Assembly: GCF_007197555.1 (NCBI RefSeq)
Contig: NZ_CP041614.1
Span: 3,898,001 to 3,962,000, forward strand
Source of the DNA: Shewanella psychropiezotolerans
GTDB taxonomy: Bacteria; Pseudomonadota; Gammaproteobacteria; Enterobacterales; Shewanellaceae
DNA: 64,000 nt
Direction of reading: 5' to 3'
Every line of letters begins with the position of its first letter. Within the stretch, counting starts at the first letter, position 1. This document shows positions 1 to 64,000 of the stretch, piece by piece. Under the pieces are notes generated by a model. It made no database searches, had not been told where the DNA came from, and worked only from the letters and a program-made list of their open reading frames with translations. The translations under genes and the position numbers were made by a program.

Positions 1-196
1 AGTAATGACCAAATACACCGCGGCGCTCATAGGCAAGAAGATGCTCCCTTGAAAACTCATCGCCCAAATAATCATTGGCCTGCTCGGCATTTTCTATCTG
101 TGTGGGACTCAAGGGATCCAGAAAATGTAACTCACTGGCACCGCAGACACCGCTAACGAGCAGGGCTACAGCCGCTAATTTAAAATGATGTTTCAT
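1..196 (-). CDS. Secreted protein of unknown function, 3' end beyond window
   Basis: About 65 codons are visible, read leftward off the window edge. The product begins with a clear Sec signal peptide (positively charged MKHHFK start, hydrophobic core, cleavage near VCGAS), so it should be periplasmic, or exported further. It starts 7 bases after the stop of the haem-receptor gene on the same strand, so it is probably the second gene of that operon and may take part in haem uptake. I do not recognise the mature sequence. It has no lipobox and does not look like the HmuY haemophore, a lipoprotein that accompanies HmuR in Bacteroidetes. Function is unassigned. Confidence 0.6.
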   Translation of the reverse strand, partial: MKHHFKLAAVALLVSGVCGASELHFLDPLSPTQIENAEQANDYLGDEFSREHLLAYERRGVFGHY

Positions 197-203
197 ACTT
201 CAC

Positions 204-2371
204 CTAAAATTTATAAGAGACCGAGGCGCTAAAAGTGCGGCCTGGCTGAGTGGGCTGGTAGCCTGACGTGCCAGCGACATCCTGATAGCGCACATACTCT
301 TTATCGAGTAGATTTTTAATCGACAGATTAACCTTGAAGTGAGCGTAGACTTCATATTGAGCCGCAAGATCGACAATCACCCAGCCAGCAGGTGCCGGGC
401 AATCCTGCGGGCCGGTACGAGAATCGACACAGGTGGTGACATTGGTCATCTCGGTCGCTCCATTGACCAAACCCGAAAGACGTAAATTGTCGTATTGATA
501 GTTGAGGGAAACTGAGCCCTCCAGTGGGGTCAAGGTGCGTAACTTCTCATCGGTGTCATTGTTTTTGCCATCAACCCAGCCCATTTGAAACTGGACGTCC
601 AGATTTTCAGTCAAGTTATAATCTAGGTTGAATTCGCCGCCCCAAGAACTGGCACTGTCGATGTTGACAAATTGACGTTCGAATACGCCATCACTCATGC
701 GGAGTCCAACCTCGATCCAATCGATGAAACCATCGAATTGGCTATAGTAATAACTCGCCGCTATATCCAGATCTTGCCACTGCCAGCGCATGCCCAGCTC
801 GATACTCTCGCTGGTTTCTTCATGCAAATCAGAATTCGGGATGATCTCAAACGGCGGGAAGGCAAACAGGTGAGGAATGCTGCCATAGACCTTGTCGTAA
901 GGGGCGGCGCGGTAGCCCTGTGAATAGGCAAGATAGCCACTTATATCTTCACCAGGATCATAGCTTAGCGAGATACTGGAAGAGACATTATCTGAAGTAT
1001 TGTCTTCCAGTTTAATGTTTGATATTTCAGTTTGTTCTGGTGTCAGGCTATTTCTGTCATAGCGGCTGCTGAGTAGCAGTCCCCAGTTATCACTCAGGCT
1101 AATATCATCTGAGATATACACACTGAATGAATCTGTGCTGGCATCGGCAAAAGGCTGATTTGACCAGTAGGTTTGTTTACCGTTCTCAATCTTATTACGC
1201 TCCTTGGTGCGAGAATGATTGAGGCTCTGCCCTTCTATGCCATAGAGGAAATTATGTTCCATGCCATTTAACTCAGTCCAGAGGTCCATATCGACGCTGA
1301 AGCCATAGGTGCTTTCTTTAAACGTTTCATTACTCTCGTATCTACGGTATCGCTCTTGTACGTTAAGAAATGTACGTGTGAGTAGATCGTTAACTTTATT
1401 TTCGTTTTCAGTCTCACCAGAGAAAATTTGGCCCGATAGGTTATCGAATAAGATGAAGGACTCTGGTGAGTATTGCATCTTGATCTGTTGCACCATTGAG
1501 CTTTGCTCTTCATCTCTGTTGCGCTTTTCCACATCCCAAGCACCATCAGGCTGAGGCACGGAGCCCGGCGCCCCGTGTGTCGATTTTGTCTGACTTTGCC
1601 AGTCACTATTGACGCTCAATAGCCAGTGCTGATTGCTGACAAGATTAGTATTGAAGGAGATACTGGTGCCATCGATATCGGCAGGGGATCGCGTACCGGC
1701 ATAGTTCTGTTGCTCATGGCCCTGCCATTGACTCGCACGTAACATAACTGGAATATCGAATGCTTTAGTAGCTGCGGTGACAGATAACTTTTTCTGCTCG
1801 TTAACGCCGCTGTATAAGGCTTTTAATGCCAGATAATAATCTTTATGGTAGAGGTAATCGGCCGCTTCCTTAGTCTCGACTTTCACCACCCCCCTAAGGC
1901 TCCCGAGCCGAAGAATGAGGATGCGGGTCCCTTGGCCACCTCGATAGATTTAACATCATCGAGATCGAAGTTAAATCGTCCGACACTGTCATTAATGTCA
2001 CTGGCACCATAACCATCGGCCATGCGCACACCGTCTTTTATCATCAGGATGCGATTACCTGTTATCCCTCGAATGGTGATGTTCTGAGGTGTGCCCGCAG
2101 AGCCAGTCACTGAGACGCCGGGTTCATTTCTAAACAGATCAGACAGTTCGGTGGCCACCAAATTTTCAATATCTGCTGCTGTGATCACCACGGCACTACC
2201 CGATATTTCGGTTAGAGGTTTCTCCAGACGGGTGCCTACAACCTTGATCACCTCCATCTTGTCTTTTTTGTGTTCACTATTTGTTGTAGGTTCGACCTTT
2301 GTATATGCTAAGCCACTGTATATGCTGGTAATAACGGTAATTGAAATGGGTAATAATTTCATAAACATCAT
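204..2371 (-). pseudogene. TonB-dependent haem/haemoglobin-type receptor, disrupted by a one-base frameshift
   Basis: Two adjoining frames together make one outer-membrane receptor. The upstream frame holds a signal peptide, a TonB-box-like segment (MEVIKVVGTR) and the plug domain ending GSGALGG. The downstream frame continues with VVKVETKEA and a full 22-strand-type barrel ending in the aromatic terminus SVSYKF. The break falls in a run of six Gs (sense strand) near 1890; seven Gs would restore a continuous frame of about 720 codons. The start at 2371 is preferred over the longer reading to 2398 because a Fur-like box lies at 2406-2424. Divergent neighbours encode an ExbB-like protein, DUF2149 and a CobN-like chelatase, a context known for HmuR-type haem receptors. 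The break could be real decay, phase variation or a sequencing error. Confidence 0.8.
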
Positions 2372-2405
2372 GCTGTAATTGCGAAAGGCCAGCACCATAC
2401 ACCCA

Positions 2406-2424
2406 GATAATAATGATTACCATT
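2406..2424. promoter_or_regulatory. Fur-box-like operator in the divergent haem-locus promoter region
   Basis: GATAATAATGATTACCATT matches 13 of 19 positions of the Fur consensus GATAATGATAATCATTATC. It sits between the minus-strand receptor and the plus-strand ExbB-like gene, so one site could control both directions. A weak FNR-like half site (TTGAT) follows at about 2457. Iron control fits the haem-uptake content; binding is inferred. Confidence 0.55.
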
Positions 2425-2547
2425 TAGATTACAAAGAAACATGCGTTAATATGATGTTGATCACGTTAACGCGAATGAGATCGATAAGCGTTTGCATTGA
2501 TATTGTATGTCTATATTATTCCTGATTTTTTACAGGAACCACAAATC

Positions 2548-3075
2548 ATGAACATCGCCTTACTCGAAGGGCTACTCGCTAACCTGTCTGAATATTTGAT
2601 GACACCGGTACTTATTTGTATCGTCTTATTATTGATCTATGCCATCTATGCCATAGGACGATTCGCAGGCTTGTTCTATGTCAGACGTAAGAATGCTCAG
2701 GGATATAGGCAGACGATTCAGATTAAAGAGCGAAAATGGTATTCGGGTTATCCCATACATAACTATTTCGTTAATAATCCAAATGCCTGTGAAGATGAAC
2801 TAGAAATCTTCGCCCTTAAGAAGCTTGAAAATTTACGTGTCGTCACTCGAGTCGCACCCATGCTGGGACTCATCGCCACCATGATTCCCATGGGACCGGC
2901 ACTCAAGGCCCTTGCCGATGGTAATATTCAAGGGATCAGCGAAAGTCTTATCATCGCCTTCGCCTCGGTGATCTGGGGTCTGGTCATCGCCACCCTCACC
3001 TTCTGGCCTGCATCGGTAAAGAAACGTTGGTTCGCCGCCGAGCTGATTAATATCCGCAAGCTAAGGGGAGCGTGA
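2548..3075 (+). CDS. MotA/TolQ/ExbB-family proton channel protein (HmuU-like)
   Basis: A 175-residue inner-membrane protein with one N-terminal transmembrane segment (about residues 15-37) and two later ones. The loop motif VAPMLGLIATMIPMGPAL is the family signature. The ATG at 2548 is chosen over the upstream start at 2497 because CAGGA lies just before it and the extra 17 residues look like leader. The family uses proton flow to energise TonB- or Tol-type machines. The next gene overlaps by four bases and encodes a DUF2149 protein, replacing the usual ExbD. The pair matches hmuU-hmuV of hmu haem loci, and probably works with the CobN-like protein or the haem receptor. I infer a dedicated motor; the general ExbBD system could also serve the receptor. 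Confidence 0.8.
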   Translation: MNIALLEGLLANLSEYLMTPVLICIVLLLIYAIYAIGRFAGLFYVRRKNAQGYRQTIQIKERKWYSGYPIHNYFVNNPNACEDELEIFALKKLENLRVVTRVAPMLGLIATMIPMGPALKALADGNIQGISESLIIAFASVIWGLVIATLTFWPASVKKRWFAAELINIRKLRGA

Positions 3076-3434
3076 AAGTGCGTTTCTTAGATGAAGACGA
3101 AGAGCTCAACCCTATCCTGTCCAGCGTCAACCTGATCGATGTTTTTCTGGTGCTGATCGCCGCCTTGCTGATTGCCATCGCACAGAACCCGTTGAACACA
3201 TTTTCCGCAGAAAATGTCACTGTGGTGAAGAACGCCGGCAAACCCAACATGGAGATCATCGTCAAGGAAGGTAAGGAGATCAAACAGTACAAATCATCGG
3301 GCAATATTGGCAGCGGTCAAGGTGCCCGTGCCGGCATCGCCTATAAGATGGCCGACGGCTCGATGATCTATGTCCCCGAAGACGGCACCAGTTCCACCTC
3401 AGATAAGCAAACTGTCACAAATAACAAGCTATAA
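3072..3434 (+). CDS. DUF2149 family single-pass membrane protein (HmuV-like, ExbD/TolR-like topology)
   Basis: A 120-residue protein starting with GTG inside the stop of the preceding gene (translational coupling). It opens with an acidic cytoplasmic stretch (FLDEDEELNPILSSVNLIDV), then a single transmembrane helix at about residues 22-40, then a periplasmic tail. That is the topology of ExbD/TolR, whose conserved Asp lies at the start of the helix; here the Asp of LIDVFLV sits in that position. DUF2149 genes accompany ExbB-like and CobN-like genes in hmu haem loci. The likely role is stator partner of the ExbB-like protein upstream; the family function is not established. The next gene starts 16 bases downstream. 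Confidence 0.75.
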   Translation: MKVRFLDEDEELNPILSSVNLIDVFLVLIAALLIAIAQNPLNTFSAENVTVVKNAGKPNMEIIVKEGKEIKQYKSSGNIGSGQGARAGIAYKMADGSMIYVPEDGTSSTSDKQTVTNNKL

Positions 3435-3450
3435 AGCGAGCGATAACTTC

Positions 3451-6400
3451 ATGTTTCTACGCGTATTAATCCTGATATTCATGTGTTTTCCCGGCCTTGC
3501 CCAGGCAGACACATCAGCAGACACCCAAACCGGTGCCAAACGAGTGCTCATGGTGATGTCGAATTATAATTCGGCGCCCAAGAAGGCACTGTTAACCAAA
3601 CTGGCAAAAGAACAGCCATTCGAACTCATTCAACTCGTCACCAAGGGCAAGTCAGATGAAGAGATAGCCGAGCAATGGCGCAGCGCCGATCTGGTGATGC
3701 TAGATGGCATCAATCCAGCGTTGTCTGAGTATATGTTCGAGAAGTTCGAAGCCATACCCAAACAATTTCCCAAGTTGAAAATTGTCTCTCTGGGCGATCT
3801 CGAGGGTGAGACATTCAATCAGAACCTTGCCGATGAACAGAGTCAGCGACTAGCAGATTACTTTCGTCATGCCGGTGGCAGAAACTACAAAAACCTGATG
3901 ATTTATATCGCCAGCGATGTGTTAAATATCAGCAAGATAAAGGCTGATAAACCTGCCATCACCCCTGTGACGGGCCTGTATCATCCCCAATATCCTGACT
4001 TGTTAACCGATGAGGAGCAGGCATTCTTCACCTGGCTTGCCCCCACAGAGCAACAAGCCGTTATCGCCATAGGCATTCACCGCTCTGCTATCGATTATGA
4101 ACAGCAAGAGGTCATCGATGCCATGATCAACGGCATAGAAGCTGAAGGCCAACGGGCCTTCGCCTTCTTCTACGACGATAAGGAGACCAAGCTAAAATAC
4201 ACGGACTTGTTGACAGATAACAATGGGAAAGTACGCGCTAACTTGATGATCAACTATCGCTCACTGCATTATGTTAAGAAACGCCGCGATGAATTTGAGA
4301 AGTTAGGCATCCCGGTGATACATGCACTCAACTATGTTGACGGTGACAGCGAGCAGTTTTCACAGGCTCAATCGGGTATATCACCGGGTTTAACCCCATT
4401 TTTTCTGGTTATGCCCGAAGACACCGGCAGTATCGATCCTGTCATCATAACCGCCAATAACAAGGGCAATAAACAAGTGATGCCGGCGCAGATGGACGCG
4501 CTTATCCAGCGCGCCGTCAAGCATGCCAAACTCGCCATCACGGCCAATAAAGACAAGCGAGTGGCCGCGTTTATCTGGAACTATCCTCCCGGAGAGAAGA
4601 ACATAGGTGCCGCATTTCTTGACGTTCCCGCATCACTCGAGGTAATAGCCGAGGCGATGAGACAAGACGGTTATAACGTCAACCCAAAACCTGCCAAGGA
4701 GATCATCGAGGCGGCAGGCAAGCTACTGCGTCCCTACTATCGCAACGAAGACGCCAGTGGTTTACTGGATGAAGACCTGGCCGACCTATTGCCCCTTGCC
4801 GATTATGAAGCTTGGTTCGCAGACTTATCTGAATCGGTACAAAAAGGCATCAACGACCGCTGGGGACTGGCCAAAGACAGCCCCATGCTTACCACTAAAA
4901 ATGGTGAACTGGCCTTCATCATTCCGCGAATGAACCTAGGTAATCTAATCGTACTGCCACAGGGTGGGCGCAGCAACGACATAAGTGAACACTCTTCCCT
5001 GTATCACGACATGAAGACGCCGATAAACCACGGATATCTGGCTATCTATCTCTACGCCAAGCAGATATTCAATGCCGATGCCATCATCCACTTAGGGACT
5101 CATGGCTCACAGGAGTGGCTATTGGGTAAGGAACGTGGCCTGTCAGTGGATGACTCCCCCAACCTGGCCGTGGGTAATGTGCCAGTATTTTACCCTTACA
5201 TCATAGATAATGTCGGTGAGGCCATGCAGGCAAAACGCCGTGGTCGGGCAACCACCATCAGCCACCTGACACCTGGTTTTGCCAAGGCTGGCCTGTATGC
5301 CGATATCGCTAAACTCAACGATCTGCTATCGAATTATCGTCTGTTAGATGAAGGACAAACGAGAGAGAATACCAAGGCCAGAATCACCAAGAAAGTCGAA
5401 GCGCTCAATCTGTTAAAGGATATGGCCATGGACAGGGAAGAATTTGACCGTGACTTCGACCAGAACCTGACCCGACTCCAAGATCAGCTCACTGAGATGG
5501 CCGAGCAGGCTCAGCCGCTTGGGGTGCATACCTTCGGCTTACTACCAAAAGAGCAGCACTTGTATAGCACCATGCTGCAGATGTTGGGCGATGATTTCAC
5601 CAAGGCGGCCAAAGCCTACGAAAAAGACCACGGCCTGACGCTGCCCGCTGATGAGCAAAAAGACAGGCTAAACGTGACTCATCTAGAAGCCTTAGCTGGT
5701 TTTCAACTGCTACAGGCATACATTCAGGGACAACAACTCGAAGGCTTAAGCGATGAGTTGAACGTCTGGCTCACCACGGCGCAACAATATTGGGATAATT
5801 TTGCCAAGATTGCCGAAACAGAAAACCTGCTGGCCGCTATGTCGGCCAAGTATATTCCCGTGTCATATGGCGGCGATCCTATACGTAGCCCGGAATCTGT
5901 GCCTACCGGACGCAATCTTATCGGTTTCAATCCGGCTAAATTACCATCGAAAGAAGCCTATGAGGCTGGCGTGTTCTTATTAGAGCAGACAGTGGCTGAT
6001 TACCGAGAAAAGCATGGTAAATACCCGCAGAAACTGGCCTTCTCTCTCTGGTCCCTTGAAACCATGCGTCATCATGGCGCATTAGAGACGCAGATCCTCC
6101 ATGCCCTCGGCATCAGGCCCAAATGGGATGAGCAAGATGATGTCATAGGTATAGAGGTCATTCCCATGAGTGAGCTCAAGCGCCCGCGGATCGATGTGGT
6201 GGTATCGGCGACAGGCCTCTATCGTGACGCTTTTCCCAATGTCATGTTATGGATGGCCGACGCCATCGACACCATAGCCAAGATGAAGGAGGACAATAAC
6301 TTCGCCTATCGTCACTCACAAGCACTGAAACAACAGCTTGAGGATCAGGGCAAGACGCACGAGGAAGCGGATTATCTCTCCAGTATCCGAATCTTCTCTA

Positions 6401-7410
6401 ACGATTCGGGCAACTACGGCACGGGACTAGCGGATCAGACCTTGGATTCAGGCAGCTGGGAAACCGATGATGCCATGAGCGAGCGTTACCTTAAACGTAT
6501 GGGCTATGCCTACGGCAAGGATGAGAGCCGCTGGAGCGAAAAAATAGAGGACGTGGATCTCTATGGCAAGGTGTTATCCGGTACCGACGCGGTAATATTC
6601 TCCCGCTCGACCAACCTCTATGCCCTGTTGACCAATGACGACCCTTTCCAGTATTTCGGCGGCATGGGTCAGGCTATCCGTAAACTCGACGGCAAAACAC
6701 CTGAAATGTACGTGAGTAACTTACGCCGTAAGGATAGAATCAAGACCCAGACCATGGCCAGCTTCCTCAACAACGAGATGCGCGGCCGTTACCTGCATCC
6801 TCGCTGGATCCAAGCCATGCAGGAGTCAGGTTATGCTGGCGCTACCACCATACTGGATCGTATCAACAGCCTCTGGGGTTGGGAGGTGATGACCCCTGAG
6901 CTGGTGCGGGACGATCATTGGCAGTCGATATTCGAGGTCTACGTCGAAGACAAGTACCAGCTGGATATGCAGGCCTTCTTCGAGGAAAATAATGCCCACG
7001 CTCTGGCGCAAATGTTGGAGCGCATGCTGGAAGCCAATCGCAAGGACTACTGGAAGGCCGATGAGGCGACGCTGAAGAAGATGCTGGAAACCTATATCAG
7101 TCTCGCTAATCGCTTCGATGTCGTCACCGACAACGATAAGTTTACCGAATTTGTCGAGACACAAGGCGCAGGCTTTGGCCTAGCGCCACTGGCACCAGCC
7201 ATGGCGGTGCCGCCAGCACAGACTAATCCGTCCAAGGCTAAACAAGAAGTCAGCGGGCAGAAACTGGAGCAGGTGCAAAAACCTAGTGAGCAAGAAGAGG
7301 ATAACTACTGGTATCTGCTGCCCTTATTCGTCTTGCTGTTTATCTTCTTCGCCGGCGCGGCCAGGCCCCTGTTGGCGAGAGAGCCTCAGCGGAGTAAAGA
7401 GCCTGTGTAA
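3451..7410 (+). CDS. Membrane-anchored CobN-like chelatase (HmuS-type, candidate haem dechelatase)
   Basis: A 1319-residue protein related to CobN/BchH, the large subunit of cobalt and magnesium chelatases. Core motifs are visible, including HLGTHGSQEWLLGK and SNDSGNYGTGL. Unlike cytoplasmic CobN of cobalamin synthesis, it begins with a Sec signal peptide (MFLRVLILIFMCFPGLAQA) and ends with one transmembrane helix (about residues 1285-1305) and a short basic tail, so the bulk should face the periplasm. The start at 3451 is chosen because it puts the signal peptide at the N terminus. No chlD/chlI or cobS/cobT partner genes are present. Linkage to a TonB haem receptor, an ExbB-like gene and DUF2149 is the hmu arrangement, where HmuS is proposed to remove iron from haem. 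The reaction here is inferred. Confidence 0.85.
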   Translation: MFLRVLILIFMCFPGLAQADTSADTQTGAKRVLMVMSNYNSAPKKALLTKLAKEQPFELIQLVTKGKSDEEIAEQWRSADLVMLDGINPALSEYMFEKFEAIPKQFPKLKIVSLGDLEGETFNQNLADEQSQRLADYFRHAGGRNYKNLMIYIASDVLNISKIKADKPAITPVTGLYHPQYPDLLTDEEQAFFTWLAPTEQQAVIAIGIHRSAIDYEQQEVIDAMINGIEAEGQRAFAFFYDDKETKLKYTDLLTDNNGKVRANLMINYRSLHYVKKRRDEFEKLGIPVIHALNYVDGDSEQFSQAQSGISPGLTPFFLVMPEDTGSIDPVIITANNKGNKQVMPAQMDALIQRAVKHAKLAITANKDKRVAAFIWNYPPGEKNIGAAFLDVPASLEVIAEAMRQDGYNVNPKPAKEIIEAAGKLLRPYYRNEDASGLLDEDLADLLPLADYEAWFADLSESVQKGINDRWGLAKDSPMLTTKNGELAFIIPRMNLGNLIVLPQGGRSNDISEHSSLYHDMKTPINHGYLAIYLYAKQIFNADAIIHLGTHGSQEWLLGKERGLSVDDSPNLAVGNVPVFYPYIIDNVGEAMQAKRRGRATTISHLTPGFAKAGLYADIAKLNDLLSNYRLLDEGQTRENTKARITKKVEALNLLKDMAMDREEFDRDFDQNLTRLQDQLTEMAEQAQPLGVHTFGLLPKEQHLYSTMLQMLGDDFTKAAKAYEKDHGLTLPADEQKDRLNVTHLEALAGFQLLQAYIQGQQLEGLSDELNVWLTTAQQYWDNFAKIAETENLLAAMSAKYIPVSYGGDPIRSPESVPTGRNLIGFNPAKLPSKEAYEAGVFLLEQTVADYREKHGKYPQKLAFSLWSLETMRHHGALETQILHALGIRPKWDEQDDVIGIEVIPMSELKRPRIDVVVSATGLYRDAFPNVMLWMADAIDTIAKMKEDNNFAYRHSQALKQQLEDQGKTHEEADYLSSIRIFSNDSGNYGTGLADQTLDSGSWETDDAMSERYLKRMGYAYGKDESRWSEKIEDVDLYGKVLSGTDAVIFSRSTNLYALLTNDDPFQYFGGMGQAIRKLDGKTPEMYVSNLRRKDRIKTQTMASFLNNEMRGRYLHPRWIQAMQESGYAGATTILDRINSLWGWEVMTPELVRDDHWQSIFEVYVEDKYQLDMQAFFEENNAHALAQMLERMLEANRKDYWKADEATLKKMLETYISLANRFDVVTDNDKFTEFVETQGAGFGLAPLAPAMAVPPAQTNPSKAKQEVSGQKLEQVQKPSEQEEDNYWYLLPLFVLLFIFFAGAARPLLAREPQRSKEPV

Positions 7411-7481
7411 ATGAAGAAGCTCAACGAGTAAAAGGCCTCAGCCTAGCTGACACCATAAACGAGTAGTTTAACAATAGATAA

Positions 7482-7516
7482 AAAAACGGCAGTGCGCATT
7501 AGCGCCCTGCCGTTTT
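7482..7516. terminator. Bidirectional intrinsic terminator
   Basis: A hairpin with arms AAAAACGGCAG and CTGCCGTTTTT, extended by GCGC pairing, with A and T tracts on the two sides. It can end both the plus-strand chelatase transcript and the convergent gene at 7535-8572. Confidence 0.85.
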
Positions 7517-7534
7517 TCATTGAACATATCATTG

Positions 7535-8572
7535 CTAGGCGAGTTCAGCCTCAATCTCAGCCTTGGCGACTCCATGCCACTGAAAATGGTTATTGGCTTT
7601 CTTGCTGACTATGCCCTCATCAAACAGCCTCTTGAAAATCTCATCCACCTCGTCATTGGAGAAATTTAAGTACTTGCTCACCGCCCGTTTACTGCAATTC
7701 ACCCGATTCAGACTTAATGCCTGCAGCACCTGTTCATAGGGCGTTTTCTCGGCTTCATTCACAATGTCAGCATCGTCAAAATGTGACAGTAACTCGGGTG
7801 ATTTACTCTCTGCCGGGCTAAATCCCTCTATGGTCAGTGGCTTCATGTTGTGGAACTGATGGCGAAAACGATTCTCCTCGCCGATGAGGCCGACGAAGAA
7901 GGCGGCGAAGAAATCTAACAGTACCGAGAGAAAGACCACCAGGCCGAGTTGAGCCGTGCTAGCCTGAATGTTCAAGAAGCTGGCTAAACTGTCGATCAAG
8001 CCTATGACAGAACCCTGACTGACTACAGGCAAGTTATCTCGCTCCATCGCCAGGGCTTGTTGCTCCTGTCTCAGCTTATTATTCTCTTTCTGAATGCGGG
8101 TCACCCCTGTGGCTATACGCTCCATCTGAATGTATTTCTCGGCGGCAACGTTATTGAGCTGGATCTGTTCATCGATAGACTGGATCTGCATGTTGTAAGC
8201 GTTCACCTTGCTCTGCTGCACATTCACATGTTCCTGTGCCTTATTGGTGGCACTGTTAATACCGCCCACTGAGCCACCGATAGAGATGGCGGCCAGCACC
8301 ATGTAGAAAACCAACGCAGATAACATGCCCGGATAGTTACGTCTCGCATGTCGCTCACCCACCTCATACCAGGCAAAAAATTTACCCAGTTCAAAAATCA
8401 CCGCCAGGCCGCCAAACAATAACTGCATAACTGGATCGTCATCGATGGACAGAAACAGCAATAAGGAGAATACGATGGAGGCTAAGATGGAAGCGCCAGT
8501 GAAGCTGTAGACGCTCCACATGGCAAACTTACCTTTCGGGAAACGCAGGGCTATATCTTGGTTGTAAAACAT
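7535..8572 (-). CDS. Membrane protein with coiled coil and C-terminal winged-helix-like domain, function unknown
   Basis: 345 residues. Transmembrane segments appear at about residues 18-42, 50-70, 82-106 and 205-230. Between the third and fourth lies a long charged stretch (about 108-180) rich in heptad-like Gln, Glu and Leu, a predicted coiled coil. The last 80 residues (from about EKTPYEQVLQAL) look like a small winged helix: a helix, a CSKRAVSKYLNFSNDEVD recognition-like segment and a short beta hairpin (IVSKKANNHFQW). With the N terminus cytoplasmic, four passes leave the coiled coil periplasmic and the C-terminal domain cytoplasmic. I recognise no named family. It is transcribed convergently to the haem locus and shares its terminator, so a functional link is not implied. 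Confidence 0.7.
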   Translation of the reverse strand: MFYNQDIALRFPKGKFAMWSVYSFTGASILASIVFSLLLFLSIDDDPVMQLLFGGLAVIFELGKFFAWYEVGERHARRNYPGMLSALVFYMVLAAISIGGSVGGINSATNKAQEHVNVQQSKVNAYNMQIQSIDEQIQLNNVAAEKYIQMERIATGVTRIQKENNKLRQEQQALAMERDNLPVVSQGSVIGLIDSLASFLNIQASTAQLGLVVFLSVLLDFFAAFFVGLIGEENRFRHQFHNMKPLTIEGFSPAESKSPELLSHFDDADIVNEAEKTPYEQVLQALSLNRVNCSKRAVSKYLNFSNDEVDEIFKRLFDEGIVSKKANNHFQWHGVAKAEIEAELA

Positions 8573-8880
8573 ATCTGACTTCTATGTCGGCGAGCTGGTG
8601 CTCTTGGTCTGCAGCTTGGCAGCGCAGACAGAAAAATGGAGCGTCAGCATACATGAAAACCTAGCCTTTTCCTTATAAAGCACGGCTTAACCGCTCTTGT
8701 TGAAGCTTTTTCAATCACTGCTAAAAAACCTGCTTAAAGCGTATTCACCTATGTGTATCGGGTATTGATACTATGTAAGCATTTGGTTAAGTAAGACATA
8801 AGAACGGCCTGCATCGAATATCGATATCAGGCCGTATATTGACTCATCACTTATGATTTATCGCCTCATAACAGCTGAGG
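8573..8880. other. Gene-less stretch between two minus-strand units
   Basis: No open frame or RNA gene was recognised. It holds the promoter region of the coiled-coil membrane protein at its left end and the hairpin at 8804-8835 downstream of the export operon. Confidence 0.5.
8804..8835 (-). terminator. Hairpin downstream of the MacB-type export operon
   Basis: Arms ACGGCCTG and CAGGCCGT surround a loop that is itself partly palindromic (ATCGAATATCGAT). It lies 45 bases past the permease stop in the direction of transcription. No strong T tract follows, so it may be a weak or Rho-assisted terminator. Confidence 0.45.
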
Positions 8881-10137
8881 CTAATCTCTTTGCAGGGCGA
8901 CAATCGGATCCAATTTAGCCGCCTTCTTGGCTGGGTAAAGGCCAAAACCCACACCGATAGTCATACACACTCCCAGCGCTAACACGATGGCGAAGGGAGA
9001 CCAGGCCACCGGCCAACCTGCGGCGGAAGAGATCACGAACGCCAACAACAAGCCCACACCTATGCCTATGACGCCGCCCGTTGCCGAGATGACGATACTC
9101 TCGATAAGAAACTGGCGGGCGATATCCTTACGCCTAGCCCCTAATGCCCTGAGCAAGCCTATCTCTCCGGTACGCTCCATGATGGTGGCCAACATGATAT
9201 TCATGATACCTATGCCGCCCACCAGCAAAGAGATCCCCGCCACACAAGCCATGACGATATTGAATATCTGTTGCGTCTTCTGATGTTGGGCCAGCAAGTC
9301 CGCCGGTACCACTATGTCATAATCTTTCTCGCCGCCATGACGACGACTGATCAGATGCCTCAAGCTCTTGGCCGCTAATGAAGGCTCGACCCCTTCAGCA
9401 AGTGACACCTTAAAGGCATCGAGCTCATCTTCCAGACTCTTAAAATTCATCTTTTTTAGAGCCGTGGCCAGAGGAATAAATACCTCATTGCGCTCTCCAC
9501 CCAGTTTGACGCCCTGAATCTTTGACTTACCATTCTGGGCATCGGTCAACACACCGACCACAGTGAACCACTGATGATTTATCTTGATCACACTGCCGAT
9601 AGCCTTTCCCTGTGGAAACAGGCTTCTGGCAGCTTCCGGGCCCAATACGGCAACTTGTCGATAATGGGCCTCATCTTTGGAATCGAAGGCGGCTCCCTCG
9701 CTCATTTTCAGGGCGCTCAAGTCAAAATAACTGGGCGTCACCCCTTTAACTTGGGCATCACTACGGCCTTCGAGGCTAAATAAGCTGAAAGTTTTGACCT
9801 GCTTCTCGGCGCTCCAGTTTTCCACGAAGGGTAAGGTATCTTTGGCACTCTCAACATCTCTGAGGCTCAAACCTATGCTGTGCTCTCGAATCGATTTAAG
9901 CGCTTCGCCATCCGATGTTCTGGCATTGACCACCAGGTTTCGGACCCCCATGGACTCGATCATCTTCAGCGCTTCTCGCTCCGCTCCCTCTCCCACACTC
10001 AACATGGCTATCACGGCGCCGACACCAAATATCATCCCCAGCAGGGTCAGAGCCGTGCGCAACTTGTGGTGGCGCATCTCATCGAAGGCTTGCTTAATCC
10101 CTTCGATATAAATCTTACTCTCATTGACTAAGCTCAT
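8881..10137 (-). CDS. MacB/FtsX-type ABC transporter permease
   Basis: 418 residues, the usual length for this family without a fused ATPase. An N-terminal transmembrane helix (about 22-45, LLGMIFGVGAVIAMLSVGEGAE) is followed by a large periplasmic MacB core domain. Three C-terminal helices follow, beginning with the conserved IVMACVAGISLLVGGIGIMN and containing ERTGEIGLLRALGARRKDI, the FtsX coupling motif. It is the last gene of a tightly packed operon (four-base overlap with the adaptor upstream) and should pair with the ATPase at its head. Such pumps move substrates from the periplasm through TolC-like channels by a mechanical stroke. The substrate cannot be told, and no outer-membrane factor gene is nearby. 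Confidence 0.9.
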   Translation of the reverse strand: MSLVNESKIYIEGIKQAFDEMRHHKLRTALTLLGMIFGVGAVIAMLSVGEGAEREALKMIESMGVRNLVVNARTSDGEALKSIREHSIGLSLRDVESAKDTLPFVENWSAEKQVKTFSLFSLEGRSDAQVKGVTPSYFDLSALKMSEGAAFDSKDEAHYRQVAVLGPEAARSLFPQGKAIGSVIKINHQWFTVVGVLTDAQNGKSKIQGVKLGGERNEVFIPLATALKKMNFKSLEDELDAFKVSLAEGVEPSLAAKSLRHLISRRHGGEKDYDIVVPADLLAQHQKTQQIFNIVMACVAGISLLVGGIGIMNIMLATIMERTGEIGLLRALGARRKDIARQFLIESIVISATGGVIGIGVGLLLAFVISSAAGWPVAWSPFAIVLALGVCMTIGVGFGLYPAKKAAKLDPIVALQRD

Positions 10138-11342
10138 ACTCGGCTCCTTTTTGGAGGCGTGGTAAGTGCGATCACATCGCCTTGGTTCAGCCCATCGGTG
10201 ATCACGGTTCGATTCAGGCTACGATGCCCAGGCGTCACTAGCTGTTTAATGAAACCTGCACTGGTCTTAAGGTAAACCCAATATTGGCCGTCTTTCTGAA
10301 ACAGAGCTTGATTAGGTACAGTCAGCACATCTTGCAGATTAAGCAGATGCACCTGGGCCTTTACTTGCCTGCCCGGCTGCATGATCGCCACTAAGGTTTT
10401 ATCCAGACTGATGGTAAATTGGAAATAGTTTACCGGACTGTCCTTCTCTTTAGGTTTAGCCAAAGCATCGACTTGGGTCACCTTACCGGTAAATGGCTTA
10501 TCCGGATAAGCATCCAGATAAACGGTCGCCGTCTTTCCTATGGCGAGACCCGCCGCCTCAGATTCCTGCACAAACAGTTTCGCCTGCATCACAGAGGTAT
10601 CGGGCAAGAGGCCGATGGAAAAACCTGACCACATCATGTCACCAACCACGGGAAACGAGCCATCCCATCCAGCCTGATAGACAAATAAGCCATCATGAGG
10701 GGCGATGATTTCCATCTGATTGAGGTTACTCTCATAACGGTTTATCTTGGCCGAGTGACCTTTCTGCCTGAGCTTTATCAACTCCTGCTCGGCAGCGGCC
10801 TGATCACCATGTTGATCTAGCCCCCAATCGAAATAATGCATCTTAGCGACAAGATAGTCTTGATTACGCATCTGATCGATAATCTCTATCTTGGTATAAA
10901 CGCGCTCATCTTCACTGAAGAAACGTTCGGCTAATTCTTTTTCTTCGCTAGTCACTCTGGTACCGGTTGAGAGTGTCTGACTGATCGTCTTGTCCTTCTC
11001 TGTCTGCATCTGACTATCGAACGTCAACTTGTCAAAATCGAACTGCTCCATCTTGAGGCGATAATTTTCGCGGGTGGGATCCATTCTGGCGACGACATCC
11101 CCCGCTTTGACTCGGCTGAAGTTATCCAAGATCCAGGCTAATGACTGTGGGCCACGTAATCCCGTCGGCACGATCACAGAGGTCGACTGGCTGGCTTCTA
11201 GTTCTCCGGTGGCCGGAATGTCGACCTTAAAGTCGGCTCGGCTCACATCCATGGTGAGTACACCGTCGCTGGCTTGTTGACTACAGCCCGCAATCCATAC
11301 CAAGCTAAAAACCAGTAAGCTATTTCTTAAACTAAACATCAT
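10134..11342 (-). CDS. HlyD-family periplasmic adaptor lipoprotein (third of three)
   Basis: 402 residues with a lipoprotein signal (MMFSLRNSLLVFSLVWIAGC, lipobox IAGC). The mature part has the adaptor order: barrel-sandwich lipoyl-like half, an alpha-helical hairpin in the middle (about 110-220, with many Glu, Lys and Gln), the second lipoyl half (IIAPHDGLFVYQAGWDGS), then beta-barrel and membrane-proximal domains. It overlaps both neighbours by four bases. It differs clearly in sequence from the two adaptors upstream, so it is not a recent duplicate. Its expected role is to bridge the MacB-type permease and an outer-membrane channel. Confidence 0.85.
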   Translation of the reverse strand: MMFSLRNSLLVFSLVWIAGCSQQASDGVLTMDVSRADFKVDIPATGELEASQSTSVIVPTGLRGPQSLAWILDNFSRVKAGDVVARMDPTRENYRLKMEQFDFDKLTFDSQMQTEKDKTISQTLSTGTRVTSEEKELAERFFSEDERVYTKIEIIDQMRNQDYLVAKMHYFDWGLDQHGDQAAAEQELIKLRQKGHSAKINRYESNLNQMEIIAPHDGLFVYQAGWDGSFPVVGDMMWSGFSIGLLPDTSVMQAKLFVQESEAAGLAIGKTATVYLDAYPDKPFTGKVTQVDALAKPKEKDSPVNYFQFTISLDKTLVAIMQPGRQVKAQVHLLNLQDVLTVPNQALFQKDGQYWVYLKTSAGFIKQLVTPGHRSLNRTVITDGLNQGDVIALTTPPKRSRV

Positions 11343-12538
11343 GGCAGTAATACCTCCTGACCCACATCAAGTCCGGTCTTTATTGATACCAGCTCTTTGC
11401 CTATGGTGCCTATGGTAACTGCTTGCTTAGACTCGCCAAATAAGTCAGGTAATAGTACATAAGCTTGACCGGACTCGTAATGAACGGCATCCAGTGACAA
11501 CAGGAGTTCCTGCTTCTCATTGGCGATATCGATGGCAATCTTTGCTGTCATACCGGGTCTCATCAAGTCGGTATCCGCTTCATCTATGCTGGCCACCGCA
11601 TCGAACACTACTAGGGGCACATCCTGATTTTTATGACGAAACACAGCCCCGAGTTCAATAATTTTCCCGTAAAAGACTTTATCAGGATTAGCATCCAGTC
11701 TTATTTTGAGTTGCTGACCTAACTTGACCCGACTCGCTTCGACCTCAGGTATGGTCATGTTCACCTGCATATGATTCAGATCCGGAATACTGAGTACCGC
11801 ATCCCCCATAAAAACAGACTGGCCTTCCTTAATCTTATTGCCTTGAGAATCATTACCGTATACCACCATGCCTTCACGGGGAGCGATTAACGTCAGGGAT
11901 TCAATTCCCTTTTTAAGCGCTGCGACTTCGGAGGAAAACTTTTGTCGATCCCCCTCTAACATGGCTTCTCTTTGTTTGGCACTCTGATTTTCAAGCTCTA
12001 TTTTTTGCTTGGTGAGTTGAACCTTGTCCTTGGCGATGACAGCATCCTTCTCATACTTAATTTTATCGATAACCGCGACAGTTTCATCAGACAGCTTAAA
12101 TTTACGCTCCGCTTTGTCGAAACTCATCTTAGCCTCGGCGAGATCTAGCCTCAGCTGCTCCAACTTTTTTGCATTTCGCAGTTTCGACGTTTCGATATCC
12201 TGCAAAGTCGCTTCCAACTTGGCCGTTTTGACCGATAGCCGTTGAGTCAGTTCGGAGGTATCGAGTTGAGCAACCATGTCCCCTTCTTGAACCAGAGAGC
12301 CTTCCGGTGCGAGCTGCTTAACCTGGTATTGCCACACCCTACGGATCGAAGGCGGCTTCATAGATACGGTATCGGCGGATACCAGCTCTCCGGTAGCCTC
12401 GATACTCTGTCTTAACACCCCTAGCTCCACGGAAGTCACCGGCGCCCCGGTACAGGCCGTTAGCAAGGATAGCGAAAGAACTAAGCTCGAAGGCCGCAAG
12501 AGACGCGATAGGTCTGAGATGTGAAATGTCTTGCTCAT
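11339..12538 (-). CDS. HlyD-family periplasmic adaptor lipoprotein (second of three)
   Basis: 399 residues. The N-terminal hydrophobic segment ends in lipobox LTAC (about residue 29), so the protein is predicted to be lipid-anchored. A lipoyl-like half (LVQEGDMVAQLDTSEL) is followed by a long charged helical hairpin (about 80-200) and the returning lipoyl half (LIAPREGMVVYGNDSQGNKIKEG). The later beta-barrel carries a VGQEV motif at its end. Start and stop overlap the flanking genes by four bases, indicating translational coupling. Together with its two neighbouring adaptors it suggests a mixed adaptor ring or alternative docking partners for one permease. Confidence 0.85.
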   Translation of the reverse strand: MSKTFHISDLSRLLRPSSLVLSLSLLTACTGAPVTSVELGVLRQSIEATGELVSADTVSMKPPSIRRVWQYQVKQLAPEGSLVQEGDMVAQLDTSELTQRLSVKTAKLEATLQDIETSKLRNAKKLEQLRLDLAEAKMSFDKAERKFKLSDETVAVIDKIKYEKDAVIAKDKVQLTKQKIELENQSAKQREAMLEGDRQKFSSEVAALKKGIESLTLIAPREGMVVYGNDSQGNKIKEGQSVFMGDAVLSIPDLNHMQVNMTIPEVEASRVKLGQQLKIRLDANPDKVFYGKIIELGAVFRHKNQDVPLVVFDAVASIDEADTDLMRPGMTAKIAIDIANEKQELLLSLDAVHYESGQAYVLLPDLFGESKQAVTIGTIGKELVSIKTGLDVGQEVLLP

Positions 12539-13584
12539 GATACGGCTCCGGTACTGACTAAAACACTCATGCCGGGAACGATCTTAATGTCTTCATCGGC
12601 CTCAAAACTCACCTCAACCTTGAACCAATTACTCTGACCCCAGGCTGGCTGTTTCTGCGCCTGGCGACCGATATCTTTAATACTGCCAGTAAATGGCTTC
12701 GCCGACTGGGAATCCAGTCTAAGTGTCACTTGAGTCCCCACGGCTAATTTATCGACATCGACCTCATTGACCCAAGCGACAACCTCTAGCTCTTCCATCG
12801 CTGGCACTCTTGCTATCTGCCGGCCAATCTGTACGGTATCACCGACGGCAAATTTCTTATTACTCCAGGGATCGCTACCATAGAGCACAGGGCCTTTTAT
12901 CTTGGCCTTTAGTTCGAGTTGCTCTAATCCGTTTAATGCTTGCGCTAGCTCTAATTGTGCACGGCGTCGGTCTATGGCTAATTGCGCCTTACTGGCGGCT
13001 TGTTTATCCAATACTTCTTTTAACGCCTGCTCGACTTTAGATAACTCGCTGCCTGCCAGCATCAAGTTAAATTGATGTTCAGCGTATTTTTTAGCAGCGA
13101 TATAATCCGCTGGCACATCGGCATCGAGCTGATTCTTCTCGAGTTCAGATTTTTTCTGTTTAACATCAAATTTGGCCTGCAACACACTGGCGGTAAGATC
13201 GATACTCAGGCTCTGCTCTTCGGCTGTGACCCGCAGCAGACTCGCCTCAAGTTGCTCGATCTGATTGGCAATTTGGCTCTTGTCGAAGATCACCACAGTC
13301 TGACCCGGTTCGGCAACTGAGCCCTCGGGCAACATCCACTGAATTTGATAACGCCAGGCATCACCGGCCTTCGGCACCATAAAGGATTGAGACTGCACCG
13401 AGGAGATCTGCCCGGTCAATAACAAGGTCTGTTCGCCTAGGTTGGCAACGCCTGAGCCTGATACACCAGGAGTTGCAGTGCTGAGACTGGCTTCCTCTGC
13501 CGCAATCAAATTAACCGGCAAAAAAAATGCAGCTATCAAAACAAATTTTGATAGCAATGAAGATAGATGAGAATTAGGCCGCAT
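12535..13584 (-). CDS. HlyD-family periplasmic adaptor protein (first of three)
   Basis: About 349 residues from the ATG at 13584, chosen because GAGGAG precedes it; the gene overlaps the end of the ATPase gene by 11 bases. It has a cleavable signal peptide (cleavage near LIAAEEA) and no lipobox, unlike the two downstream adaptors. The mature protein shows a lipoyl-like half ([19 protein letters not shown]), a helical hairpin (about 105-215), a second lipoyl half ([13 protein letters not shown]) and a beta-barrel segment ([15 protein letters not shown]). It is shorter than the usual adaptor by the membrane-proximal domain. Expected to work in the periplasm with the MacB-type permease. Confidence 0.82.
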
Positions 13585-14259
13585 AGACACCACGCTCCTC
13601 TATTTCTACGATATGACCATCCCGCATGCGGATCACCCGCTGGGCATAGGCTGCCACTTCCTCTTCGTGGGTTACTAAGATGATGGTTTGACCCGCCTTA
13701 TGCAACTCGGTGAATAGCTCCATGATCTCCACCGATGTCTTACTGTCCAGTGCTCCCGTAGGTTCATCGGCCAATAAAATAGCAGGTTTGTTCACCAGAG
13801 CCCGCGCGATGGCGACTCTTTGCCTTTGACCACCAGATAGCTGATTGGGTCTATGATCTTGACGTGAACCTAAGCCCACTCGCATCAAGAGCTCATTGGC
13901 ATAGCTGGTATCGTTATTGGGGGCGTTGCAAACCGTAAAGGTAACAGCACGTTTTGCAGCGCACTCATTCTAGGCAACAAGTGAAAACTCTGAAACACGA
14001 AACCTATGTCCTTATTTCGCACCGCGGATAGCGCATCATCATCCAGGCTGGCAACCTCTTGTTCATTGAGTTGATAGCTCCCCGAGCTAGGCTTGTCCAA
14101 ACAGCCGATGATGTTCATCAAGGTGGATTTACCCGAACCCGATGGCCCCATGATCGCCACAAACTCATTTTGTTTAATGGTAAAGTCGACCCCTCTGAGG
14201 GCAAAAACTGACGATTCGCCCATCTGATACTCTTTCGTTAATCCATTGACTTTTATCAT
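13574..14259 (-). pseudogene. ABC transporter ATPase of the MacB/LolD type, one-base frameshift
   Basis: Two overlapping frames together encode a complete ATPase of about 228 residues. The first has the Walker A motif GPSGSGKST and the Q-loop region [17 protein letters not shown]. The second has the signature [15 protein letters not shown], Walker B ILLADEP, D-loop GALD and the switch His in LVTHEEE. They are joined at a run of five Cs (sense strand, near 13920); six Cs would give a continuous frame through [19 protein letters not shown]. As read, the protein would lack its signature and Walker B motifs and be inactive. Everything downstream in the operon is intact, which argues for a recent event, a reversible tract or a sequencing error. 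Confidence 0.85.
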
Positions 14260-14687
14260 AATACTCTCTCACTTACACTCATATTCCGTCCCTAGAATTC
14301 AGTCATCGTTTTTATTTTGTACTAGGGCCAGTGCGCGACTAGTTTCTCTTATACCAATTGGTACTAGATTACAGAGTCCATCGAACTCATCAAGTTCAAT
14401 GATTATTTTAATTTCGATTATACAGTGCCCGACAAACGAGTGTGCAGGAAGTAGTTTTTTAGCTCTTGCAAGCGCTTACTGGCCCATGAAAGGGTATGCC
14501 AAAATCACATACCACTGCTCAATTCACTCTCATCAGACCAAGCATTGGCTGTATATAAATCAATAAATAATCCACATTCTAAAGAAGATGGATTATTTAC
14601 TTGGTAGCACCAAAGCAGTTGACGGTATTTTCGACTCGTATAGTGACACCCTTATCGCTTTGAAAAATCATCAACGTATTTTAGCAT
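14260..14687. other. Gene-less stretch upstream of the export operon
   Basis: No credible coding frame. It should hold the promoter of the minus-strand export operon. A perfect 12-base palindrome, TACCAATTGGTA, lies at 14352-14363, and related ATACCAAT strings occur elsewhere in the window (about 15590 and 29311), so it may be a dispersed intergenic motif and not an operator. Confidence 0.4.
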
Positions 14688-15401
14688 TTACATTTCAACA
14701 CCGTTAATAAAGGCGTTGATAAGAGTTGTTATTACTCCATTCTCAATTTCTTTTAATTGAACACCGTATTCGACGGCATACCATGTCTCCAGCCTTATCC
14801 TCTCTCTCAAGCCGTTATTTTTTGTGACAAAAATGTCAGATTCAAACTTACATGCTTTAAATTCACCAGCAGGAACTGTAACCGTCTCAAACCCTTTAAA
14901 TGTAATCGTTCTATCATATACGCTATCACTATCACTATCACTATCACTATCACTATCACTATCAAACCTAGTTACTGTCTGGCTATAAGATTCCCCTTTG
15001 TTGAGATCAAATGCAGATAATAATGCCGGCTTATAATCTGTTCTATTTCTTGGAGTAATACGCCCTAAAACAAAATGTGATTTTTCATTAATATCAATTC
15101 CTATATAAGTGTTTGTTACATCGGCGGAGGTTTCTTTCTTACTACGAATCAGAATTGCGTCACCCCCTCTATATATATCCCGCATCACTTCAAAGTTTGT
15201 TTTTACGTTGGAACCCTCACCAACTCGCCTGGTTAAAATATATTCCGTTCCATTTTTATACAAACCTTCATTAAAACAAACTGAAGCATTTGTAGTGAGG
15301 CCACCTCCAATTCCGATTTCTTTGAAAACTTCTTTTACGTCATCACTATTGCAGCCACCAAGTGCGGTGGCTAATACCAAAACTGACAATACTCTTTTCA
15401 T
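14688..15401 (-). CDS. Lipoprotein of unknown function with an Asp-Ser repeat
   Basis: 237 residues. The signal peptide ends in lipobox LGGC (residue 16), so it should be anchored to a membrane facing the periplasm or the cell surface. The body looks beta-rich, with a GFETVTVPAGEFKAC segment like those in lipid-binding or YceI-like folds, though I do not recognise the family. In the middle a tract of seven Asp-Ser pairs is encoded by a perfect hexanucleotide repeat. The gene stands alone between the export operon and the insertion-sequence relics and is AT-richer than the operon to its left, so it may belong to the accessory segment. Confidence 0.7.
   Translation of the reverse strand: MKRVLSVLVLATALGGCNSDDVKEVFKEIGIGGGLTTNASVCFNEGLYKNGTEYILTRRVGEGSNVKTNFEVMRDIYRGGDAILIRSKKETSADVTNTYIGIDINEKSHFVLGRITPRNRTDYKPALLSAFDLNKGESYSQTVTRFDSDSDSDSDSDSDSVYDRTITFKGFETVTVPAGEFKACKFESDIFVTKNNGLRERIRLETWYAVEYGVQLKEIENGVITTLINAFINGVEM
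14923..14964 (-). repeat. Perfect hexanucleotide microsatellite, seven copies, inside a lipoprotein gene
   Basis: The unit CTATCA (plus strand) is repeated seven times without a mismatch and encodes seven Asp-Ser pairs. Gain or loss of a unit keeps the frame and changes only the length of the acidic linker. Confidence 0.95.
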
Positions 15402-15680
15402 TTTATTTCCTACATTAATTTAATGTTACACCTTCTTAGTAAAGTGTCTGCATATAGCGAAAAGAACCCTACCGGAATAACTTTAGCCACGACCTTACTA
15501 ATTACGTTAAATCATATGTAAAAATAAACTACACTTGTCACATCAATGTAATATTTCACCCCTTATAGACTGAACTCTACACAGCCTTTTATACCAGAAT
15601 TTGGTAACGTTAATCATTTACAAAGAACAAGAACCAAGACATATATGGACGCTCCCGCTGGGTCAAGACATAAATCTCCC

Positions 15681-16175
15681 GGTTCTGTCGCAAACTGAGA
15701 TTTAACCGCTATAAATTAGGGAACGGACTTCCTCATATGCAACTATGCTGCTAATGAATAAAATTGTTCCCACGGAGTCATGTTTTAGTGATGTCCATTT
15801 GTCCCAGCTTAATCATTGACCAAAGCTCAACACCAGCCAGTGTCGACTCCGCACCTTCCTAAGATTTCCATCCTAGACATTGATGCATTTTTCCCTTCAC
15901 TTTGCGATGGCTTTATTCGACGATCTTATTAAGATATTTTACCGATAATGCCTCGATCATTAACAGCATATATCCAGATAACCAAAGGCGAACATTGACA
16001 GTAGCTAATGCCGCCGCTCGTATCAATCACAACTTTATTTGGCAAACCGCTACTGTTTGTTGCTTTATCTAAAAAGGCCCTAGCCACTTTCTCATCATGG
16101 GCCTCGCTTAAGTAAAAAATAAATAATGTCACCATATTTATCGACAGCGCGATAAAACGTTGTTGATCAAATGCT
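15681..16175 (-). mobile_element. IS6-family insertion sequence relic, C-terminal half with terminal repeat
   Basis: On the minus strand, decayed frames read YRAVDKYGDIIYFLL, then SEAHDEKVARAFLDKATNS, SGLPNKVVID, and further on HRKVKGKMHQCLGWKS and ESTLAGVELWSMIK. These are pieces of an IS6-family DDE transposase from mid-catalytic domain to C terminus, interrupted by frameshifts and stops. The left boundary is the inverted-repeat-like GGTTCTGTCGCAAA at 15681-15694. The N-terminal half is missing here; a matching N-terminal piece in the same orientation lies at 23507-23743. Confidence 0.8.
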
Positions 16176-16211
16176 TACTATAGACGCAGCGGTTCCAAGG
16201 GTTTGGGCTAA

Positions 16212-16923
16212 CTAGGCAACTTGTTTCCTAATTGGCATTCCTAGTTCTATGACTTTGTTAATTGCTTTTACACCCGCTAAAGCTTCACCTACCTGAGCGT
16301 TATAGTCGCGCAGGCTAAGTTTCAGGCTAGTCAGCTGCTTATATCGATACATCGCTGTTTCAGATAGTGACCTTTGATGATAATCATTGTCCTGTTTCCA
16401 TTGCGCTAATTGGTTACTCTTGAGCGCTTTTACCGCTTCGTTGCGAGGATGCCCGTCCTCCCAATATCCTGCATTACTTCTTGGCGGGATCGTGGATTTG
16501 TAACCTTTTCTATGAAGTAACTTATGGCACGCTTTGGCGTCATATCCGCCATCAGCAGAAACTTGTTTAATCTGTCTTCTTAATGGCTTGAGTAATGTGG
16601 GTAACACTTCATAATCAGCAACGTTAACCAGTGAGACTTCTGCTGCCACGACTTCATGAGTATTCGCATCCACAGCAAGATGTAGTTTGTGCCAAGTACG
16701 GCATTTTTCTTTACCGTGTTTACGGGTTTTCCATTCTCCTTCGCCGTAAACTTTGAGGCCCGTTGAATCAATCACTACATGTGCCACTGAACCACGACCA
16801 CGGCGACCGTGATGCTCAGAGCAACACCAAGAGCTAATGACTTGTTCATCAATCCAAACCTCGATTGACCAATGCCTTGTTGTACTGAGACCAATTGGTC
16901 ATTTTACGCTTAGCTTTACCCAT
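16212..16923 (-). mobile_element. IS5-family (IS903-like) transposase relic
   Basis: An open frame of 191 codons (16212-16787) gives VIDSTGLKVYGEGEWK, SADGGYDAKACH, IPPRSNAGYW and the Y-R-E-type segment ETAMYRYKQL, the catalytic half of an IS5-family DDE transposase. Upstream, MGKAKRKMTNWSQYNKALVNRG begins the normal N terminus at 16923, but a short deletion breaks the frame, and about 60 residues usually found between NRG and VIDSTG are missing. The element is therefore inactive. I could not define both terminal repeats; GCTTTGTCC on the minus strand at about 16996-17004 may be part of one. Confidence 0.8.
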
Positions 16924-16985
16924 CTTGATGTTTCCGATTACCACATTGGGAGATCAGCGAACTGAAAAAGGTCACTCGATTTAGG

Positions 16986-17160
16986 AAACTAGGCCCGGAC
17001 AAAGCACTGATGGTGCTAAGAAATAATCAAAATCGCTTTGGGCTGAGCCATCGCCTTTGTAGCGAATAGGCAGATCTGCGCCAGAATAATTCCCTCGACC
17101 TGTGACTGTGTCATTAAAGGCATTTAAGCACTCTTCATTGGTTACCGAATCATATCTGCA
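16986..17160 (-). other. Unidentified coding-like fragment between two relics
   Basis: One minus-strand frame stays open for about 58 codons without a start codon. It includes VTNEECLNAFNDTVTGRG and YKGDGSAQSDFDYFLAPS, with protein-like composition. I do not recognise it. It is probably the C-terminal remnant of a gene cut by the neighbouring insertion events. Confidence 0.3.
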
Positions 17161-17185
17161 CGCTCAATAAGGGTCCGACTCCCGG

Positions 17186-17733
17186 TTAATCTAAGCTTGG
17201 AGCGATGGAATAAACCAGTAATGATTCACCCGCTTCATCTTGCAGCAGATAGCATTTAAAACCATAGAGGGCGCCCAGCGAGCCTAAAGTGAGGATAGCT
17301 GAGTGCTCTGAGATATCTAGCCCTTTACCGGCTGGTTCGACGTCAACGATTTTTACCTCGCTATCATCCAAAAATGCAGTGAACAGGTCGATATCATCAC
17401 CGTCTACACAGGCAGTGATGATTCGAGAATTTTTTGAATTTTTGTTGGAACAGCTCTCTGACCTCATGGCCGATAATACTTTGAAAATCACGCACCATCT
17501 TAGAGAAAGGATGTGGGCCAACAACAGAGCCAATAACGTAGAAATAATCTTTGGGGAATACCTTAGTGACAGACACCAGCTTACAGCCTAAGATTTTCAT
17601 CTTAGTGACATAAGGATGCTCTTTCTCTATATCGACCTGACCCATATGGATTTCACTAGGGATCCCCTCCAGCGCGCAAGCAGTGGCTAGTGCGACACAG
17701 TGTTAACCGGCACCGGTGTCGGCAATCACCTTT
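17186..17733 (-). pseudogene. Decayed internal fragment of a tryptophan synthase beta chain (trpB) gene
   Basis: Broken minus-strand frames read [54 protein letters not shown], then after a frameshift FLDDSEVKIVDVEPAGKGLD and LGALYGFKCYLLQDEAGES. This is the order of the TrpB middle region. An in-frame stop follows ADTGAG, the PLP-phosphate loop GGGSN is degraded to GDDID, and both the N-terminal part with the catalytic lysine and the C terminus are absent. No other trp genes are nearby. It is a non-functional relic, probably carried in or left behind by the mobile elements. Confidence 0.8.
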
Positions 17734-17815
17734 TCCTTATGTATAACAGGTGACATTCAGATGACAATTGGGTAGCTAAAGCTACTATACTGACTCGACA
17801 TATACACGCATAGTG

Positions 17816-19300
17816 ATGCTCAAGTTTATGACTCTTAACCTATTTTATCTTAGAACTATTAGGTTGCTATCTACTATTTTATTCTTGTCTTCTTCTGTTC
17901 TTACTCAAGCTGCTGATACCCCGAACTTGCAAACTCGCTTTCAGCTATTTTTTCATCAAGCTTCCGATTTACCTTATGAAACCAGAATCACTCTTGAACA
18001 GCTTAACAATTACCCAGCGTCACTGCTGTTAAGTGACAGTCAATACCCTAATTTCGAACACTATTCTTGGGATGACATTCAAACACTATGGCAGTTGCAT
18101 CAAACTTGTAGGCTATCAACGAAATTCACTGATTTGGATAGCAAACAACGCCCAAATCTGGTTCGAGCGATTGAATTTGAGAAAGCTATCTGTAGCAACA
18201 CGGCGTTAAGTGATGATTGGTATAGCCAAGGTGAGATGCTCCACCCAGCAGGTGGCAGTTATGCAGATCACTATTTGGCGACTTTGGCGTCCGACAAACA
18301 AGCCCAATTTATCGCAACTCATGATCGCAAGTTGACACTATCAAACCCAAGTCATCCTCTACATGAGCTGCTCGACAACCTTCCTGCTAAAGGTTACGAC
18401 CTATTACTATCAGGATATCGATCCTATCTTGCACAAGATGACAAACTCTGGCTCAACAGTAAGTACGGATTAGTGAGCATTAAGGGACAAGCATGGCGCC
18501 AACTATTGGGACCTTTATCAATCGATATTCAGCTAAAAAGCAGTGATGAACAAGTATGTGCCATGAGCTACAGTAATTTATGTATTCAACCACCGCCACC
18601 AAGTAATAATGGTGTTCAATTGCTCATTGCAATACTGTCTTTTCTTGCTGCAAGCCTCTTCGTTATAGGCTTAGTTAACCATAGAGAAGAAGCGAAAGAG
18701 CGTCGATTTATATTGCAATTGCTCACTCATGAACTACGAACGCCAATCACTAGTTTAGGCTTTACAGTTGAGCAATTTCGCAAACACTTTGATCAACTCG
18801 ATCAGCACGCTCAACGTAGTTTTGGGCGCTTACTTGCTGATCACCAGCGTTTGTCACAGCTAGCAGAAACCAGCAAAGGTTTTTTAAGTGCAGATCCAGA
18901 CGCTCAGTTCCAAAAGCAAACGGCTTATCTTTCGGATTGGCTCGATCATTGTTTGGGTAAATACAATTTAAATTATGAACTAGACAACGATCAAGAATTA
19001 ACTTTGCCCTATTACTGGCTCGGAATCTGCCTGGATAACTTACTAAGAAATGCCCTGCAACATGGTAAAGGTGAAGTATCTATAACCATTTCTACCAATC
19101 AAAATCTACGAATTGAAGTCATGGATCAAGGTCGTTTTCCAAATCAGTTCCATCTACTGGTGAAACGATTAAGACTCAACACTAACCATGACAACATGGG
19201 GGTGGGGTTGACGATTGTTACTCGCTTAATGAAGAAAATGAGAGGCCGACTTATCCGCTATAACAATCCAACTCGCTATATTTTGGAGTTACCACTATGA
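17816..19300 (+). CDS. vxrA: VxrA-like sensor histidine kinase with DUF3404-type sensor domain
   Basis: About 494 residues. A signal-anchor helix (to about residue 32) is followed by a periplasmic domain of about 230 residues resembling DUF3404, a second transmembrane helix (about 268-288) and a cytoplasmic kinase. The phosphoacceptor His lies in LLTHELRTPITSLGF (about residue 306). ATP-binding boxes follow: N box DNLLRNALQHG, G1 MDQGRF and G2 MGVGLTIV. The response regulator gene overlaps by four bases. In Vibrio, VxrAB responds to envelope damage and controls wall synthesis and type VI secretion; the role here is inferred by resemblance. No strong ribosome site is visible, so the start is approximate. 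Confidence 0.8.
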   Translation: MLKFMTLNLFYLRTIRLLSTILFLSSSVLTQAADTPNLQTRFQLFFHQASDLPYETRITLEQLNNYPASLLLSDSQYPNFEHYSWDDIQTLWQLHQTCRLSTKFTDLDSKQRPNLVRAIEFEKAICSNTALSDDWYSQGEMLHPAGGSYADHYLATLASDKQAQFIATHDRKLTLSNPSHPLHELLDNLPAKGYDLLLSGYRSYLAQDDKLWLNSKYGLVSIKGQAWRQLLGPLSIDIQLKSSDEQVCAMSYSNLCIQPPPPSNNGVQLLIAILSFLAASLFVIGLVNHREEAKERRFILQLLTHELRTPITSLGFTVEQFRKHFDQLDQHAQRSFGRLLADHQRLSQLAETSKGFLSADPDAQFQKQTAYLSDWLDHCLGKYNLNYELDNDQELTLPYYWLGICLDNLLRNALQHGKGEVSITISTNQNLRIEVMDQGRFPNQFHLLVKRLRLNTNHDNMGVGLTIVTRLMKKMRGRLIRYNNPTRYILELPL

Positions 19301-19947
19301 CACGAATTCTTCTTATTGAAGACGATCAACTACTAGGTGAAGGGTTTAGTCAGTATCTCACCGAAGAGGGTTTTGATTGCCAATGGCTCAGTGACTGTAA
19401 TAAAATCAAAAAGCACTGGATGCAAGCAGACTTAGTCATTTTAGATAGGCAGCTACCTGAAGGCGATAGCTTAATTTGGCTACCTAATTGGCTAATGATG
19501 AAAGCGATTCCAGTGATAGTGTTAACAGCTAAAGTCGAAATCGACCAACGCATCGAAGGTTTGAGAGCAGGGGCAAAAGACTATGTGGTTAAGCCTTTCT
19601 CACACCAAGAGCTGCTGGCGCGTATTCACGCTCAGCTACGTCCATTAGGTGAAAGCAAACTTTGCTACCAGAATCTACAAATCGATCTATCCAAACGAGT
19701 GGTCATTAGCGATGGTAAACAGGTGACATTGAAACCTAAAGAGTTTCAGCTACTGTTGCTATTAGTTCAAAATCAAGGGCGAGTATTTCATCGTGATGAG
19801 ATACTCAGTAAAGTATGGGGCTTTCAAGCATTTCCATCGACTCGAACAGTCGACAATCATATTCTCCACCTGAGACAAAAACTACCAGTGCTGCATATCG
19901 AAACGCTACGTGGCGTTGGCTATCGACTCATTAAGACTTCGTTATGA
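19297..19947 (+). CDS. vxrB: VxrB-like OmpR/PhoB-family response regulator
   Basis: 216 residues. The receiver domain (1-115) has the acidic pair in LLIEDDQ, the phosphorylated Asp in VILDRQLPEGDS (about residue 50), Thr in VLTAK and Lys in DYVVKPF. The C-terminal winged helix (about 125-216) carries LKPKEFQLLLLLVQNQGRVF and RTVDNHILHLRQKL, typical of OmpR/PhoB transcription factors. It overlaps the kinase gene by four bases and the next gene by four bases, so all three are translated together. Its targets cannot be read from the sequence, though the downstream envelope genes are likely ones. Confidence 0.88.
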   Translation: MTRILLIEDDQLLGEGFSQYLTEEGFDCQWLSDCNKIKKHWMQADLVILDRQLPEGDSLIWLPNWLMMKAIPVIVLTAKVEIDQRIEGLRAGAKDYVVKPFSHQELLARIHAQLRPLGESKLCYQNLQIDLSKRVVISDGKQVTLKPKEFQLLLLLVQNQGRVFHRDEILSKVWGFQAFPSTRTVDNHILHLRQKLPVLHIETLRGVGYRLIKTSL

Positions 19948-20813
19948 AAACAATAAAACCAATATTTTGGCTAGTAAGTGCCTCTCTCGCCTTTAGCCAA
20001 CAAGTCGTTGCTAATGATTGGTTTATGCCAACGCCGCTCTCACGGATGTATTCTGCTTTAGTAATAGATAAGACTCAACTTGCTTGGCAAGAAATGCTAT
20101 TGGCCTTAAGCCAAGAATCGATCGATGAAAAGCACTGGGAGAATGCCAAGCAAACACTAATTAGCCAGTCTCAATGTGGTAAGTTGTTATTGGGAGATTT
20201 GTCATTTAATCAACAGCGTTATATCAGGCTAACGATTCAGAAAAAGACCAATTCAATGCAACAAGGCTTCAAACTTAAAGTATCCCTTGGAGGAGTCGAA
20301 AAGAGTGCGGCTATTTCTTTGCGAGATCAACAAGGACAAGCGTGGATATCTGGCAGTACCACTGAGCCAAAGCAGGGTTATGTTGAATTAGAAAGTGATG
20401 ATTTTGTCTATGCACCAACGCCAGGCTTCTACCAATTAACCATAGATAACACGATTTACCCTATCATTTTATCTTTCAACTATGACCAGTCTTGGATTGA
20501 AGTAAATAACAGCAATGCCGATTCACCAATTAGTATTCAAGTGCCAAAAACACTCGCGAGTTGCCAAGCTGCTAATATGCGTTGGCAATGGTTTGATGAC
20601 AAGTTCACTATGCTTGGCAATTCACAACTAATCCAGCTCAGCACATCCAATTTAGGCACTGAAGGTTATAAAAATGCTCGTTTGCCTGAATATTTTCCAA
20701 ACCATGCAAAATGGCTAAGTGCGGTGGTGTCTAAGTCGGAATATCAAGGTGAGGTCAGAATTGAATACGCTCAAAGGTTCACTTTTCCTATTAAAATAAA
20801 AACAAACGAGTGA
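19944..20813 (+). CDS. vxrC: VxrC-like periplasmic protein (DUF2861-like)
   Basis: 289 residues with a Sec signal peptide (cleavage near QVVANDW). The mature protein begins with WFMPTPLSRMYSAL and a helical region, followed by a beta-rich domain. I take it for the DUF2861 family, which sits third in vxr operons; VxrC has no established biochemical function. It starts within the stop of the response regulator gene. Periplasmic placement next to a two-component system suggests an accessory sensor or an envelope-maintenance role; this is inference. Confidence 0.65.
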   Translation: MKTIKPIFWLVSASLAFSQQVVANDWFMPTPLSRMYSALVIDKTQLAWQEMLLALSQESIDEKHWENAKQTLISQSQCGKLLLGDLSFNQQRYIRLTIQKKTNSMQQGFKLKVSLGGVEKSAAISLRDQQGQAWISGSTTEPKQGYVELESDDFVYAPTPGFYQLTIDNTIYPIILSFNYDQSWIEVNNSNADSPISIQVPKTLASCQAANMRWQWFDDKFTMLGNSQLIQLSTSNLGTEGYKNARLPEYFPNHAKWLSAVVSKSEYQGEVRIEYAQRFTFPIKIKTNE

Positions 20814-20875
20814 CAAAAGGTAACCAAAGTTGATGTGTAATGAACTCACATTTACAATGGACATACCTCATAATT

Positions 20876-23194
20876 ATGAATAAATCGATTTCAATTACAC
20901 TTCTCTTGGCTGGCATTGGTCTGCCTTTTTCCGCTATCAGTGCTGAAACACAAAGCAAACTACCAAATCTTATCACTCTGCAAAATGGCGAACAGTCTAT
21001 CGCTATTGATCCTAATTCTTTGCTAATTGATTGGTATACCCAAACTACCAATGTACAGATTAATGAATCCGCCCTTTTGGTGGAGAGTACTCGCCAACAC
21101 GCCTCTCAGGTTATGCAAATTTCAGATAAGTCAGCTTCTTGGTTGTTAGAGCCTAGTAACATAATGGTGAATGCTACTTTTAATAAAGAGCTGAAAATCA
21201 CTTTTGACCAGATGTCTAAAACCCCAATACCTCGTAATATGCCACTAACGTTGAAATGGTTCGATTTGCCTGACAGGCAAGCGAACGCCTTGCTTATGCC
21301 ATTTAGTGAGGGGATGCGCATTCCAACGAACAACAAAACTTGGATGGAGTATATGGCAAGCAATTTCTCAAACTCGAATACGACCCAAAATCTTAAGATG
21401 CCATTTTGGAGTGTTGAAGTAACAGGAGAAACAAACCACTATGTCAGCTACCAACTAATTAATCCGACCAATAATCAGCTCAACTTTTCTATCTCCAATC
21501 AAAAACTAGATATGCAGGCAGAGCACCAATTCACTATGCTCAATCATCATGAGCCATTTGCAGTCTTGATCACTTTAGGGAATGATCAACTGGATGGTGC
21601 CAAACAGTATCGTCAGTGGCGTAAGCAACAAGGCTTGGCGACACCGCTATCGGAAAAGCTCGCTAGGCAACCTCAACTCAAGCATTTAATTGGCGCAAGT
21701 CATGTGTATTTATTTGGTGATGACGTTCTTGCAATAGAAGATGTTAAAGACTGGTGGGGGCTGAACGAATGGTACTTTACTCAAACGGAGTTAATGCTAA
21801 CTAAAGATGCAAAGAAAGGACTCCTTAAACTGAGAAAGGGGACACGTTGGTTGAGCAAAAGCCACAAACGTTTGCTGGTTGAGAGTATAAACTTGTCTTT
21901 AACACGGCTTATTACGGTAGAGCAAACAGCTCCAAATAATAATGGTATAAAGCAGCAGTTCGAAGCAGCGCAAAAAAGAAAGGCGTGGCTAGTTACAAAC
22001 GCCAATACCTATTTAATCGACGCAGAGCTGTGGGGACAGGGATTGTCGAAAGGCATGATCAACAACCTAATTGCTGCTGGACTTAGCAAGCTTTGGATCG
22101 GCTTAAATAAGTGGACGTCAGCCTTCTATCAGCCTCAAGTAGTAGATCAAGCCAAACAAGCGGGATACCTAATTGGTACCTACGATTCTTACAACACTGC
22201 CATTGCCAAAGGGATCAACGATTCTTGGCTCACGGCTCAACTCCCCAACGCTATGCGCGAGCAGTGTGCCATAGAAAAGGCTAACGGGCACAAGACAAAA
22301 GGATTTCGTGGCAATGGTTATTACTTAAACCCCGTCTGTGAGCGAGGCTATGTAGAGCAACGCATCAAAGATATAATCCATTATGGTCGTTTCAATAGCC
22401 TCTTTTTGGATGTTGATGCCACTGCAATGACAAGGGAAGACTACTCTCAAAATGGTGGGATGAACGAGACACAAATGCTTGATGCATTTAACCAGCGCAT
22501 GGAATGGATAGCATCGAATCAAGACGTTGTATTAGGCTCTGAAGATGGTAACTCACTCACCACACAAGGCATTGCCTTTGCACATGGTATGGAAACTGTT
22601 GGTTTTGGCTGGACAGACAAAGACATGAAGATCAATCGCAAGTCACCTTATTTTCTGGGGGCTTGGTATCCTAAACATAAACCAGATTTTTTCTTCAAAT
22701 CTGCTCGGGTGAAACAGCCATACAAGACCCTGTTTTTCTCCCCCCAATACAAGGTTCCACTGTATCAAACGGTATTTCATGATGAACTGATCAATAGCTA
22801 CCATTGGCACAGTGACAGCTTAAAGTTATCTGATGTACAAGTAGAACGCGACTTAACGTCTCAGCTCTATAACACGCCTGCTATGGTACATCTGAGCCGG
22901 GATGAAGCAAAACACGTTGATTCACCACGAATTAAAGCGTTGCAGCACTATCAACAAGCTTTTTTACCCATCCATCAAATGCTATGGGACAAAGCTATGA
23001 CAGACTTTAAATGGCTTGATAAACAGGGCTTATTGCAACAAACAACCTTTAGTGATGGAAGTATCATCATTGCTAACTTTTCTCAAACCGATATACGTTT
23101 AGCGGACAATCGGGGCATTCCATCGACTTCTATTGTTGCTCTTTTGAGTGATGATACCGTGATCGAATGGACACCTTCAATCTATGTTGAATAG
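20876..23194 (+). CDS. Large exported glycoside-hydrolase-like protein
   Basis: 772 residues from the ATG at 20876, chosen because it begins a signal peptide (MNKSISITLLLAGIG, cleavage near ISAETQ). The N-terminal 270 residues look like a beta-sandwich. A TIM-barrel-like centre follows, with candidate catalytic acids in NSLFLDVDATAMTRED (Asp) and VVLGSEDGNSL (Glu). The C-terminal third ends with a small beta domain. The arrangement resembles GH101/GH129-type or DUF5696 glycosidases, but I cannot fix the family or substrate. It lies 62 bases after the DUF2861-like gene in the same direction and shares its AT-rich composition, so it is probably part of the same unit and may act on envelope or surface glycans. 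Confidence 0.6.
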   Translation: MNKSISITLLLAGIGLPFSAISAETQSKLPNLITLQNGEQSIAIDPNSLLIDWYTQTTNVQINESALLVESTRQHASQVMQISDKSASWLLEPSNIMVNATFNKELKITFDQMSKTPIPRNMPLTLKWFDLPDRQANALLMPFSEGMRIPTNNKTWMEYMASNFSNSNTTQNLKMPFWSVEVTGETNHYVSYQLINPTNNQLNFSISNQKLDMQAEHQFTMLNHHEPFAVLITLGNDQLDGAKQYRQWRKQQGLATPLSEKLARQPQLKHLIGASHVYLFGDDVLAIEDVKDWWGLNEWYFTQTELMLTKDAKKGLLKLRKGTRWLSKSHKRLLVESINLSLTRLITVEQTAPNNNGIKQQFEAAQKRKAWLVTNANTYLIDAELWGQGLSKGMINNLIAAGLSKLWIGLNKWTSAFYQPQVVDQAKQAGYLIGTYDSYNTAIAKGINDSWLTAQLPNAMREQCAIEKANGHKTKGFRGNGYYLNPVCERGYVEQRIKDIIHYGRFNSLFLDVDATAMTREDYSQNGGMNETQMLDAFNQRMEWIASNQDVVLGSEDGNSLTTQGIAFAHGMETVGFGWTDKDMKINRKSPYFLGAWYPKHKPDFFFKSARVKQPYKTLFFSPQYKVPLYQTVFHDELINSYHWHSDSLKLSDVQVERDLTSQLYNTPAMVHLSRDEAKHVDSPRIKALQHYQQAFLPIHQMLWDKAMTDFKWLDKQGLLQQTTFSDGSIIIANFSQTDIRLADNRGIPSTSIVALLSDDTVIEWTPSIYVE

Positions 23195-23506
23195 GTGTGT
23201 AGACAGAGTAGCCTGATAAGGCTATCCAGAGATTGGATGAGCATACGAACAGTTTAATCAGGTACTTTTAAAGATTTAAGGTCCATGTACTCAGCTCGAA
23301 TATAACTCTCCAAATGATATTTTCTAGAGCATTTTCCTGCAGCACAAGTATGACCACCATGTGCATTTCGGCTCTGAAGTGCCCCTCCAGAGCCACGTCA
23401 GAACACCATCAATACTTTAGGTTATTTCGTTATTATCAGATTCTTCCTTGAAAGAACTACAAGGCTGTGCTGATGGGAGCTATGGTCAAATCTGGTGTAT
23501 GGAGAT
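23195..23506. other. Gene-less stretch at the right edge of the accessory segment
   Basis: No open frame of note. AGCCTGATAAGGCT at about 23210 makes only a small hairpin. The rest looks like decayed sequence between the glycosidase-like gene and the IS6 fragment. Confidence 0.4.
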
Positions 23507-23743
23507 TCAAGCGACGCTCTGTTCTAGATCTTCTATTTCTCTCATTCCATCTGTAGATTTCACTCCTCTGACAACATCAGCGAGGAGCCTGTAACCTTTC
23601 AATCGGGAGCCATACCAACGAACAGACCAAAGGATCACCTCAGCAGCAAAGTGTTTCCATTTAAATTCAGGGTTGCTCATGGTGTGACGACTCTAAGAAG
23701 TAAACGGGTATATTTACCAATATCATCTGTTTTTGCAACAACC
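23507..23743 (-). mobile_element. IS6-family insertion sequence relic, N-terminal part with terminal repeat
   Basis: A minus-strand frame starting at 23680 reads MSNPEFKWKHFAAEVILW then SVRWYGS, the characteristic start of an IS6-family transposase, before diverging and stopping after 57 codons. Its outer edge, GGTTGTTGCAAA (minus strand, ending at about 23743), resembles the GGTTCTGTCGCAAA end at 15681, in inverted orientation. The catalytic half is missing here and is found, in the same orientation, 7.4 kb to the left. Confidence 0.65.
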
Positions 23744-23860
23744 CCCCTCAACATCTAGAGAAAGTTTTACTCGCTGGATTATGTAGCTCGACTAAATAAT
23801 AAACACTCGGTCGCCCTGGTGTTAATCCAAGTATTGCAGAGCAAAAATGATGGTGAGCGC

Positions 23861-24250
23861 TTAGGTAAGATAGATCCCCATTAGGCTCAAGGCCGAGATA
23901 CTTGAAAACAGAGTCCATTGGAAAAGATGCTTGAAGGGAGAGTTAATCTCACTAAAGAAGGCGAAATAGATCTGCCAGACCGAAAAAAGTGCGAAGTTAA
24001 GTGCAACGAAAAGTACTAGACTAATGCCTTGCATATATGACACAAGATCTAAACCGCAGACGGCTAATACCAGAGTCGATAACACCAAAAATGCCGACAC
24101 ATAATGAAATACACAGTGCATGACAGCTTTAGCCACGGGATCGAAAGACGCTGCTAGCATAGGGTTAAGGTACTGCCTCACACCATAGGTAAAGTGACCG
24201 ATACAGGTCAAGAAACCAAGAATTGCAGCAGCGATAAAGTAGTAATTCAT
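23861..24250 (-). CDS. Small four-helix inner-membrane protein, function unknown
   Basis: 129 residues from the ATG at 24250. A longer GTG reading exists, but its first codons contain the ribosome site GAGGA. Four hydrophobic segments are apparent at about residues 3-22, 43-65, 72-92 and 102-125. Conserved-looking His residues occur in the first two helices (GHFTYG, MHCVFHYVS). I do not recognise the family with certainty. It is the first intact gene right of the accessory segment and stands alone. Confidence 0.65.
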   Translation of the reverse strand: MNYYFIAAAILGFLTCIGHFTYGVRQYLNPMLAASFDPVAKAVMHCVFHYVSAFLVLSTLVLAVCGLDLVSYMQGISLVLFVALNFALFSVWQIYFAFFSEINSPFKHLFQWTLFSSISALSLMGIYLT

Positions 24251-24327
24251 AGACGTCCTCACGTTTAATCTGTGTCAATAATGAGTGACACTATTCAGAT
24301 AGACAGATCTGAGCACATTTTTATTGC

Positions 24328-24355
24328 AAAAAAAGAGCCTTGTGGCTCTTTTTTT
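24328..24355 (-). terminator. Intrinsic terminator (both strands possible)
   Basis: AAAAAAAGAGCC, a four-base loop, then GGCTCTTTTTTT: a strong hairpin with T tracts on both strands. It lies 30 bases past the stop of the gene at 24385-24837. Confidence 0.9.
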
Positions 24356-24384
24356 AAATGACGACTATTTCTAGCACAGCCAAA

Positions 24385-24837
24385 TTACATGGTCGCCATG
24401 ATCCAATAGTCCAAGCGCTTCTGCGGTTCTGCAAGTAAAGTTTTACAGCTGTCCTTATACTTGCCCATCAAACCTCGTAAGCTCTTGTTATCCGGCAGTG
24501 ACGCCAACTGCTTCTGCTGAACGTTCGATAACACATCGGCGACATCTTCTTTAGCCTGATACTCTTCTGCAATCGAGATGGCCTTGGCCGATGAACTCTT
24601 CAATCGCTCACCTACTACCTGCATCTGAGGCGCATTCATAGCTGCTATGGCATCGGAACTTATCTGGTAATAGGATGCACACTCGATCACTTCATTGCTG
24701 AATATAATTTCAGCTTCGCTAGGAGCAGCAGAAACAGAAAGCGGTGCCAGACATAAAATAGGGAAAATAAGACTATGTTTAATTTGACTAATACGTCGAT
24801 TCTTAATCGATACTAAGCGAGTAACTGAACTCGGCAT
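24385..24837 (-). CDS. Small exported protein, function unknown
   Basis: 150 residues. A long N-region with many Arg and Lys leads into a hydrophobic signal core with cleavage near SVSAAPS. The mature part (about 110 residues) looks wholly helical, contains two Cys (IECASYY and DSCKTLL) that could form a disulphide, and has no recognisable domain. GGGATCC lies upstream of the ATG. The gene is monocistronic with its own terminator. No function can be suggested beyond a periplasmic location. Confidence 0.65.
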   Translation of the reverse strand: MPSSVTRLVSIKNRRISQIKHSLIFPILCLAPLSVSAAPSEAEIIFSNEVIECASYYQISSDAIAAMNAPQMQVVGERLKSSSAKAISIAEEYQAKEDVADVLSNVQQKQLASLPDNKSLRGLMGKYKDSCKTLLAEPQKRLDYWIMATM

Positions 24838-25009
24838 TGGGGATCCCTTTTCTTGTGATACGGCTTCACCTGAAATGAAACGGCTCTAAGGCGTAACTCG
24901 TGACCTCGACTATATTCAGACAGCCTTAGTTAATCAAGCGCTATATAAGTTAACGCCATTATTCTTGTTCATAGCGAGTCAAGAGTTAATCAATTCCAAC
25001 ATAAGTTAA

Positions 25010-25636
25010 TCAAGGATTCTGCATCTTATTTTGCTGCAATCTATGCTTCAAATGTTGTTTCACCGTCGACCACTCACTGTCAATAATCGAGTAAATGACA
25101 GTATCTCTGACTGTGCCGTCCTGCAAAATTTGATGATTTCTCAGCACACCATCTTGCTTAGCACCGAGGCGAGTAATCGCTTCTCTGGAAGCCTGATTAT
25201 GCCAGTGGGTTCTAAACTCCACCGCCATGACATCTAAGGTTTCAAATGCATAAGTGAGCAGCAATAGCTTAGCCTCGGTGTTGATCCCTGTCTTCTGGGC
25301 TCGCTTAGCATACCAGGTATGGCCAATCTCGAGTCGCCGATTCACCTGATCCCATGAGCAGATCCGAGTCGAGCCTATCAACTCTCCCGAGCGCTTATCT
25401 CTCACCGCAAAAGCCAGGGCTTCACCTCGCTGTTCGGCTGCGATAGCCGTTTCAATATAAGATTTCATCTCATCTGGGTGTGGCACCGAGGTATACCAGA
25501 GTTGCCAGAGCTCCCCATCTGCCACCGCCAGAGATAAAGCAGGAACATGCTCGAGAGTTAAAGGTTCAAGCACCATATATTCGCCCGATAAGCACTCGCT
25601 TCGCTCTGTACTATCCAATCTACTCTCCTTCATCAT
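25010..25636 (-). CDS. GNAT-family N-acetyltransferase (RimJ/RimL type)
   Basis: 208 residues. The acetyltransferase fold is indicated by LEPLTLEHVPALSLAV at the start, the central strands (SGELIGSTRICSWD, RRLEIGHTWYAKRAQKTGINTEAKLLLL) and the C-terminal EFRTHWHNQASREAITRLGAK, where the acetyl-CoA loop and Asn of the RimJ/RimL group lie. The family transfers acetyl groups to protein N termini or small amines; the substrate here is unknown. A second, only distantly similar GNAT gene lies 100 bases upstream on the same strand. Confidence 0.85.
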   Translation of the reverse strand: MMKESRLDSTERSECLSGEYMVLEPLTLEHVPALSLAVADGELWQLWYTSVPHPDEMKSYIETAIAAEQRGEALAFAVRDKRSGELIGSTRICSWDQVNRRLEIGHTWYAKRAQKTGINTEAKLLLLTYAFETLDVMAVEFRTHWHNQASREAITRLGAKQDGVLRNHQILQDGTVRDTVIYSIIDSEWSTVKQHLKHRLQQNKMQNP

Positions 25637-25738
25637 TACCGTAATGACTCGTTTAATATGAAATTATTATTGAACTATATAACTTGGACCATACTCAGGG
25701 TTATTCATCAGGACTCTTTATTAGAGCTATTCATTAGG

Positions 25739-26242
25739 CTAGGTTAATTGATAAAGCAAGACCTCTGAATTGTCCTCTTCCCACATCATAATCGAATCGA
25801 ATGCCATACCCACCTTCTCTAACACTGAGATCGAGGCTGTGTTACCCGGACTCACGACACCCAAGAGGCGTGAAATAGAGAGATCTCTACTGTGGCGAAC
25901 TACCGCCAGAGCCGATTCGACCGCATAGCCTCTACCCCAGAACGCAGGCAGAAACGCATAACCTAGGTCCGGAGAGTCGAGCACAGAACGTTTGACTAAG
26001 CCGCTGAGCCCTATCGACTCTCCGCTCGATTTTAATTCCACCACATAGAGGCCGAAGCCATGTTGTTGGTAGCTGGAAATCGGCCCATCGAGAAGATAGG
26101 TCTGTGCATGACAAAGATCTCTGACACCACGATCGCCTATGTTGGCGATAAAGCCAGGGGTGTTTAACAAATCCAAGATAAACTCAACATCGGTCAATAC
26201 GGCATGCCTGAGAATGAGTCTAGTTGTTTCCAAAATAATCAA
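25739..26242 (-). CDS. GNAT-family N-acetyltransferase
   Basis: 167 residues if it starts at the TTG at 26242, which is preceded by AAAGGAG and gives the family-typical opening IILETTRLILRHA. A longer reading to 26296 or 26332 would overlap the divergent gene's leader. Motif A is LGYAFLPAFWGRGYAVESALAV (split here: LGYAFLPAFW, then GRGYAVESA) and the C-terminal part is VVSPGNTASISVLEKVGM, both typical of RimJ/RimL-like enzymes. The substrate is unknown. It precedes the other GNAT gene on the same strand but with a 100-base gap. Confidence 0.82.
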   Translation of the reverse strand: MIILETTRLILRHAVLTDVEFILDLLNTPGFIANIGDRGVRDLCHAQTYLLDGPISSYQQHGFGLYVVELKSSGESIGLSGLVKRSVLDSPDLGYAFLPAFWGRGYAVESALAVVRHSRDLSISRLLGVVSPGNTASISVLEKVGMAFDSIMMWEEDNSEVLLYQLT

Positions 26243-26315
26243 TTTTATCCCAGCTCCTTTGACAAAGTTTATATCGACTATACTTGTTTCAGTCATGCAG
26301 AGGAAGCCCGTCACT

Positions 26316-26945
26316 ATGTCAAGGAAGCGCACTCAAGTCAGTCAATATTATGTGATTGCAGCCGTTGTCGCCGCTGAGCTAAACCACACCTTAGCCCACT
26401 GTAAACAGATTAACCTTACCGCGAGCAATGCTCAGGCAGCGTCATCTCGAGTCGGTAATGCTGCCTTAGGATTTAAAGCATTAACCGGCTTTATCGATGA
26501 CTTGGCCTGTTACACCATGAAGGCGGCGACCGACATCAACATTCTCGCCCATAGCGCGAGTAAGATGGCAACGGATACTGCCAGAGCTGCTGCAGCGCTC
26601 AAACACTTCGAAAAAGCAAAACTCAAAGCCATCGATGCTAAATACTCAGCCAGTATGGATTCCGCCGTGGCTCAGACAGTGAGTAACTACAACAAACTAC
26701 AGAAATCATTCCAAGCCTTGATTAACCAGATGGAGCAGCAACTCCATGAGCTGAAAAGAAACCTGAGAACCGCCAATATTCTTGCATCTATTTGTAGAAT
26801 CGAAGCCTGCAGGGTGGATGTGGCTAATCAGGCAACCTTTAATGATGTGGCCAACAGGGTCGATAGTGTCGCGAACCTGATACGTCAACGGGTCGATAAT
26901 GCCATCGCCCTGTTTGATACTTCAGCTTCTAAAAAAGCCGCTTAA
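26316..26945 (+). CDS. All-helical alanine-rich protein, function unknown
   Basis: 209 residues from the ATG at 26316, chosen for the AGAGGA site just upstream; the longer open frame to the left is antisense to the acetyltransferase. The sequence is almost entirely amphipathic helix with many Ala, Ser, Asn and Lys. It includes MATDTARAAAALKHFEKAK and a coiled-coil stretch (QMEQQLHELKRNLR), with no signal peptide or membrane helix. It vaguely resembles chemoreceptor signalling helices but lacks the conserved hairpin tip. I do not recognise a family. It is transcribed divergently from the acetyltransferase. Confidence 0.65.
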   Translation: MSRKRTQVSQYYVIAAVVAAELNHTLAHCKQINLTASNAQAASSRVGNAALGFKALTGFIDDLACYTMKAATDINILAHSASKMATDTARAAAALKHFEKAKLKAIDAKYSASMDSAVAQTVSNYNKLQKSFQALINQMEQQLHELKRNLRTANILASICRIEACRVDVANQATFNDVANRVDSVANLIRQRVDNAIALFDTSASKKAA

Positions 26946-27076
26946 ACCATTCACTTTCACATGTGTAAGCAGTTAACCCTTATTAATTTAACACTAAGGT
27001 TTAATGCTGAGGTTTTAAAGACCAATTTACATATCCATTAACAAACAGTCGCTTTAAAGACAGGGAGCTTTTACAA

Positions 27077-27817
27077 ATGAAGAGTCAGCTTATCGTTGAA
27101 ACCCCCACTCATCAGTGGATCTACTTTGGAAGGGATCCAGAGAAGCCGGATAAAATCATAGATACCAATCAATATATGCTAGTGACTGAAAAAAAAGCCC
27201 TCTTGATGGATCCCGGCGGAATTGAATTATTTGCTCCCATGCTAGCCAATATTGTCAAACACATCCCCCTCGAGCAACTGACTCATCTGTTTGCCTCCCA
27301 TCAAGATCCGGATATTATCTCGTCTCTCGGGCTCTGGGATCAGACCCTACCGGGGGCAAAACTTTACTCTCCATGGCTTTGGGAGGGGTTTATTCGTCAT
27401 TTTGGCATGCACAATATCAGTTATGAGGCTATCCCAGATGAAGGCAGCAGACTGTTGCTCGATCAAGTCGAAGTGCAATTTATCCCAGCCCACTACTTGC
27501 ATGCCTCGGGAAACTTTCATGTATATGACCCCGCCGCTCGAGTCCTGATGTCAGGAGATATAGGCGCGGCCTTAGAAGATCATGATGTCGATATTTTTGT
27601 CGATGACTTCGACGCTCATGTCAAAAAGATGAAATTTTTCCATCAGAGATGGATGCCATCAAACAGCGCGAAGAATGATTGGATTAATCGGGTACGTAAA
27701 CTCGATATCGATTTCCTCTGCCCTCAACATGGCAGGATTTTCAAAGGAGAACAGGTGGGGCAATTTCTTGATTGGTTTGAGCAACTCGATGTCGGTCAGG
27801 CCATTTCGAATACCTGA
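27077..27817 (+). CDS. MBL-fold oxygen-binding diiron (ODP-type) protein
   Basis: 246 residues. The metallo-beta-lactamase fold of the flavodiiron/ODP group is indicated by LMDPGG, the first metal motif FASHQDPDI (His and Asp, replacing HxHxDH), the second His in IPAHYLHASGNF, the bridging Asp in MSGDIG and the final His in LCPQHGRIF. ODP proteins bind a non-haem diiron site and reduce oxygen or nitric oxide, or sense oxygen. No flavodoxin domain is attached and no obvious partner is adjacent, so a sensory or stand-alone redox role is possible. CAGGGAG precedes the start. Confidence 0.85.
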   Translation: MKSQLIVETPTHQWIYFGRDPEKPDKIIDTNQYMLVTEKKALLMDPGGIELFAPMLANIVKHIPLEQLTHLFASHQDPDIISSLGLWDQTLPGAKLYSPWLWEGFIRHFGMHNISYEAIPDEGSRLLLDQVEVQFIPAHYLHASGNFHVYDPAARVLMSGDIGAALEDHDVDIFVDDFDAHVKKMKFFHQRWMPSNSAKNDWINRVRKLDIDFLCPQHGRIFKGEQVGQFLDWFEQLDVGQAISNT

Positions 27818-27854
27818 TTAATGATTAAAGCTTGATAAGCTATTTGCACTCAAA

Positions 27855-27892
27855 TAATACAGCCCATGACCTTAAGGTTATGGGCTGTATTA
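27855..27892. terminator. Hairpin between convergent genes
   Basis: Arms AATACAGCCCAT and ATGGGCTGTATT form a long stem around GACCTTAAGGTT, followed by TATT on the plus strand. It lies between the ODP protein gene and the convergent nitroreductase gene and may serve both. Confidence 0.7.
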
Positions 27893-27929
27893 TTACTAAC
27901 GTAAAATAGTATGGCTTAGACTGGCATCA

Positions 27930-28478
27930 CTAGAGGTAGCGGGCAAACTCACTGCCACTCTTACCCGGCTTCAAGGGCGCTTTTACCGCTTGAGTCCCCA
28001 GATACAGAAATCCGACAATTTGATCGCCATCAGATAAGCCTAAGCTTAGATGCACTCGTTTATCGAACGCCAAATCACCCGTTCGCCAAATTCCACCAAG
28101 CCCGAGGGAAAATGCAGCCTGCTGCATCGCCATAGTCGAACATCCGGCCGCGATCAACTGCTCAAGCTCAGGGACTTTCCCGTGAGGTTGAGGCTTAGCC
28201 ACCACCACTATGATCATGGGAGCCCTCAATGGCATAGACTGAGTCTTCGCCTGCTTCGCCTCATCCGCCCCATTCTCAATTGCCGCTTGTAAGAAAATAT
28301 CTCCCAGACGATTCAGGCCTTCACCCTGAGCGATAATGAATTCCCAAGGTGATAATCCCCCATGATCGGGCACTCGCACACCAGCATCTAAGATGACTTT
28401 CAGTTGAGATTCATCGGGAGCGGGTGCTATAAGGCGTGGGCAAGATTGGCGAGTCAGTAATAATTCAGTCGCGTCCAA
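27930..28478 (-). CDS. ydjA: Nitroreductase family protein (YdjA-like)
   Basis: 182 residues, the short YdjA-type length. The N-terminal RQSCPRL-type FMN-binding segment (LLTRQSCPRLIAPAP), the PDHGGLSPWEFI motif and the C-terminal GIWRTGDLAFD and GFLYLGTQ segments match the YdjA subfamily. Members bind FMN as homodimers and reduce nitro compounds or quinones with NAD(P)H; the physiological substrate is not known. It is monocistronic. Confidence 0.88.
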   Translation of the reverse strand: MDATELLLTRQSCPRLIAPAPDESQLKVILDAGVRVPDHGGLSPWEFIIAQGEGLNRLGDIFLQAAIENGADEAKQAKTQSMPLRAPMIIVVVAKPQPHGKVPELEQLIAAGCSTMAMQQAAFSLGLGGIWRTGDLAFDKRVHLSLGLSDGDQIVGFLYLGTQAVKAPLKPGKSGSEFARYL

Positions 28479-28562
28479 GAGTATTTCCTTCTGTGAATGG
28501 GCTTGAATAATTCAAGTTATGTAACTTTGGTTTACCGGGAAGAATAACAAAGACGCAAATAA

Positions 28563-28587
28563 AAATCCCACCAATGTGGTGGGATTT
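28563..28587 (-). terminator. Intrinsic terminator after the DoxX gene
   Basis: AAATCCCACC and GGTGGGATTT flank a five-base loop. On the minus strand the stem is followed by a T-rich stretch. It lies 48 bases past the stop of the DoxX-family gene. Confidence 0.8.
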
Positions 28588-28634
28588 ACAGTATCAACAA
28601 ACTGAAAATGTCACTTTATGGAGCTGTATTCAAG

Positions 28635-29246
28635 CTATAAACTACTATCAGGATAGCGTTTAGACACTCCCTTACGGATGAAGTAATCCACACTGGTATA
28701 ACGTCCTCCACCTATCATAATCAAGGCGAGCAACATGATTGAATACGTTATCGCGAACTCGATACCATTATTTAAGATGACAAAATTACCTGAGCTAGTC
28801 AGCCATTCATAATTGCCATGCTCCTGTAAAATAGTCTTAGCGGCACTGAGCTTCTCACCCGCAGCCAGTACCTGATCATTTGCCAACCAGGAACCCCCAT
28901 CGGCTATGGCTAACCAGCCATTATTCCAATGCACGGAAAAAGCCGCCACTAACATGGTAGCGAGTAGAGGTATGGAGATTAACCGAGTTCCTAGACCAAT
29001 AATCAGCAGGAAACCTCCAACAAACTCGGTCCCCGCCGCCATAGTCACCATCACTTCAGGCATAGGCAGACCTAACCCCCAATCAGGGTTGCCAAACCAG
29101 GCCACAGTGTCACTGAAATGAGATAACTTATTATATCCCGCTTGCATCAACACAGGTGCCAAGTACAAACGTAAGGCTAAGGGGGCAATACCCGATACCT
29201 GTTTCACCACATTTAAAAACTTCTGATACGCATTAACCACTAACAT
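28635..29246 (-). CDS. DoxX-family membrane protein
   Basis: 203 residues with four hydrophobic segments. DoxX hallmarks include the Arg in LALRLYLAPVLMQAGYNKL and the glycine-rich GTEFVGGFLLIIGLGTRLISIPL. A longer loop between the third and fourth helices (about 105-150, with the AIADGGSWLANDQVLAAGEK region) sets it apart from the minimal DoxX proteins. The family is linked to quinone or thiosulphate oxidation and to redox balance, but no reaction is firmly assigned. Not obviously part of an operon. Confidence 0.85.
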   Translation of the reverse strand: MLVVNAYQKFLNVVKQVSGIAPLALRLYLAPVLMQAGYNKLSHFSDTVAWFGNPDWGLGLPMPEVMVTMAAGTEFVGGFLLIIGLGTRLISIPLLATMLVAAFSVHWNNGWLAIADGGSWLANDQVLAAGEKLSAAKTILQEHGNYEWLTSSGNFVILNNGIEFAITYSIMLLALIMIGGGRYTSVDYFIRKGVSKRYPDSSL

Positions 29247-29369
29247 GTTTACTCCTTACAAATACTATTGTCAGAATAGACCATATTGAGAGGGAATATC
29301 TTTCATCTTTATACCAATCTCAGAGTAAAAAGTGCTAATGCTCTGGTTACTACGGCAGTGCCTTCTCGC

Positions 29370-30422
29370 TTAGGGTAAAATTAACGAATAAAACTGACTG
29401 AAACAATCCAGGTATTTTGTCCCATGTTCAGAGCTTGAATCTCTGGGTAAATCTAAGACTTCAGCTACCTCTATTTCAGTTTCAGCGTCTGCAGCCATCA
29501 GCAGGGACCAACAAGCGGAAAACACCCAATAGATATTGATTGCCGCTGGCAATGCTGCTTTGGCGTCAAGGGTCAAATTCGGATGATTATCCAGATAGGC
29601 GTCGATTAAAAAATGCCGTTGGGCCGTTGACAGGGCATGACTAGATAGCACGCCTGCCAGATCGAATAACGGATGTGAACTGCAGGCATATTCAAAATCT
29701 ATGCATTGAAGTCGGCCATTTTTAAACAATAAGTTATGGGGGTTAAGATCTCTATGGCTGTATTGTTCCCCCAATGCGCAGGCATCGAGTTCATCTAACC
29801 ATTGGCTGATGTCGTCTCTAAGCGACAGGAGTTGAAGATGTTTCTCCCGCCACTCGGTGTGCTGGCGGCACTCATTGCCCTGAGCTTGCTCATTACAAAT
29901 TTTGCTCCATATATCATACATAGAAGCCTGATAAATGGACCACTGCCTGGATACACTGAGACTGTTTTCAGGACATTCTAGCCCGGCTAACTCAGTCAAT
30001 AGTAGCAATAGCGCTGACTCGGCGCCGGGCCATGGTATCGACTCATCGATAAGAGGGTGCGCCGATTTTGCGGTGATCAACTTGCCCCAACTGTGCCCCT
30101 CCTCTTGCTCGATATATTCACTGAGATAATATTTATTATCATCACTGACAAAAAACAAATCTGGTGCTAGCCCCCTTTCTGCCACTATCTTCCAGTTTCT
30201 CACCTCGGCGTCGCGATCACAAATCTGACTACTCGCCGATGAGTTCACTCGCAATACCCAACTGATATGTCGATCTCGAATCAAGTAATTTTGATTACTC
30301 AGCCCCTCAGCCAACACAGAAACTGAAACAGAAGAGGACAGCACTAAGCCTGCACTTTGCAGTCCAGTCTTAACATCCTGCGGCAAACTCGTTAATAGTA
30401 AGGATTGCTTCATCACATCCAA
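29370..30422 (-). CDS. APH/choline-kinase-fold phosphotransferase, probable thiamine kinase
   Basis: 350 residues. The fold is shown by LAEGLSNQNYLI (nucleotide loop), the catalytic loop YSHRDLNPHNLLF (Asp and Asn) and the metal-binding CIDFEYACSSHPLFDLAGV. This is the choline/thiamine kinase branch. It is the last gene after a TPP-riboswitch-controlled receptor, a YkoF-like protein and a PnuT permease on the same strand. By that context it should phosphorylate imported thiamine, trapping it in the cell. E. coli ThiK has the same fold but is shorter. The substrate is inferred; an alternative in-frame ATG lies nine bases downstream. Confidence 0.75.
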   Translation of the reverse strand: MDVMKQSLLLTSLPQDVKTGLQSAGLVLSSSVSVSVLAEGLSNQNYLIRDRHISWVLRVNSSASSQICDRDAEVRNWKIVAERGLAPDLFFVSDDNKYYLSEYIEQEEGHSWGKLITAKSAHPLIDESIPWPGAESALLLLLTELAGLECPENSLSVSRQWSIYQASMYDIWSKICNEQAQGNECRQHTEWREKHLQLLSLRDDISQWLDELDACALGEQYSHRDLNPHNLLFKNGRLQCIDFEYACSSHPLFDLAGVLSSHALSTAQRHFLIDAYLDNHPNLTLDAKAALPAAINIYWVFSACWSLLMAADAETEIEVAEVLDLPRDSSSEHGTKYLDCFSQFYSLILP

Positions 30423-30465
30423 TATCTCATGCTATATCTCATGTTATATATGTCATATTCTCGAT

Positions 30466-31110
30466 CTATTGAGCCAATGCAATTTTCTGTTCACGCATCG
30501 CCGTGCGCCATAAGAAATAACCACCTATGGCCATACCCACATACAAGATAAATAACAGTGACGTTAGCATGAGCCCTTTTTGCAGATAAAGATAGATGGA
30601 GACGAAATCGATCACCACCCAATAAAGCCAATTTTCTAGCACCTTCTTTGCAACTAAATACGTCGTCATCACAGCAAAACACGTGGTCGCGGCATCGAGG
30701 TAGGCATAGGAAGCTTGGGTATAGGTAGCCATTAAATAGCCCACGACCACTGAAATGCTAGCGGTTGTGAGTATAAGCAGAATATGGCGTCTCAGACTCC
30801 AGGAAATGACTTCAATGCCAGAATCATCTCCTTTTCCCTTTGACCACTGACGAAAACCATAGAACGCCATCGCCATGTAGTACACATTGAGCACAGACTC
30901 CATCAATAGCGACACTTTCCAGAAGAGCGCCGTGTAGATTGCCGTGCTGGCGAACGCGGCAAACCAACACCAGATATTGCCCTTCATGGCCAGTATCAGG
31001 TAGGCCGCGGCTAGCACAACGGCTACGGCCTCCCAGGCCGTTAATGCTGTTGCCTGGATTAATGCACCATCTATTGTGCTCATGAGCGCGGACCAAAAAT
31101 CTATCATCAC
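30466..31110 (-). CDS. pnuT: PnuC-family vitamin permease, thiamine-type (PnuT)
   Basis: 214 residues with seven or eight hydrophobic segments. The PnuC signature is present: NIWCWFAAFASTAIYTALFW near the N terminus and NWLYWVVIDFVSIYLYLQKG near the C terminus. PnuC proteins carry nicotinamide riboside by facilitated diffusion coupled to intracellular phosphorylation; the PnuT branch carries thiamine and is found under TPP riboswitch control. The upstream riboswitch, YkoF-like gene and downstream kinase all support thiamine as substrate. The kinase gene starts 43 bases downstream. Confidence 0.85.
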   Translation of the reverse strand: MMIDFWSALMSTIDGALIQATALTAWEAVAVVLAAAYLILAMKGNIWCWFAAFASTAIYTALFWKVSLLMESVLNVYYMAMAFYGFRQWSKGKGDDSGIEVISWSLRRHILLILTTASISVVVGYLMATYTQASYAYLDAATTCFAVMTTYLVAKKVLENWLYWVVIDFVSIYLYLQKGLMLTSLLFILYVGMAIGGYFLWRTAMREQKIALAQ

Positions 31111-31211
31111 TTTTTCCGAAATAATACTTTGCTAACGTAAAACAGATGCTCGCCAGACTCTTACAAGTCAAGCGAGCATAGGCTAAACATCATATATATG
31201 ACGCAAGACAC

Positions 31212-31472
31212 TTATTGAGTGTGTGACAAATCCAACTCACCACCAATAAACTTACATACAAACACGGCCTTACCCCACTTTTCATGGGCAGCCTGCATCT
31301 CAGTCGCCAGCATAGCCATCACATCGCCATACTCACCACACACCTGAGTGGCCATGGCATTGGTCTTACGTTCAATATTTTCATAGCTATCCAGACGGTC
31401 GATAAACCATAGGATAGGATCCAGGTAGTTATCTTGCAGCGGGTAACAACTTATCTCGGCGGTTAATTTCAT
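31212..31472 (-). CDS. YkoF/MTH1187-like thiamine-binding protein
   Basis: 86 residues, no signal peptide. LTAEISCYPLQDNYLDPI, RKTNAMATQVCGEYGDVM and KAVFVCKFIGGELD follow the pattern of the single-domain YkoF/MTH1187 family, a ferredoxin-like fold that binds thiamine or its pyrimidine (HMP). It lies between the riboswitch-controlled receptor and pnuT, on the same strand. The likely role is binding cytoplasmic thiamine. Assignment is by motif pattern and context. Confidence 0.75.
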   Translation of the reverse strand: MKLTAEISCYPLQDNYLDPILWFIDRLDSYENIERKTNAMATQVCGEYGDVMAMLATEMQAAHEKWGKAVFVCKFIGGELDLSHTQ

Positions 31473-31597
31473 TTCTCGACCTCAGGTGGCACTCTTTTCA
31501 GAAGGAGCCACCACAATTAAATAAAAAACACATGTCTGCTTGCACTAGCTATGCTTTCAGCCGCTAGCGGCCGCAATTTAATCCCGTAGGGAGTGAA

Positions 31598-33772
31598 TTA
31601 CATGAACTTGACGTTAACAGTCAATCCTAACTGGCGTGGATCACCATAGCGTATATATTGCTTGTCTGCCCAGTCTTGATCTGGCTCATTACCAAAGTAA
31701 AAGCCTCGAGTGCCGTATTGCTCATCAAACAGGTTCTTGCCCCAAAGATAAGCCGACCAGACATCAGTCTCATATCCGACACGGGCATTGAAGATAGTGT
31801 AGGCCTGTGATTTTGACTCATTACTGTCTGAGTAGTAAAACTCACTCTTACCACTGGTGGTCAAGTTCGCGAACCAACCTGAATCGGTACGATAGGTCGC
31901 TCCTGCACTGTAAGTGAAGTTAGGTGAATGGGCCAGCTCACGACCGGTTAGATCCACTGTCCCACCGTACTTGTCCTGATAAGCATAATCACCATAAGCT
32001 GTCTCAAGCCAACCAAGACTCGCATACAGCTTGAGATTATCTGTCGCATACCAATTCCCTTCTAGCTCGGCGCCATAGTTGTGTGAGCTACCTGCGTTCT
32101 CGGTATACAGGATAAATTTTTGCGGCTCTTCTGGATTTTGTTGAGACGCTGAAACCTGCTGGTCGCGCCTATCCATGTAGAATAGAGAGAAATTAGTGCT
32201 GGCATCACCATCGAGCCAGCGTGATTTAAGCCCTATCTCATAATTATATAAGGTTTCGGTATCATACTCTTTCTTGTCTGACAGCTCCGCTGGCAATGAC
32301 ATGTTGAAACCACCCGCCTTATAACCACGAGCTATGCGCGCATAGGTTTCATGACTGCTGTTTAACGCCTTACTCAGGGCAATATGTCCGCCCCACATGG
32401 TTTCACCTGGGCTAAACTCATCACCAGCACTGTCGCTGTAATCACCGTCTCGACGTTCGACTCTAAGGCCAAAAGACAAGGCGTAACCCGCACCGAGATC
32501 TGAGTCTAACTGGCCAAATACGGCAGTATTATTCGCTTCATATTCGGCAGCAAGCGTGTCTAACCAGCCGTTATAGTCTTCAACTGTGTCGTTGTCTTCA
32601 GTTAAGCGCATACCATAAACACCCAGTAACCAATCTGTGCTACCAGAAAAGATACGTCCAGCTTCAGTTGAGCTGAATCTAAACTCTTGGCTAATGGTAT
32701 TTCGCTCCCCTTCTTTATCCCAGGTATAATCGAATTGGCAAGGCTCGCCGCCACAATCGAGTCCGCCCCAGTAATCAGGGTTTGCCCAGTCACCATCATA
32801 ATTATGGTGAGTCTGAGAGTTAGCATATGATGTTAAAGAAACGATTTCGAACTGCTCGGCACCTGAATAGGTAAACTTAAGCGAGCTACCTGTGGTGCGC
32901 TGCTTATCGACGCCTGGCGCGTCTGTTAGGGTATTTTCGCCATTGTTATCTAAGGTCCACACATCATAGCCATTATCATAATCGGCGTGAAGTAAGGTAA
33001 AATCAATCTCCAAATCGTCGCTGGCATACCAACGCAATTTCGCCCGGCCGGTAAACTCATCCCGGGCATTGGTATCGTCGCGGTTCAGATAGAGGTTGTT
33101 TTGATAGCCGTTCTGTTGATGTTGCTGCAAAGAGACACGGTAAAGTAATTTGCCGGAATCCGTCAAAGGCCCAGAGCTAAAGCCGCTAAAAGTCGTCAGG
33201 TTATCATCCCCCACCGACACTTCAGCCCCATGCTCAAACACATCGGTTGGGTCATTACTCTTAAGGTATATCAAACCCGCTAAGGCATTAGCGCCGTAGC
33301 GCGTTCCTTGTGGACCACGCAGCACTTCTACCTGCTGCAGATCGTACATACTGGAAATCATGCCCAGACCTGACATGTCGATATCATCGATAATGTAACC
33401 AACAGATGAATTCGGCGCACCTTGGTATTCCTCCTGCTCGCCGACACCACGAATTTGGAAGTATTTAGGACGAGAGCTGCCGCCGGACCAGTTAAAGTTC
33501 GCGATGGAGTTAAGCACATCTTCAAAATGCTGCGCGCCTTCGTCTTCTATCTGCTGCTGATCGATAATCGTAATACTCGACGGCATTTTATCCAGTGTCG
33601 AGCCGCGAAAATCAGAGGTCACCACGATGACTTCCATCTCATCGGAAGGTGTCTCAGTTGGTTCAGAAGCGAAAGCGTTTGGGCTGATTAGTGCGGTCGA
33701 TACCGCGAGCGCTACCGGAGAGAATCTCTTCAAGACGGTAGAATCGAAACATAAAGATTTAAGTGTAAACAT
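31598..33772 (-). CDS. omr1: TonB-dependent receptor, thiamine-regulated (Omr1-like)
   Basis: 724 residues from the ATG at 33772, preceded by GGGGTCCT; a longer in-frame reading to 33874 has no such site and lacks a proper signal peptide. Signal peptide cleavage is near NAFASEP, followed by a TonB-box-like MEVIVVTSD. The plug domain carries VEVLRGPQGTRYGANALAGLI, and the C-terminal barrel ends in VNVKFM. A TPP riboswitch lies directly upstream and thiamine genes directly downstream, as described for Omr1 thiamine receptors of gammaproteobacteria. It should import thiamine or a derivative across the outer membrane. Confidence 0.88.
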   Translation of the reverse strand: MFTLKSLCFDSTVLKRFSPVALAVSTALISPNAFASEPTETPSDEMEVIVVTSDFRGSTLDKMPSSITIIDQQQIEDEGAQHFEDVLNSIANFNWSGGSSRPKYFQIRGVGEQEEYQGAPNSSVGYIIDDIDMSGLGMISSMYDLQQVEVLRGPQGTRYGANALAGLIYLKSNDPTDVFEHGAEVSVGDDNLTTFSGFSSGPLTDSGKLLYRVSLQQHQQNGYQNNLYLNRDDTNARDEFTGRAKLRWYASDDLEIDFTLLHADYDNGYDVWTLDNNGENTLTDAPGVDKQRTTGSSLKFTYSGAEQFEIVSLTSYANSQTHHNYDGDWANPDYWGGLDCGGEPCQFDYTWDKEGERNTISQEFRFSSTEAGRIFSGSTDWLLGVYGMRLTEDNDTVEDYNGWLDTLAAEYEANNTAVFGQLDSDLGAGYALSFGLRVERRDGDYSDSAGDEFSPGETMWGGHIALSKALNSSHETYARIARGYKAGGFNMSLPAELSDKKEYDTETLYNYEIGLKSRWLDGDASTNFSLFYMDRRDQQVSASQQNPEEPQKFILYTENAGSSHNYGAELEGNWYATDNLKLYASLGWLETAYGDYAYQDKYGGTVDLTGRELAHSPNFTYSAGATYRTDSGWFANLTTSGKSEFYYSDSNESKSQAYTIFNARVGYETDVWSAYLWGKNLFDEQYGTRGFYFGNEPDQDWADKQYIRYGDPRQLGLTVNVKFM

Positions 33773-33884
33773 AGGACCCCAAATTATAATTTTTGAGATC
33801 CGGCAACTGGAAAAGCGAGAAAGGATGTTGTGGTCGACTACAGATGTTCTTAACAGACACCTCGAAAGCATCAAACCTATTGGC

Positions 33885-33982
33885 CCATTCCTACGCCGGT
33901 ATTAGCCGGATCAGGTTCAAAGGGTTTGTCATCTGACATCTCAGAAACTGGTATATAAGAAATAACAGTCTCACCCCTTGGC
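33885..33982 (-). promoter_or_regulatory. TPP (thiamine pyrophosphate) riboswitch, THI element
   Basis: Read on the minus strand, the conserved core is plain: CCAAGGGGTGAGACTG at the 5' end, TTTCTGAGATG in the pyrimidine-sensor arm, then CCCTTTGAACCTGATCCGG, TAATACCGGCGTAGG at the 3' end. It sits 113 bases before the start of the TonB-dependent receptor gene. TPP binding would lower expression of the receptor operon. I see no clear terminator hairpin with a T tract between it and the start codon, so control of translation initiation is more likely than termination. Confidence 0.95.
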
Positions 33983-34062
33983 AGGCGGGATTATACATGA
34001 ATAAAACAAGGTTTTGACAAAGATATGTCATCAAGTGATGAATTTACACACACTTGGATCAC

Positions 34063-34090
34063 AAAAAACGTCAGCCTAGCTGACGTTTTT
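34063..34090 (-). terminator. Intrinsic terminator after the YcfL-like gene
   Basis: AAAAACGTCAGC and GCTGACGTTTTT are near-perfect arms with A/T tracts on both sides. It lies 37 bases past the stop of the lipoprotein gene; it could also act on plus-strand transcription. Confidence 0.88.
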
Positions 34091-34126
34091 CAATTTCATT
34101 GCAATACGCATTTAATCAACAAAAGA

Positions 34127-34516
34127 TTAATTAGAGAAAGCTTTTCTCACATATAGCTCATAGCGAACGGCATTTGCATTGGGCGCAACCGCCATAACTT
34201 GCATACGCTGCATGCCATGCAACTTCAATGATTTCCATGGGCTGGCTTCATCTTCCAAGGTAAAACCGTTTATGTCATACCAGGTAAACTTGTATTGCAG
34301 TCTTAAATCTGTGGAGACCTTACTCATGATCACCCCAGAGCCTTGCAGTAGATCGCCCTGTTGACGGGCCTTTAATTGCTCGACTCCCACTTCACGAGCG
34401 AAACTACTGTTATCTACTCTGACTTCACCGGTAGAGCTGCCCATCACACCCGCAGTGTGCTGAGCGCAAGCCGTGAAAATAAGGGCCGATGCTAAGACCA
34501 AAACGATTTTTTTCAT
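34127..34516 (-). CDS. ycfL: YcfL-like lipoprotein (DUF1425)
   Basis: 129 residues. Signal peptide with lipobox FTAC (residue 17). The mature domain has the immunoglobulin-like pattern of YcfL: RVDNSSFAREVGVEQLKAR, then KFTWYDINGFTLEDEASPWKSLKLHG. In E. coli ycfL lies beside hinT and lpoB; here hinT is nearby on the same strand, which supports the call. The function of YcfL is not established; it may relate to cell-envelope assembly. Confidence 0.8.
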   Translation of the reverse strand: MKKIVLVLASALIFTACAQHTAGVMGSSTGEVRVDNSSFAREVGVEQLKARQQGDLLQGSGVIMSKVSTDLRLQYKFTWYDINGFTLEDEASPWKSLKLHGMQRMQVMAVAPNANAVRYELYVRKAFSN

Positions 34517-34676
34517 TTCATTCGCTCCAAATTAATTTAGCCCTATGGATAAGGGCTAATCATTATCTACTTATTATAAGTGAGTGTTTATAAGAGGAGC
34601 TTAACCTAAACTCGCGCTAAGGTTAACCACCCCCAATTATCACTACTGACAATATATTTGTCAGTACCAGTCAAAA

Positions 34677-35699
34677 TTAGTCGATCAAAAAGTGAGCCCT
34701 GGCGGTAGCGATAAGTTTCTTTCTGTTGGTTTGCCAACAGTTAATACTCACATTCGCAACCCGGCGCCCCTGTCTGGTGATCTTACATTCTGCAAAGGTA
34801 TCTTTATGGTATCCCGCTCTCAAGTAGTCAATGGAAAAATCCACCACCTTAGGCACTCTTGAGGTATGCATAAACACCATGAGTTGCACAATCGCAGACA
34901 TCTCCATAAAGCCGGCAATGACGCCACCATGGATAGCTGGCAGTGTAGGATTACCGATATTCTCATCTTTTGCTGGCAATCTAAACACTAACTCATCACC
35001 GAAGCGCTCCACATTCATACCGATAAAATCAGTATAGGGAACGTGAGCGAGAAGATGACCGAAGTCGTTGAGTGCTGTCGCCTGCTTGACTATTTTTTTA
35101 ACATCGAGTTCTTTAACGTCTAACTCTTTTATATCAGGAGCCAAAAGATTAGATGCTATTGTCTCAAGCACACCGTTTTTAACTTCAAGGGACTCTGAAG
35201 TCTGACCTTGTTGACCTAAGAGAGCCTGACGAAACTCATCGCCAATCATTTCCGGGCTTATCCGCATAAAAGAGCCAACGGCATGTGCTATCGGGTCATC
35301 GATAGAGTCTTGATAAGCTATGGCTCGAGTGAAAGAGACGCTGGATGAAATTTTATAGCACTCGGCGAAGCCATACACTGGCTTATTGGGATCCGCAGGC
35401 TTCATGTAATCCACTCGAAGATCGAGTGTTGGCGAGAGTTCCAGTGATTGATATTTATCATAGATAGCGCAAACCACAGCACTACCACAGGCGGTATCCA
35501 TCAAGGTGGTGATCACTCCACCGTGAATAACACCGGTATCCGGATAACCAATCAGCTGCTTATTATATGGCAGCTCAATGAGTACGTGATGCTCGCTGGC
35601 TTCGTGCACCTTTAATTTTAAACGGCGACATTGGGCCAGTTGATCCACAAAGCGAGTTGCGATTTGCGTCAATGGGAAAAAATCTGAATTGACCTGCAT
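34677..35699 (-). CDS. Tandem hotdog-fold thioesterase (two PaaI-type domains in one chain)
   Basis: 340 residues. Two copies of the PaaI/YbgC-like hotdog domain are fused. The first (about 20-155) has GVIHGGVITTLMDTACGSAV and the second (about 200-338) has PAIHGGVIAGFMEMSAIVQL. Both keep the HGG motif with an acidic residue (Asp in the first, Glu in the second) on the following helix, as in active acyl-CoA thioesterases. The linker contains a short duplicated segment, KELDVKELDVK. Single-domain PaaI proteins form dimers of this unit, so the fusion probably makes an intramolecular dimer. Substrate unknown. It follows hinT by 16 bases on the same strand. Confidence 0.85.
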   Translation of the reverse strand: MQVNSDFFPLTQIATRFVDQLAQCRRLKLKVHEASEHHVLIELPYNKQLIGYPDTGVIHGGVITTLMDTACGSAVVCAIYDKYQSLELSPTLDLRVDYMKPADPNKPVYGFAECYKISSSVSFTRAIAYQDSIDDPIAHAVGSFMRISPEMIGDEFRQALLGQQGQTSESLEVKNGVLETIASNLLAPDIKELDVKELDVKKIVKQATALNDFGHLLAHVPYTDFIGMNVERFGDELVFRLPAKDENIGNPTLPAIHGGVIAGFMEMSAIVQLMVFMHTSRVPKVVDFSIDYLRAGYHKDTFAECKITRQGRRVANVSINCWQTNRKKLIATARAHFLID

Positions 35700-35715
35700 G
35701 ACTATTCGCTCTCTA

Positions 35716-36072
35716 CTAGCTGTTAATGCTTAACATTGGACCTAAAGAGCAACCACCCAGTAAGTGCATATGTATGTGAAACACCTCTTGACCGCCGTGC
35801 TTATTACAATTCATTATGATGCGATAGCCATCTTCGGCAATCCCCGCCTCTTCAGCCAATTTCGCTGCGACTGTGACCATACGACCTAACGCCTTCTCAT
35901 CCGATGCTTTTACATCGTTTGTCGTCGGGATCAAATGATTTGGGATGATCAATATGTGGGTCGGCGCTCTGGCATTGATGTCTCTGAATGCCGTGACTAA
36001 ATCGTCTTGATATAGGATATCTGCGGGAATTTCACGTCGAATGATTTTGCTAAAAATGGTTTCTTCAGCCAT
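35716..36072 (-). CDS. hinT: HIT-family purine nucleoside phosphoramidase HinT
   Basis: 118 residues. The N terminus [20 protein letters not shown] and the HIT motif HIHMHLLGG (nucleophilic His in the middle) are diagnostic. HinT hydrolyses adenosine phosphoramidates and aminoacyl-adenylates in the cytoplasm. The ribosome site is AGAGGAC before the ATG. The thioesterase gene lies 16 bases downstream and is probably co-transcribed. Confidence 0.95.
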
Positions 36073-36279
36073 CTGACTGTCCTCTTTTCTTTAGGGTTGC
36101 CACAGTATACGCATAAATTTATAACTTGTGAGGATATGGGAGTAAAGAGTAAAAACAACCGACTACAAAATCATCCAAAAACACAAACCCACAACAAAAT
36201 ATACACTTGCGTACACAAGGGAGTTGACATAAGGAACTAAACCCTTTTTAATAATGGAAATTTTAAGGAAATATATTCA

Positions 36280-36693
36280 ATGCTGACAAATAAAGAGACC
36301 GCTCTGCTCGACGCCGCTGGTGAGCTGATAAGAGAAAAAGGCATGATTGCCTTGAACATGTCCGATGTACATAAGAAAGCTGGCTACTCGAGAGCCGCTC
36401 AGTACCAATCTTTTAGTGATAAAAACTCATTGTTAGCGGCATTGTGTATGCGGGAGTTAGTTGAAAACACCACCGCCATCGAAGCGCAAAGATATAAAGA
36501 GCTATCCGGTGATTTCACTGTCGTCATTAGACCCGTAGTTTACGACTATTTGAAACTGTCAGATCGCCTGATGATAGATTCGGCCTTCTCTCAAATGTTA
36601 GCCAGTGTAGAGAGCTTACCCGATGTTGAAGAGTTTTCATTCCTGAAACAAGGATTCGCTTTCTTGCATGCTGAAAGATTGAAAGCTAAATAA
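36280..36693 (+). CDS. Short TetR-family transcriptional regulator
   Basis: 137 residues. The N-terminal helix-turn-helix is intact: LLDAAGELIREKGMIALNMSD, then VHKKAGYSRAAQYQSFSDK (recognition helix), then NSLLAALCMRELV. The ligand-binding part is only about 80 residues, against 130 or more in a typical TetR protein, so the dimerisation helices may be cut short. A good AAGGAA site precedes the ATG. It is divergent from hinT, with 207 bases between. The target is unknown. Confidence 0.75.
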   Translation: MLTNKETALLDAAGELIREKGMIALNMSDVHKKAGYSRAAQYQSFSDKNSLLAALCMRELVENTTAIEAQRYKELSGDFTVVIRPVVYDYLKLSDRLMIDSAFSQMLASVESLPDVEEFSFLKQGFAFLHAERLKAK

Positions 36694-36744
36694 TCGGTCA
36701 AAAATGCGCCTGGTATCGAGTATCAGGCATTTACTTTAGCTTTA

Positions 36745-37095
36745 TTAGGCTTTAATCAGGTAGACAACACCATCTTTTTCATAGACATTCTTAACTTCAT
36801 TCCCTTCACCTAACACCACAACCTGTTGGCCTTTATCAGTTACAGCCCTACCTGCAGCGTCCAATACAATGGCAATACCCAATGCTGTCAGCATGGGAGA
36901 GCGAAAAGCATTGTAATGATGGTGATGCCTTGGAACGACCACAATAGGCGCTCTTGCAACACGTTTATGACCTAGTTTCTGACACTTAATACCACCAGCT
37001 CGCTCACAACCTAGAGTTGCAGCTTGCGCGGTTGTGGAGGCAAGTCCAAGAAAAGCGAATGCGATAACTGCAACTGATATATTAATCTTGAACAT
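36745..37095 (-). CDS. Small periplasmic protein with a His cluster, function unknown
   Basis: 116 residues from the ATG at 37095, preceded by GAGGT; the longer reading to 37137 is unlikely. A signal peptide is cleaved near TTAQAATLG. The mature chain has two Cys (GCERAGGIKCQK), a four-His run in PRHHHHYNAF that could bind metal, and a C-terminal beta-hairpin-like part (VVVLGEGNEVKNVYEKDGVVYLI). I do not recognise it. It is on the same strand as the csg genes but separated from csgG by a strong terminator. Confidence 0.6.
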   Translation of the reverse strand: MFKINISVAVIAFAFLGLASTTAQAATLGCERAGGIKCQKLGHKRVARAPIVVVPRHHHHYNAFRSPMLTALGIAIVLDAAGRAVTDKGQQVVVLGEGNEVKNVYEKDGVVYLIKA

Positions 37096-37219
37096 AATGA
37101 CCTCATATTTGGATATGCGGTTCAGATTTTTCGGCACATCTGAACAGTAAACACAACAGAGTATACATGTGACTACTCAACATGTAAACACACTCACTTC
37201 CCTCGTTTCCCAAATAAAA

Positions 37220-37247
37220 AGGGAGTGATAATCGCTTATCACTCCCT
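37220..37247 (-). terminator. Intrinsic terminator of the csgDEFG operon
   Basis: AGGGAGTGATAA, a four-base loop, then TTATCACTCCCT; on the minus strand it is followed by TTTTTATTT. It lies 20 bases after the csgG stop. Confidence 0.92.
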
Positions 37248-37267
37248 AGTCTAAATATCTAGTTCAT

Positions 37268-38116
37268 TTAGCCCTGCTTTATGCGATCACTCACTCTTGC
37301 TTCTGAATGAGCTTCTAGCCAATACTTTTGCAACACAGGATTCTTCAACCCTGACGCTATATCCGCTAAATTCCAGGCGCGTTTCCAGATCCCATCGGCG
37401 ATCATATGCACCACGGCACTCTCAATTGCTTGTGCCACACAGAGGCTCACTGGCTCATTTGAGGTGTAACCAAGTTCAGATTCGAGTAGGTCTTGAGCAT
37501 CGATAAACTTGAATACTCCAGCAGAAACCTCTTTAGACAGTATTGACTTAGTCGTCGTGACACTGCTGAGTAAGCGCCCGGTTCGGATATCAACGGCTCT
37601 TAAGTTAACCGTTACCGTATCGACCCTAAACTTAGTATTCACTCCTATACCCAGATACCTTGCTCCGGCACCACCTGTTTTAATATTGGTGTCATAGGCG
37701 ACAATACCGCCTTCCATCAAAATTTGTGCTGAACTTAATTGAGGCAGTTTATTCACTTCGCCTTTAAGACCTGCTCTGACAATTTTTCTCTCTGTTAGCA
37801 GGTTCTGTAAGCCTTCACGCTCTACGGGGACAAACCAGCTTGAATCATTCAGCGCCTGGGCAAGGAATGCTGTGCCGCTCTGGGGGACCGCCGTCGAGAA
37901 GTTACTCGATGGTATGGCCTTATACTGCCCCGTTTGATCGCGAAAATCATAAACTGCGGCAACCATACTTCCCTGTGGATGAGGTAAACCTATCAGATCA
38001 TAATAGGTATCGCTTTTTGGCATCAGGCTCGACGATGCTTCTATACCTTCGAATTCGGTCGTGCTCGAGCAAGCAGTCAAAAGCAACAAGACAGCACTGA
38101 GAATTAACGTCTTCAT
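37268..38116 (-). CDS. csgG: Curli secretion channel lipoprotein CsgG
   Basis: 282 residues, close to E. coli CsgG. Lipobox LTAC (about residue 16) anchors it to the outer membrane. VAAVYDFRDQTGQYKAIPSS, the AFLAQALNDSSWFVPVEREG segment and ILMEGGIVAYDTNIKTGGAG match the family; nonamers form the channel through which curlins leave the cell. It follows csgF by two bases and ends the csgDEFG transcription unit. Confidence 0.96.
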   Translation of the reverse strand: MKTLILSAVLLLLTACSSTTEFEGIEASSSLMPKSDTYYDLIGLPHPQGSMVAAVYDFRDQTGQYKAIPSSNFSTAVPQSGTAFLAQALNDSSWFVPVEREGLQNLLTERKIVRAGLKGEVNKLPQLSSAQILMEGGIVAYDTNIKTGGAGARYLGIGVNTKFRVDTVTVNLRAVDIRTGRLLSSVTTTKSILSKEVSAGVFKFIDAQDLLESELGYTSNEPVSLCVAQAIESAVVHMIADGIWKRAWNLADIASGLKNPVLQKYWLEAHSEARVSDRIKQG

Positions 38117-38118
38117 AC

Positions 38119-38529
38119 TTAGCCCCCCGTGCCCGTATCGACTAATCCACCGACTTCAATCACTGTTGTTTCACCTGTAACTATATCTGTGATATGTACC
38201 AGTAATGTGCCGTCTTCATTGACAACATTAATCTCAAAATCCGTTGTTTTCAGATAACCTTCTCCACCATTAGCCGCATCGTTGAACAGCTGGCTCATCA
38301 AACGAGACTCTAACGAGCTGGCCATTCTTTCGAGTGCCGTTGGTGGTGTATAGCCAGAACTGGTCTTGTGATCATTCTGAGACGAGGCATTGGCTAAAAG
38401 GTATGAACCATTTAGATAACTGCCACCGAAGTTTGGGTTTACAGGCGTATAAATCAATTGAGTTGCGCTGACGGAAAACCCCATCAGGCAAAATCCTATG
38501 CCACTTCCCAGTAATCTGAACTTATTCAT
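38119..38529 (-). CDS. csgF: Curli assembly factor CsgF
   Basis: 136 residues from the ATG at 38529, preceded by AGGGA; upstream in-frame codons overlap csgE. The signal peptide ends near SVSATQL, and the mature N terminus, IYTPVNPNFGGSYLNGSYLL, is the conserved segment that plugs into the CsgG pore. The C-terminal part is beta-rich. CsgF holds the CsgB nucleator at the cell surface. Translation is probably coupled to csgE by a short overlap. Confidence 0.95.
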   Translation of the reverse strand: MNKFRLLGSGIGFCLMGFSVSATQLIYTPVNPNFGGSYLNGSYLLANASSQNDHKTSSGYTPPTALERMASSLESRLMSQLFNDAANGGEGYLKTTDFEINVVNEDGTLLVHITDIVTGETTVIEVGGLVDTGTGG

Positions 38530-38542
38530 GTGCGGTCCCTGT

Positions 38543-39019
38543 CTAAAATTCATCTGGAGCAAGATCTGGGTCTAAGAATTGAGCCCAACTTGCTTGTTTC
38601 TTATTTTGCCTCAAAGTTTGATTAACCCTGGAAGCCGCTGCAGCAGCCTGATCATCGATATTACGACTCACAGGTGATACCACAGTGATATATATTGGTT
38701 TTCTATTGTGTAAAATGGTGACCTTACTGCCGCTGCGAGCCGTTGCTCGCTCGACAATACTCAAGCCTGAATGCGATGAAATCCCACCAATGTCTCTGTA
38801 TGCCGAGACAAACTCGCGGTAAAAACGGTGGCCAACCCGAGTCATAGCCCTATTTAGGATCAAGCCATCAACAAGATCAGTCTCTCGCTTTGGCTTTGCA
38901 TCACTGATATTTTGAGATTCAAGAGCTTGCTTCGATTTGACTTCTGCTTTATGTAATTCCTCCGCCGAAATAAAAAAGACCATACTAAACAAAAATAAAA
39001 AGCAAACGACTTGCTTCAC
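38543..39019 (-). CDS. csgE: Curli assembly factor CsgE
   Basis: 158 residues with a signal peptide (cleavage near FISAEEL). LVDGLILNRAMTRVGHRFYR, FVSAYRDIGG and SGSKVTILHNRKPIY match CsgE, the periplasmic cap that delivers curlins to CsgG. It has an extra charged stretch after the signal peptide (about residues 20-48), making it longer than E. coli CsgE. It overlaps csgD by four bases. Confidence 0.92.
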   Translation of the reverse strand: MKQVVCFLFLFSMVFFISAEELHKAEVKSKQALESQNISDAKPKRETDLVDGLILNRAMTRVGHRFYREFVSAYRDIGGISSHSGLSIVERATARSGSKVTILHNRKPIYITVVSPVSRNIDDQAAAAASRVNQTLRQNKKQASWAQFLDPDLAPDEF

Positions 39020-39648
39020 AGATGAACCTCATGAAGGTGAGTCTGTGCCCACGCTATCGCTTGACCGCGACTAGAAACACCTATTTTTCTAAACGCGCGA
39101 TAGAGGTGAGTTTTAATGGTGCTCTCACTCACAAACAACTGGCTAGCGATATCAACATTAGTGCTACCACTGAGCAATGCCTGGAGGACTTCTCTTTCTC
39201 GAATGGTAAGATTATCACTTCCTTCCAGGTTCGATTGGTCATCGCTACTGTTATGGATTAACTGAGCCGGGATAACAGACTTACCGCGCAAAATATTGGC
39301 TAAGCCTTGTCCAACGTCTTCTAATGAAGAATCACAATAGAAAATACCGGCTGTGACTGTTGGATGGATAAGAAAACGAGCATCGATCTGTCTGGGATAA
39401 TGTAAGAATACGACTCTCGAGGCGTATTCTTTCTCGACGTGTCGCTGAATTTGATAAGCGTTTTGTACGTCAACCGTGGCTAAATCAATAACGATAAGTG
39501 ACACACCTCCCTTCTTGATCTCGGGCTCAACTTTCTCTGGCGTCACTTTGACTAACTTAACCAAAAACTCTTGAGGCCAACGTGTATCCAGCAGATCGGC
39601 AAGTAATTGAGAACGAGAAACGACAATCCAATTTATGACTTTAAACAT
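39016..39648 (-). CDS. csgD: LuxR-family curli regulator CsgD
   Basis: 210 residues. The N-terminal 130 residues are a degenerate receiver-like domain without the usual acidic cluster. The C-terminal part is a LuxR/FixJ helix-turn-helix (LTIREREVLQALLSGSTNVDIASQLFVSE in two halves: LTIREREVLQALLSG and NVDIASQLFVSESTIKTHL). It leads csgDEFG, unlike a stand-alone regulator, and lies 145 bases downstream of the largest curlin gene with a terminator between. It probably activates the curlin genes upstream. Confidence 0.9.
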   Translation of the reverse strand: MFKVINWIVVSRSQLLADLLDTRWPQEFLVKLVKVTPEKVEPEIKKGGVSLIVIDLATVDVQNAYQIQRHVEKEYASRVVFLHYPRQIDARFLIHPTVTAGIFYCDSSLEDVGQGLANILRGKSVIPAQLIHNSSDDQSNLEGSDNLTIREREVLQALLSGSTNVDIASQLFVSESTIKTHLYRAFRKIGVSSRGQAIAWAQTHLHEVHL

Positions 39649-39755
39649 ACAGCTGACTCCATGTCGTAATATTTACTGTGCTAGATGCCTTTAATGTAAC
39701 AATTAAGCTACACTAGTGCAGCAAATGTATCCATCCATTTTATTTATGTATAACT

Positions 39756-39780
39756 CAAAAGGGTGCTAAACACCCTTTTG
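39756..39780 (-). terminator. Intrinsic terminator after the largest curlin gene
   Basis: CAAAAGGGTG and CACCCTTTTG flank a five-base loop, 13 bases past the curlin stop. It separates the curlin units from csgDEFG. Confidence 0.88.
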
Positions 39781-39792
39781 CCTTATACACTC

Positions 39793-41796
39793 TTACTCAG
39801 GCACACTAGCTTGCATGATAGTCACCTGGTTATTAGAGCCGAAACTCGTCACATTCGCTGTGTTGTATGCGTCATACTGACTCACGCTCACAACGTTTCC
39901 AGCTCCGCCTTCCACATAGATATCAGTAATGTGATGCTGACCATATTGAACCACATCGATATCATTACCTGCGCCAGTGAAAGACTCAACAGTCGCGCTG
40001 TTAAACTCGCCAGTCTGAGCGATATCAATTTGCGAACCGCTATCGGCAGCGTCTGCATAAGCTAAGTTTTCAGTACCCGTTTGAGTGATATGAATAATGT
40101 TGTCATTACCATAAGTACCCGCACCTAAGTCATCACCATACCAATTGCTCGCAGTCGCGCTGTTGGTTACACGGTTACCTGTACCTGACTGCACGATGAC
40201 AATTTCACTCGCGTTACCACCTTGAGTTGCAGCACCTGCATAGTTGTCACTGCCCATTTGAGTCACACTGATGGTATTACCGAAACTAAAATCAGTTTGG
40301 TCGATAAGCACTGTGTTTGAATTACCAGTTTGAGATACAAGCGCTGTATCATTAGTACCGGCTTGATTGATAGTGGCCGTGTTACCCGAACCTTCAAGAC
40401 TTCCACCTTGAGTTAAGGTTAACGAGTTACTCGCGCCGCTTTGGTCGATATTAGCAATGTTTGAGAAATCATTTTGAGTTACGTTAGCCGTCTGTTCATC
40501 ACCAGTTTGAGTGATACTTGCATCGTTAAGTGAACCCGTTTGCAGCACACTTGCTGAACTTCCGAAGCTGTTCTGATCAACTGACACTAAGTTTTCTTCC
40601 CCAGTCTGATCGATATCGGCAGTATTCCCTTCGTCTAGCTGATCGACTAGCGCAATGTTACCCGCTGCAGTTTGATCTATATTGGCAATATTCAAATCAC
40701 CAACTTGGTTAAGCACTGCACTGTTACCTGCAGCTGACTGAACGACATAAGCTTGGTTAGCTTCACCGTCAGAGTTAATGACAGCTTCGTTGCTTCTAGC
40801 CGATTGAAGTACATCGGCAATATTACCCAGACCACTTTGCTGAACATCGGCAGTATTGAAGCGAGCACTCTGCTTTACCCTGGCATTGTTATTGCTGCCA
40901 TCTTGGTTAACGAAGGCTATATTTTTCTTTGCTGTTTGACGAATAAAGCCAGTGTTATCATTACCAAGCTGGTCAAGTGAGGCGGTATTTTTTGCCTTAG
41001 TTTGACGAATATGGCCATCATTTCGATCGCCAGTTTGAGTTAACGCTGCAGTGTTCTTTTTAGCAAACTGTTCAACTAAACCTATATTGTCATTGCCTGA
41101 TTGAATCAGTTCTGCTCGTGTAGTATCTGTACTACCATCATGAGCGAAGTTACCCGTTTTCTGCAGGATATCACCATCATTGCCAGAACCCGTTTGAGTT
41201 AGTTCAGCGAATGCTGCATCAGAGCGGTCTTGTGAAACATACGCATTATTTCCTGCACCCGTATTTTGCTCAATCGTTGCAGTAGCATTATCAGACCAAT
41301 GATTGTCAATTTCAGCGGTATCACCATTTCCATTTTGAATAACTGAAGACACTGCCGCATCTGCGTTATTTTGAGTAATCGTTGCTGTATTTTCGTTGCC
41401 ATTTTGAGCAACCGATGCAAGTGCTGACTGCTCATTATTTAACTTCTGAACGATTGATGCAGTGTTTTCATTACCGATTGAATCGACAGTGGCTAACGCA
41501 GATGACGTTGCATCTTTTTGATCTATTGTTGCTGTATTACCGTTACCTTGCTGATTAATGCGGGCTTCAGTCTCAACTGTTCTCGCTTGAGTTGCTGTCG
41601 CAGTATTATTCGAACCTTCCTGGTTAACTAATACTTTGTTGTATGAGCTAGCATCAGTTTGAGTCACTGTCGCCGTGTTCTGTACACCGCCGACTTGAGA
41701 GACTTCCGCTACATTATGAGTGCTATCCGCGGCATAAACGCTTGTTGATGCTAAGAGTGCTGCTGATACTACAAGTGCGATTTTGGTCTGCTTCAT
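39793..41796 (-). CDS. csgA: Giant CsgA-like major curlin, about 27 repeats
   Basis: 667 residues, more than four times E. coli CsgA (151). After a signal peptide (cleavage near SVYAADS), almost the whole protein is a run of about 27 units of 22-24 residues with the curlin pattern Q-x-G-x-x-N-x-A-x-(I/V)-x-Q. A central block (about 225-330) carries basic units ending in KKN, KAKN or RFN, such as FIRQTAKKN. The C-terminal units are more divergent, with Tyr and Trp. It follows a CsgB-like gene by 18 bases, forming a csgBA pair. It aligns from end to end with the 574-residue curlin at 45148-46872, the main difference being extra central units. It should form extracellular amyloid fibres. Confidence 0.92.
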   Translation of the reverse strand: MKQTKIALVVSAALLASTSVYAADSTHNVAEVSQVGGVQNTATVTQTDASSYNKVLVNQEGSNNTATATQARTVETEARINQQGNGNTATIDQKDATSSALATVDSIGNENTASIVQKLNNEQSALASVAQNGNENTATITQNNADAAVSSVIQNGNGDTAEIDNHWSDNATATIEQNTGAGNNAYVSQDRSDAAFAELTQTGSGNDGDILQKTGNFAHDGSTDTTRAELIQSGNDNIGLVEQFAKKNTAALTQTGDRNDGHIRQTKAKNTASLDQLGNDNTGFIRQTAKKNIAFVNQDGSNNNARVKQSARFNTADVQQSGLGNIADVLQSARSNEAVINSDGEANQAYVVQSAAGNSAVLNQVGDLNIANIDQTAAGNIALVDQLDEGNTADIDQTGEENLVSVDQNSFGSSASVLQTGSLNDASITQTGDEQTANVTQNDFSNIANIDQSGASNSLTLTQGGSLEGSGNTATINQAGTNDTALVSQTGNSNTVLIDQTDFSFGNTISVTQMGSDNYAGAATQGGNASEIVIVQSGTGNRVTNSATASNWYGDDLGAGTYGNDNIIHITQTGTENLAYADAADSGSQIDIAQTGEFNSATVESFTGAGNDIDVVQYGQHHITDIYVEGGAGNVVSVSQYDAYNTANVTSFGSNNQVTIMQASVPE

Positions 41797-41814
41797 TTGT
41801 GTTTTTCCCTTTCC

Positions 41815-42360
41815 CTAGTTAGACGCATGGCCTTGAGTGATGACGGCTGTTTGTGAACTGCCCCACTGAGCCACACTGACTACATGCCCGGAACCATTTT
41901 GCTGGATCCAGACTGAGTTTTCGTATCCTGTTTGATGTATATAAGCCTGATTACCATAGCCATTTTGAGTCACATCTATCTCAAGAGCCGTACCGAGCTG
42001 ATTGGCTATAACCAAATTGCCATAACCCGTTTGTTGTATGCTCGCTTCGATATCTGAGCCAGATTGCAAGAGTAGAATTTCATTACTGACTCCTTGTTGG
42101 CTGGCGATAAGTGAAGTGTTGTAACCAGTCTGTGCCAGATATAGCTCATTGCTCATACCCTGCTGGCTTATATTCGCAGAATGGCTATCGCCTATCTGGT
42201 TGACTAAAGCTTGATTCCCTGCACCAGAGAGTTCATCGAAACTACTGATATCTTCATCTGCGTGGGCCATAGGAGATAAAAACAAACCGGTGATCACCAG
42301 GAGTTTCCCCCAGTGATTCAACAAACTCTTTTCCATTTTATCCATGTTTGTAAGCAACAT
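41815..42360 (-). CDS. csgB: CsgB-like minor curlin (nucleator)
   Basis: 181 residues. GCAGGA precedes the ATG at 42360. Signal peptide cleavage is near PMAHADED. The mature part has about six curlin repeats with Gln and Asn ladders (ALVNQIGDSHSANISQQG, YLAQTGYNTSLI) and ends in VSVAQWGSSQTAVITQG, which is shared almost exactly with the short CsgB-like protein at 44440-44727. In E. coli CsgB anchors to the cell through CsgF and templates CsgA. Length and position before a giant csgA fit that role. Confidence 0.88.
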   Translation of the reverse strand: MLLTNMDKMEKSLLNHWGKLLVITGLFLSPMAHADEDISSFDELSGAGNQALVNQIGDSHSANISQQGMSNELYLAQTGYNTSLIASQQGVSNEILLLQSGSDIEASIQQTGYGNLVIANQLGTALEIDVTQNGYGNQAYIHQTGYENSVWIQQNGSGHVVSVAQWGSSQTAVITQGHASN

Positions 42361-42788
42361 CTTGCATCCTGCATTAACCAGTCAAAATATTGACGTTAGT
42401 ATGTCGCTAACAGGGGGGAACATCATCATCCAAAAGTATGAAGCCAGATAGCTCAAACATCGTATTTTCACAAGCTAACTAGTCCCTTATTACTACAACT
42501 TAAGTACTATCAAACAAAGGATTTCTGCAAGCTACCGGGCCACCTAAAATGTAATGACTTGTAAAACAAACTGTTACACGCTTGCCCGCAGATTTACACG
42601 AGTTGTAAACAGGTGCGCGCACTTATGAACTAAGAGTAATTCCATTTGGCATATTTTGAAAACTTCAGCTAGGACAATAAAAACTCTAGAATTAGAAACA
42701 GAACGGGGGTAACTTGTGATCATCTTGCACAAATAAAAAAGGGGCGTTTCCGCCCCCTCAATCTAATCAATCAAAAATAGTTAACTAT
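42361..42788. other. Gene-less stretch between curlin units
   Basis: No coding frame was recognised. It contains the terminator of the curlin gene to its right (42735-42758) and should hold the promoter for the csgBA pair to its left. Confidence 0.45.
42735..42758 (-). terminator. Intrinsic terminator after the 543-residue curlin gene
   Basis: GGGGCG and CGCCCC arms with a tetraloop; on the minus strand the stem is followed by a run of six Ts. Confidence 0.92.
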
Positions 42789-44420
42789 TTAAATTGAACC
42801 TTGAGTGACAACGACTGTGTTACCAGCACCTGTACTGGAAACATTTGCGGTGTTACTCGTATCATATTGATGAACTGTCACACTGTTACCCAGTCCATAA
42901 CCAACAAATACATTGGCTTCATGGTTCGAGCCATACTGGTCAATGTCTATGATATTTTGGTCGCCGAAGGCAACAGCGCTGATAAAGTTATCTTGGCCAT
43001 CCTGAAGCAGATCGACATTAGAACCGCTATAACCTGAAATAGACTCAACGGTATTATCTGTACCATGTTGGTTGACTGTTAGCGTGTTACTGTCTCCTAT
43101 GGTTCCTGAATACCCTATAGAACCTGTCAGAGATTGACCTTCACCAGTTTGAGTCACATTTACCGTATTATCTCCACCAAAAGCGGTAACAACACCAGCA
43201 TAATGAGCATCACCAGTTTGATTAACCGTGATTTCACTGTCATGGCTACCTAAGCCTTGGTAAATAGTTGTATTGTTACTTGTGCCGTTTTGAGTGACTG
43301 ACGATGTGTCGCTATCACCGTATTGCTCAACCCTAGAATAGTTACCAAATGCTGGGTCGGTAGCCGTTTGAGTCACAGTGGCAGTGTTACCGTTATTGCT
43401 TTGATCAATATCAGCGTTATTGCCCCCGCCATACTGGTAAACGTTAGCAGTTTGAGATGTGCCCAACTGATCAACGCTTGCTAGGTTATCAGCGGAAGAT
43501 TGCATCACTAATACATCACTATCCTTACTAAATTGATTCACTACTGCTGTATTGCCAGTATCAGACTGAGTGACATAAGTCGTGTTTCTATCACCTGTTT
43601 GAGTGACCGTAGCATCGTTATTTTCAGCATTCTGTGCAATCGTAGCTGAATTACCATTGCCGCTTTGAGTCACAGTTGCGCCATTGTGCTTAGCGTTCTG
43701 CTCAATATCACCTAAGTTACCATTACCCGTTTGAGTAATGGTCGCTGTTGTATCATCGGTTTCAGACCAGTCATCAGCTGTGGTCGTCTGATAAATGATT
43801 CCAGAGTTACCACTGCCGGTTTGAGTTACGTCTGCAGAGGCATAATCTGAGTCAGTTTGACCAATATAACCATAGTTACCGCCACCGATGTTCTGGGTGA
43901 TGGTAGCCACCGCTCTATCTGTTTGTTGGTTATTGATTATTGCAGTATCGCCGCTTCCATTTTGATCTATGCTAGAAAGCGATGCATCGGCACTGTTTTG
44001 TGTAACTTGCGCCGTATTACCGTTACCATTTTGAGTGATCAAGGCATGAGCACTCTCTTCTGTACCATTTTCTTGAAGGATTGTGGCTAAGTTTCCGTCA
44101 CCAATGGTATTAATCGTCGACAATGAAGTATCTGCGGTGTCTTTCTGAGTGATATAAGCTTGGTTACCTGAGCCATCCTGGTCGATGTCTGCGCTAGTAT
44201 CTTGAGTATTAGACTGTGTTGCTGTAGCAAGGTTACCTGAGCCAAGCTGATCAATAGTCACATCATTAAATGAACTATCTATTGCTTGTGTCACTGTTGC
44301 TGAATTTCCAGCCCCATCTTGGTTAACTGTTGCTAGATTATTCGTACTATCTTCAGCTAAAGCGCCTGTCGACACAATTAAAGCTGCCGATACTAATAGT
44401 GCAATTTTAGATTGTTTCAT
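42789..44420 (-). CDS. csgA: Giant CsgA-like curlin, about 22 repeats
   Basis: 543 residues. Signal peptide cleavage is near GALAEDS, then repeats of the Q-x-G-x-x-N-x-A type throughout, for example TATVTQTATD and GATVTQSGNGNSATIAQNAE. It is more divergent from the other two giants than they are from each other; its C-terminal third has the irregular units GVVTAFGGDNTVNVTQTGEG and SISGYSGSNVDLLQDGQD. The last unit, NTANVSSTGAGNTVVVTQG, matches the C-terminal cap of the others. AGGAAACAGGG precedes the ATG. It follows the short CsgB-like gene by 19 bases and has its own terminator. Confidence 0.92.
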   Translation of the reverse strand: MKQSKIALLVSAALIVSTGALAEDSTNNLATVNQDGAGNSATVTQAIDSSFNDVTIDQLGSGNLATATQSNTQDTSADIDQDGSGNQAYITQKDTADTSLSTINTIGDGNLATILQENGTEESAHALITQNGNGNTAQVTQNSADASLSSIDQNGSGDTAIINNQQTDRAVATITQNIGGGNYGYIGQTDSDYASADVTQTGSGNSGIIYQTTTADDWSETDDTTATITQTGNGNLGDIEQNAKHNGATVTQSGNGNSATIAQNAENNDATVTQTGDRNTTYVTQSDTGNTAVVNQFSKDSDVLVMQSSADNLASVDQLGTSQTANVYQYGGGNNADIDQSNNGNTATVTQTATDPAFGNYSRVEQYGDSDTSSVTQNGTSNNTTIYQGLGSHDSEITVNQTGDAHYAGVVTAFGGDNTVNVTQTGEGQSLTGSIGYSGTIGDSNTLTVNQHGTDNTVESISGYSGSNVDLLQDGQDNFISAVAFGDQNIIDIDQYGSNHEANVFVGYGLGNSVTVHQYDTSNTANVSSTGAGNTVVVTQGSI

Positions 44421-44439
44421 TTCCCTGTTTCCTCTTCCT

Positions 44440-44727
44440 TTAGTCCGATGCTTGACCCTGAGTCACCACCGCGGTTTGCGAACTTCCCCATTGAGCAACA
44501 CTTATCCTGTGTCCTGTGCCGTGTTGCTGAATTAAAATTGAATGCTCATAGCCCGTCTGGATGCTATACACGGAGTTATCTTGGCTGGATAGCTCATCTA
44601 AGGAGCTCAGATCTGAGTTGGCGAAGACATAAGAAGAAAAAGTGCAGGACACTAACAGGTAACTAAAGAGTGTAAACACTTTAGTTTTAAGAATAAGCCG
44701 TTTATTACGCTGTCCTTGCGAATCCAT
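44440..44727 (-). CDS. csgB: Very short CsgB-like curlin with about two repeats
   Basis: 95 residues. A basic N-region and hydrophobic core (VFTLFSYLLVSCTFSSYVFA) make a signal peptide. The mature part, under 60 residues, starts SDLSSLDELSSQDNSVYSI, parallel to the SSFDELSGAGNQALV start of the larger CsgB-like protein, then jumps to the C-terminal repeats ending VAQWGSSQTAVVTQG. It therefore keeps both ends of a CsgB but lacks about four internal units. It pairs with the giant curlin 19 bases downstream. Whether so few strands still nucleate amyloid is unknown. Confidence 0.82.
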   Translation of the reverse strand: MDSQGQRNKRLILKTKVFTLFSYLLVSCTFSSYVFANSDLSSLDELSSQDNSVYSIQTGYEHSILIQQHGTGHRISVAQWGSSQTAVVTQGQASD

Positions 44728-45147
44728 GTCGATAAACCAGTGTCAGATTATTGACGTTGATTATGTAGGCATAAAATACTAGCGACATCCATCTAAAGTA
44801 TTAACGATCAGGTCATAAAGTTGTATATGCAGCAGGTAAGCAATACCTTTCTACTACAACCTGGACAGTGTGTCCTTAGTCCACACAAAGCCTATGTAGA
44901 TCCTTTTACCTTCATAAAAGGATTAAATATGCCGTTAGTTCTGAACTGCAAATATAATCTCCATAAAGCAGCATAATAACGGAGCCTTCATCTGATCCTT
45001 CAAAGTCCAAAACACCAGTCGTAAAACAGCAAGACTTATTGAACCTAGCCAACAGACAAGTATTCAAATTCTGTGATTCACCCAGCAATCTTAAATAACT
45101 AAAAAAAGGGGCCTAAGCCCCTTGAAAAGTCACTACAAACTTAATAA
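44728..45147. other. Gene-less stretch between curlin units
   Basis: No open frame was recognised. It carries the terminator of the curlin gene to its right (45101-45123) and presumably the promoter of the short csgB-csgA pair. Confidence 0.45.
45101..45123 (-). terminator. Intrinsic terminator after the 574-residue curlin gene
   Basis: AAGGGGCTTAGGCCCCTT (minus strand) is a compact hairpin followed by a run of Ts, 25 bases after the curlin stop. Confidence 0.92.
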
Positions 45148-46872
45148 TTACATAGTACCCTGAGTGACCATAACAACGTTATTAGAACCGGAACTTGTCA
45201 CGTTGGCTGTATTGTAGGAATCTGTTTGAGTCACACTAACAGAGTTCATTGAACCACCTACAACATAGACATCAGCAAGATGATAATCGCCAGTTTGGCT
45301 GACAGACAGGTCATTTTCGCTACCGAACCATGACTCAACCGTCGCATCGTTAAACTCGCCTGATTGAGCTATATCAACAGATGAATTATCATGAGAAGCA
45401 TCAGCATAAGCAGTGTTATCATTACCTGATTGGCTAATTACTAGCATGTTATTAGCACCGTAAGTACCCGCGCCTATATCTGAACCATAATAATTATTAG
45501 CATTGTCATTATTCCTAACACTGTTGTTAGTACCAGTCTGAGTGATAGTGATGGAACTGCCACCACCTAATTCAGTAGCGGCACCAGCGTAGTTCGAAGC
45601 ACCAGATTGAGTCACTGAAATATTATTATCATAGCTGTTAGCACTTTGAGCGATCACCACTTGGTTTGAATTACCAGTTTGGCTCAATGTAGCTGTATCG
45701 TTATCACCATCTTGATTAACAGTAGCCGTATTACCAGTACCAAAATCACTTCCACCTTGAGTAAGTGTTAGACCATTACCTAGACCAGACTGAGTTACTG
45801 CAGCTGTATTTGAAAAATCATTCTGTGTGATTATGGCCGACTGATCCGCACCCGTTTGAGTCACAGTTGCGCCGTTACTTTCTCCAGTTTGAGTAACCTG
45901 AGCCAAACTACCAGAACTTGTTTGCGCGATAGTCGCACCATTGCTTGGTCCACTCTGATCGACATTTGCAGTGTTGCCGTTACCTACTTGATCAACATCT
46001 GCAGTATTACCCATAGCGGTTTGAGCTACAGTCGCAGTATTAGAGTCACCATCTTGAACTACGTCAGCAGCATTTGATTCAGCGCTCTGAGTGACACTAG
46101 CAGTGTTTAAATCGCCTTCTTGTAAAACAACAGCACTGTTATGCATGGCTGTTTGAGAAATAAAACCAGTATTTGTCGCCCCAGATTGAGTCAATGAAGC
46201 ATTGGTATCGTCTGTGCCATTCTGCCAGCGATTGCCAGTGTTCTGAAGAATATCACCATCATTTCCTGAACCCGTTTGAGTTAAGTCGGCTGTACTGTGA
46301 TCAGATACAGACTGATCTACATATGCATTATTTCCTGTACCTGTATTTTGGGTTACCGTCGCTGTTGCATAGTCTGACCAGTAATTATTAATCTCAGCAG
46401 TATCACCATTACCATTTTGAGTAATTGTCGAAACAGCTCCATCACCATCGTTTTGAGTGATTGTTGCAGTGTTCTCATTACCATTTTGTGCGATTGCCGC
46501 GTTAGCAGATACAGCATTGTTCAGCTTCTGTGTGATGTACGCTTTGTTGTCATTACCAACAGTATCAACAGTCGCAACAGCTGTTTCAGTCGCATCCATC
46601 TGATCTACAGTAGCCAGGTTATCATTACCTGTCTGGTTAATAGTCGCAGTTGTTTGCGCAGTTCGCGCTTGAGTCGCATGGGCAGTGTTACCGTTACCAG
46701 TTTGACCGATAGTAACTTGGTTATTTACGCTCTCATCGGTTTGAGTCACGGTAGCAGTATTACTGCTACCGTCTTGGTCCACTGTAGCTCTGTTTTGAGT
46801 ACTCGCAGCATTGGCACCAAATGATGCAAATAGTGCAGCCGAAACTAATAGCGCAATTTTAGAATGTTTCAT
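45148..46872 (-). CDS. csgA: Giant CsgA-like curlin, about 23 repeats, solo unit
   Basis: 574 residues. Signal peptide cleavage is near GANAAST. The repeats are regular, for example TATINQTGNDNLATVDQ and TADVDQVGNGNTANVDQ. It shares long stretches with the 667-residue curlin, such as LTQTGSGNDGDILQ, GNNAYV and a YGSDIGAGTYG-type segment, and ends with NTANVTSSGSNN. It lacks the block of basic repeats seen in the larger paralogue. There is no CsgB-like gene directly upstream, and it has its own terminator, so it forms a separate unit. AACAGGG precedes the ATG. Expected to be an extracellular amyloid subunit. Confidence 0.92.
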   Translation of the reverse strand: MKHSKIALLVSAALFASFGANAASTQNRATVDQDGSSNTATVTQTDESVNNQVTIGQTGNGNTAHATQARTAQTTATINQTGNDNLATVDQMDATETAVATVDTVGNDNKAYITQKLNNAVSANAAIAQNGNENTATITQNDGDGAVSTITQNGNGDTAEINNYWSDYATATVTQNTGTGNNAYVDQSVSDHSTADLTQTGSGNDGDILQNTGNRWQNGTDDTNASLTQSGATNTGFISQTAMHNSAVVLQEGDLNTASVTQSAESNAADVVQDGDSNTATVAQTAMGNTADVDQVGNGNTANVDQSGPSNGATIAQTSSGSLAQVTQTGESNGATVTQTGADQSAIITQNDFSNTAAVTQSGLGNGLTLTQGGSDFGTGNTATVNQDGDNDTATLSQTGNSNQVVIAQSANSYDNNISVTQSGASNYAGAATELGGGSSITITQTGTNNSVRNNDNANNYYGSDIGAGTYGANNMLVISQSGNDNTAYADASHDNSSVDIAQSGEFNDATVESWFGSENDLSVSQTGDYHLADVYVVGGSMNSVSVTQTDSYNTANVTSSGSNNVVMVTQGTM

Positions 46873-47305
46873 TTCCCTGTTTTCCCTTTTCTATAGCTTA
46901 GTTAAAGGCTGACAAAGCGTTATCACCAATTAGCGAACTCACAAGGTCATACCGAATTGTGAATTTAGAGCCTAAATGCCTCTAAACATGTCCTACTGAA
47001 ATCAATCATTAGCTCGATAATGAAATAGGAAGCCTAATTCCATTAGGCAGTAAAACGGACTGCATTAAATTGTTATCGAGTTTAACTGGTGAGTATTATG
47101 CGGAGTAATTTGAATCACAACATCCATCACGAGTATTAACGATTCTTAACCAAAGGGATCGAAATTAGAGGGGGATATAGACTTTATAACTACGCCAGAT
47201 ACAACTTTAGATGTAAAGTCGTAATGGATCAGCTGTCGATTTTGATATTGTTGGGGAGCGAGTTTAAAAACAGCCAACGCACTTTAAGCGACTGTTTTAT
47301 TTAAA
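46873..47305. other. Gene-less stretch upstream of the first curlin gene
   Basis: Nothing coding was recognised. It should carry the promoter for the solo curlin gene; AT-rich tracts are present but no operator could be defined. Confidence 0.4.
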
Positions 47306-47578
47306 TTACATCTTATTCAACCAACTAAGTTTAGCTCGGTACAACCTCTGGATTTTAGGCATTTCGGCATATTCCAAGGCCAATTTAATCGAGTTTCTTG
47401 CTGAATTACGTCTTCCCAGGGCATATTGTGCCCTAGCGAGATCAAAATATGCCTTGTGATAATAGGGGGTGTTTTTTAACTTAGCAGTAAGAGTAATGTA
47501 CTCAAGCCAAGCAATACCGAGACACCTTGCCAGAACCTCACGGGATCCCTCTCTAAAAATGAGCGTCCCACTTCCGGT
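47306..47578 (-). other. TPR-like coding remnant overlapping the kinase gene end
   Basis: One minus-strand frame is open from about 47578 to a TAA at 47306 without any ATG, GTG or TTG start. Its second half reads YYHKAYFDLARAQYALGRR, then NSARNSIKLALEYAEMPK, a pattern like a TPR helix pair. It runs in a different frame through the last 100 bases of the kinase gene. It may be the C terminus of a lost gene or a former extension of the kinase reached by a frameshift; translation from here is doubtful. Confidence 0.3.
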
Positions 47579-49359
47579 TTATCCCAATTCACCAATGGTT
47601 GATTGAGTTCATATAACAGCTCACTGGTATCAACCTGGCGACTCACGGGGTCGAAGCTTAAGGCTTTCTTCAGTGGTGGGTCCATCCATAAGGGAATGAG
47701 TGGATTGAGTTCATAACTCGGGATGTAAACCAGCTTAAGATAATCTTGTTTGGTGCGACATTGTGCCAATTTTCCTTTAAAAGGCAACTGGCCGGTGAGC
47801 ATCTCGAAGGTGATCACTGCCATGGAAAACAGGTCGGCTTTGTTGGTAACCCGGTACCCTAATACACTCTCGGGGGCGGAATAGTCTGCGGTGCCTAAGA
47901 TACTATCTCGTTGAAGAGGGGTGGCAATTTCGGCTATTCCCTTGATATGGCAGGAGCCAAAATCGATAAGCTTAATCTGGCCTTCATAGGTCAGTAAAAT
48001 ATTATCGGGTTTAAGATCTTGGTGTATGGTTTCCTTACGATGAAACGCCCTCACCCCGGATTCTATCTGTTTCAACAGCAGCAAAACTTCCTGCACCGAA
48101 GCCTTAGGATTACGAGTGATCCAGGTACTCAATGACATGCCGTTGAGATGCTCAGTGACATAGTAAAGCGCACTTTTCACCCGATCTCTGTCTAATAACT
48201 TCACCACGTTCGGGCTGTTTATCCTGTGGCCTATCCAACTCTCGAGCATGAAACGTTCGATATAAGCCGCGTCATCGAGATAATTAACCGAGGGCGTCTT
48301 GATGCAACGCTTGTTGCCATCTGCATCGGATGCCAGATATACCTGACTGCGCTGACTCTGGTGTAAAATTTCTTCTATCAGGTAACCGTCTAGCTTCATC
48401 CCCTCAGACAATGGAGGCGGAAAAGGTAACTTAGATAGCCTCTGATAGAGATCGTCGATATTTAACTTAGGTAATGTACCTATGGATAACAGCTGACAGC
48501 TGACATTGTCCAGACTACCCGCATCGATTGCCTGAGAGCACAATAACCTGCAAAACTCATCGTGATCGATTGCGGCGTCTGACTCTTGTTTAAGGCTTAC
48601 TTTAGACTCAGGTTTAGATTTTAGTTTAGACATAAACTCAGACAATTTAACTGCCAAGTCTTGATCACTGATAACGTCATGAATGCCGTCTGTGGTCAGC
48701 AGGTAGAGATCGCCCTGCGCTAACTCGAGCTTGCGGTAATCCACGTCCAGTTTCACATCTAACCCTAATGCCCTCGCTAGGTAGCGCTTATTTTTTCCAA
48801 GCACAGTCACATGGTCTCGGCTCAAACGCTCAAGCTTGCCAGCTCTGAACCGATAGGCTCTGGAGTCGCCAACATGGAGCAGATAAGCACTGCAAGATTT
48901 AAAAATAAGGGCGGTAAAGGTACATACATAACCCCGCTGCGCCTCTCGATAGTCCTGACCCAAACCATAGAGCCAACGATTCAGTGCGGTGAGTACCTGA
49001 GAGCTGGATTTCTCGACGCTCCAGGTATCCGGCGTCGAATAGTAATCGGAGATAAAATTACTGATGCTTATGCCGCTGGCTTTCTCTGCCGCTTCTGCGG
49101 CGCTCACCCCATCACAAATGACCGACACAGCGCCCTTAGTTGTCAGCATCAAGCCATCGGGTATACGTATGCCGATGGCATCTTCATTGGTGGATTTGGC
49201 CCCTTGAGCAGAGCACTGACCCGCCCCGATTTCAAGCTCCCCACTCAAAGGCAGCTCTCCATTGAGAGACGGTTCTTCTGGTACACTCGGCTCAGCTTTA
49301 GATGTTAAATCATCTTCCACCAGACTCTTACTCAATGACGCTACGCCCGATGCTGACAT
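47476..49359 (-). CDS. Bifunctional PP2C phosphatase - serine/threonine kinase with C-terminal membrane anchor
   Basis: 627 residues. The N-terminal PP2C-type phosphatase (about 40-295) has VICDGVSAAEAAEKAS, LLHVGDSRAYRFR and TTDGIHDV metal-site motifs. The C-terminal kinase (about 320-585) has the catalytic loop HQDLKPDNILL (HQD in place of HRD), DFGSCH and the APE-like SAPES. The chain ends in one transmembrane helix, placing both domains in the cytoplasm at the membrane. This fusion is found beside nirBD and nitrate transporter genes in other gammaproteobacteria such as Pseudomonas, so a regulatory role in nitrate/nitrite assimilation is likely. Substrates are unknown. Confidence 0.88.
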   Translation of the reverse strand: MSASGVASLSKSLVEDDLTSKAEPSVPEEPSLNGELPLSGELEIGAGQCSAQGAKSTNEDAIGIRIPDGLMLTTKGAVSVICDGVSAAEAAEKASGISISNFISDYYSTPDTWSVEKSSSQVLTALNRWLYGLGQDYREAQRGYVCTFTALIFKSCSAYLLHVGDSRAYRFRAGKLERLSRDHVTVLGKNKRYLARALGLDVKLDVDYRKLELAQGDLYLLTTDGIHDVISDQDLAVKLSEFMSKLKSKPESKVSLKQESDAAIDHDEFCRLLCSQAIDAGSLDNVSCQLLSIGTLPKLNIDDLYQRLSKLPFPPPLSEGMKLDGYLIEEILHQSQRSQVYLASDADGNKRCIKTPSVNYLDDAAYIERFMLESWIGHRINSPNVVKLLDRDRVKSALYYVTEHLNGMSLSTWITRNPKASVQEVLLLLKQIESGVRAFHRKETIHQDLKPDNILLTYEGQIKLIDFGSCHIKGIAEIATPLQRDSILGTADYSAPESVLGYRVTNKADLFSMAVITFEMLTGQLPFKGKLAQCRTKQDYLKLVYIPSYELNPLIPLWMDPPLKKALSFDPVSRQVDTSELLYELNQPLVNWDKPEVGRSFLERDPVRFWQGVSVLLGLSTLLLLLS

Positions 49360-49382
49360 ACCATTTCCCTCTTTATAACTGG

Positions 49383-50852
49383 TTAATTGATACTGATCAA
49401 GGTCACTTCACCATCCTCATTCACTTCGGCGATATGCCCCTTAGGCTCAATGAGAAACAGCAGACTCACAAGGCCCAGCACCGCACTGGCAGCGATAACA
49501 TAGAAGAAAATTTGCGTAGACACCATAGAGTAGACAGTTAGGAAAAATACAGCCCCAACATTACCATAGGCTCCGGTCATGCCGGCAATCTGACCAGTTA
49601 ATCGTCGCTTAATCAAGGGAACAGCGGCAAAGACAGCCCCTTCACCTCCTTGAACAAAGAAAGAGCAAGTCATCACCATAATCACAGCCAATGGTAACGC
49701 CCAATCCGAGGTTATTTGTGCCATACCAAGGTAACCCAGTGCTAAGCCAGCAGTCAAAATCATCAGGGTTGGCTTGCGACCGAACCTATCACTTATCCAG
49801 CCACCGCCCGGTCTTGAGACCAGATTCATAAAGGCATAAGTGGAGGCCAACATGCCTGCCTGAGTCAGCCCAAGCTCGAAGGTTTCGGCAAAATACAGCG
49901 GCAACATAGAGACCACGGCGAGCTCTGAACCAAACGTCGAAAAATACAGTACATTTAATACCGCAACTTGCTTGAAGGGATAGCGTTCAAACTCGGGTAC
50001 CGGGCCATCGAAGATATGCTTGTTCACCTGATAGGTTTGATACAGGTCGACCATAAGCACGCCAACCAAGATGCCATAGATACCATAGACCTCCATCTGA
50101 GTGAACATGCCGACACCCGCTGGTGATAACTTCCAGCCGAGTAATGCCAAGGTGGCATACATGGGCAATTTCATCAGGATAAGCAGGGCTAAATCCCCCT
50201 TGCTTGTCACTTCCAGGGCGCCCGCCTTCTTAGGTTTAAAGTAGGTTGAACCCTTGGGCGTATCGGAAACATTGAAGTAATAAATAAAGGCGAACACAAA
50301 GCTCAACACGCCTGTTAACCCAATGGCATATCTCCAGCCATTATCTCCACCGAAGGCAATGGCTATAGCGGGTAAGGTAAACGCGGCGGCAGCCGAGCCA
50401 AAATTGCCCCAACCGCCATAGATCCCTTCGGCCGTGCCGAGCTCTTTCGCCGGAAACCACTCGCTGACCATACGAATACCGATAACGAACCCTGCACCGA
50501 TAAAGCCGAGTAGGAAGCGTGCCAGCGCTAACTGTTCGAATGTTTCTCCTAGTGCGAACATGAAACAGGGAAAACTACACAATATCAGCAGCGCCGAATA
50601 GGTCAGCCTAGGACCAAATTTATCGGTCACCATGCCTATGATAATCCTCGCGGGAATCGTTAACGCCACATTCAGAATAAGCAATGTTTTAATCTGCTCA
50701 TTGGTCAACCCCAGGCTCAGGGCAATCACCCCCATCAGAGGCGCGGCATTAAACCAGACCATGAAACTGACGAAGAAGGCCATCCAACTGAGGTGCATTA
50801 TTTTCATTTTTCCCGAGAAGGAGAAAAGATTAAATTTGTCAGAACTCATCAT
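49383..50852 (-). CDS. NarK/NasA-type MFS nitrate/nitrite transporter
   Basis: 489 residues with about 12 transmembrane segments. The nitrate/nitrite porter family is shown by MAFFVSFMVWFNAAPLMG at the start, the nitrate signature GFIGAGFVIGIRMVSEWFP, GGWGNFGSAAAAFTLP, and GGWISDRFGRKPTLM with GEGAVFAAVPLIKRRLTGQ in the second half. It lies between the kinase gene and nirD, with only 7 bases to nirD, so it is part of the nir operon. Direction (nitrite or nitrate, uptake or exchange) is inferred from the assimilatory context. AAGGCGG precedes the ATG. Confidence 0.92.
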   Translation of the reverse strand: MMSSDKFNLFSFSGKMKIMHLSWMAFFVSFMVWFNAAPLMGVIALSLGLTNEQIKTLLILNVALTIPARIIIGMVTDKFGPRLTYSALLILCSFPCFMFALGETFEQLALARFLLGFIGAGFVIGIRMVSEWFPAKELGTAEGIYGGWGNFGSAAAAFTLPAIAIAFGGDNGWRYAIGLTGVLSFVFAFIYYFNVSDTPKGSTYFKPKKAGALEVTSKGDLALLILMKLPMYATLALLGWKLSPAGVGMFTQMEVYGIYGILVGVLMVDLYQTYQVNKHIFDGPVPEFERYPFKQVAVLNVLYFSTFGSELAVVSMLPLYFAETFELGLTQAGMLASTYAFMNLVSRPGGGWISDRFGRKPTLMILTAGLALGYLGMAQITSDWALPLAVIMVMTCSFFVQGGEGAVFAAVPLIKRRLTGQIAGMTGAYGNVGAVFFLTVYSMVSTQIFFYVIAASAVLGLVSLLFLIEPKGHIAEVNEDGEVTLISIN

Positions 50853-50859
50853 TACCGCC

Positions 50860-51222
50860 TTATACTAATGAATAATTACCAGAACTGTCATAGGCGCTTT
50901 TCACAAGCACCTTGCCGTCTTCGCACTTGATCTGGTACACCTCGACACTTAAGGACTCATCTTCGATACAGGAGCCATCGCGCAAACTGTAATGTTGTTT
51001 ATGCAGAGGCGATGCGACAAAAATATCCCCTTCGAGATCACAGATAAGCCCGCGGGACAATAGACTCACGCCCGTGGCGGGATCGGTATTATCCAGAGCA
51101 AATAATCCACGCTCACCTAAGTTAAAAATGGCAATAGCCCTGTCCTCAAACCAAGCGGCGACTCCGCCAAAGTCTGGCAATTCTTTTTTCTCACAAATAT
51201 TGACCCAATTCATACTTGTCAC
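50860..51222 (-). CDS. nirD: Assimilatory nitrite reductase small subunit NirD
   Basis: 120 residues with a Rieske-like fold. WVNICEKKELPDFGGVAAWF and the ALDNTDPATGVSLLSRGLI segment match NirD. Cys-His pairs for a Rieske cluster are absent, as is usual for this subunit. It pairs with NirB, whose gene ends 18 bases upstream. Confidence 0.94.
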   Translation of the reverse strand: MTSMNWVNICEKKELPDFGGVAAWFEDRAIAIFNLGERGLFALDNTDPATGVSLLSRGLICDLEGDIFVASPLHKQHYSLRDGSCIEDESLSVEVYQIKCEDGKVLVKSAYDSSGNYSLV

Positions 51223-51240
51223 TCCTTTAAGCCAATGGCC

Positions 51241-53865
51241 TTACTTAGATAATTCAACTAGCTCAACATTTTTGGATGTATCACTGGGCAAATTAGTCAC
51301 GGCAATCGTGCCTACTGAGCCCACAGGGAAACGCTGTCCACGGCTATAGCGATATTGCTCTACATTCACTTGAGGCATTTTTTCAGGGTTAACGAACTCG
51401 CTGAATCGAGATAGGAACTCAGGACTTTCCAGACTAGTTCGCCACTCACACTGATACGTCGAGATGACTTTTTCCATCTGAGCTTCCAGATCTTCGGCCA
51501 CTCCAAGACAATCATCGATGACCACTGACTTAAGGTAATCTAGGCCTCCCTCTAAAGACTCAAGCCACACGGAAGTGCGTTGCAAGCGGGCGGCAGTCTT
51601 AGCGTAGAAGATCAAGATACGGTCGATATAGGTCACTAAATCTGCTGTAGATAGGTCGGTTGCAAACAGATCCCCGTGACGAGGTCGCATGCCACCGTTG
51701 CCACCCACAAATAGGTTCCAGCCCTTGTCACTGGCAATGACTCCAATATCTTTACTCTGGGCCTCGGCACATTCGCGGGTACAACCCGATACTGCGAATT
51801 TGATCTTGTGTGGGGCGCGTAGTCCCTTGTAACGATTTTCCAGATCTATGGCTAAACTGATTGAATCCTGGACGCCATAGCGGCACCAAGTGCTGCCGAC
51901 ACAGGACTTAACTGTCCTTAAAGACTTACCGTAGGCATGTCCCGTCTCGAATCCCTGTTCAATCAATTCTTGCCAGATCATCGGCAAGTCAGAGAGCTGA
52001 GCCCCAAAGAGATCGATGCGTTGACCACCGGTGATTTTGGTGTAGAGATCGTGACGCTTAGCAATCTCACCCAGGGCGATTAACTTATCTGGAGTAATTT
52101 CACCACCGGCAATTCGAGGCACCACAGAGTAAGAACCATCTTTTTGAAGGTTGCCCAGATACGCATCGTTGGTGTCTTGCAGGTTGGCATGTTGAATGTT
52201 GAGTACGTATTCGTTCTCTAAAGTGGCAAATATTGAGGCGGCAACAGGTTTACAGATATCACAACCTAGGCCCACAACGGCAGCTTCCCCCTTGCCATGA
52301 GTCTTAATTAGGGTGGTAAAATCTCCTATCTCCTCTACCTGACAAAGATGAAACAGCTCCTGTCTGTCGTATTCAAAATGACAGCAGAGCCCCTTCTCAG
52401 TCTCTAGGCCTTGCTCTTCCATGCTCTGAGTGAGCACACTCTGAACCAAGGCACTGCAACCGCCACAACCTGACGCCGCTTTAGTGCAGGCTTTCACTTC
52501 AGTCAGACTATGGGAGCCGGCCTGAACGCTCGCAACGATGTCGGCCTTAGTCACCTGGTGACAGGAACAGATAATCGCGTCATCTTTCATCACAACACTG
52601 ACGCCCTCTTCGCGCTGCAGCAAGTCAACAGCGGGGCCAACAAGCTCATCACCAGACAAGTATTGATTCAACAGCAGGCTGTAATCGCTGGCATCACCTA
52701 CAAGGACAGCGCCTTTGAGATAACGGCCAGATTCATCTAACCAGAGCTTCTTATAGGTACCGGCTTGATTATCGGTAAGCTCAACAAATTGTGCATTATC
52801 AAACCCACGACTCTCACCGATTGAAGCTACGTCCACCCCAAGCAACTTAAGCTTAGTGCTCATATCCGCGCCTTCGAACTTCACTAAGCTCGAAGATGTG
52901 CCAGCCTTGTTAGCACCAGAATTAATATGGGATACCGCCGCCCTCGCCATCTGATAACCCGGCGCGACGAGTCCGAATATTCTCTGCTGCCAGATGGCAC
53001 ATTCGCCTATGGCATAAACATCATCGGCTGATGTTAAACAGTGATCATTTATGACAATACCGCCACGCTCACCCACTTCTATGCCGCTTTGTCTGGCTAG
53101 GCTGTCCTGTGGACGAATACCGGCGGAGAAGACAATCATGTCTGTTTCAAGATAGGTATCGTCATTAAAATTCATCCGGTGCAGCGCCGACTCACCGGCG
53201 ACAATAGCCGTGGTCGCCTTGCTGGTATGTACAGATACCCCTAACTGCTCAATTTTGTCACGCAGAAGGTCACCCGCCTTATCGTTGAGCTGTACAGGCA
53301 TCAGCTGAGATGCAAACTCAACAACATGGGTATCTAAGCCTAAGGTCAGTAAGGCATTGGCGGCCTCTAATCCCAATAAGCCACCACCTATCACCACCCC
53401 GGATGTGGATTTCTCGGCGGCTTGCTGTATCTGCTCCAGATCTTCGATGGTGCGATACACCATACACTGGGGCCTGTCTTTGCCCGCGATAGGTGGCACG
53501 AAGGGGTAAGACCCTGTGGCCAACATGAGTTTGTCATAAAACCAAAAATCGCCATCTTGGGTATGCAGGCACTTATTCTCGGTATCGAGCCCGGTCACTT
53601 CCTTGCCAAGGTGTAAGGTCACTCCCTGTTTGGCATAGGTATCGACATTTGCCAGCATTAAGCTATCGGCACTGCCGGTCTCGAAATATTTAGACAGCTG
53701 CACCCTGTCATAGGCAGCAAGTTGTTCACTGCCAAATACCTCAATGTGAAAGTCTTCATTGAGCCCTTGATCGCAAAGCTGCTCTATAAAATGATGGCCA
53801 ACCATGCCGTTACCCACGACGAGTAACCTAGGCTTACGCTCCAAATCTGTTTTTGCACAACCCAT
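51241..53865 (-). CDS. nirB: Assimilatory NADH-nitrite reductase large subunit NirB
   Basis: 874 residues from the ATG at 53865, preceded by GGGGAG; the longer open frame would run into the leader terminator. Domains in order: FAD/NAD-binding reductase (LLVVGNGMVGHHF at the start, VVIGGGLLGLEAANAL near 150), a BFD-like 2Fe-2S domain (CSCHQVTKAD with KACTKAASGCGGC), ferredoxin-like sulphite/nitrite reductase half domains, and the sirohaem-4Fe4S site (SCVGSTWCRYG and VSGCTRECAE). It reduces nitrite to ammonium in the cytoplasm. No assimilatory nitrate reductase gene is in the window. Confidence 0.96.
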   Translation of the reverse strand: MGCAKTDLERKPRLLVVGNGMVGHHFIEQLCDQGLNEDFHIEVFGSEQLAAYDRVQLSKYFETGSADSLMLANVDTYAKQGVTLHLGKEVTGLDTENKCLHTQDGDFWFYDKLMLATGSYPFVPPIAGKDRPQCMVYRTIEDLEQIQQAAEKSTSGVVIGGGLLGLEAANALLTLGLDTHVVEFASQLMPVQLNDKAGDLLRDKIEQLGVSVHTSKATTAIVAGESALHRMNFNDDTYLETDMIVFSAGIRPQDSLARQSGIEVGERGGIVINDHCLTSADDVYAIGECAIWQQRIFGLVAPGYQMARAAVSHINSGANKAGTSSSLVKFEGADMSTKLKLLGVDVASIGESRGFDNAQFVELTDNQAGTYKKLWLDESGRYLKGAVLVGDASDYSLLLNQYLSGDELVGPAVDLLQREEGVSVVMKDDAIICSCHQVTKADIVASVQAGSHSLTEVKACTKAASGCGGCSALVQSVLTQSMEEQGLETEKGLCCHFEYDRQELFHLCQVEEIGDFTTLIKTHGKGEAAVVGLGCDICKPVAASIFATLENEYVLNIQHANLQDTNDAYLGNLQKDGSYSVVPRIAGGEITPDKLIALGEIAKRHDLYTKITGGQRIDLFGAQLSDLPMIWQELIEQGFETGHAYGKSLRTVKSCVGSTWCRYGVQDSISLAIDLENRYKGLRAPHKIKFAVSGCTRECAEAQSKDIGVIASDKGWNLFVGGNGGMRPRHGDLFATDLSTADLVTYIDRILIFYAKTAARLQRTSVWLESLEGGLDYLKSVVIDDCLGVAEDLEAQMEKVISTYQCEWRTSLESPEFLSRFSEFVNPEKMPQVNVEQYRYSRGQRFPVGSVGTIAVTNLPSDTSKNVELVELSK

Positions 53866-53906
53866 AACACACTCCCCATCTCTTTTTGAAACTGCAGATC
53901 TGCTAG

Positions 53907-53947
53907 AAAAAAAAAGGCGCCATGCTCTCAAGTGAGAACATGGCGCC
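53907..53947 (-). terminator. Leader terminator (attenuator) upstream of nirB
   Basis: On the minus strand GGCGCCATG pairs perfectly with CATGGCGCC across a loop with further TCTCA/TGAGA pairing, followed by nine Ts. It lies between the sigma-54 promoter and the nirB start, 42 bases before the ATG, so it would stop transcription unless overridden. An ANTAR-domain regulator is encoded just upstream. I infer antitermination; the first hairpin of the usual ANTAR dual-hairpin target was not resolved. Confidence 0.85.
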
Positions 53948-54004
53948 ATTGCCGATTAGATCCGAATTTTTATTTTACTTGTTGTCTTAAAGCTTATTAC
54001 TTAT

Positions 54005-54020
54005 TGCAGTGATTATGCCA
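54005..54020 (-). promoter_or_regulatory. Sigma-54 promoter of the nirBD operon
   Basis: TGGCATAATCACTGCA on the minus strand matches the -24/-12 consensus TGGCAC-N5-TTGCA, with GG and GC correctly spaced. Transcription would start near 53993, giving a leader of about 128 bases that contains the terminator. Nitrogen control by NtrC is the expected activator; no NtrC site was verified. Confidence 0.75.
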
Positions 54021-54221
54021 AGAAAACAACAAGACCAAGCCTTTGATTTAACTACGCTTATTATGTTTTCTGGTACGAAATGAAATGAGTGATCGCACAA
54101 CCAAGGCGCTTCTGCACCATTTTGGGCGGAATTGAAATGCTTAAGTTTGAAATGGATAGGTTTGAAATAGTGAGGCTTTGAAATGATGAGAGCTGAGGAG
54201 TGACGATAGATAAATGAAAGC

Positions 54222-54761
54222 TTAGCTTAGCGGCAATTGATGAACCAGCTGTTCAATAGATATCCCGCTGTCCATCGCCTGTTTTTGCAAGAGTTTATGG
54301 GCTTGAGATTCACTCAATCCGTTTTGCTGGAGTCTCGCCTTCACCTTGGCCAGCAACTTCTGTGCTGCTAATGATGATTCTAATTGAATGATCTTCTGTT
54401 GCTGCTCATTGGCCAAGCTGAACCTCAGCTTGGCCAGTTCTATGACTTGCTTTAGTCTAGCGGGCTCAAATTCACCGGGGACAAATGTCACCCTGCCACA
54501 TTCGAGTAATCTCGTCAGGTCCTCTTTCTGCCAGCACTTAGCATTCACCACCAGCGGAATGGGAGAGAATTGCATCAGGCGTAACAACAGTTGAAGATCG
54601 ACGCCAATCATCTCTGAGCAAACATAAACGAGAAGATCTTGTTCATTGCAAAGAGGTACTCTCTCTATATCCTGTAACTTAGTTAAGCTAGTAACTTGCC
54701 AGTGAGTATCATGGATATGAAGCTCATCAGGTTGATCTGTAAAACAGGTATAAATAGTCAT
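54222..54761 (-). CDS. nasT: ANTAR-domain antitermination regulator (NasT-like)
   Basis: 179 residues from the ATG at 54761, which overlaps the TGA of the upstream gene (ATGA) and has GGAG before it. The N-terminal part is a degenerate receiver-like domain without a clear phosphoacceptor Asp. A coiled-coil linker (NEQQQKIIQLESSLAAQKLL) leads to the C-terminal ANTAR three-helix domain, AKVKARLQQNGLSESQAHKL then QAMDSGISIEQLVHQL. ANTAR proteins bind nascent RNA and prevent termination in nitrogen-assimilation leaders. A strong terminator lies in the nirB leader just downstream. No nasS sensor gene adjoins it. Confidence 0.88.
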   Translation of the reverse strand: MTIYTCFTDQPDELHIHDTHWQVTSLTKLQDIERVPLCNEQDLLVYVCSEMIGVDLQLLLRLMQFSPIPLVVNAKCWQKEDLTRLLECGRVTFVPGEFEPARLKQVIELAKLRFSLANEQQQKIIQLESSLAAQKLLAKVKARLQQNGLSESQAHKLLQKQAMDSGISIEQLVHQLPLS

Positions 54762-55888
54762 CTCATTCTCCATGCCTGATCGGCTAAAGATTCAGCTTCT
54801 GACACTGATTGACACTTACCTTGCAGTAGATAAACTGCCGACAGTGTACCTATCACACTCGCCTCGGCAACTTCTCCTAGCTTAATGAATAATGCTGAGT
54901 CGATTCCACGGCGATGATCACTCTCACCTTGATCCCAAATCTGACTCAATATCAGGGAAGCTTGTTCCGGTACAAGTGCAAGCTCTGATGACAAGGTGTT
55001 CATGCCAACAAAACCTTCAAGCCGGGTGGGAAGATGAATAACTTGGCTGTCACCCCGCGATGCGATGGTCAGCTCGGTAGAAATCCTTGGATTAATTTCA
55101 GTCTCTCCCTGAACCCCTTTAAAAATACCGACTCTACCTTTGAGTGCAAAAGCTTGCTCGGCAGCATTTACAGCAGTGCTTTCAACACTGTCATTAAAAG
55201 AGTCATCCAGCAGACGCACATCTAAACACGCATGGGACATCAGCTTAGCGACCTTGGTATGCATCTTATCCAGACCAGGGTGAAAATAGCTGCGCAGGCT
55301 AACAGGAGCATTAGCAGGATTAGTGCAGCGAATGGCTATCTGAAACAGACTTCTTAAACCTAGCTCTTGATGTAACTCGCGAAATTGCGCAACCAAGGGC
55401 GAGAAACTATCGGCATCGACATAACAAATTCCCACTGAATCTAATGCAGATTGAGCCTCTTCTGGATTGCTCGCCTTAGGAATATTAAGTCGCTCAACAT
55501 AAGCCGCAATATGCTTTCTATGACTGAGCGATCTAGGGTCTCCATGCAGTAGTAGCCGTTCACCTTGATTTGCCAGTACTTTTGCGGCGAGTAATAGCCA
55601 AGGCAATAATTCACGTTTTCCTGCATAACAGGGCCAGTCGATGCTCACATCGAGATTTGACCATTGGGTGCTCATGGTTGATTTAATCCCCAAAGCCGCG
55701 CCAGCAACTTCCTCACAGGTTTCTCCCCTGACCCGCATCAACATCAACGCCGCAGCGAGCTGCACCTTAGTGCCAATGCCGTCAGAGAAACCTTTGATAA
55801 GAAAGTGCGCCTCACTGAGCGTCAATGATCGGGAGCCTTTCTCACCTCGCCCTAATGTTCTTATTAACCCCTGATAGGCTTTCTTCAT
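54758..55888 (-). CDS. YbiB/TrpD2-like protein (anthranilate phosphoribosyltransferase fold)
   Basis: 376 residues. The N-terminal helical domain (LTLSEAHFLIKGFSDGIGTK) and central alpha/beta domain follow the TrpD2/YbiB layout. The glycine-rich phosphoribosyl loop of true TrpD is replaced by LLLHGDPRSLSHRK-type sequence, so catalysis of the tryptophan step is unlikely. E. coli YbiB binds nucleic acids. It overlaps the ANTAR regulator gene by four bases and lies 105 bases downstream of the sirohaem methyltransferase gene on the same strand. Its part in nitrite assimilation is unknown. Confidence 0.8.
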   Translation of the reverse strand: MKKAYQGLIRTLGRGEKGSRSLTLSEAHFLIKGFSDGIGTKVQLAAALMLMRVRGETCEEVAGAALGIKSTMSTQWSNLDVSIDWPCYAGKRELLPWLLLAAKVLANQGERLLLHGDPRSLSHRKHIAAYVERLNIPKASNPEEAQSALDSVGICYVDADSFSPLVAQFRELHQELGLRSLFQIAIRCTNPANAPVSLRSYFHPGLDKMHTKVAKLMSHACLDVRLLDDSFNDSVESTAVNAAEQAFALKGRVGIFKGVQGETEINPRISTELTIASRGDSQVIHLPTRLEGFVGMNTLSSELALVPEQASLILSQIWDQGESDHRRGIDSALFIKLGEVAEASVIGTLSAVYLLQGKCQSVSEAESLADQAWRMR

Positions 55889-55993
55889 GGAGTCTACAGC
55901 CTCTTATTATTTCAATTTAAAACAAAGACATAAATTAATGAAGGATAACCTTTCTCACCACAATCAAACTCATGTTTATATCGGCAGAAGAAT

Positions 55994-56863
55994 CTAAGCA
56001 GACTCACTCATCTCTTTATCACTGGAAATGACATTATTTTTGCTGTTCTCGACTTGATTGATTAGCTCCGCAAGCTCTTGTCCCACAGAAACCACTTCGC
56101 CAACTATCATCAAAGTAGGACCCGACACTTGGAGCTGACTGGCCACTTCGGCCATGGCTCCTAACGTGGCAAAACTTAATTTCTGCTCGACTCTAGCCCC
56201 GCTACTGATAAATACCATAGGCAGCTTGATGCTTGCCCCCGCCGTTAACAGACCATGTGCGATATGCGCTGCCTGCTCCTTACCCATATAAAACACTAAC
56301 GTCGACTGCGCAGTTAGCAGAGCCTGCCAGCCTATGCCAGTCCGGGAAGCATCATCGATGACAGTGCCAGTCACTAAGGTCACAGACCTTGCTACCCCTC
56401 TATGAGTCAGAGGGATCCCAGCGCTGGCGGCGCAGCCCAAAGCAGCTGTAATACCGGGGACAAATTGACTCTTAATACCATGTTTAGCCAGAAACATGGC
56501 CTCTTCACAACCCCGGCCAAATACATTGGGATCGCCACCTTTTAATCGCACGACCTTGAGTCCCCGCTTCGCACAAGCCACCAGTAGTTGATTGATATCA
56601 TCTTGCTTGGCACTAGGTTTACCACACCTCTTACCAGCAAAGTGCATCTCACACTCATTCGATGCCAAATCAAGAATATCTTCACTGACCAGACTGTCAT
56701 AGATCAAAGCGTCCGCAGAAGAAATTAGACGAGCGGCTTTAAGCGTCAGTAGCTCAACATCACCACAACCAGCACCAATAATAGCCACTCTGTGCGAGGA
56801 TGAGATATCCCCGAGATTTACATTCTTGCTATGTTTAAATTCAATAATATCGGCACTTTCCAT
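55994..56863 (-). CDS. cobA: Uroporphyrinogen-III C-methyltransferase (SUMT)
   Basis: 289 residues. VAIIGAGCGDVELLTLKAARL, VRLKGGDPNVFGRGCEEAMF, VPGITAALGCAASAGIPLTHRG and TLVFYMGKEQ are the classic SUMT motifs. It makes precorrin-2 for sirohaem, the cofactor of NirB encoded downstream, which explains its place here. It lacks the CysG dehydrogenase/chelatase domain, so those steps must be done elsewhere. The first 23 residues and a C-terminal Ser/Asn/Lys tail are extra. Confidence 0.94.
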   Translation of the reverse strand: MESADIIEFKHSKNVNLGDISSSHRVAIIGAGCGDVELLTLKAARLISSADALIYDSLVSEDILDLASNECEMHFAGKRCGKPSAKQDDINQLLVACAKRGLKVVRLKGGDPNVFGRGCEEAMFLAKHGIKSQFVPGITAALGCAASAGIPLTHRGVARSVTLVTGTVIDDASRTGIGWQALLTAQSTLVFYMGKEQAAHIAHGLLTAGASIKLPMVFISSGARVEQKLSFATLGAMAEVASQLQVSGPTLMIVGEVVSVGQELAELINQVENSKNNVISSDKEMSESA

Positions 56864-57190
56864 CTCATATCACCCACTTATGTTCGCGATAAATATAAGA
56901 TTGCAACCAACGCGCCAACATTCAATTAATTGATAATTAACAATAAAAAAATTATCCGGTATTGTTTTTTGATAAAATGAGCAAAGAGAGTGCAATCAGT
57001 AGGTAAAAGCTGTAAGAAGTTGCACCAATATGGGGCTCACAGATCACACGCTGGGGGAGTGTTCAGAGGCTAAAACACTTTATAAAAAACTTTATTTAGT
57101 AACTTATTTACTTATCTTAAAGGTTAGCCCTTAATGTTATAAAGGCTAACCTCAAATGTTTCTTACTCTAGCTGCTGCAGACAGACTTAT
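56864..57190. other. Gene-less stretch between cobA and the MYG1 gene
   Basis: No coding frame. It holds the likely promoter of the cobA-led unit (AT-rich at 56930-56990) and the hairpin at 57121-57152. Confidence 0.45.
57121..57152 (-). terminator. Hairpin after the MYG1-family gene
   Basis: AGGTTAGCC and GGCTAACCT form a nine-base-pair stem about 40 bases past the stop; only a short T-rich stretch follows on the minus strand. Confidence 0.6.
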
Positions 57191-58063
57191 TTACTGCTCA
57201 GCGAGTGCGATGCTTGCCATCTTCATGGTACTTGCAAACGATTCTGCACCAGCGATAAACAAACCGTTATGGCAAAACATTGCATCATCTATGCCTGTCA
57301 CTTCTTGAAGCGCTGTACCGTTTAATCCTGCCCACGCTTTTGGTAGCGACTTTCTATCTTCGAATGAACCAAGTTCTGCGGGTACGGTTTGAATTCTCCA
57401 CTGCCCTGACTGAGATGGATAAACAACATATAAAGCCGCTTCAGATAAGGCATGAACAGTTCTTTTCCAAGGTGTATATTTTTCTAATACAATCACTCTT
57501 GGATCTTCAGCATCATCAATCGCTTTAGCCACAATCGCTTTTGCGCTAATACCACCGTTAGCCGAAGCAATAAAGCGTGTTAAAATCCGTGATGCAAAGT
57601 CTACCGCTTCGTTAAAGCTAGCATCAAAGTCACCCTCTTCTTGCCAAGTTGGGTTAAACATGGAAATAGTGTGACTAAGACTAATACCTGTAGCAACACC
57701 AGTAACATGGCCACAATCAATAGCATCGATGGTCGATACTAAACCAGCATCAACTGATGTAGCTAACTCTTGATCACCCTGACAAATTTCTAAGCCATAT
57801 TTTTTCCAAATTAAGCCAAAAGATGAATACGGGATACCATCTTCACGCTCACCTGCTCCGCCACGTTGATGATGATCAAAGCGGCCTGCATCCGGATCAT
57901 ACTCTCCACCGACATCAAGCACGACATCTGCTTTAGCAATAATGTCAGCATTACGTGTCCTTACGAGATTAAAAGTCGGAAAAACACACTTAAGTGCGGC
58001 GATACTGAAAACATCATCGGCATGAAAATTACCGTCGTGGGTTACTATCGTTATATCATTCAT
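57191..58063 (-). CDS. MYG1-family protein (DHH-like metal-dependent hydrolase)
   Basis: 290 residues. TIVTHDGNFHADDVFSIAAL, the VVLDVGGEYDPDAGRFDHHQ motif and YSSFGLIWKKYG near the N terminus are the MYG1 hallmarks; the DHH-like acidic and His residues point to a metal-dependent phosphoesterase. Eukaryotic MYG1 is a 3'-5' RNA exonuclease; bacterial members are less studied. The gene stands alone. The upstream region has AAGGAAG-type sequence in reverse before the ATG. Confidence 0.88.
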   Translation of the reverse strand: MNDITIVTHDGNFHADDVFSIAALKCVFPTFNLVRTRNADIIAKADVVLDVGGEYDPDAGRFDHHQRGGAGEREDGIPYSSFGLIWKKYGLEICQGDQELATSVDAGLVSTIDAIDCGHVTGVATGISLSHTISMFNPTWQEEGDFDASFNEAVDFASRILTRFIASANGGISAKAIVAKAIDDAEDPRVIVLEKYTPWKRTVHALSEAALYVVYPSQSGQWRIQTVPAELGSFEDRKSLPKAWAGLNGTALQEVTGIDDAMFCHNGLFIAGAESFASTMKMASIALAEQ

Positions 58064-58231
58064 CAGTTTTTATCATTTTAGGAAGAAATTAAGAAGGTGC
58101 AGGTAAAAAATCTTACCACAAATTATAGAGTGGATTCTATATTAACTCTGTCGACAACAGCTGATTATCGTTATCCAGCACGACACCGTTGGTATTACTA
58201 AATCTTAAGAGGCGAACAATTATCCAAACGT

Positions 58232-58259
58232 AAAAATGGGAGCCTAAGCTCCCATTTTT
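58232..58259 (-). terminator. Intrinsic terminator after cctA
   Basis: AAAAATGGGAGC and GCTCCCATTTTT form a strong, nearly perfect hairpin with T tracts on both strands, 46 bases past the cctA stop. Confidence 0.92.
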
Positions 58260-58305
58260 CAAGCACCTGATAATCAGATACTTTATTTAAACGCTTATTA
58301 CAGCT

Positions 58306-58653
58306 CTACTTCAAGATGGACTCAGGTGTACGGCCATCATCATGACAGCTATCACATGTTGGTTTGTCACCGACATTCATGTCATGGGGAGCATGACAAT
58401 CGGCGCACATTAGATTACCTTCATGTGGTTGGTGTACAGCATCCATCTCATCCAGTGTACCGTGACAGCTCTGGCACTGCTCAAACTCATAAGCACCATC
58501 TGCAGATGGCTCGCCATCTGCATGACAGGCTTCACAGCCATCCATCTCTACATGCATTTCTGCAAGTTCTTGTGGCTCAGCCATAGCAACTGGTGATAAA
58601 GCTAATGCTGCCAAAGCAGCACCGAATAATGCACTTAGTATTTTTTTGCTCAC
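58306..58653 (-). CDS. cctA: Small tetraheme cytochrome c (STC/CctA)
   Basis: 115 residues starting at the GTG at 58653, preceded by AGAGGA at proper spacing; an ATG two codons upstream is too close to that site. Signal peptide cleavage is near PVAMAEPQ. The 90-residue mature protein has four CxxCH sites (CEACH, CQSCH, CADCH, CDSCH) and the STC landmark sequences [19 protein letters not shown] and [17 protein letters not shown]. In Shewanella this abundant periplasmic cytochrome shuttles electrons from CymA towards terminal reductases. It is monocistronic. Confidence 0.96.
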
Positions 58654-58869
58654 AATCATATCCTCTTATAATGACAGCATAGTGAAGTTTTATTAGTTAA
58701 CCCCATCTTGCTCTCAACAGTCTTAGCACGACATTGCATAAAATAGCTAAGGAACTGCAAATACGCAACTTTTCTTAGATTTATGATATCGTCAAAGCAA
58801 GTTTGAAACTGTGCGCTTAATCAAATTATGCTGTTACTTATGTACTGAATTCAGTCATATAGTGAGCCC

Positions 58870-58892
58870 TATCACATAATCCTTATGTGATA
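58870..58892. promoter_or_regulatory. Perfect 10-base inverted repeat upstream of cctA
   Basis: TATCACATAA and TTATGTGATA are exact inverted copies around TCC, 217 bases before the cctA start. The half sites TCACA and TGTGA point the opposite way from a CRP site. It is an operator candidate for an unidentified regulator. Confidence 0.5.
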
Positions 58893-58974
58893 CTGCATAA
58901 TCCCTCTCATTTAATTCAAGATCAAATTCAGTAAAAAGACTTAATAACTATGCAAGAAAACTTCATAAAATCAC

Positions 58975-58993
58975 AGTAATGATATTCATTCTC
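58975..58993. promoter_or_regulatory. Fur-box-like site in the cctA upstream region
   Basis: AGTAATGATATTCATTCTC matches 15 of 19 positions of the Fur consensus. It lies 322 bases from the cctA start, far for a simple operator, and no other gene start is closer. Confidence 0.55.
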
Positions 58994-59150
58994 ACCTGCC
59001 TATATTCTCGAATAAGCTTCTTAGTGCGTGAACTGTATATCCCGATGACATAAGTGTAGTAAACATCTAGCTAAGAGCGAAAGCACATATGACTACCTAG
59101 TTACCTAAGTGCTTGCATAACTCTTTACTATAAGAAGTCCAGACATAGAA

Positions 59151-59170
59151 ACGGGAGCCTAGGCTCCCGT
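59151..59170 (-). terminator. Hairpin after htpX
   Basis: ACGGGAGCCTAGGCTCCCGT is a perfect 20-base palindrome 28 bases past the htpX stop; TTTC follows on the minus strand. Confidence 0.75.
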
Positions 59171-59198
59171 TGTGTTTGTAATGATTACTGACTAGTGA

Positions 59199-60059
59199 CT
59201 AGCTGGCACGCAGTGCTGCGATACGCTTCTCTAGCGGCGGATGGCTCATCATCAGTTCTGACATAGACTTTTTACCATTGATGCCTAGTGCAGACATCTG
59301 AGCTGGCATAGCACCTGTTGCAGGTCCCTGACGTAGACGCTCGAGAGCCGCAATCATCTTATCTTTACCCGCAAGTTTAGCTGCACCTTCGTCTGCCTTG
59401 AACTCACGAATACGCGAGAAGTAGGCCACGATCATAGAGGCAAGAATACCGAATAACATGTCGAGGACAAATACCACGCCCATGTAGGCGAACATGCCCA
59501 AGCCTTCACCCTCTTCATCATTACTAGCAACGAAGTTATTGATAATGCCAGCAACGACACGGGCAGCGAAGATAACGAAAGTGTTAACCACACCTTGAAT
59601 AAGGGTCAGGGTAACCATGTCGCCATTTGCCACATGACTCACTTCGTGGGCAAGCACACCTTCAATTTCATCTTGACTCATGCCATAAAGCAGACCACTA
59701 CTCACAGCAACAAGGGCTTTATCTTTACTTGGACCCGTCGCAAAAGCATTAAGCTCTTCAGACTGATAGATAGCCACTTCCGGCATCTTGATACCTGCCT
59801 GCTCAGCCTGACGAGCGACAGTCTCGACTAACCAACGCTCGGTATTATCACGAGGTGTAGTGATGACTTCGCAGCCCATGGTCTTTTTAGCCATCCATTT
59901 AGAGATAGCTAAACTGAGAAAAGCACCGCCAAAACCGAAAATAGCAGCAAAGACGAGTAAACCGCCCATGGTAGATGTATTAACACCTAATAGTGACATC
60001 ACAATTGAGGCCACAAGTAAGATTGCCATGTTGGTCGCAATCAATAAAAAAATACGCAT
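59199..60059 (-). CDS. htpX: Membrane zinc metalloprotease HtpX
   Basis: 286 residues. Two N-terminal transmembrane helices are followed by the zinc motif [13 protein letters not shown] (HExxH) near residue 140, two further hydrophobic segments and the third ligand Glu in [12 protein letters not shown]. HtpX is a heat-shock-type protease that, with FtsH, degrades misfolded inner-membrane proteins. AGGAGC precedes the ATG. It stands alone. Confidence 0.96.
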
Positions 60060-60573
60060 TAAATAAGCTCCTGTTGGGTACTTGAGTACCTGATGTTGCG
60101 TTCTAAAGACATAATATGTCCGAATGGCGAGAATTCAAGGGGAGAATAGTAAAAAAATGTACATCTGGACAAATTAAACTCAATTCGGGATCACTTTAAA
60201 CTCGCAAAATACTAAGATCTATTGACCTTCCATAGTAAAGAAGATGCAGTCTAGGAGGCTTACATTAAGCAAAGCTTAAAACTCGGCGGCTAGCTTAACT
60301 GCGGCTAGCTTAACTACAGCTGACAATAAGCATTAAACTTGGTTAATTAGAGACATCTCCTCCACAGATACCTCTCAAATCTTGTTGCGACTGATGTCAC
60401 CCTAATACTTAATTTCCCGCTACACTTTCTTATAGGCCTTTGTGTCACACCATATAGGCGGCCAAAGTTGTCAACGATTAACCCATCACCTGCTTACAGT
60501 TTCGGTATCATTCGATGAAAATATGTTCACAATGGCATATCGCGATTCGTAGATTTAGCACGCCCAATACGCT
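60060..60573. other. Gene-less stretch with a short tandem repeat
   Basis: No coding frame recognised. A 15-base unit, GCGGCTAGCTTAACT, is repeated twice in tandem at 60286-60315. The left end should carry the htpX promoter. Confidence 0.45.
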
Positions 60574-60741
60574 ATGAGTAAATATTTACTCCATAAACTC
60601 AATCAGACTAAGTTCTGGGCGGAAACCCGTGATGCCCAAGTCTGGCAAGAACTCTTCCTACAAGGTGATGAGATGCGCCTATTTCTACATGAGCAAGAAA
60701 AGATGATGAATCAGGCGCTGACTAGTCTAGGAATTGAGTAG
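60574..60741 (+). CDS. Possible small protein of 55 residues
   Basis: An ATG-to-TAG frame giving MSKYLLHKLNQTKFWAETRD, then a helical stretch with DEMRLFLHEQEKMMNQAL. Composition is protein-like, rich in Leu, Gln, Glu and aromatic residues, and it lies in an otherwise gene-less stretch. No good ribosome site is visible upstream, so the call is tentative. I know no family for it. Confidence 0.45.
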   Translation: MSKYLLHKLNQTKFWAETRDAQVWQELFLQGDEMRLFLHEQEKMMNQALTSLGIE

Positions 60742-61169
60742 AGTAAAGAGCACAGACCAAGTTAACTGACTACCAAGCTCACCAAAGATGAATAAAAATT
60801 AACCTCAGCAGCTCCTGACCATAAGGGCCTTAACGGGCGATCATATTATTCACAATTGAGACAATGATCTAAGTTAAGAGAAAATAGGACAGATCTGATG
60901 TTTTCAGTCGTTGGAGTGATCTCGAACACCAACCCCCTCACAAAAGCAACCCGCACAAAACACAATAAAAACAAATGATTTACACAGTGTAAAATCAAAT
61001 GCTCAAGATTTATCAAACATAAATGACACCAGCTTAAGTCTGACTAAAGTTTAACATTATGCAGCAGACTTCAAGCTTGCTAGGGTGTCACGGCAACAAA
61101 AGTTAAGACCTGAACTTACCAACTAAATAAAACAAACTGGTCAACCAACAATAGAAGAAGAGATTTCAC
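60742..61169. other. Gene-less stretch upstream of the M3 peptidase gene
   Basis: No coding frame. It contains the 15-base palindrome at 60979-60993 and should hold the peptidase promoter. Confidence 0.45.
60979..60993. promoter_or_regulatory. 15-base palindrome upstream of the M3 peptidase gene
   Basis: TTTACACAGTGTAAA is a perfect odd-length palindrome 177 bases before the ATG. It has the form of an operator; I cannot name the regulator. Confidence 0.4.
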
Positions 61170-63308
61170 ATGCGCAAAAATCTAATAACAATCGCAATGA
61201 GTATGGTATTTGTCTTGGGTGGATGTTCAACTCAATCTGACGATACGCCGCAAACTCAAGCAAAGGCAAACATGATCACTCAACAAAATGCCGACAAGGT
61301 GCTGCTTCATCCCAGTCCATTACAGGATCAGGCCCCTCAATTCGATAAAATAGTCTCCGATGATTATCTACCGGCATTTCGTTTGGGGATGACACAACAC
61401 GAGACAGATATCAGTAAGATCATCAATAATCCAGCCTCTGCTAGCTTCGACAATACTATCTCGGCGATGGAGACCTCCGGCGCTCTTTTGAGCCGGGTGT
61501 CGCGCATGTTTTTCAACCTCTCCGGCCTGATATCCGATGATGAGATGCTTAAGATCCAAGATACTATCTTGCCAGAGCTCACAGCCCATGAGGATAATAT
61601 CTATCTCAATCGAGACCTGTTTGCCCGCATCGAGACCATTTACCAACATAAAGACGCACTAAAAGGTGAGCAAAAACGCCTCACCGAGCTCTACTACAAC
61701 AATTTCCTGCGTGCCGGAGCCAAGCTCTCGCAGAAAGATCAAGCTAAGATACGAGACCTCAATACTTCTCTGGCCAAAGCTGGCGCCGACTTCTCGCAAA
61801 ATGTTTTAAAGTCGTTTAAAAATGAGGTGATTCTTGTCACCGATAAGAGCCAACTGCTCGGCTTGTCAGCCGATGAGATAGCCACACTCGCCGCTGCCGC
61901 GAAATCCACAGGCACAGAGGGGTACATGATAACCCTAGTCAATACCACCAGGCAGCCCATACTGGCAAAGTTGAATAATCGAGAACTGCGCCAAAAAATA
62001 TGGCAAGCATCTACCAATCGCGTCATGGACACCAATGGTCCCTTAGCCATTAAGCTGGCACAACTGCGCGCAGATAAGGCTGCCCTACTTGGATACCCTA
62101 ATTGGGCAGCTTATACCCTTGCCGATCAAATGGCTAAGACCCCAGACGCCGTGTTCGCCATTCTCGACGATCTTGTTCCCAAAGCTATCGCCAAGACGAG
62201 AGCAGAAGCTGAGGACATACGTGAAGAGATGACGAGGGAGGGAGCCAATTTTGAGCTTCAACCATGGGATTGGGCTTTTTATGCCGAAAAGGTCCGTCAG
62301 CAAAAATACAGTCTTGATGAAAACCAGATTAAGCCTTACTTCGAATTTAACCGAGTATTGAAAGATGGACTATTCTACGCCATGAATCGACTCTACGGCA
62401 TAGAGATCAAGCCTCGCACCGATCTGCCCGTGTGGCAGGAAGATGTGATGGCATTCGAAGTTTTCAACCAAGACGGCAGCTCTATTGGCATCTTCTATCT
62501 CGACCCTTATGCACGTCCAGGTAAGAATGGCGGCGCCTGGATGGATGAATTTGTCACTCAATCCGGTTTATTAGGCACCCATCCTGTGGTGTACAACGCA
62601 CTGAATATCCCTAAGCCCGCAGCAGGAAAGCCAACCTTGATGACCTTCGATGAGGTCACCACCATGTTTCATGAGTTTGGCCATGCAGTCCATGGCCTAT
62701 TCTCCGAGGTGAAGTATCCCAGTATCGCAGGCACGGCTACCGCTCGAGACTTCGTCGAATTTCCCTCTCAGTTTAACGAAGATTGGGACATAAACCCTGA
62801 GGTGATCGCCCACTATGCCAAGCACTATCAGACGGGGGAGCCTATCCCGGCCAAGCTGTTAAACAAGATCCTTAAGTCCCACAAGTTTAATCAGGGCCAT
62901 GACACCACAGAATACCTCGCCGCCGCCATCTTAGATATGGAATGGCACTCAATAGCACCCGGTACGCGTATCGATAATGTTGAGGAATTTGAACATAAGG
63001 TATTAGCCAAACACGGTATAGACTACGCACCAGTGCCTCCCAGATATAAGACCAGCTATTTCAGCCACAGTTTTGGCGGCGGATACTCGGCGGGTTATTA
63101 CGCTTACCTCTGGACTGAAGTGCTGGCAGCCGACGCCTTCTCTTACATGGATAAGACCGGCGGTCTGACCCTGAAAAATGGGAACAAATACCGCCAAGCC
63201 ATCCTATCCAAGGGAAATAGCCAAGATTTGATGGGAGATTATATGCATTTCAGGGGGAATAAACCGACCACAGACGCCCTACTCAAGCGCAGGGGGTTGA
63301 AAGACTAA
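61170..63308 (+). CDS. M3-family zinc oligopeptidase, lipoprotein (Dcp-like)
   Basis: 712 residues. The signal peptide ends in lipobox LGGC (about residue 19), so the enzyme is lipid-anchored in the periplasm, unlike cytoplasmic E. coli Dcp. The zinc motif is FHEFGHAVHGLFSEV (HEFGH) near residue 500, with the third ligand Glu in RDFVEFPSQFNEDW. FSHSFGGGYSAGYYAYLW near the C terminus is the usual substrate-binding segment. It removes dipeptides or cleaves short peptides. AGAAGAGA precedes the ATG. It stands alone. Confidence 0.93.
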   Translation: MRKNLITIAMSMVFVLGGCSTQSDDTPQTQAKANMITQQNADKVLLHPSPLQDQAPQFDKIVSDDYLPAFRLGMTQHETDISKIINNPASASFDNTISAMETSGALLSRVSRMFFNLSGLISDDEMLKIQDTILPELTAHEDNIYLNRDLFARIETIYQHKDALKGEQKRLTELYYNNFLRAGAKLSQKDQAKIRDLNTSLAKAGADFSQNVLKSFKNEVILVTDKSQLLGLSADEIATLAAAAKSTGTEGYMITLVNTTRQPILAKLNNRELRQKIWQASTNRVMDTNGPLAIKLAQLRADKAALLGYPNWAAYTLADQMAKTPDAVFAILDDLVPKAIAKTRAEAEDIREEMTREGANFELQPWDWAFYAEKVRQQKYSLDENQIKPYFEFNRVLKDGLFYAMNRLYGIEIKPRTDLPVWQEDVMAFEVFNQDGSSIGIFYLDPYARPGKNGGAWMDEFVTQSGLLGTHPVVYNALNIPKPAAGKPTLMTFDEVTTMFHEFGHAVHGLFSEVKYPSIAGTATARDFVEFPSQFNEDWDINPEVIAHYAKHYQTGEPIPAKLLNKILKSHKFNQGHDTTEYLAAAILDMEWHSIAPGTRIDNVEEFEHKVLAKHGIDYAPVPPRYKTSYFSHSFGGGYSAGYYAYLWTEVLAADAFSYMDKTGGLTLKNGNKYRQAILSKGNSQDLMGDYMHFRGNKPTTDALLKRRGLKD

Positions 63309-63329
63309 TCCAGAAAGAATGGCTAAAGC

Positions 63330-63355
63330 TTAGCCCTGATAACATTCAGGGCTAA
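63330..63355. terminator. Hairpin between the M3 peptidase gene and bioD
   Basis: TTAGCCCTGA and TCAGGGCTAA form a ten-base-pair stem between convergent genes. No T tract follows. Just to the right the unit CTAAACGAG recurs in short tandem copies (about 63361-63382). Confidence 0.6.
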
Positions 63356-63405
63356 GCAACCTAAACGAGCTAAACGAGCTAAACAGTCCAAGAAACCTTA
63401 GCTGT

Positions 63406-64000
63406 TTATGAAACCAAAGCAGCCAGATTCAGATGCTCAGCGGCGGCTTCCGCTGTAGCCTCACTGAGATAGGGCACAACTCCTAGACACGAAGAAGGCA
63501 TGAGTTGGTGTAAGCTGGCGAGATTATCATCCAGGCAGCGGGTCTGTGGTTCCACGATATTAGCGACCCAACCAACAAGGGTTAACCCATCGGCTATGAT
63601 CGCTTCATGTGTCAGTACTGCGTGATTTAAACAGCCTAGTTTCACACCCACGACTAAAATTACAGGTATATCTAAGCTCTGCACAACCTCAGAGAGAAAT
63701 TGACCTTCCCCTAAAGGCAGACGCCAGCCCCCCGCCCCTTCGATGAGGCAAACATCATTATCATTCAGCTCTGCTGCAACAATACTTTGCTGTATCTTCG
63801 CCAGTATTGCGCCGGGACTGATGTCGACTCCTGTCTGTGACGCTGCAATATGCGGCGCAATCGCAGGCAAGAAAGAGATAGGATTTACCAGCTCATAATC
63901 CAACTCTATGCTGGATTGCTCGATGAGGGCCAGTGCATCACTGTTTCTCAAGCCCTTCTCAGTCGTCTCACAACCAGAGGCGACAGGTTTAAGGCCTAAG
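63406..64000 (-). CDS. bioD: Dethiobiotin synthetase BioD, N terminus beyond window
   Basis: The frame stays open to the right edge, so about 198 C-terminal codons are seen and the N-terminal P-loop lies outside. LKPVASGCETTEKGLRNSDA is the conserved segment after the P-loop with the catalytic Lys, and IEGAGGWRLPL and VILVVGVKLGCLNHAVLT are the following BioD motifs. BioD uses ATP and CO2 to close the ureido ring of dethiobiotin. The apparent start within the window at 63951 is an internal TTG and not the real one. Confidence 0.94.
   Translation of the reverse strand, partial: LGLKPVASGCETTEKGLRNSDALALIEQSSIELDYELVNPISFLPAIAPHIAASQTGVDISPGAILAKIQQSIVAAELNDNDVCLIEGAGGWRLPLGEGQFLSEVVQSLDIPVILVVGVKLGCLNHAVLTHEAIIADGLTLVGWVANIVEPQTRCLDDNLASLHQLMPSSCLGVVPYLSEATAEAAAEHLNLAALVS

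Follow-up and report, generated by a model that had tools for sequence, protein, structure and literature searches.

Introduction

The CobN and BchH/ChlH subunits of class I chelatases act in the cytoplasm together with AAA+ partners. For HmuS, the de-chelatase encoded by hmuYRSTUV in gut Bacteroidota, the available part of one report indicates that the recombinant protein devoid of its transmembrane helices yields PPIX with NADH when the motor parts are absent, and that its activity in lysates needs no ATP (PMC12583661). HmuU and HmuV were assigned to energizing the receptor in the accessible text of PMC10100974 and PMC12583661, and the former proposes DUF2149/HmuV as diagnostic of haem. In Pseudomonas aeruginosa, PA1922–PA1925 is described as regulated by Zur in the available portions of PMC4542158 and PMC8531726. 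As far as their accessible text goes, the HmuS and the PA1922–PA1925 literatures do not mention each other.

Here we analysed a stretch of 64,000 nucleotides of Shewanella psychropiezotolerans (GCF_007197555.1, NZ_CP041614.1, positions 3,898,001–3,962,000 of the forward strand), hereafter the window, in which a related module occupies positions 2548..7410.

Organization of the locus

The ORF map and the Pfam matches showed that the trio of genes coding for an ExbB-like, a DUF2149 and a CobN-like protein is genuine, and that a TonB receptor gene diverges from it across an intergenic region with a Fur-like box (Table 1). PF01618, PF09919 and PF02514 were each matched by the respective protein, in agreement with a preliminary description of this DNA, which had recognized a full CobN-type body, a C-terminal membrane helix and a dedicated ExbB/DUF2149 pair. 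That description also had the chelatase gene joined to the other two by overlap; the overlap does exist between the ExbB and DUF2149 genes, but it is limited to them, and the likely ATG of the CobN-like gene at 3451 lies 16 bases past the DUF2149 stop. The three ORFs are open and 93–98% identical to those of loci L002 and L012. No AAA+ chelatase partner was present among the 16 window sequences scanned with Pfam, and no hmuY-like or hmuT-like gene appeared beside the trio on the ORF map of the locus.

Table 1. Features of the module and its divergent receptor gene (window positions).
Feature	Position	Strand	Basis
Haem-type TonB-dependent receptor, N-terminal part (signal, plug)	1883..2398	-	PF07715 4.5e-25; first of two ORFs of broken gene
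Beta-barrel part of the same receptor, other frame	204..1889	-	PF00593 5e-44; TIGR01785 240 bits, cut-off 317
Fur-like box, receptor/ExbB intergenic region	2408..2422	+	12/14 positions of TGATAATNATTATCA
ExbB/TolQ/MotA-like membrane protein, 175 aa	2548..3075	+	PF01618 1.1e-7; TM2/TM3 alignment
DUF2149, ExbD-like; single TM helix at residues 14-38 followed by a periplasmic part	3072..3434	+	PF09919 8.2e-31
Codon of TM Asp23 of DUF2149	3138..3140	+	alignment of 61 members
Membrane-anchored class I chelatase-like (CobN-like) protein, 1319 aa, probably periplasm-facing	3451..7410	+	PF02514 1014 bits, residues 136-1207
Probable signal peptide	3451..3507	+	by eye
HLGTHG motif; second His = HmuS His-538	5089..5106	+	alignment
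Asp1064, aligned with HmuS His-1209 (LLTNDDPFQYFGG)	6640..6642	+	alignment
Juxtamembrane motif VSGQKLE	7249..7269	+	motif scan
C-terminal transmembrane segment	7315..7371	+	Kyte-Doolittle

The haem type put forward for the divergent receptor agrees with what is seen in its intact relatives; however, in the window this gene is broken into two ORFs in different frames. Each half best matches TIGR01785/01786 (haem/haemoglobin type), with a score under the cut-off because the gene is broken, and the three intact receptors tested from the window's group (L012, L003 and L006) pass the cut-offs of both models. Of the 18 loci of this group that cover the receptor, 16 encode it in a single ORF (731 aa in L002 and L012), the two split copies being those of the window and L014. 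A further TonB receptor gene is found elsewhere in the window (31598–33874).

Anatomy of the encoded proteins

DUF2149 carries the ExbD-type transmembrane Asp by which a Ton/Tol-type ion motor is recognized, a residue that is D in 60 of the 61 aligned members and E in the remaining one (Runella). Only the helix is confident in its AlphaFold model (mean pLDDT 55), and a PDB sequence search with this protein gave no match below E 0.4, while the ExbB-like protein matched MotA/PomA with E values of 0.02–0.08.

The CobN-like protein begins with a hydrophobic stretch that, read by eye, closes in A-x-A (MFLRVLILIFMCFPGLAQA); a test of N-terminal hydrophobicity does not discriminate, since 5/10 CobN also pass it. 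Its C terminus includes a hydrophobic segment with a Kyte-Doolittle 19-mer mean of 2.11 from residue 1289. Such an end was found in 41/56 module proteins at the scripted threshold of 1.8 and in 55/56 at 1.2, a value chosen after the results were known, and in 0/15 CobN/BchH at either threshold. Ahead of the last helix, a VxGQxL-type motif was detected in 38 of the 42 clade members with the strict pattern and in all 42 with the loose VxGxxL pattern (about 4 expected by shuffling), which is unspecific and also occurs in 1/10 CobN. The motif was absent from the nine type B proteins (L074–L082, see below) and from the two HmuS, though both kinds have ExbB/DUF2149. The CobN-like protein is anchored and probably exported.

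Relationship to HmuS and CobN

The window protein was recovered in a clade of 40 CobN-like rows with an SH-aLRT of 100 (quick LG+G4), also 100 in a reduced set, and it has the adjacent ExbB-like and DUF2149 genes, the C-terminal helix and the VxGQxL motif of this family. Joining it to cobalamin CobN was rejected (AU p 5.8e-5), as was grouping the window's group with HmuS (AU p 1.4e-8). The tree thus sets it apart from CobN, as the preliminary description had anticipated, but equally from HmuS, so the "hmu arrangement" proposed there is not supported. A second PF02514 protein was not found in the genome, nor was CbiC/CobH, the sole corrin-synthesis marker sought; a role in cobalamin synthesis was therefore discarded, in line with the earlier remark that cobalamin genes are missing.

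Residues that define HmuS are also missing. Met-79 and His-254, which bind site-1 haem in HmuS, are Ile and Ser in the window protein; in its group (n = 14) His-254 was found in no member and Met-79 in one, the latter residue being recovered in just 2 of the 3 HmuS of the alignment. His-1209 and Glu-1212 of the HmuS motif LSLDHxxEFMGG are replaced by Asp and Gln in 14/14 members (window, LLTNDDPFQYFGG), and Asp is likewise present at position 1209 in 10/10 CobN. The Met-rich insertion of HmuS domain IV is lacking: the window protein has 43 residues there and no Met, versus 96 residues with 6 Met in L089, which adjoins HmuS 9d26 in the tree. The His-538-type His (HFG(T/A)HG; HLGTHG in the window) is kept, but it is conserved in all aligned groups and hence unspecific. 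By its position in the tree and its residues, the window protein is a member of a proteobacterial sister family and is not HmuS.

The bis-His site could be expected to follow iron; it actually follows the group with Zur boxes, which has His-254, His-1209 and Glu-1212 in 13/13 members, and it is also present in two of five other relatives (L071 and L072) and in Azospirillum. Residues tied to haem in HmuS are thus absent from the window protein whereas the Zur-box group has these three, so no correspondence between the bis-His site and iron is seen.

Regulatory sites

The match of the intergenic box to the Fur pattern, already noticed in the preliminary description, had a p of 0.005 in 200 dinucleotide shuffles; allowing up to two mismatches, the 6.45 Mb genome contains 115 matches to the pattern, versus 40 to the reversed control. 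In the window's group, scanned at 19 loci (18 intergenic regions plus L134), a Fur-like box of at least 11/14 positions was found in 15, and the shuffle p was ≤0.05 in 11. By either measure, Zur-like boxes were found in 0/19. Control of the window module by Zur or NikR was rejected by this box comparison.

Among the Pseudomonadaceae members of the family, one group has Fur boxes and another has Zur boxes together with the PA1922–PA1925 gene order, the Zur-like boxes being located upstream of 4 of its 13 loci. Some start sites of the PsII group are uncertain (the L126 ORF is short), so boxes may be missed in that group. Of five other relatives (L066, L067, L068, L071 and L073), only L073 showed a Fur match (p 0.015); L084 reached p 0.035, but with a poor match of 9/14. 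The same scan detected neither Fur nor Zur boxes in the remaining 10 rows outside the three groups. Judging from these boxes, the family occurs in iron-controlled and zinc-controlled versions.

Distribution and gene company

The arrangement had been described as known mainly from Bacteroidetes; we found the module also in Alteromonadales, Pseudomonadaceae, other Proteobacteria, a Geobacteraceae plasmid and a Runella plasmid. DUF2149 was present in 18 of the 274 genomes of the class and in 12 of the 146 of the family (the window's genome counts in both samples), and a PF02514 gene was within about 4 kb in every one of them (18/18 and 12/12). Of 64 module loci, 17 of them selected via DUF2149, 62 have ExbB and 61 have DUF2149 (62 counting a Pfam match in L080). 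At L074, L078 and L085 the anchored chelatase still has ExbB and DUF2149 beside it, although no receptor was found there by profile search; conversely, L088 has the anchored chelatase and the motif with no ExbB/DUF2149 found in 15 kb. In Trichlorobacter, a separate ExbB-ExbD-TonB set lies beside the module and the locus is near bzaF, and the Runella locus lies among hyp hydrogenase genes. DUF2149 is also present in the genome of Methanosarcina acetivorans, which, as an archaeon, has no outer membrane; according to the available text of PMC10846266, M. barkeri is without the whole operon.

Proposed function and alternatives

The anatomy, the family placement, the absence of HmuS residues, the agreement of the box with the Fur pattern and the constant company of chelatase, ExbB and DUF2149 were all observed directly. 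From them we infer, with about an even chance of being right, that the genes form a module under Fur control, whose ion motor powers a class I chelatase in the periplasm that removes the metal from an imported iron tetrapyrrole, most probably haem. The haem-type receptor, broken here and intact in most relatives, would carry this compound to the periplasm. The CobN-like protein, whose C-terminal helix anchors it in the inner membrane, would run in reverse, removing the metal by means of the superfamily His (His551) and of Asp1064, located where HmuS has its second His. Instead of the ATP-driven CobST or ChlID partners there would be a Ton/Tol-like ion channel made of ExbB and DUF2149, which could move or open the chelatase through the C-terminal helix and the VxGQxL motif; a proton-driven rather than ATP-driven step is plausible. 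The released Fe(II) could pass through FeoB, which is encoded in the genome. The Fur boxes and intact haem-type receptors of the window's group, the lack of Zur boxes in it and the presence of FeoB count in favour of an iron and haem module. The absent HmuS haem residues, the presence in the genome of HutZ (an ordinary haem-iron route), the broken receptor and L088 count against this explanation.

ExbB and DUF2149 might instead be merely the Ton motor of the adjacent receptor, with TonB supplied from elsewhere, and the CobN-like protein might need no outside energy. This is the published reading of HmuU and HmuV which, together with the in vitro activity of recombinant HmuS without them, counts against a motor-driven chelatase. 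However, DUF2149 is always near a PF02514 gene in both genome samples, three loci have the trio with no receptor found in the stretch, Trichlorobacter has a second, canonical set beside the module, and DUF2149 occurs in the genome of an archaeon devoid of an outer membrane, so we consider this explanation rather unlikely. The first three of these observations, the C-terminal helix and the VxGQxL motif count in favour of coupling between motor and chelatase; the type B proteins and HmuS, which have ExbB/DUF2149 and no VxGQxL, count against it.

We regard a different metal carrier as an unlikely substrate; in keeping with what has been put forward for the P. aeruginosa relative, it could be a tetrapyrrole or chelate of zinc, cobalt or nickel. 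The Zur-like boxes of one Pseudomonadaceae group, the Zur regulation of PA1922–PA1925, the neighbourhoods of the Runella and Trichlorobacter loci and the Asp at position 1209, shared with cobalt CobN, would fit such a substrate, whereas the window's group combines Fur boxes with haem-type receptors and lacks Zur boxes, and the genome is without CbiC.

The set may no longer work in this strain, the locus being in decay, as the frame change of the receptor, its split in L014 and the patchy presence of DUF2149 in the family could indicate. This seems improbable to us: the ORFs of the trio are uninterrupted and highly similar to those of L002 and L012, the window contains a second TonB receptor gene, and the break may be a sequencing error. 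A true HmuS transferred from Bacteroidetes is very improbable, given the AU test and the missing HmuS residues and insertion, even though the genes for ExbB, DUF2149 and the receptor are in common and HmuS 9d26 narrowly leads the PDB matches (404 versus 401 bits for CobN 7c6o).

Comparison with known systems

Like the window protein, CobN and BchH/ChlH have PF02514 and the active-site His, and CobN also has Asp at the place of His-1209; in contrast, they lack the hydrophobic C-terminal end. The type B loci, found in other genomes of the class, resemble the window in having an anchored CobN-like protein, ExbB and a weak DUF2149, but their proteins (1433–1495 aa) form their own clade, with RHS for THG in the His motif. 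We tentatively propose, as an idea that may well prove wrong, that class I chelatases exist in two energized forms: the cytoplasmic, ATP-driven one (CobNST, ChlHID), and another, widespread and located in the envelope, where the ExbB/DUF2149 ion motor would directly drive an exported chelatase via its C-terminal helix and a D-box-like motif. Changes in promoter control and receptor would fit the latter to iron, in the window's group, or to zinc, in the PA1922–PA1925 type.

PA1922–PA1925, with a CirA-like receptor, CobN-like, ExbB/ExbD-like and DUF2149 genes, comprises the same four gene kinds as the window, and Pseudomonadaceae loci with this order, some of them with Zur boxes, sit in the clade of the window protein. 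PA1923 would also belong there, a placement judged from its Pseudomonadaceae kin and not from PA1923 itself. NCBIfam NF004644, the model that names the window protein, scores highest on this Pseudomonadaceae group, with 2300 bits for L137 as against 1276 for the window protein. The two systems differ in control and receptor, Zur and zinc with a CirA-like receptor versus a Fur-like box with a haem-type one, and in the His-1209/Glu-1212 of the Zur-box group versus Asp/Gln in the window. This suggests that the presence of DUF2149/HmuV does not diagnose haem and that, among proteins annotated as "cobaltochelatase subunit CobN", many are exported enzymes of metal salvage.

With HmuS and its operon, the window shares an anchored class I chelatase, ExbB-like and DUF2149 partners, a TonB receptor and the His-538 motif. 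Unlike HmuS, the window protein falls in a separate clade and is without Met-79, His-254, His-1209, Glu-1212 and the Met-rich insertion; the VxGQxL motif of its family is unmatched in the two HmuS tested, and no hmuY-like or hmuT-like gene is adjacent. By sequence, it is a relative of the HmuS of gut bacteria, a cousin rather than a copy. The comparison links the work on the HmuS de-chelatase of gut Bacteroidota with the CobN-like gene, so far unexplained, in the zinc operon of P. aeruginosa, and makes testable whether an ion motor powers demetallation in the periplasm.

Organization of the window locus

The genome of S. psychropiezotolerans is one contig of 6.45 Mb; its closest named relative found was Shewanella benthica DSM 8812, whose CobN-like protein is 96% identical to that of the window. 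The three-gene set announced in the preliminary description (ExbB-like, DUF2149 and CobN-like, the trio) was present in full, on the plus strand. The claim of a divergent, haem-type TonB receptor stood in part: the gene is divergent, and the intact receptors of all three kin tested (loci L012, L003 and L006) passed TIGR01785 and TIGR01786, but in the window the gene (204-2398) is broken and both halves match haem/haemoglobin receptor families below cut-off. The frame changes near 1883-1889, beside a short run of C. Among the related loci with Fur-like boxes and haem-type receptors (the window's group), the receptor was a single ORF in 16 of the 18 covering it; Thalassotalea (L014) has a split receptor gene as well.

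Features of the window locus
Feature	Position	Strand	Evidence
ExbB-like gene	2548-3075	+	ORF map, Pfam
DUF2149 gene	3072-3434	+	ORF map, Pfam
CobN-like gene	3451-7410	+	ORF map, Pfam
TonB receptor gene, with a frame change between its two ORFs	1883-2398 and 204-1889	divergent from trio	ORF map

The explanation that we favour is a Fur-controlled module in which an ExbB/DUF2149 motor would drive a periplasmic chelatase to demetallate an iron tetrapyrrole. Both the broken receptor and the presence of HutZ in the window's genome count against it. Elsewhere in the window, three successive large curlin-repeat proteins (543-667 aa) are encoded at 39793-46872 and then, at 47476-49359, a protein that carries PP2C and protein-kinase domains.

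The chelatase is distinct from HmuS and CobN

In a 67-row tree, the window protein fell within a 40-row proteobacterial clade (SH-aLRT 100), separate from HmuS (the haem de-chelatase of the Bacteroidota hmu operon), the anchored type B proteins, CobN and BchH. AU tests under a mixture model, on a 25-row tree from a quick search with one long branch flagged and uneven composition, rejected the union of the window's group with HmuS (p 1.4e-8) or with CobN (p 5.8e-5). The first result contradicts the hmu/HmuS identity initially assigned to the locus, as does the lack of the features named for the HmuS family, Met-79, His-254, a Met-rich insertion and LSLDHxxEFMGG (PMC12583661). With the numbering verified on structure 9d26, the window protein has Ile and Ser at the two positions, lacks the insertion and carries LLTNDDPFQYFGG in place of the motif; every aligned row, the window protein included, retains His-538 and Glu-577.

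Unexpectedly, His-254, His-1209 and Glu-1212 were found in 13 of 13 proteins of PsII, one of two Pseudomonadaceae groups, and in Azospirillum, and in none of the 14 of the window's group or the seven of PsI, the two Fur-type groups; His-1209 also occurs in two of five other relatives. Because of this distribution, the HmuS bis-His site is no mark of iron control, and, lacking it, the window protein would have to use a His/Asp site like that of CobN for any activity.

A role in cobalamin synthesis was ruled out by the single PF02514 protein and the lack of CbiC, the one corrin-synthesis marker searched for, in the window's genome. The earlier placement of the protein outside cobalamin CobN is upheld by the separate clade, the second AU test and the missing CbiC. 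Anchored module proteins are hit by an NCBIfam equivalog model, NF004644, whose name is 'cobaltochelatase subunit CobN'; the public names given to members of this family are therefore probably wrong. The model scores 1276 bits with the window protein (cut-off 1248) and 2300 bits with an anchored protein encoded at L137, a module locus from Pseudomonadaceae; since the latter fit is far better, the CobN name of the window protein is probably misleading. One relative (P0129) bears the source name 'CobN-like chelatase BtuS for metalloporphyrine salvage'.

A possible motor and the C-terminus of the chelatase

DUF2149 has a single, ExbD-like TM helix with N-(L/M)-x-D; 60 of 61 members have this Asp, and Runella has Glu instead. 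The likeness of HmuU/HmuV, the partners of HmuS, to ExbB/ExbD has already been published, and the pair is assigned there to the receptor (PMC10100974). The constant proximity of PF02514 and DUF2149 genes suggests that ExbB and DUF2149 act on the chelatase: they lie within about 4 kb in all DUF2149-positive genomes of two samples that both include the window's genome (18/18 of 274 genomes; 12/12 of 146). The same is suggested by the trio in L074, L078 and L085, beside which no receptor was found by profile, by Trichlorobacter, which has the trio and a separate ExbB-ExbD-TonB set of its own, and by DUF2149 in Methanosarcina acetivorans, which has no outer membrane.

A C-terminal hydrophobic stretch, matching the membrane helix described for the window protein, was found in 55 of 56 module chelatases at a Kyte-Doolittle 19-mer mean of 1.2 (41 of 56 at 1.8), unlike CobN/BchH (0/15). 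In the proteobacterial clade, a V-x-G-(Q/M/V)-x-(L/M) motif precedes this stretch by 14-22 residues (strict 38/42, loose 42/42). The strict form occurs in the window's group (14/14), A2 (5/5), PsI (7/7), PsII (11/13) and Azospirillum, and is absent from Diaphorobacter and Comamonadaceae. Outside the clade, Cupriavidus has the strict form, and Trichlorobacter and Runella the loose one; the motif was found in 0/9 type B, 0/2 HmuS and, among 15 CobN/BchH, in none (strict) or one (loose). TonB has a short ExbD-binding D-box right after its helix (PMC10907165); since the residue patterns differ, the likeness is an analogy.

Type B and HmuS have ExbB and DUF2149 yet no motif, and recombinant HmuS without helices is active in vitro when given NADH, no motor being present (PMC12583661); both facts count against the motor-driven explanation. 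In the open-licence PMC papers covered by our search, no proposal of a motor-driven chelatase was found.

Unusual loci and other metals

The type B proteins (L074-L082; 1433-1495 aa, with a His motif that contains RHS) come from other genomes of the class, and their genes lie beside ExbB and a highly divergent DUF2149; no description of this chelatase was found in the literature searched. A Cupriavidus campinensis plasmid (L088) carries two tandem CobN-like genes, one anchored and with the VxGQ motif. Neither ExbB nor DUF2149 was detected within 15 kb of them, which counts against the favoured explanation.

Two loci, one case for each metal, hint at metals other than iron. The Runella slithyformis plasmid locus L087 (1518-9552; receptor, annotated urease accessory protein, ExbB, DUF2149, CobN-like) sits between hypF and hypCDE hydrogenase genes; these flanks and the urease accessory gene suggest a nickel version. 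The bzaF gene near the Trichlorobacter locus suggests cobalt.

Predicted Fur- and Zur-type control

The CobN-like protein of G162, a sampled genome that is presumably Pseudomonadaceae from its 16S signature, had at least 34 matches with an identity of 40% or higher among the 198 genomes of its family. Among the listed matches, 21 were examined (L070 and 20 regions), which the tree divided into PsI (7), PsII (13) and one member of the window's group (L134). Fifteen-base Fur and Zur patterns were scored against 200 dinucleotide shuffles per region. In the window's group, Fur scored at least 11/14 in 15 of 19 regions (p ≤0.05 in 11), and no Zur box appeared in any of the 19 by pattern score or shuffle p. 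PsI had Fur at p ≤0.05 in six of seven regions and Zur in none; PsII had Zur at 11 or more in four of 13 (p ≤0.05 in five) and Fur in none. Judged from these predicted boxes, the module family has two kinds of control, Fur-type and Zur-type.

The predicted receptor type follows this grouping. Receptors tested from PsI (two) and PsII (two) were CirA-like and below the haem cut-offs, with three window kin above them. A His between the FRAP-like and NPNL-like motifs, a mark of haem receptors, was present in 15/15 receptors of the window's group, 7/7 of PsI and 1/13 of PsII (L132, at a different place).

No paper joining HmuS with PA1923 was found among the open-licence PMC papers searched. The P. 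aeruginosa operon PA1922-PA1925, which includes the CobN-like PA1923, has the same gene order as PsII, and we infer that PA1923 belongs to that group. The operon is under Zur control and is induced 45- to 147-fold in a znuA mutant (PMC4542158; also PMC8531726, PMC8456098, PMC10393844, PMC9431628). Zur control of PA1922 has been described as unique to P. aeruginosa in its genus (PMC10393844), with which the scattered Zur boxes of PsII agree.
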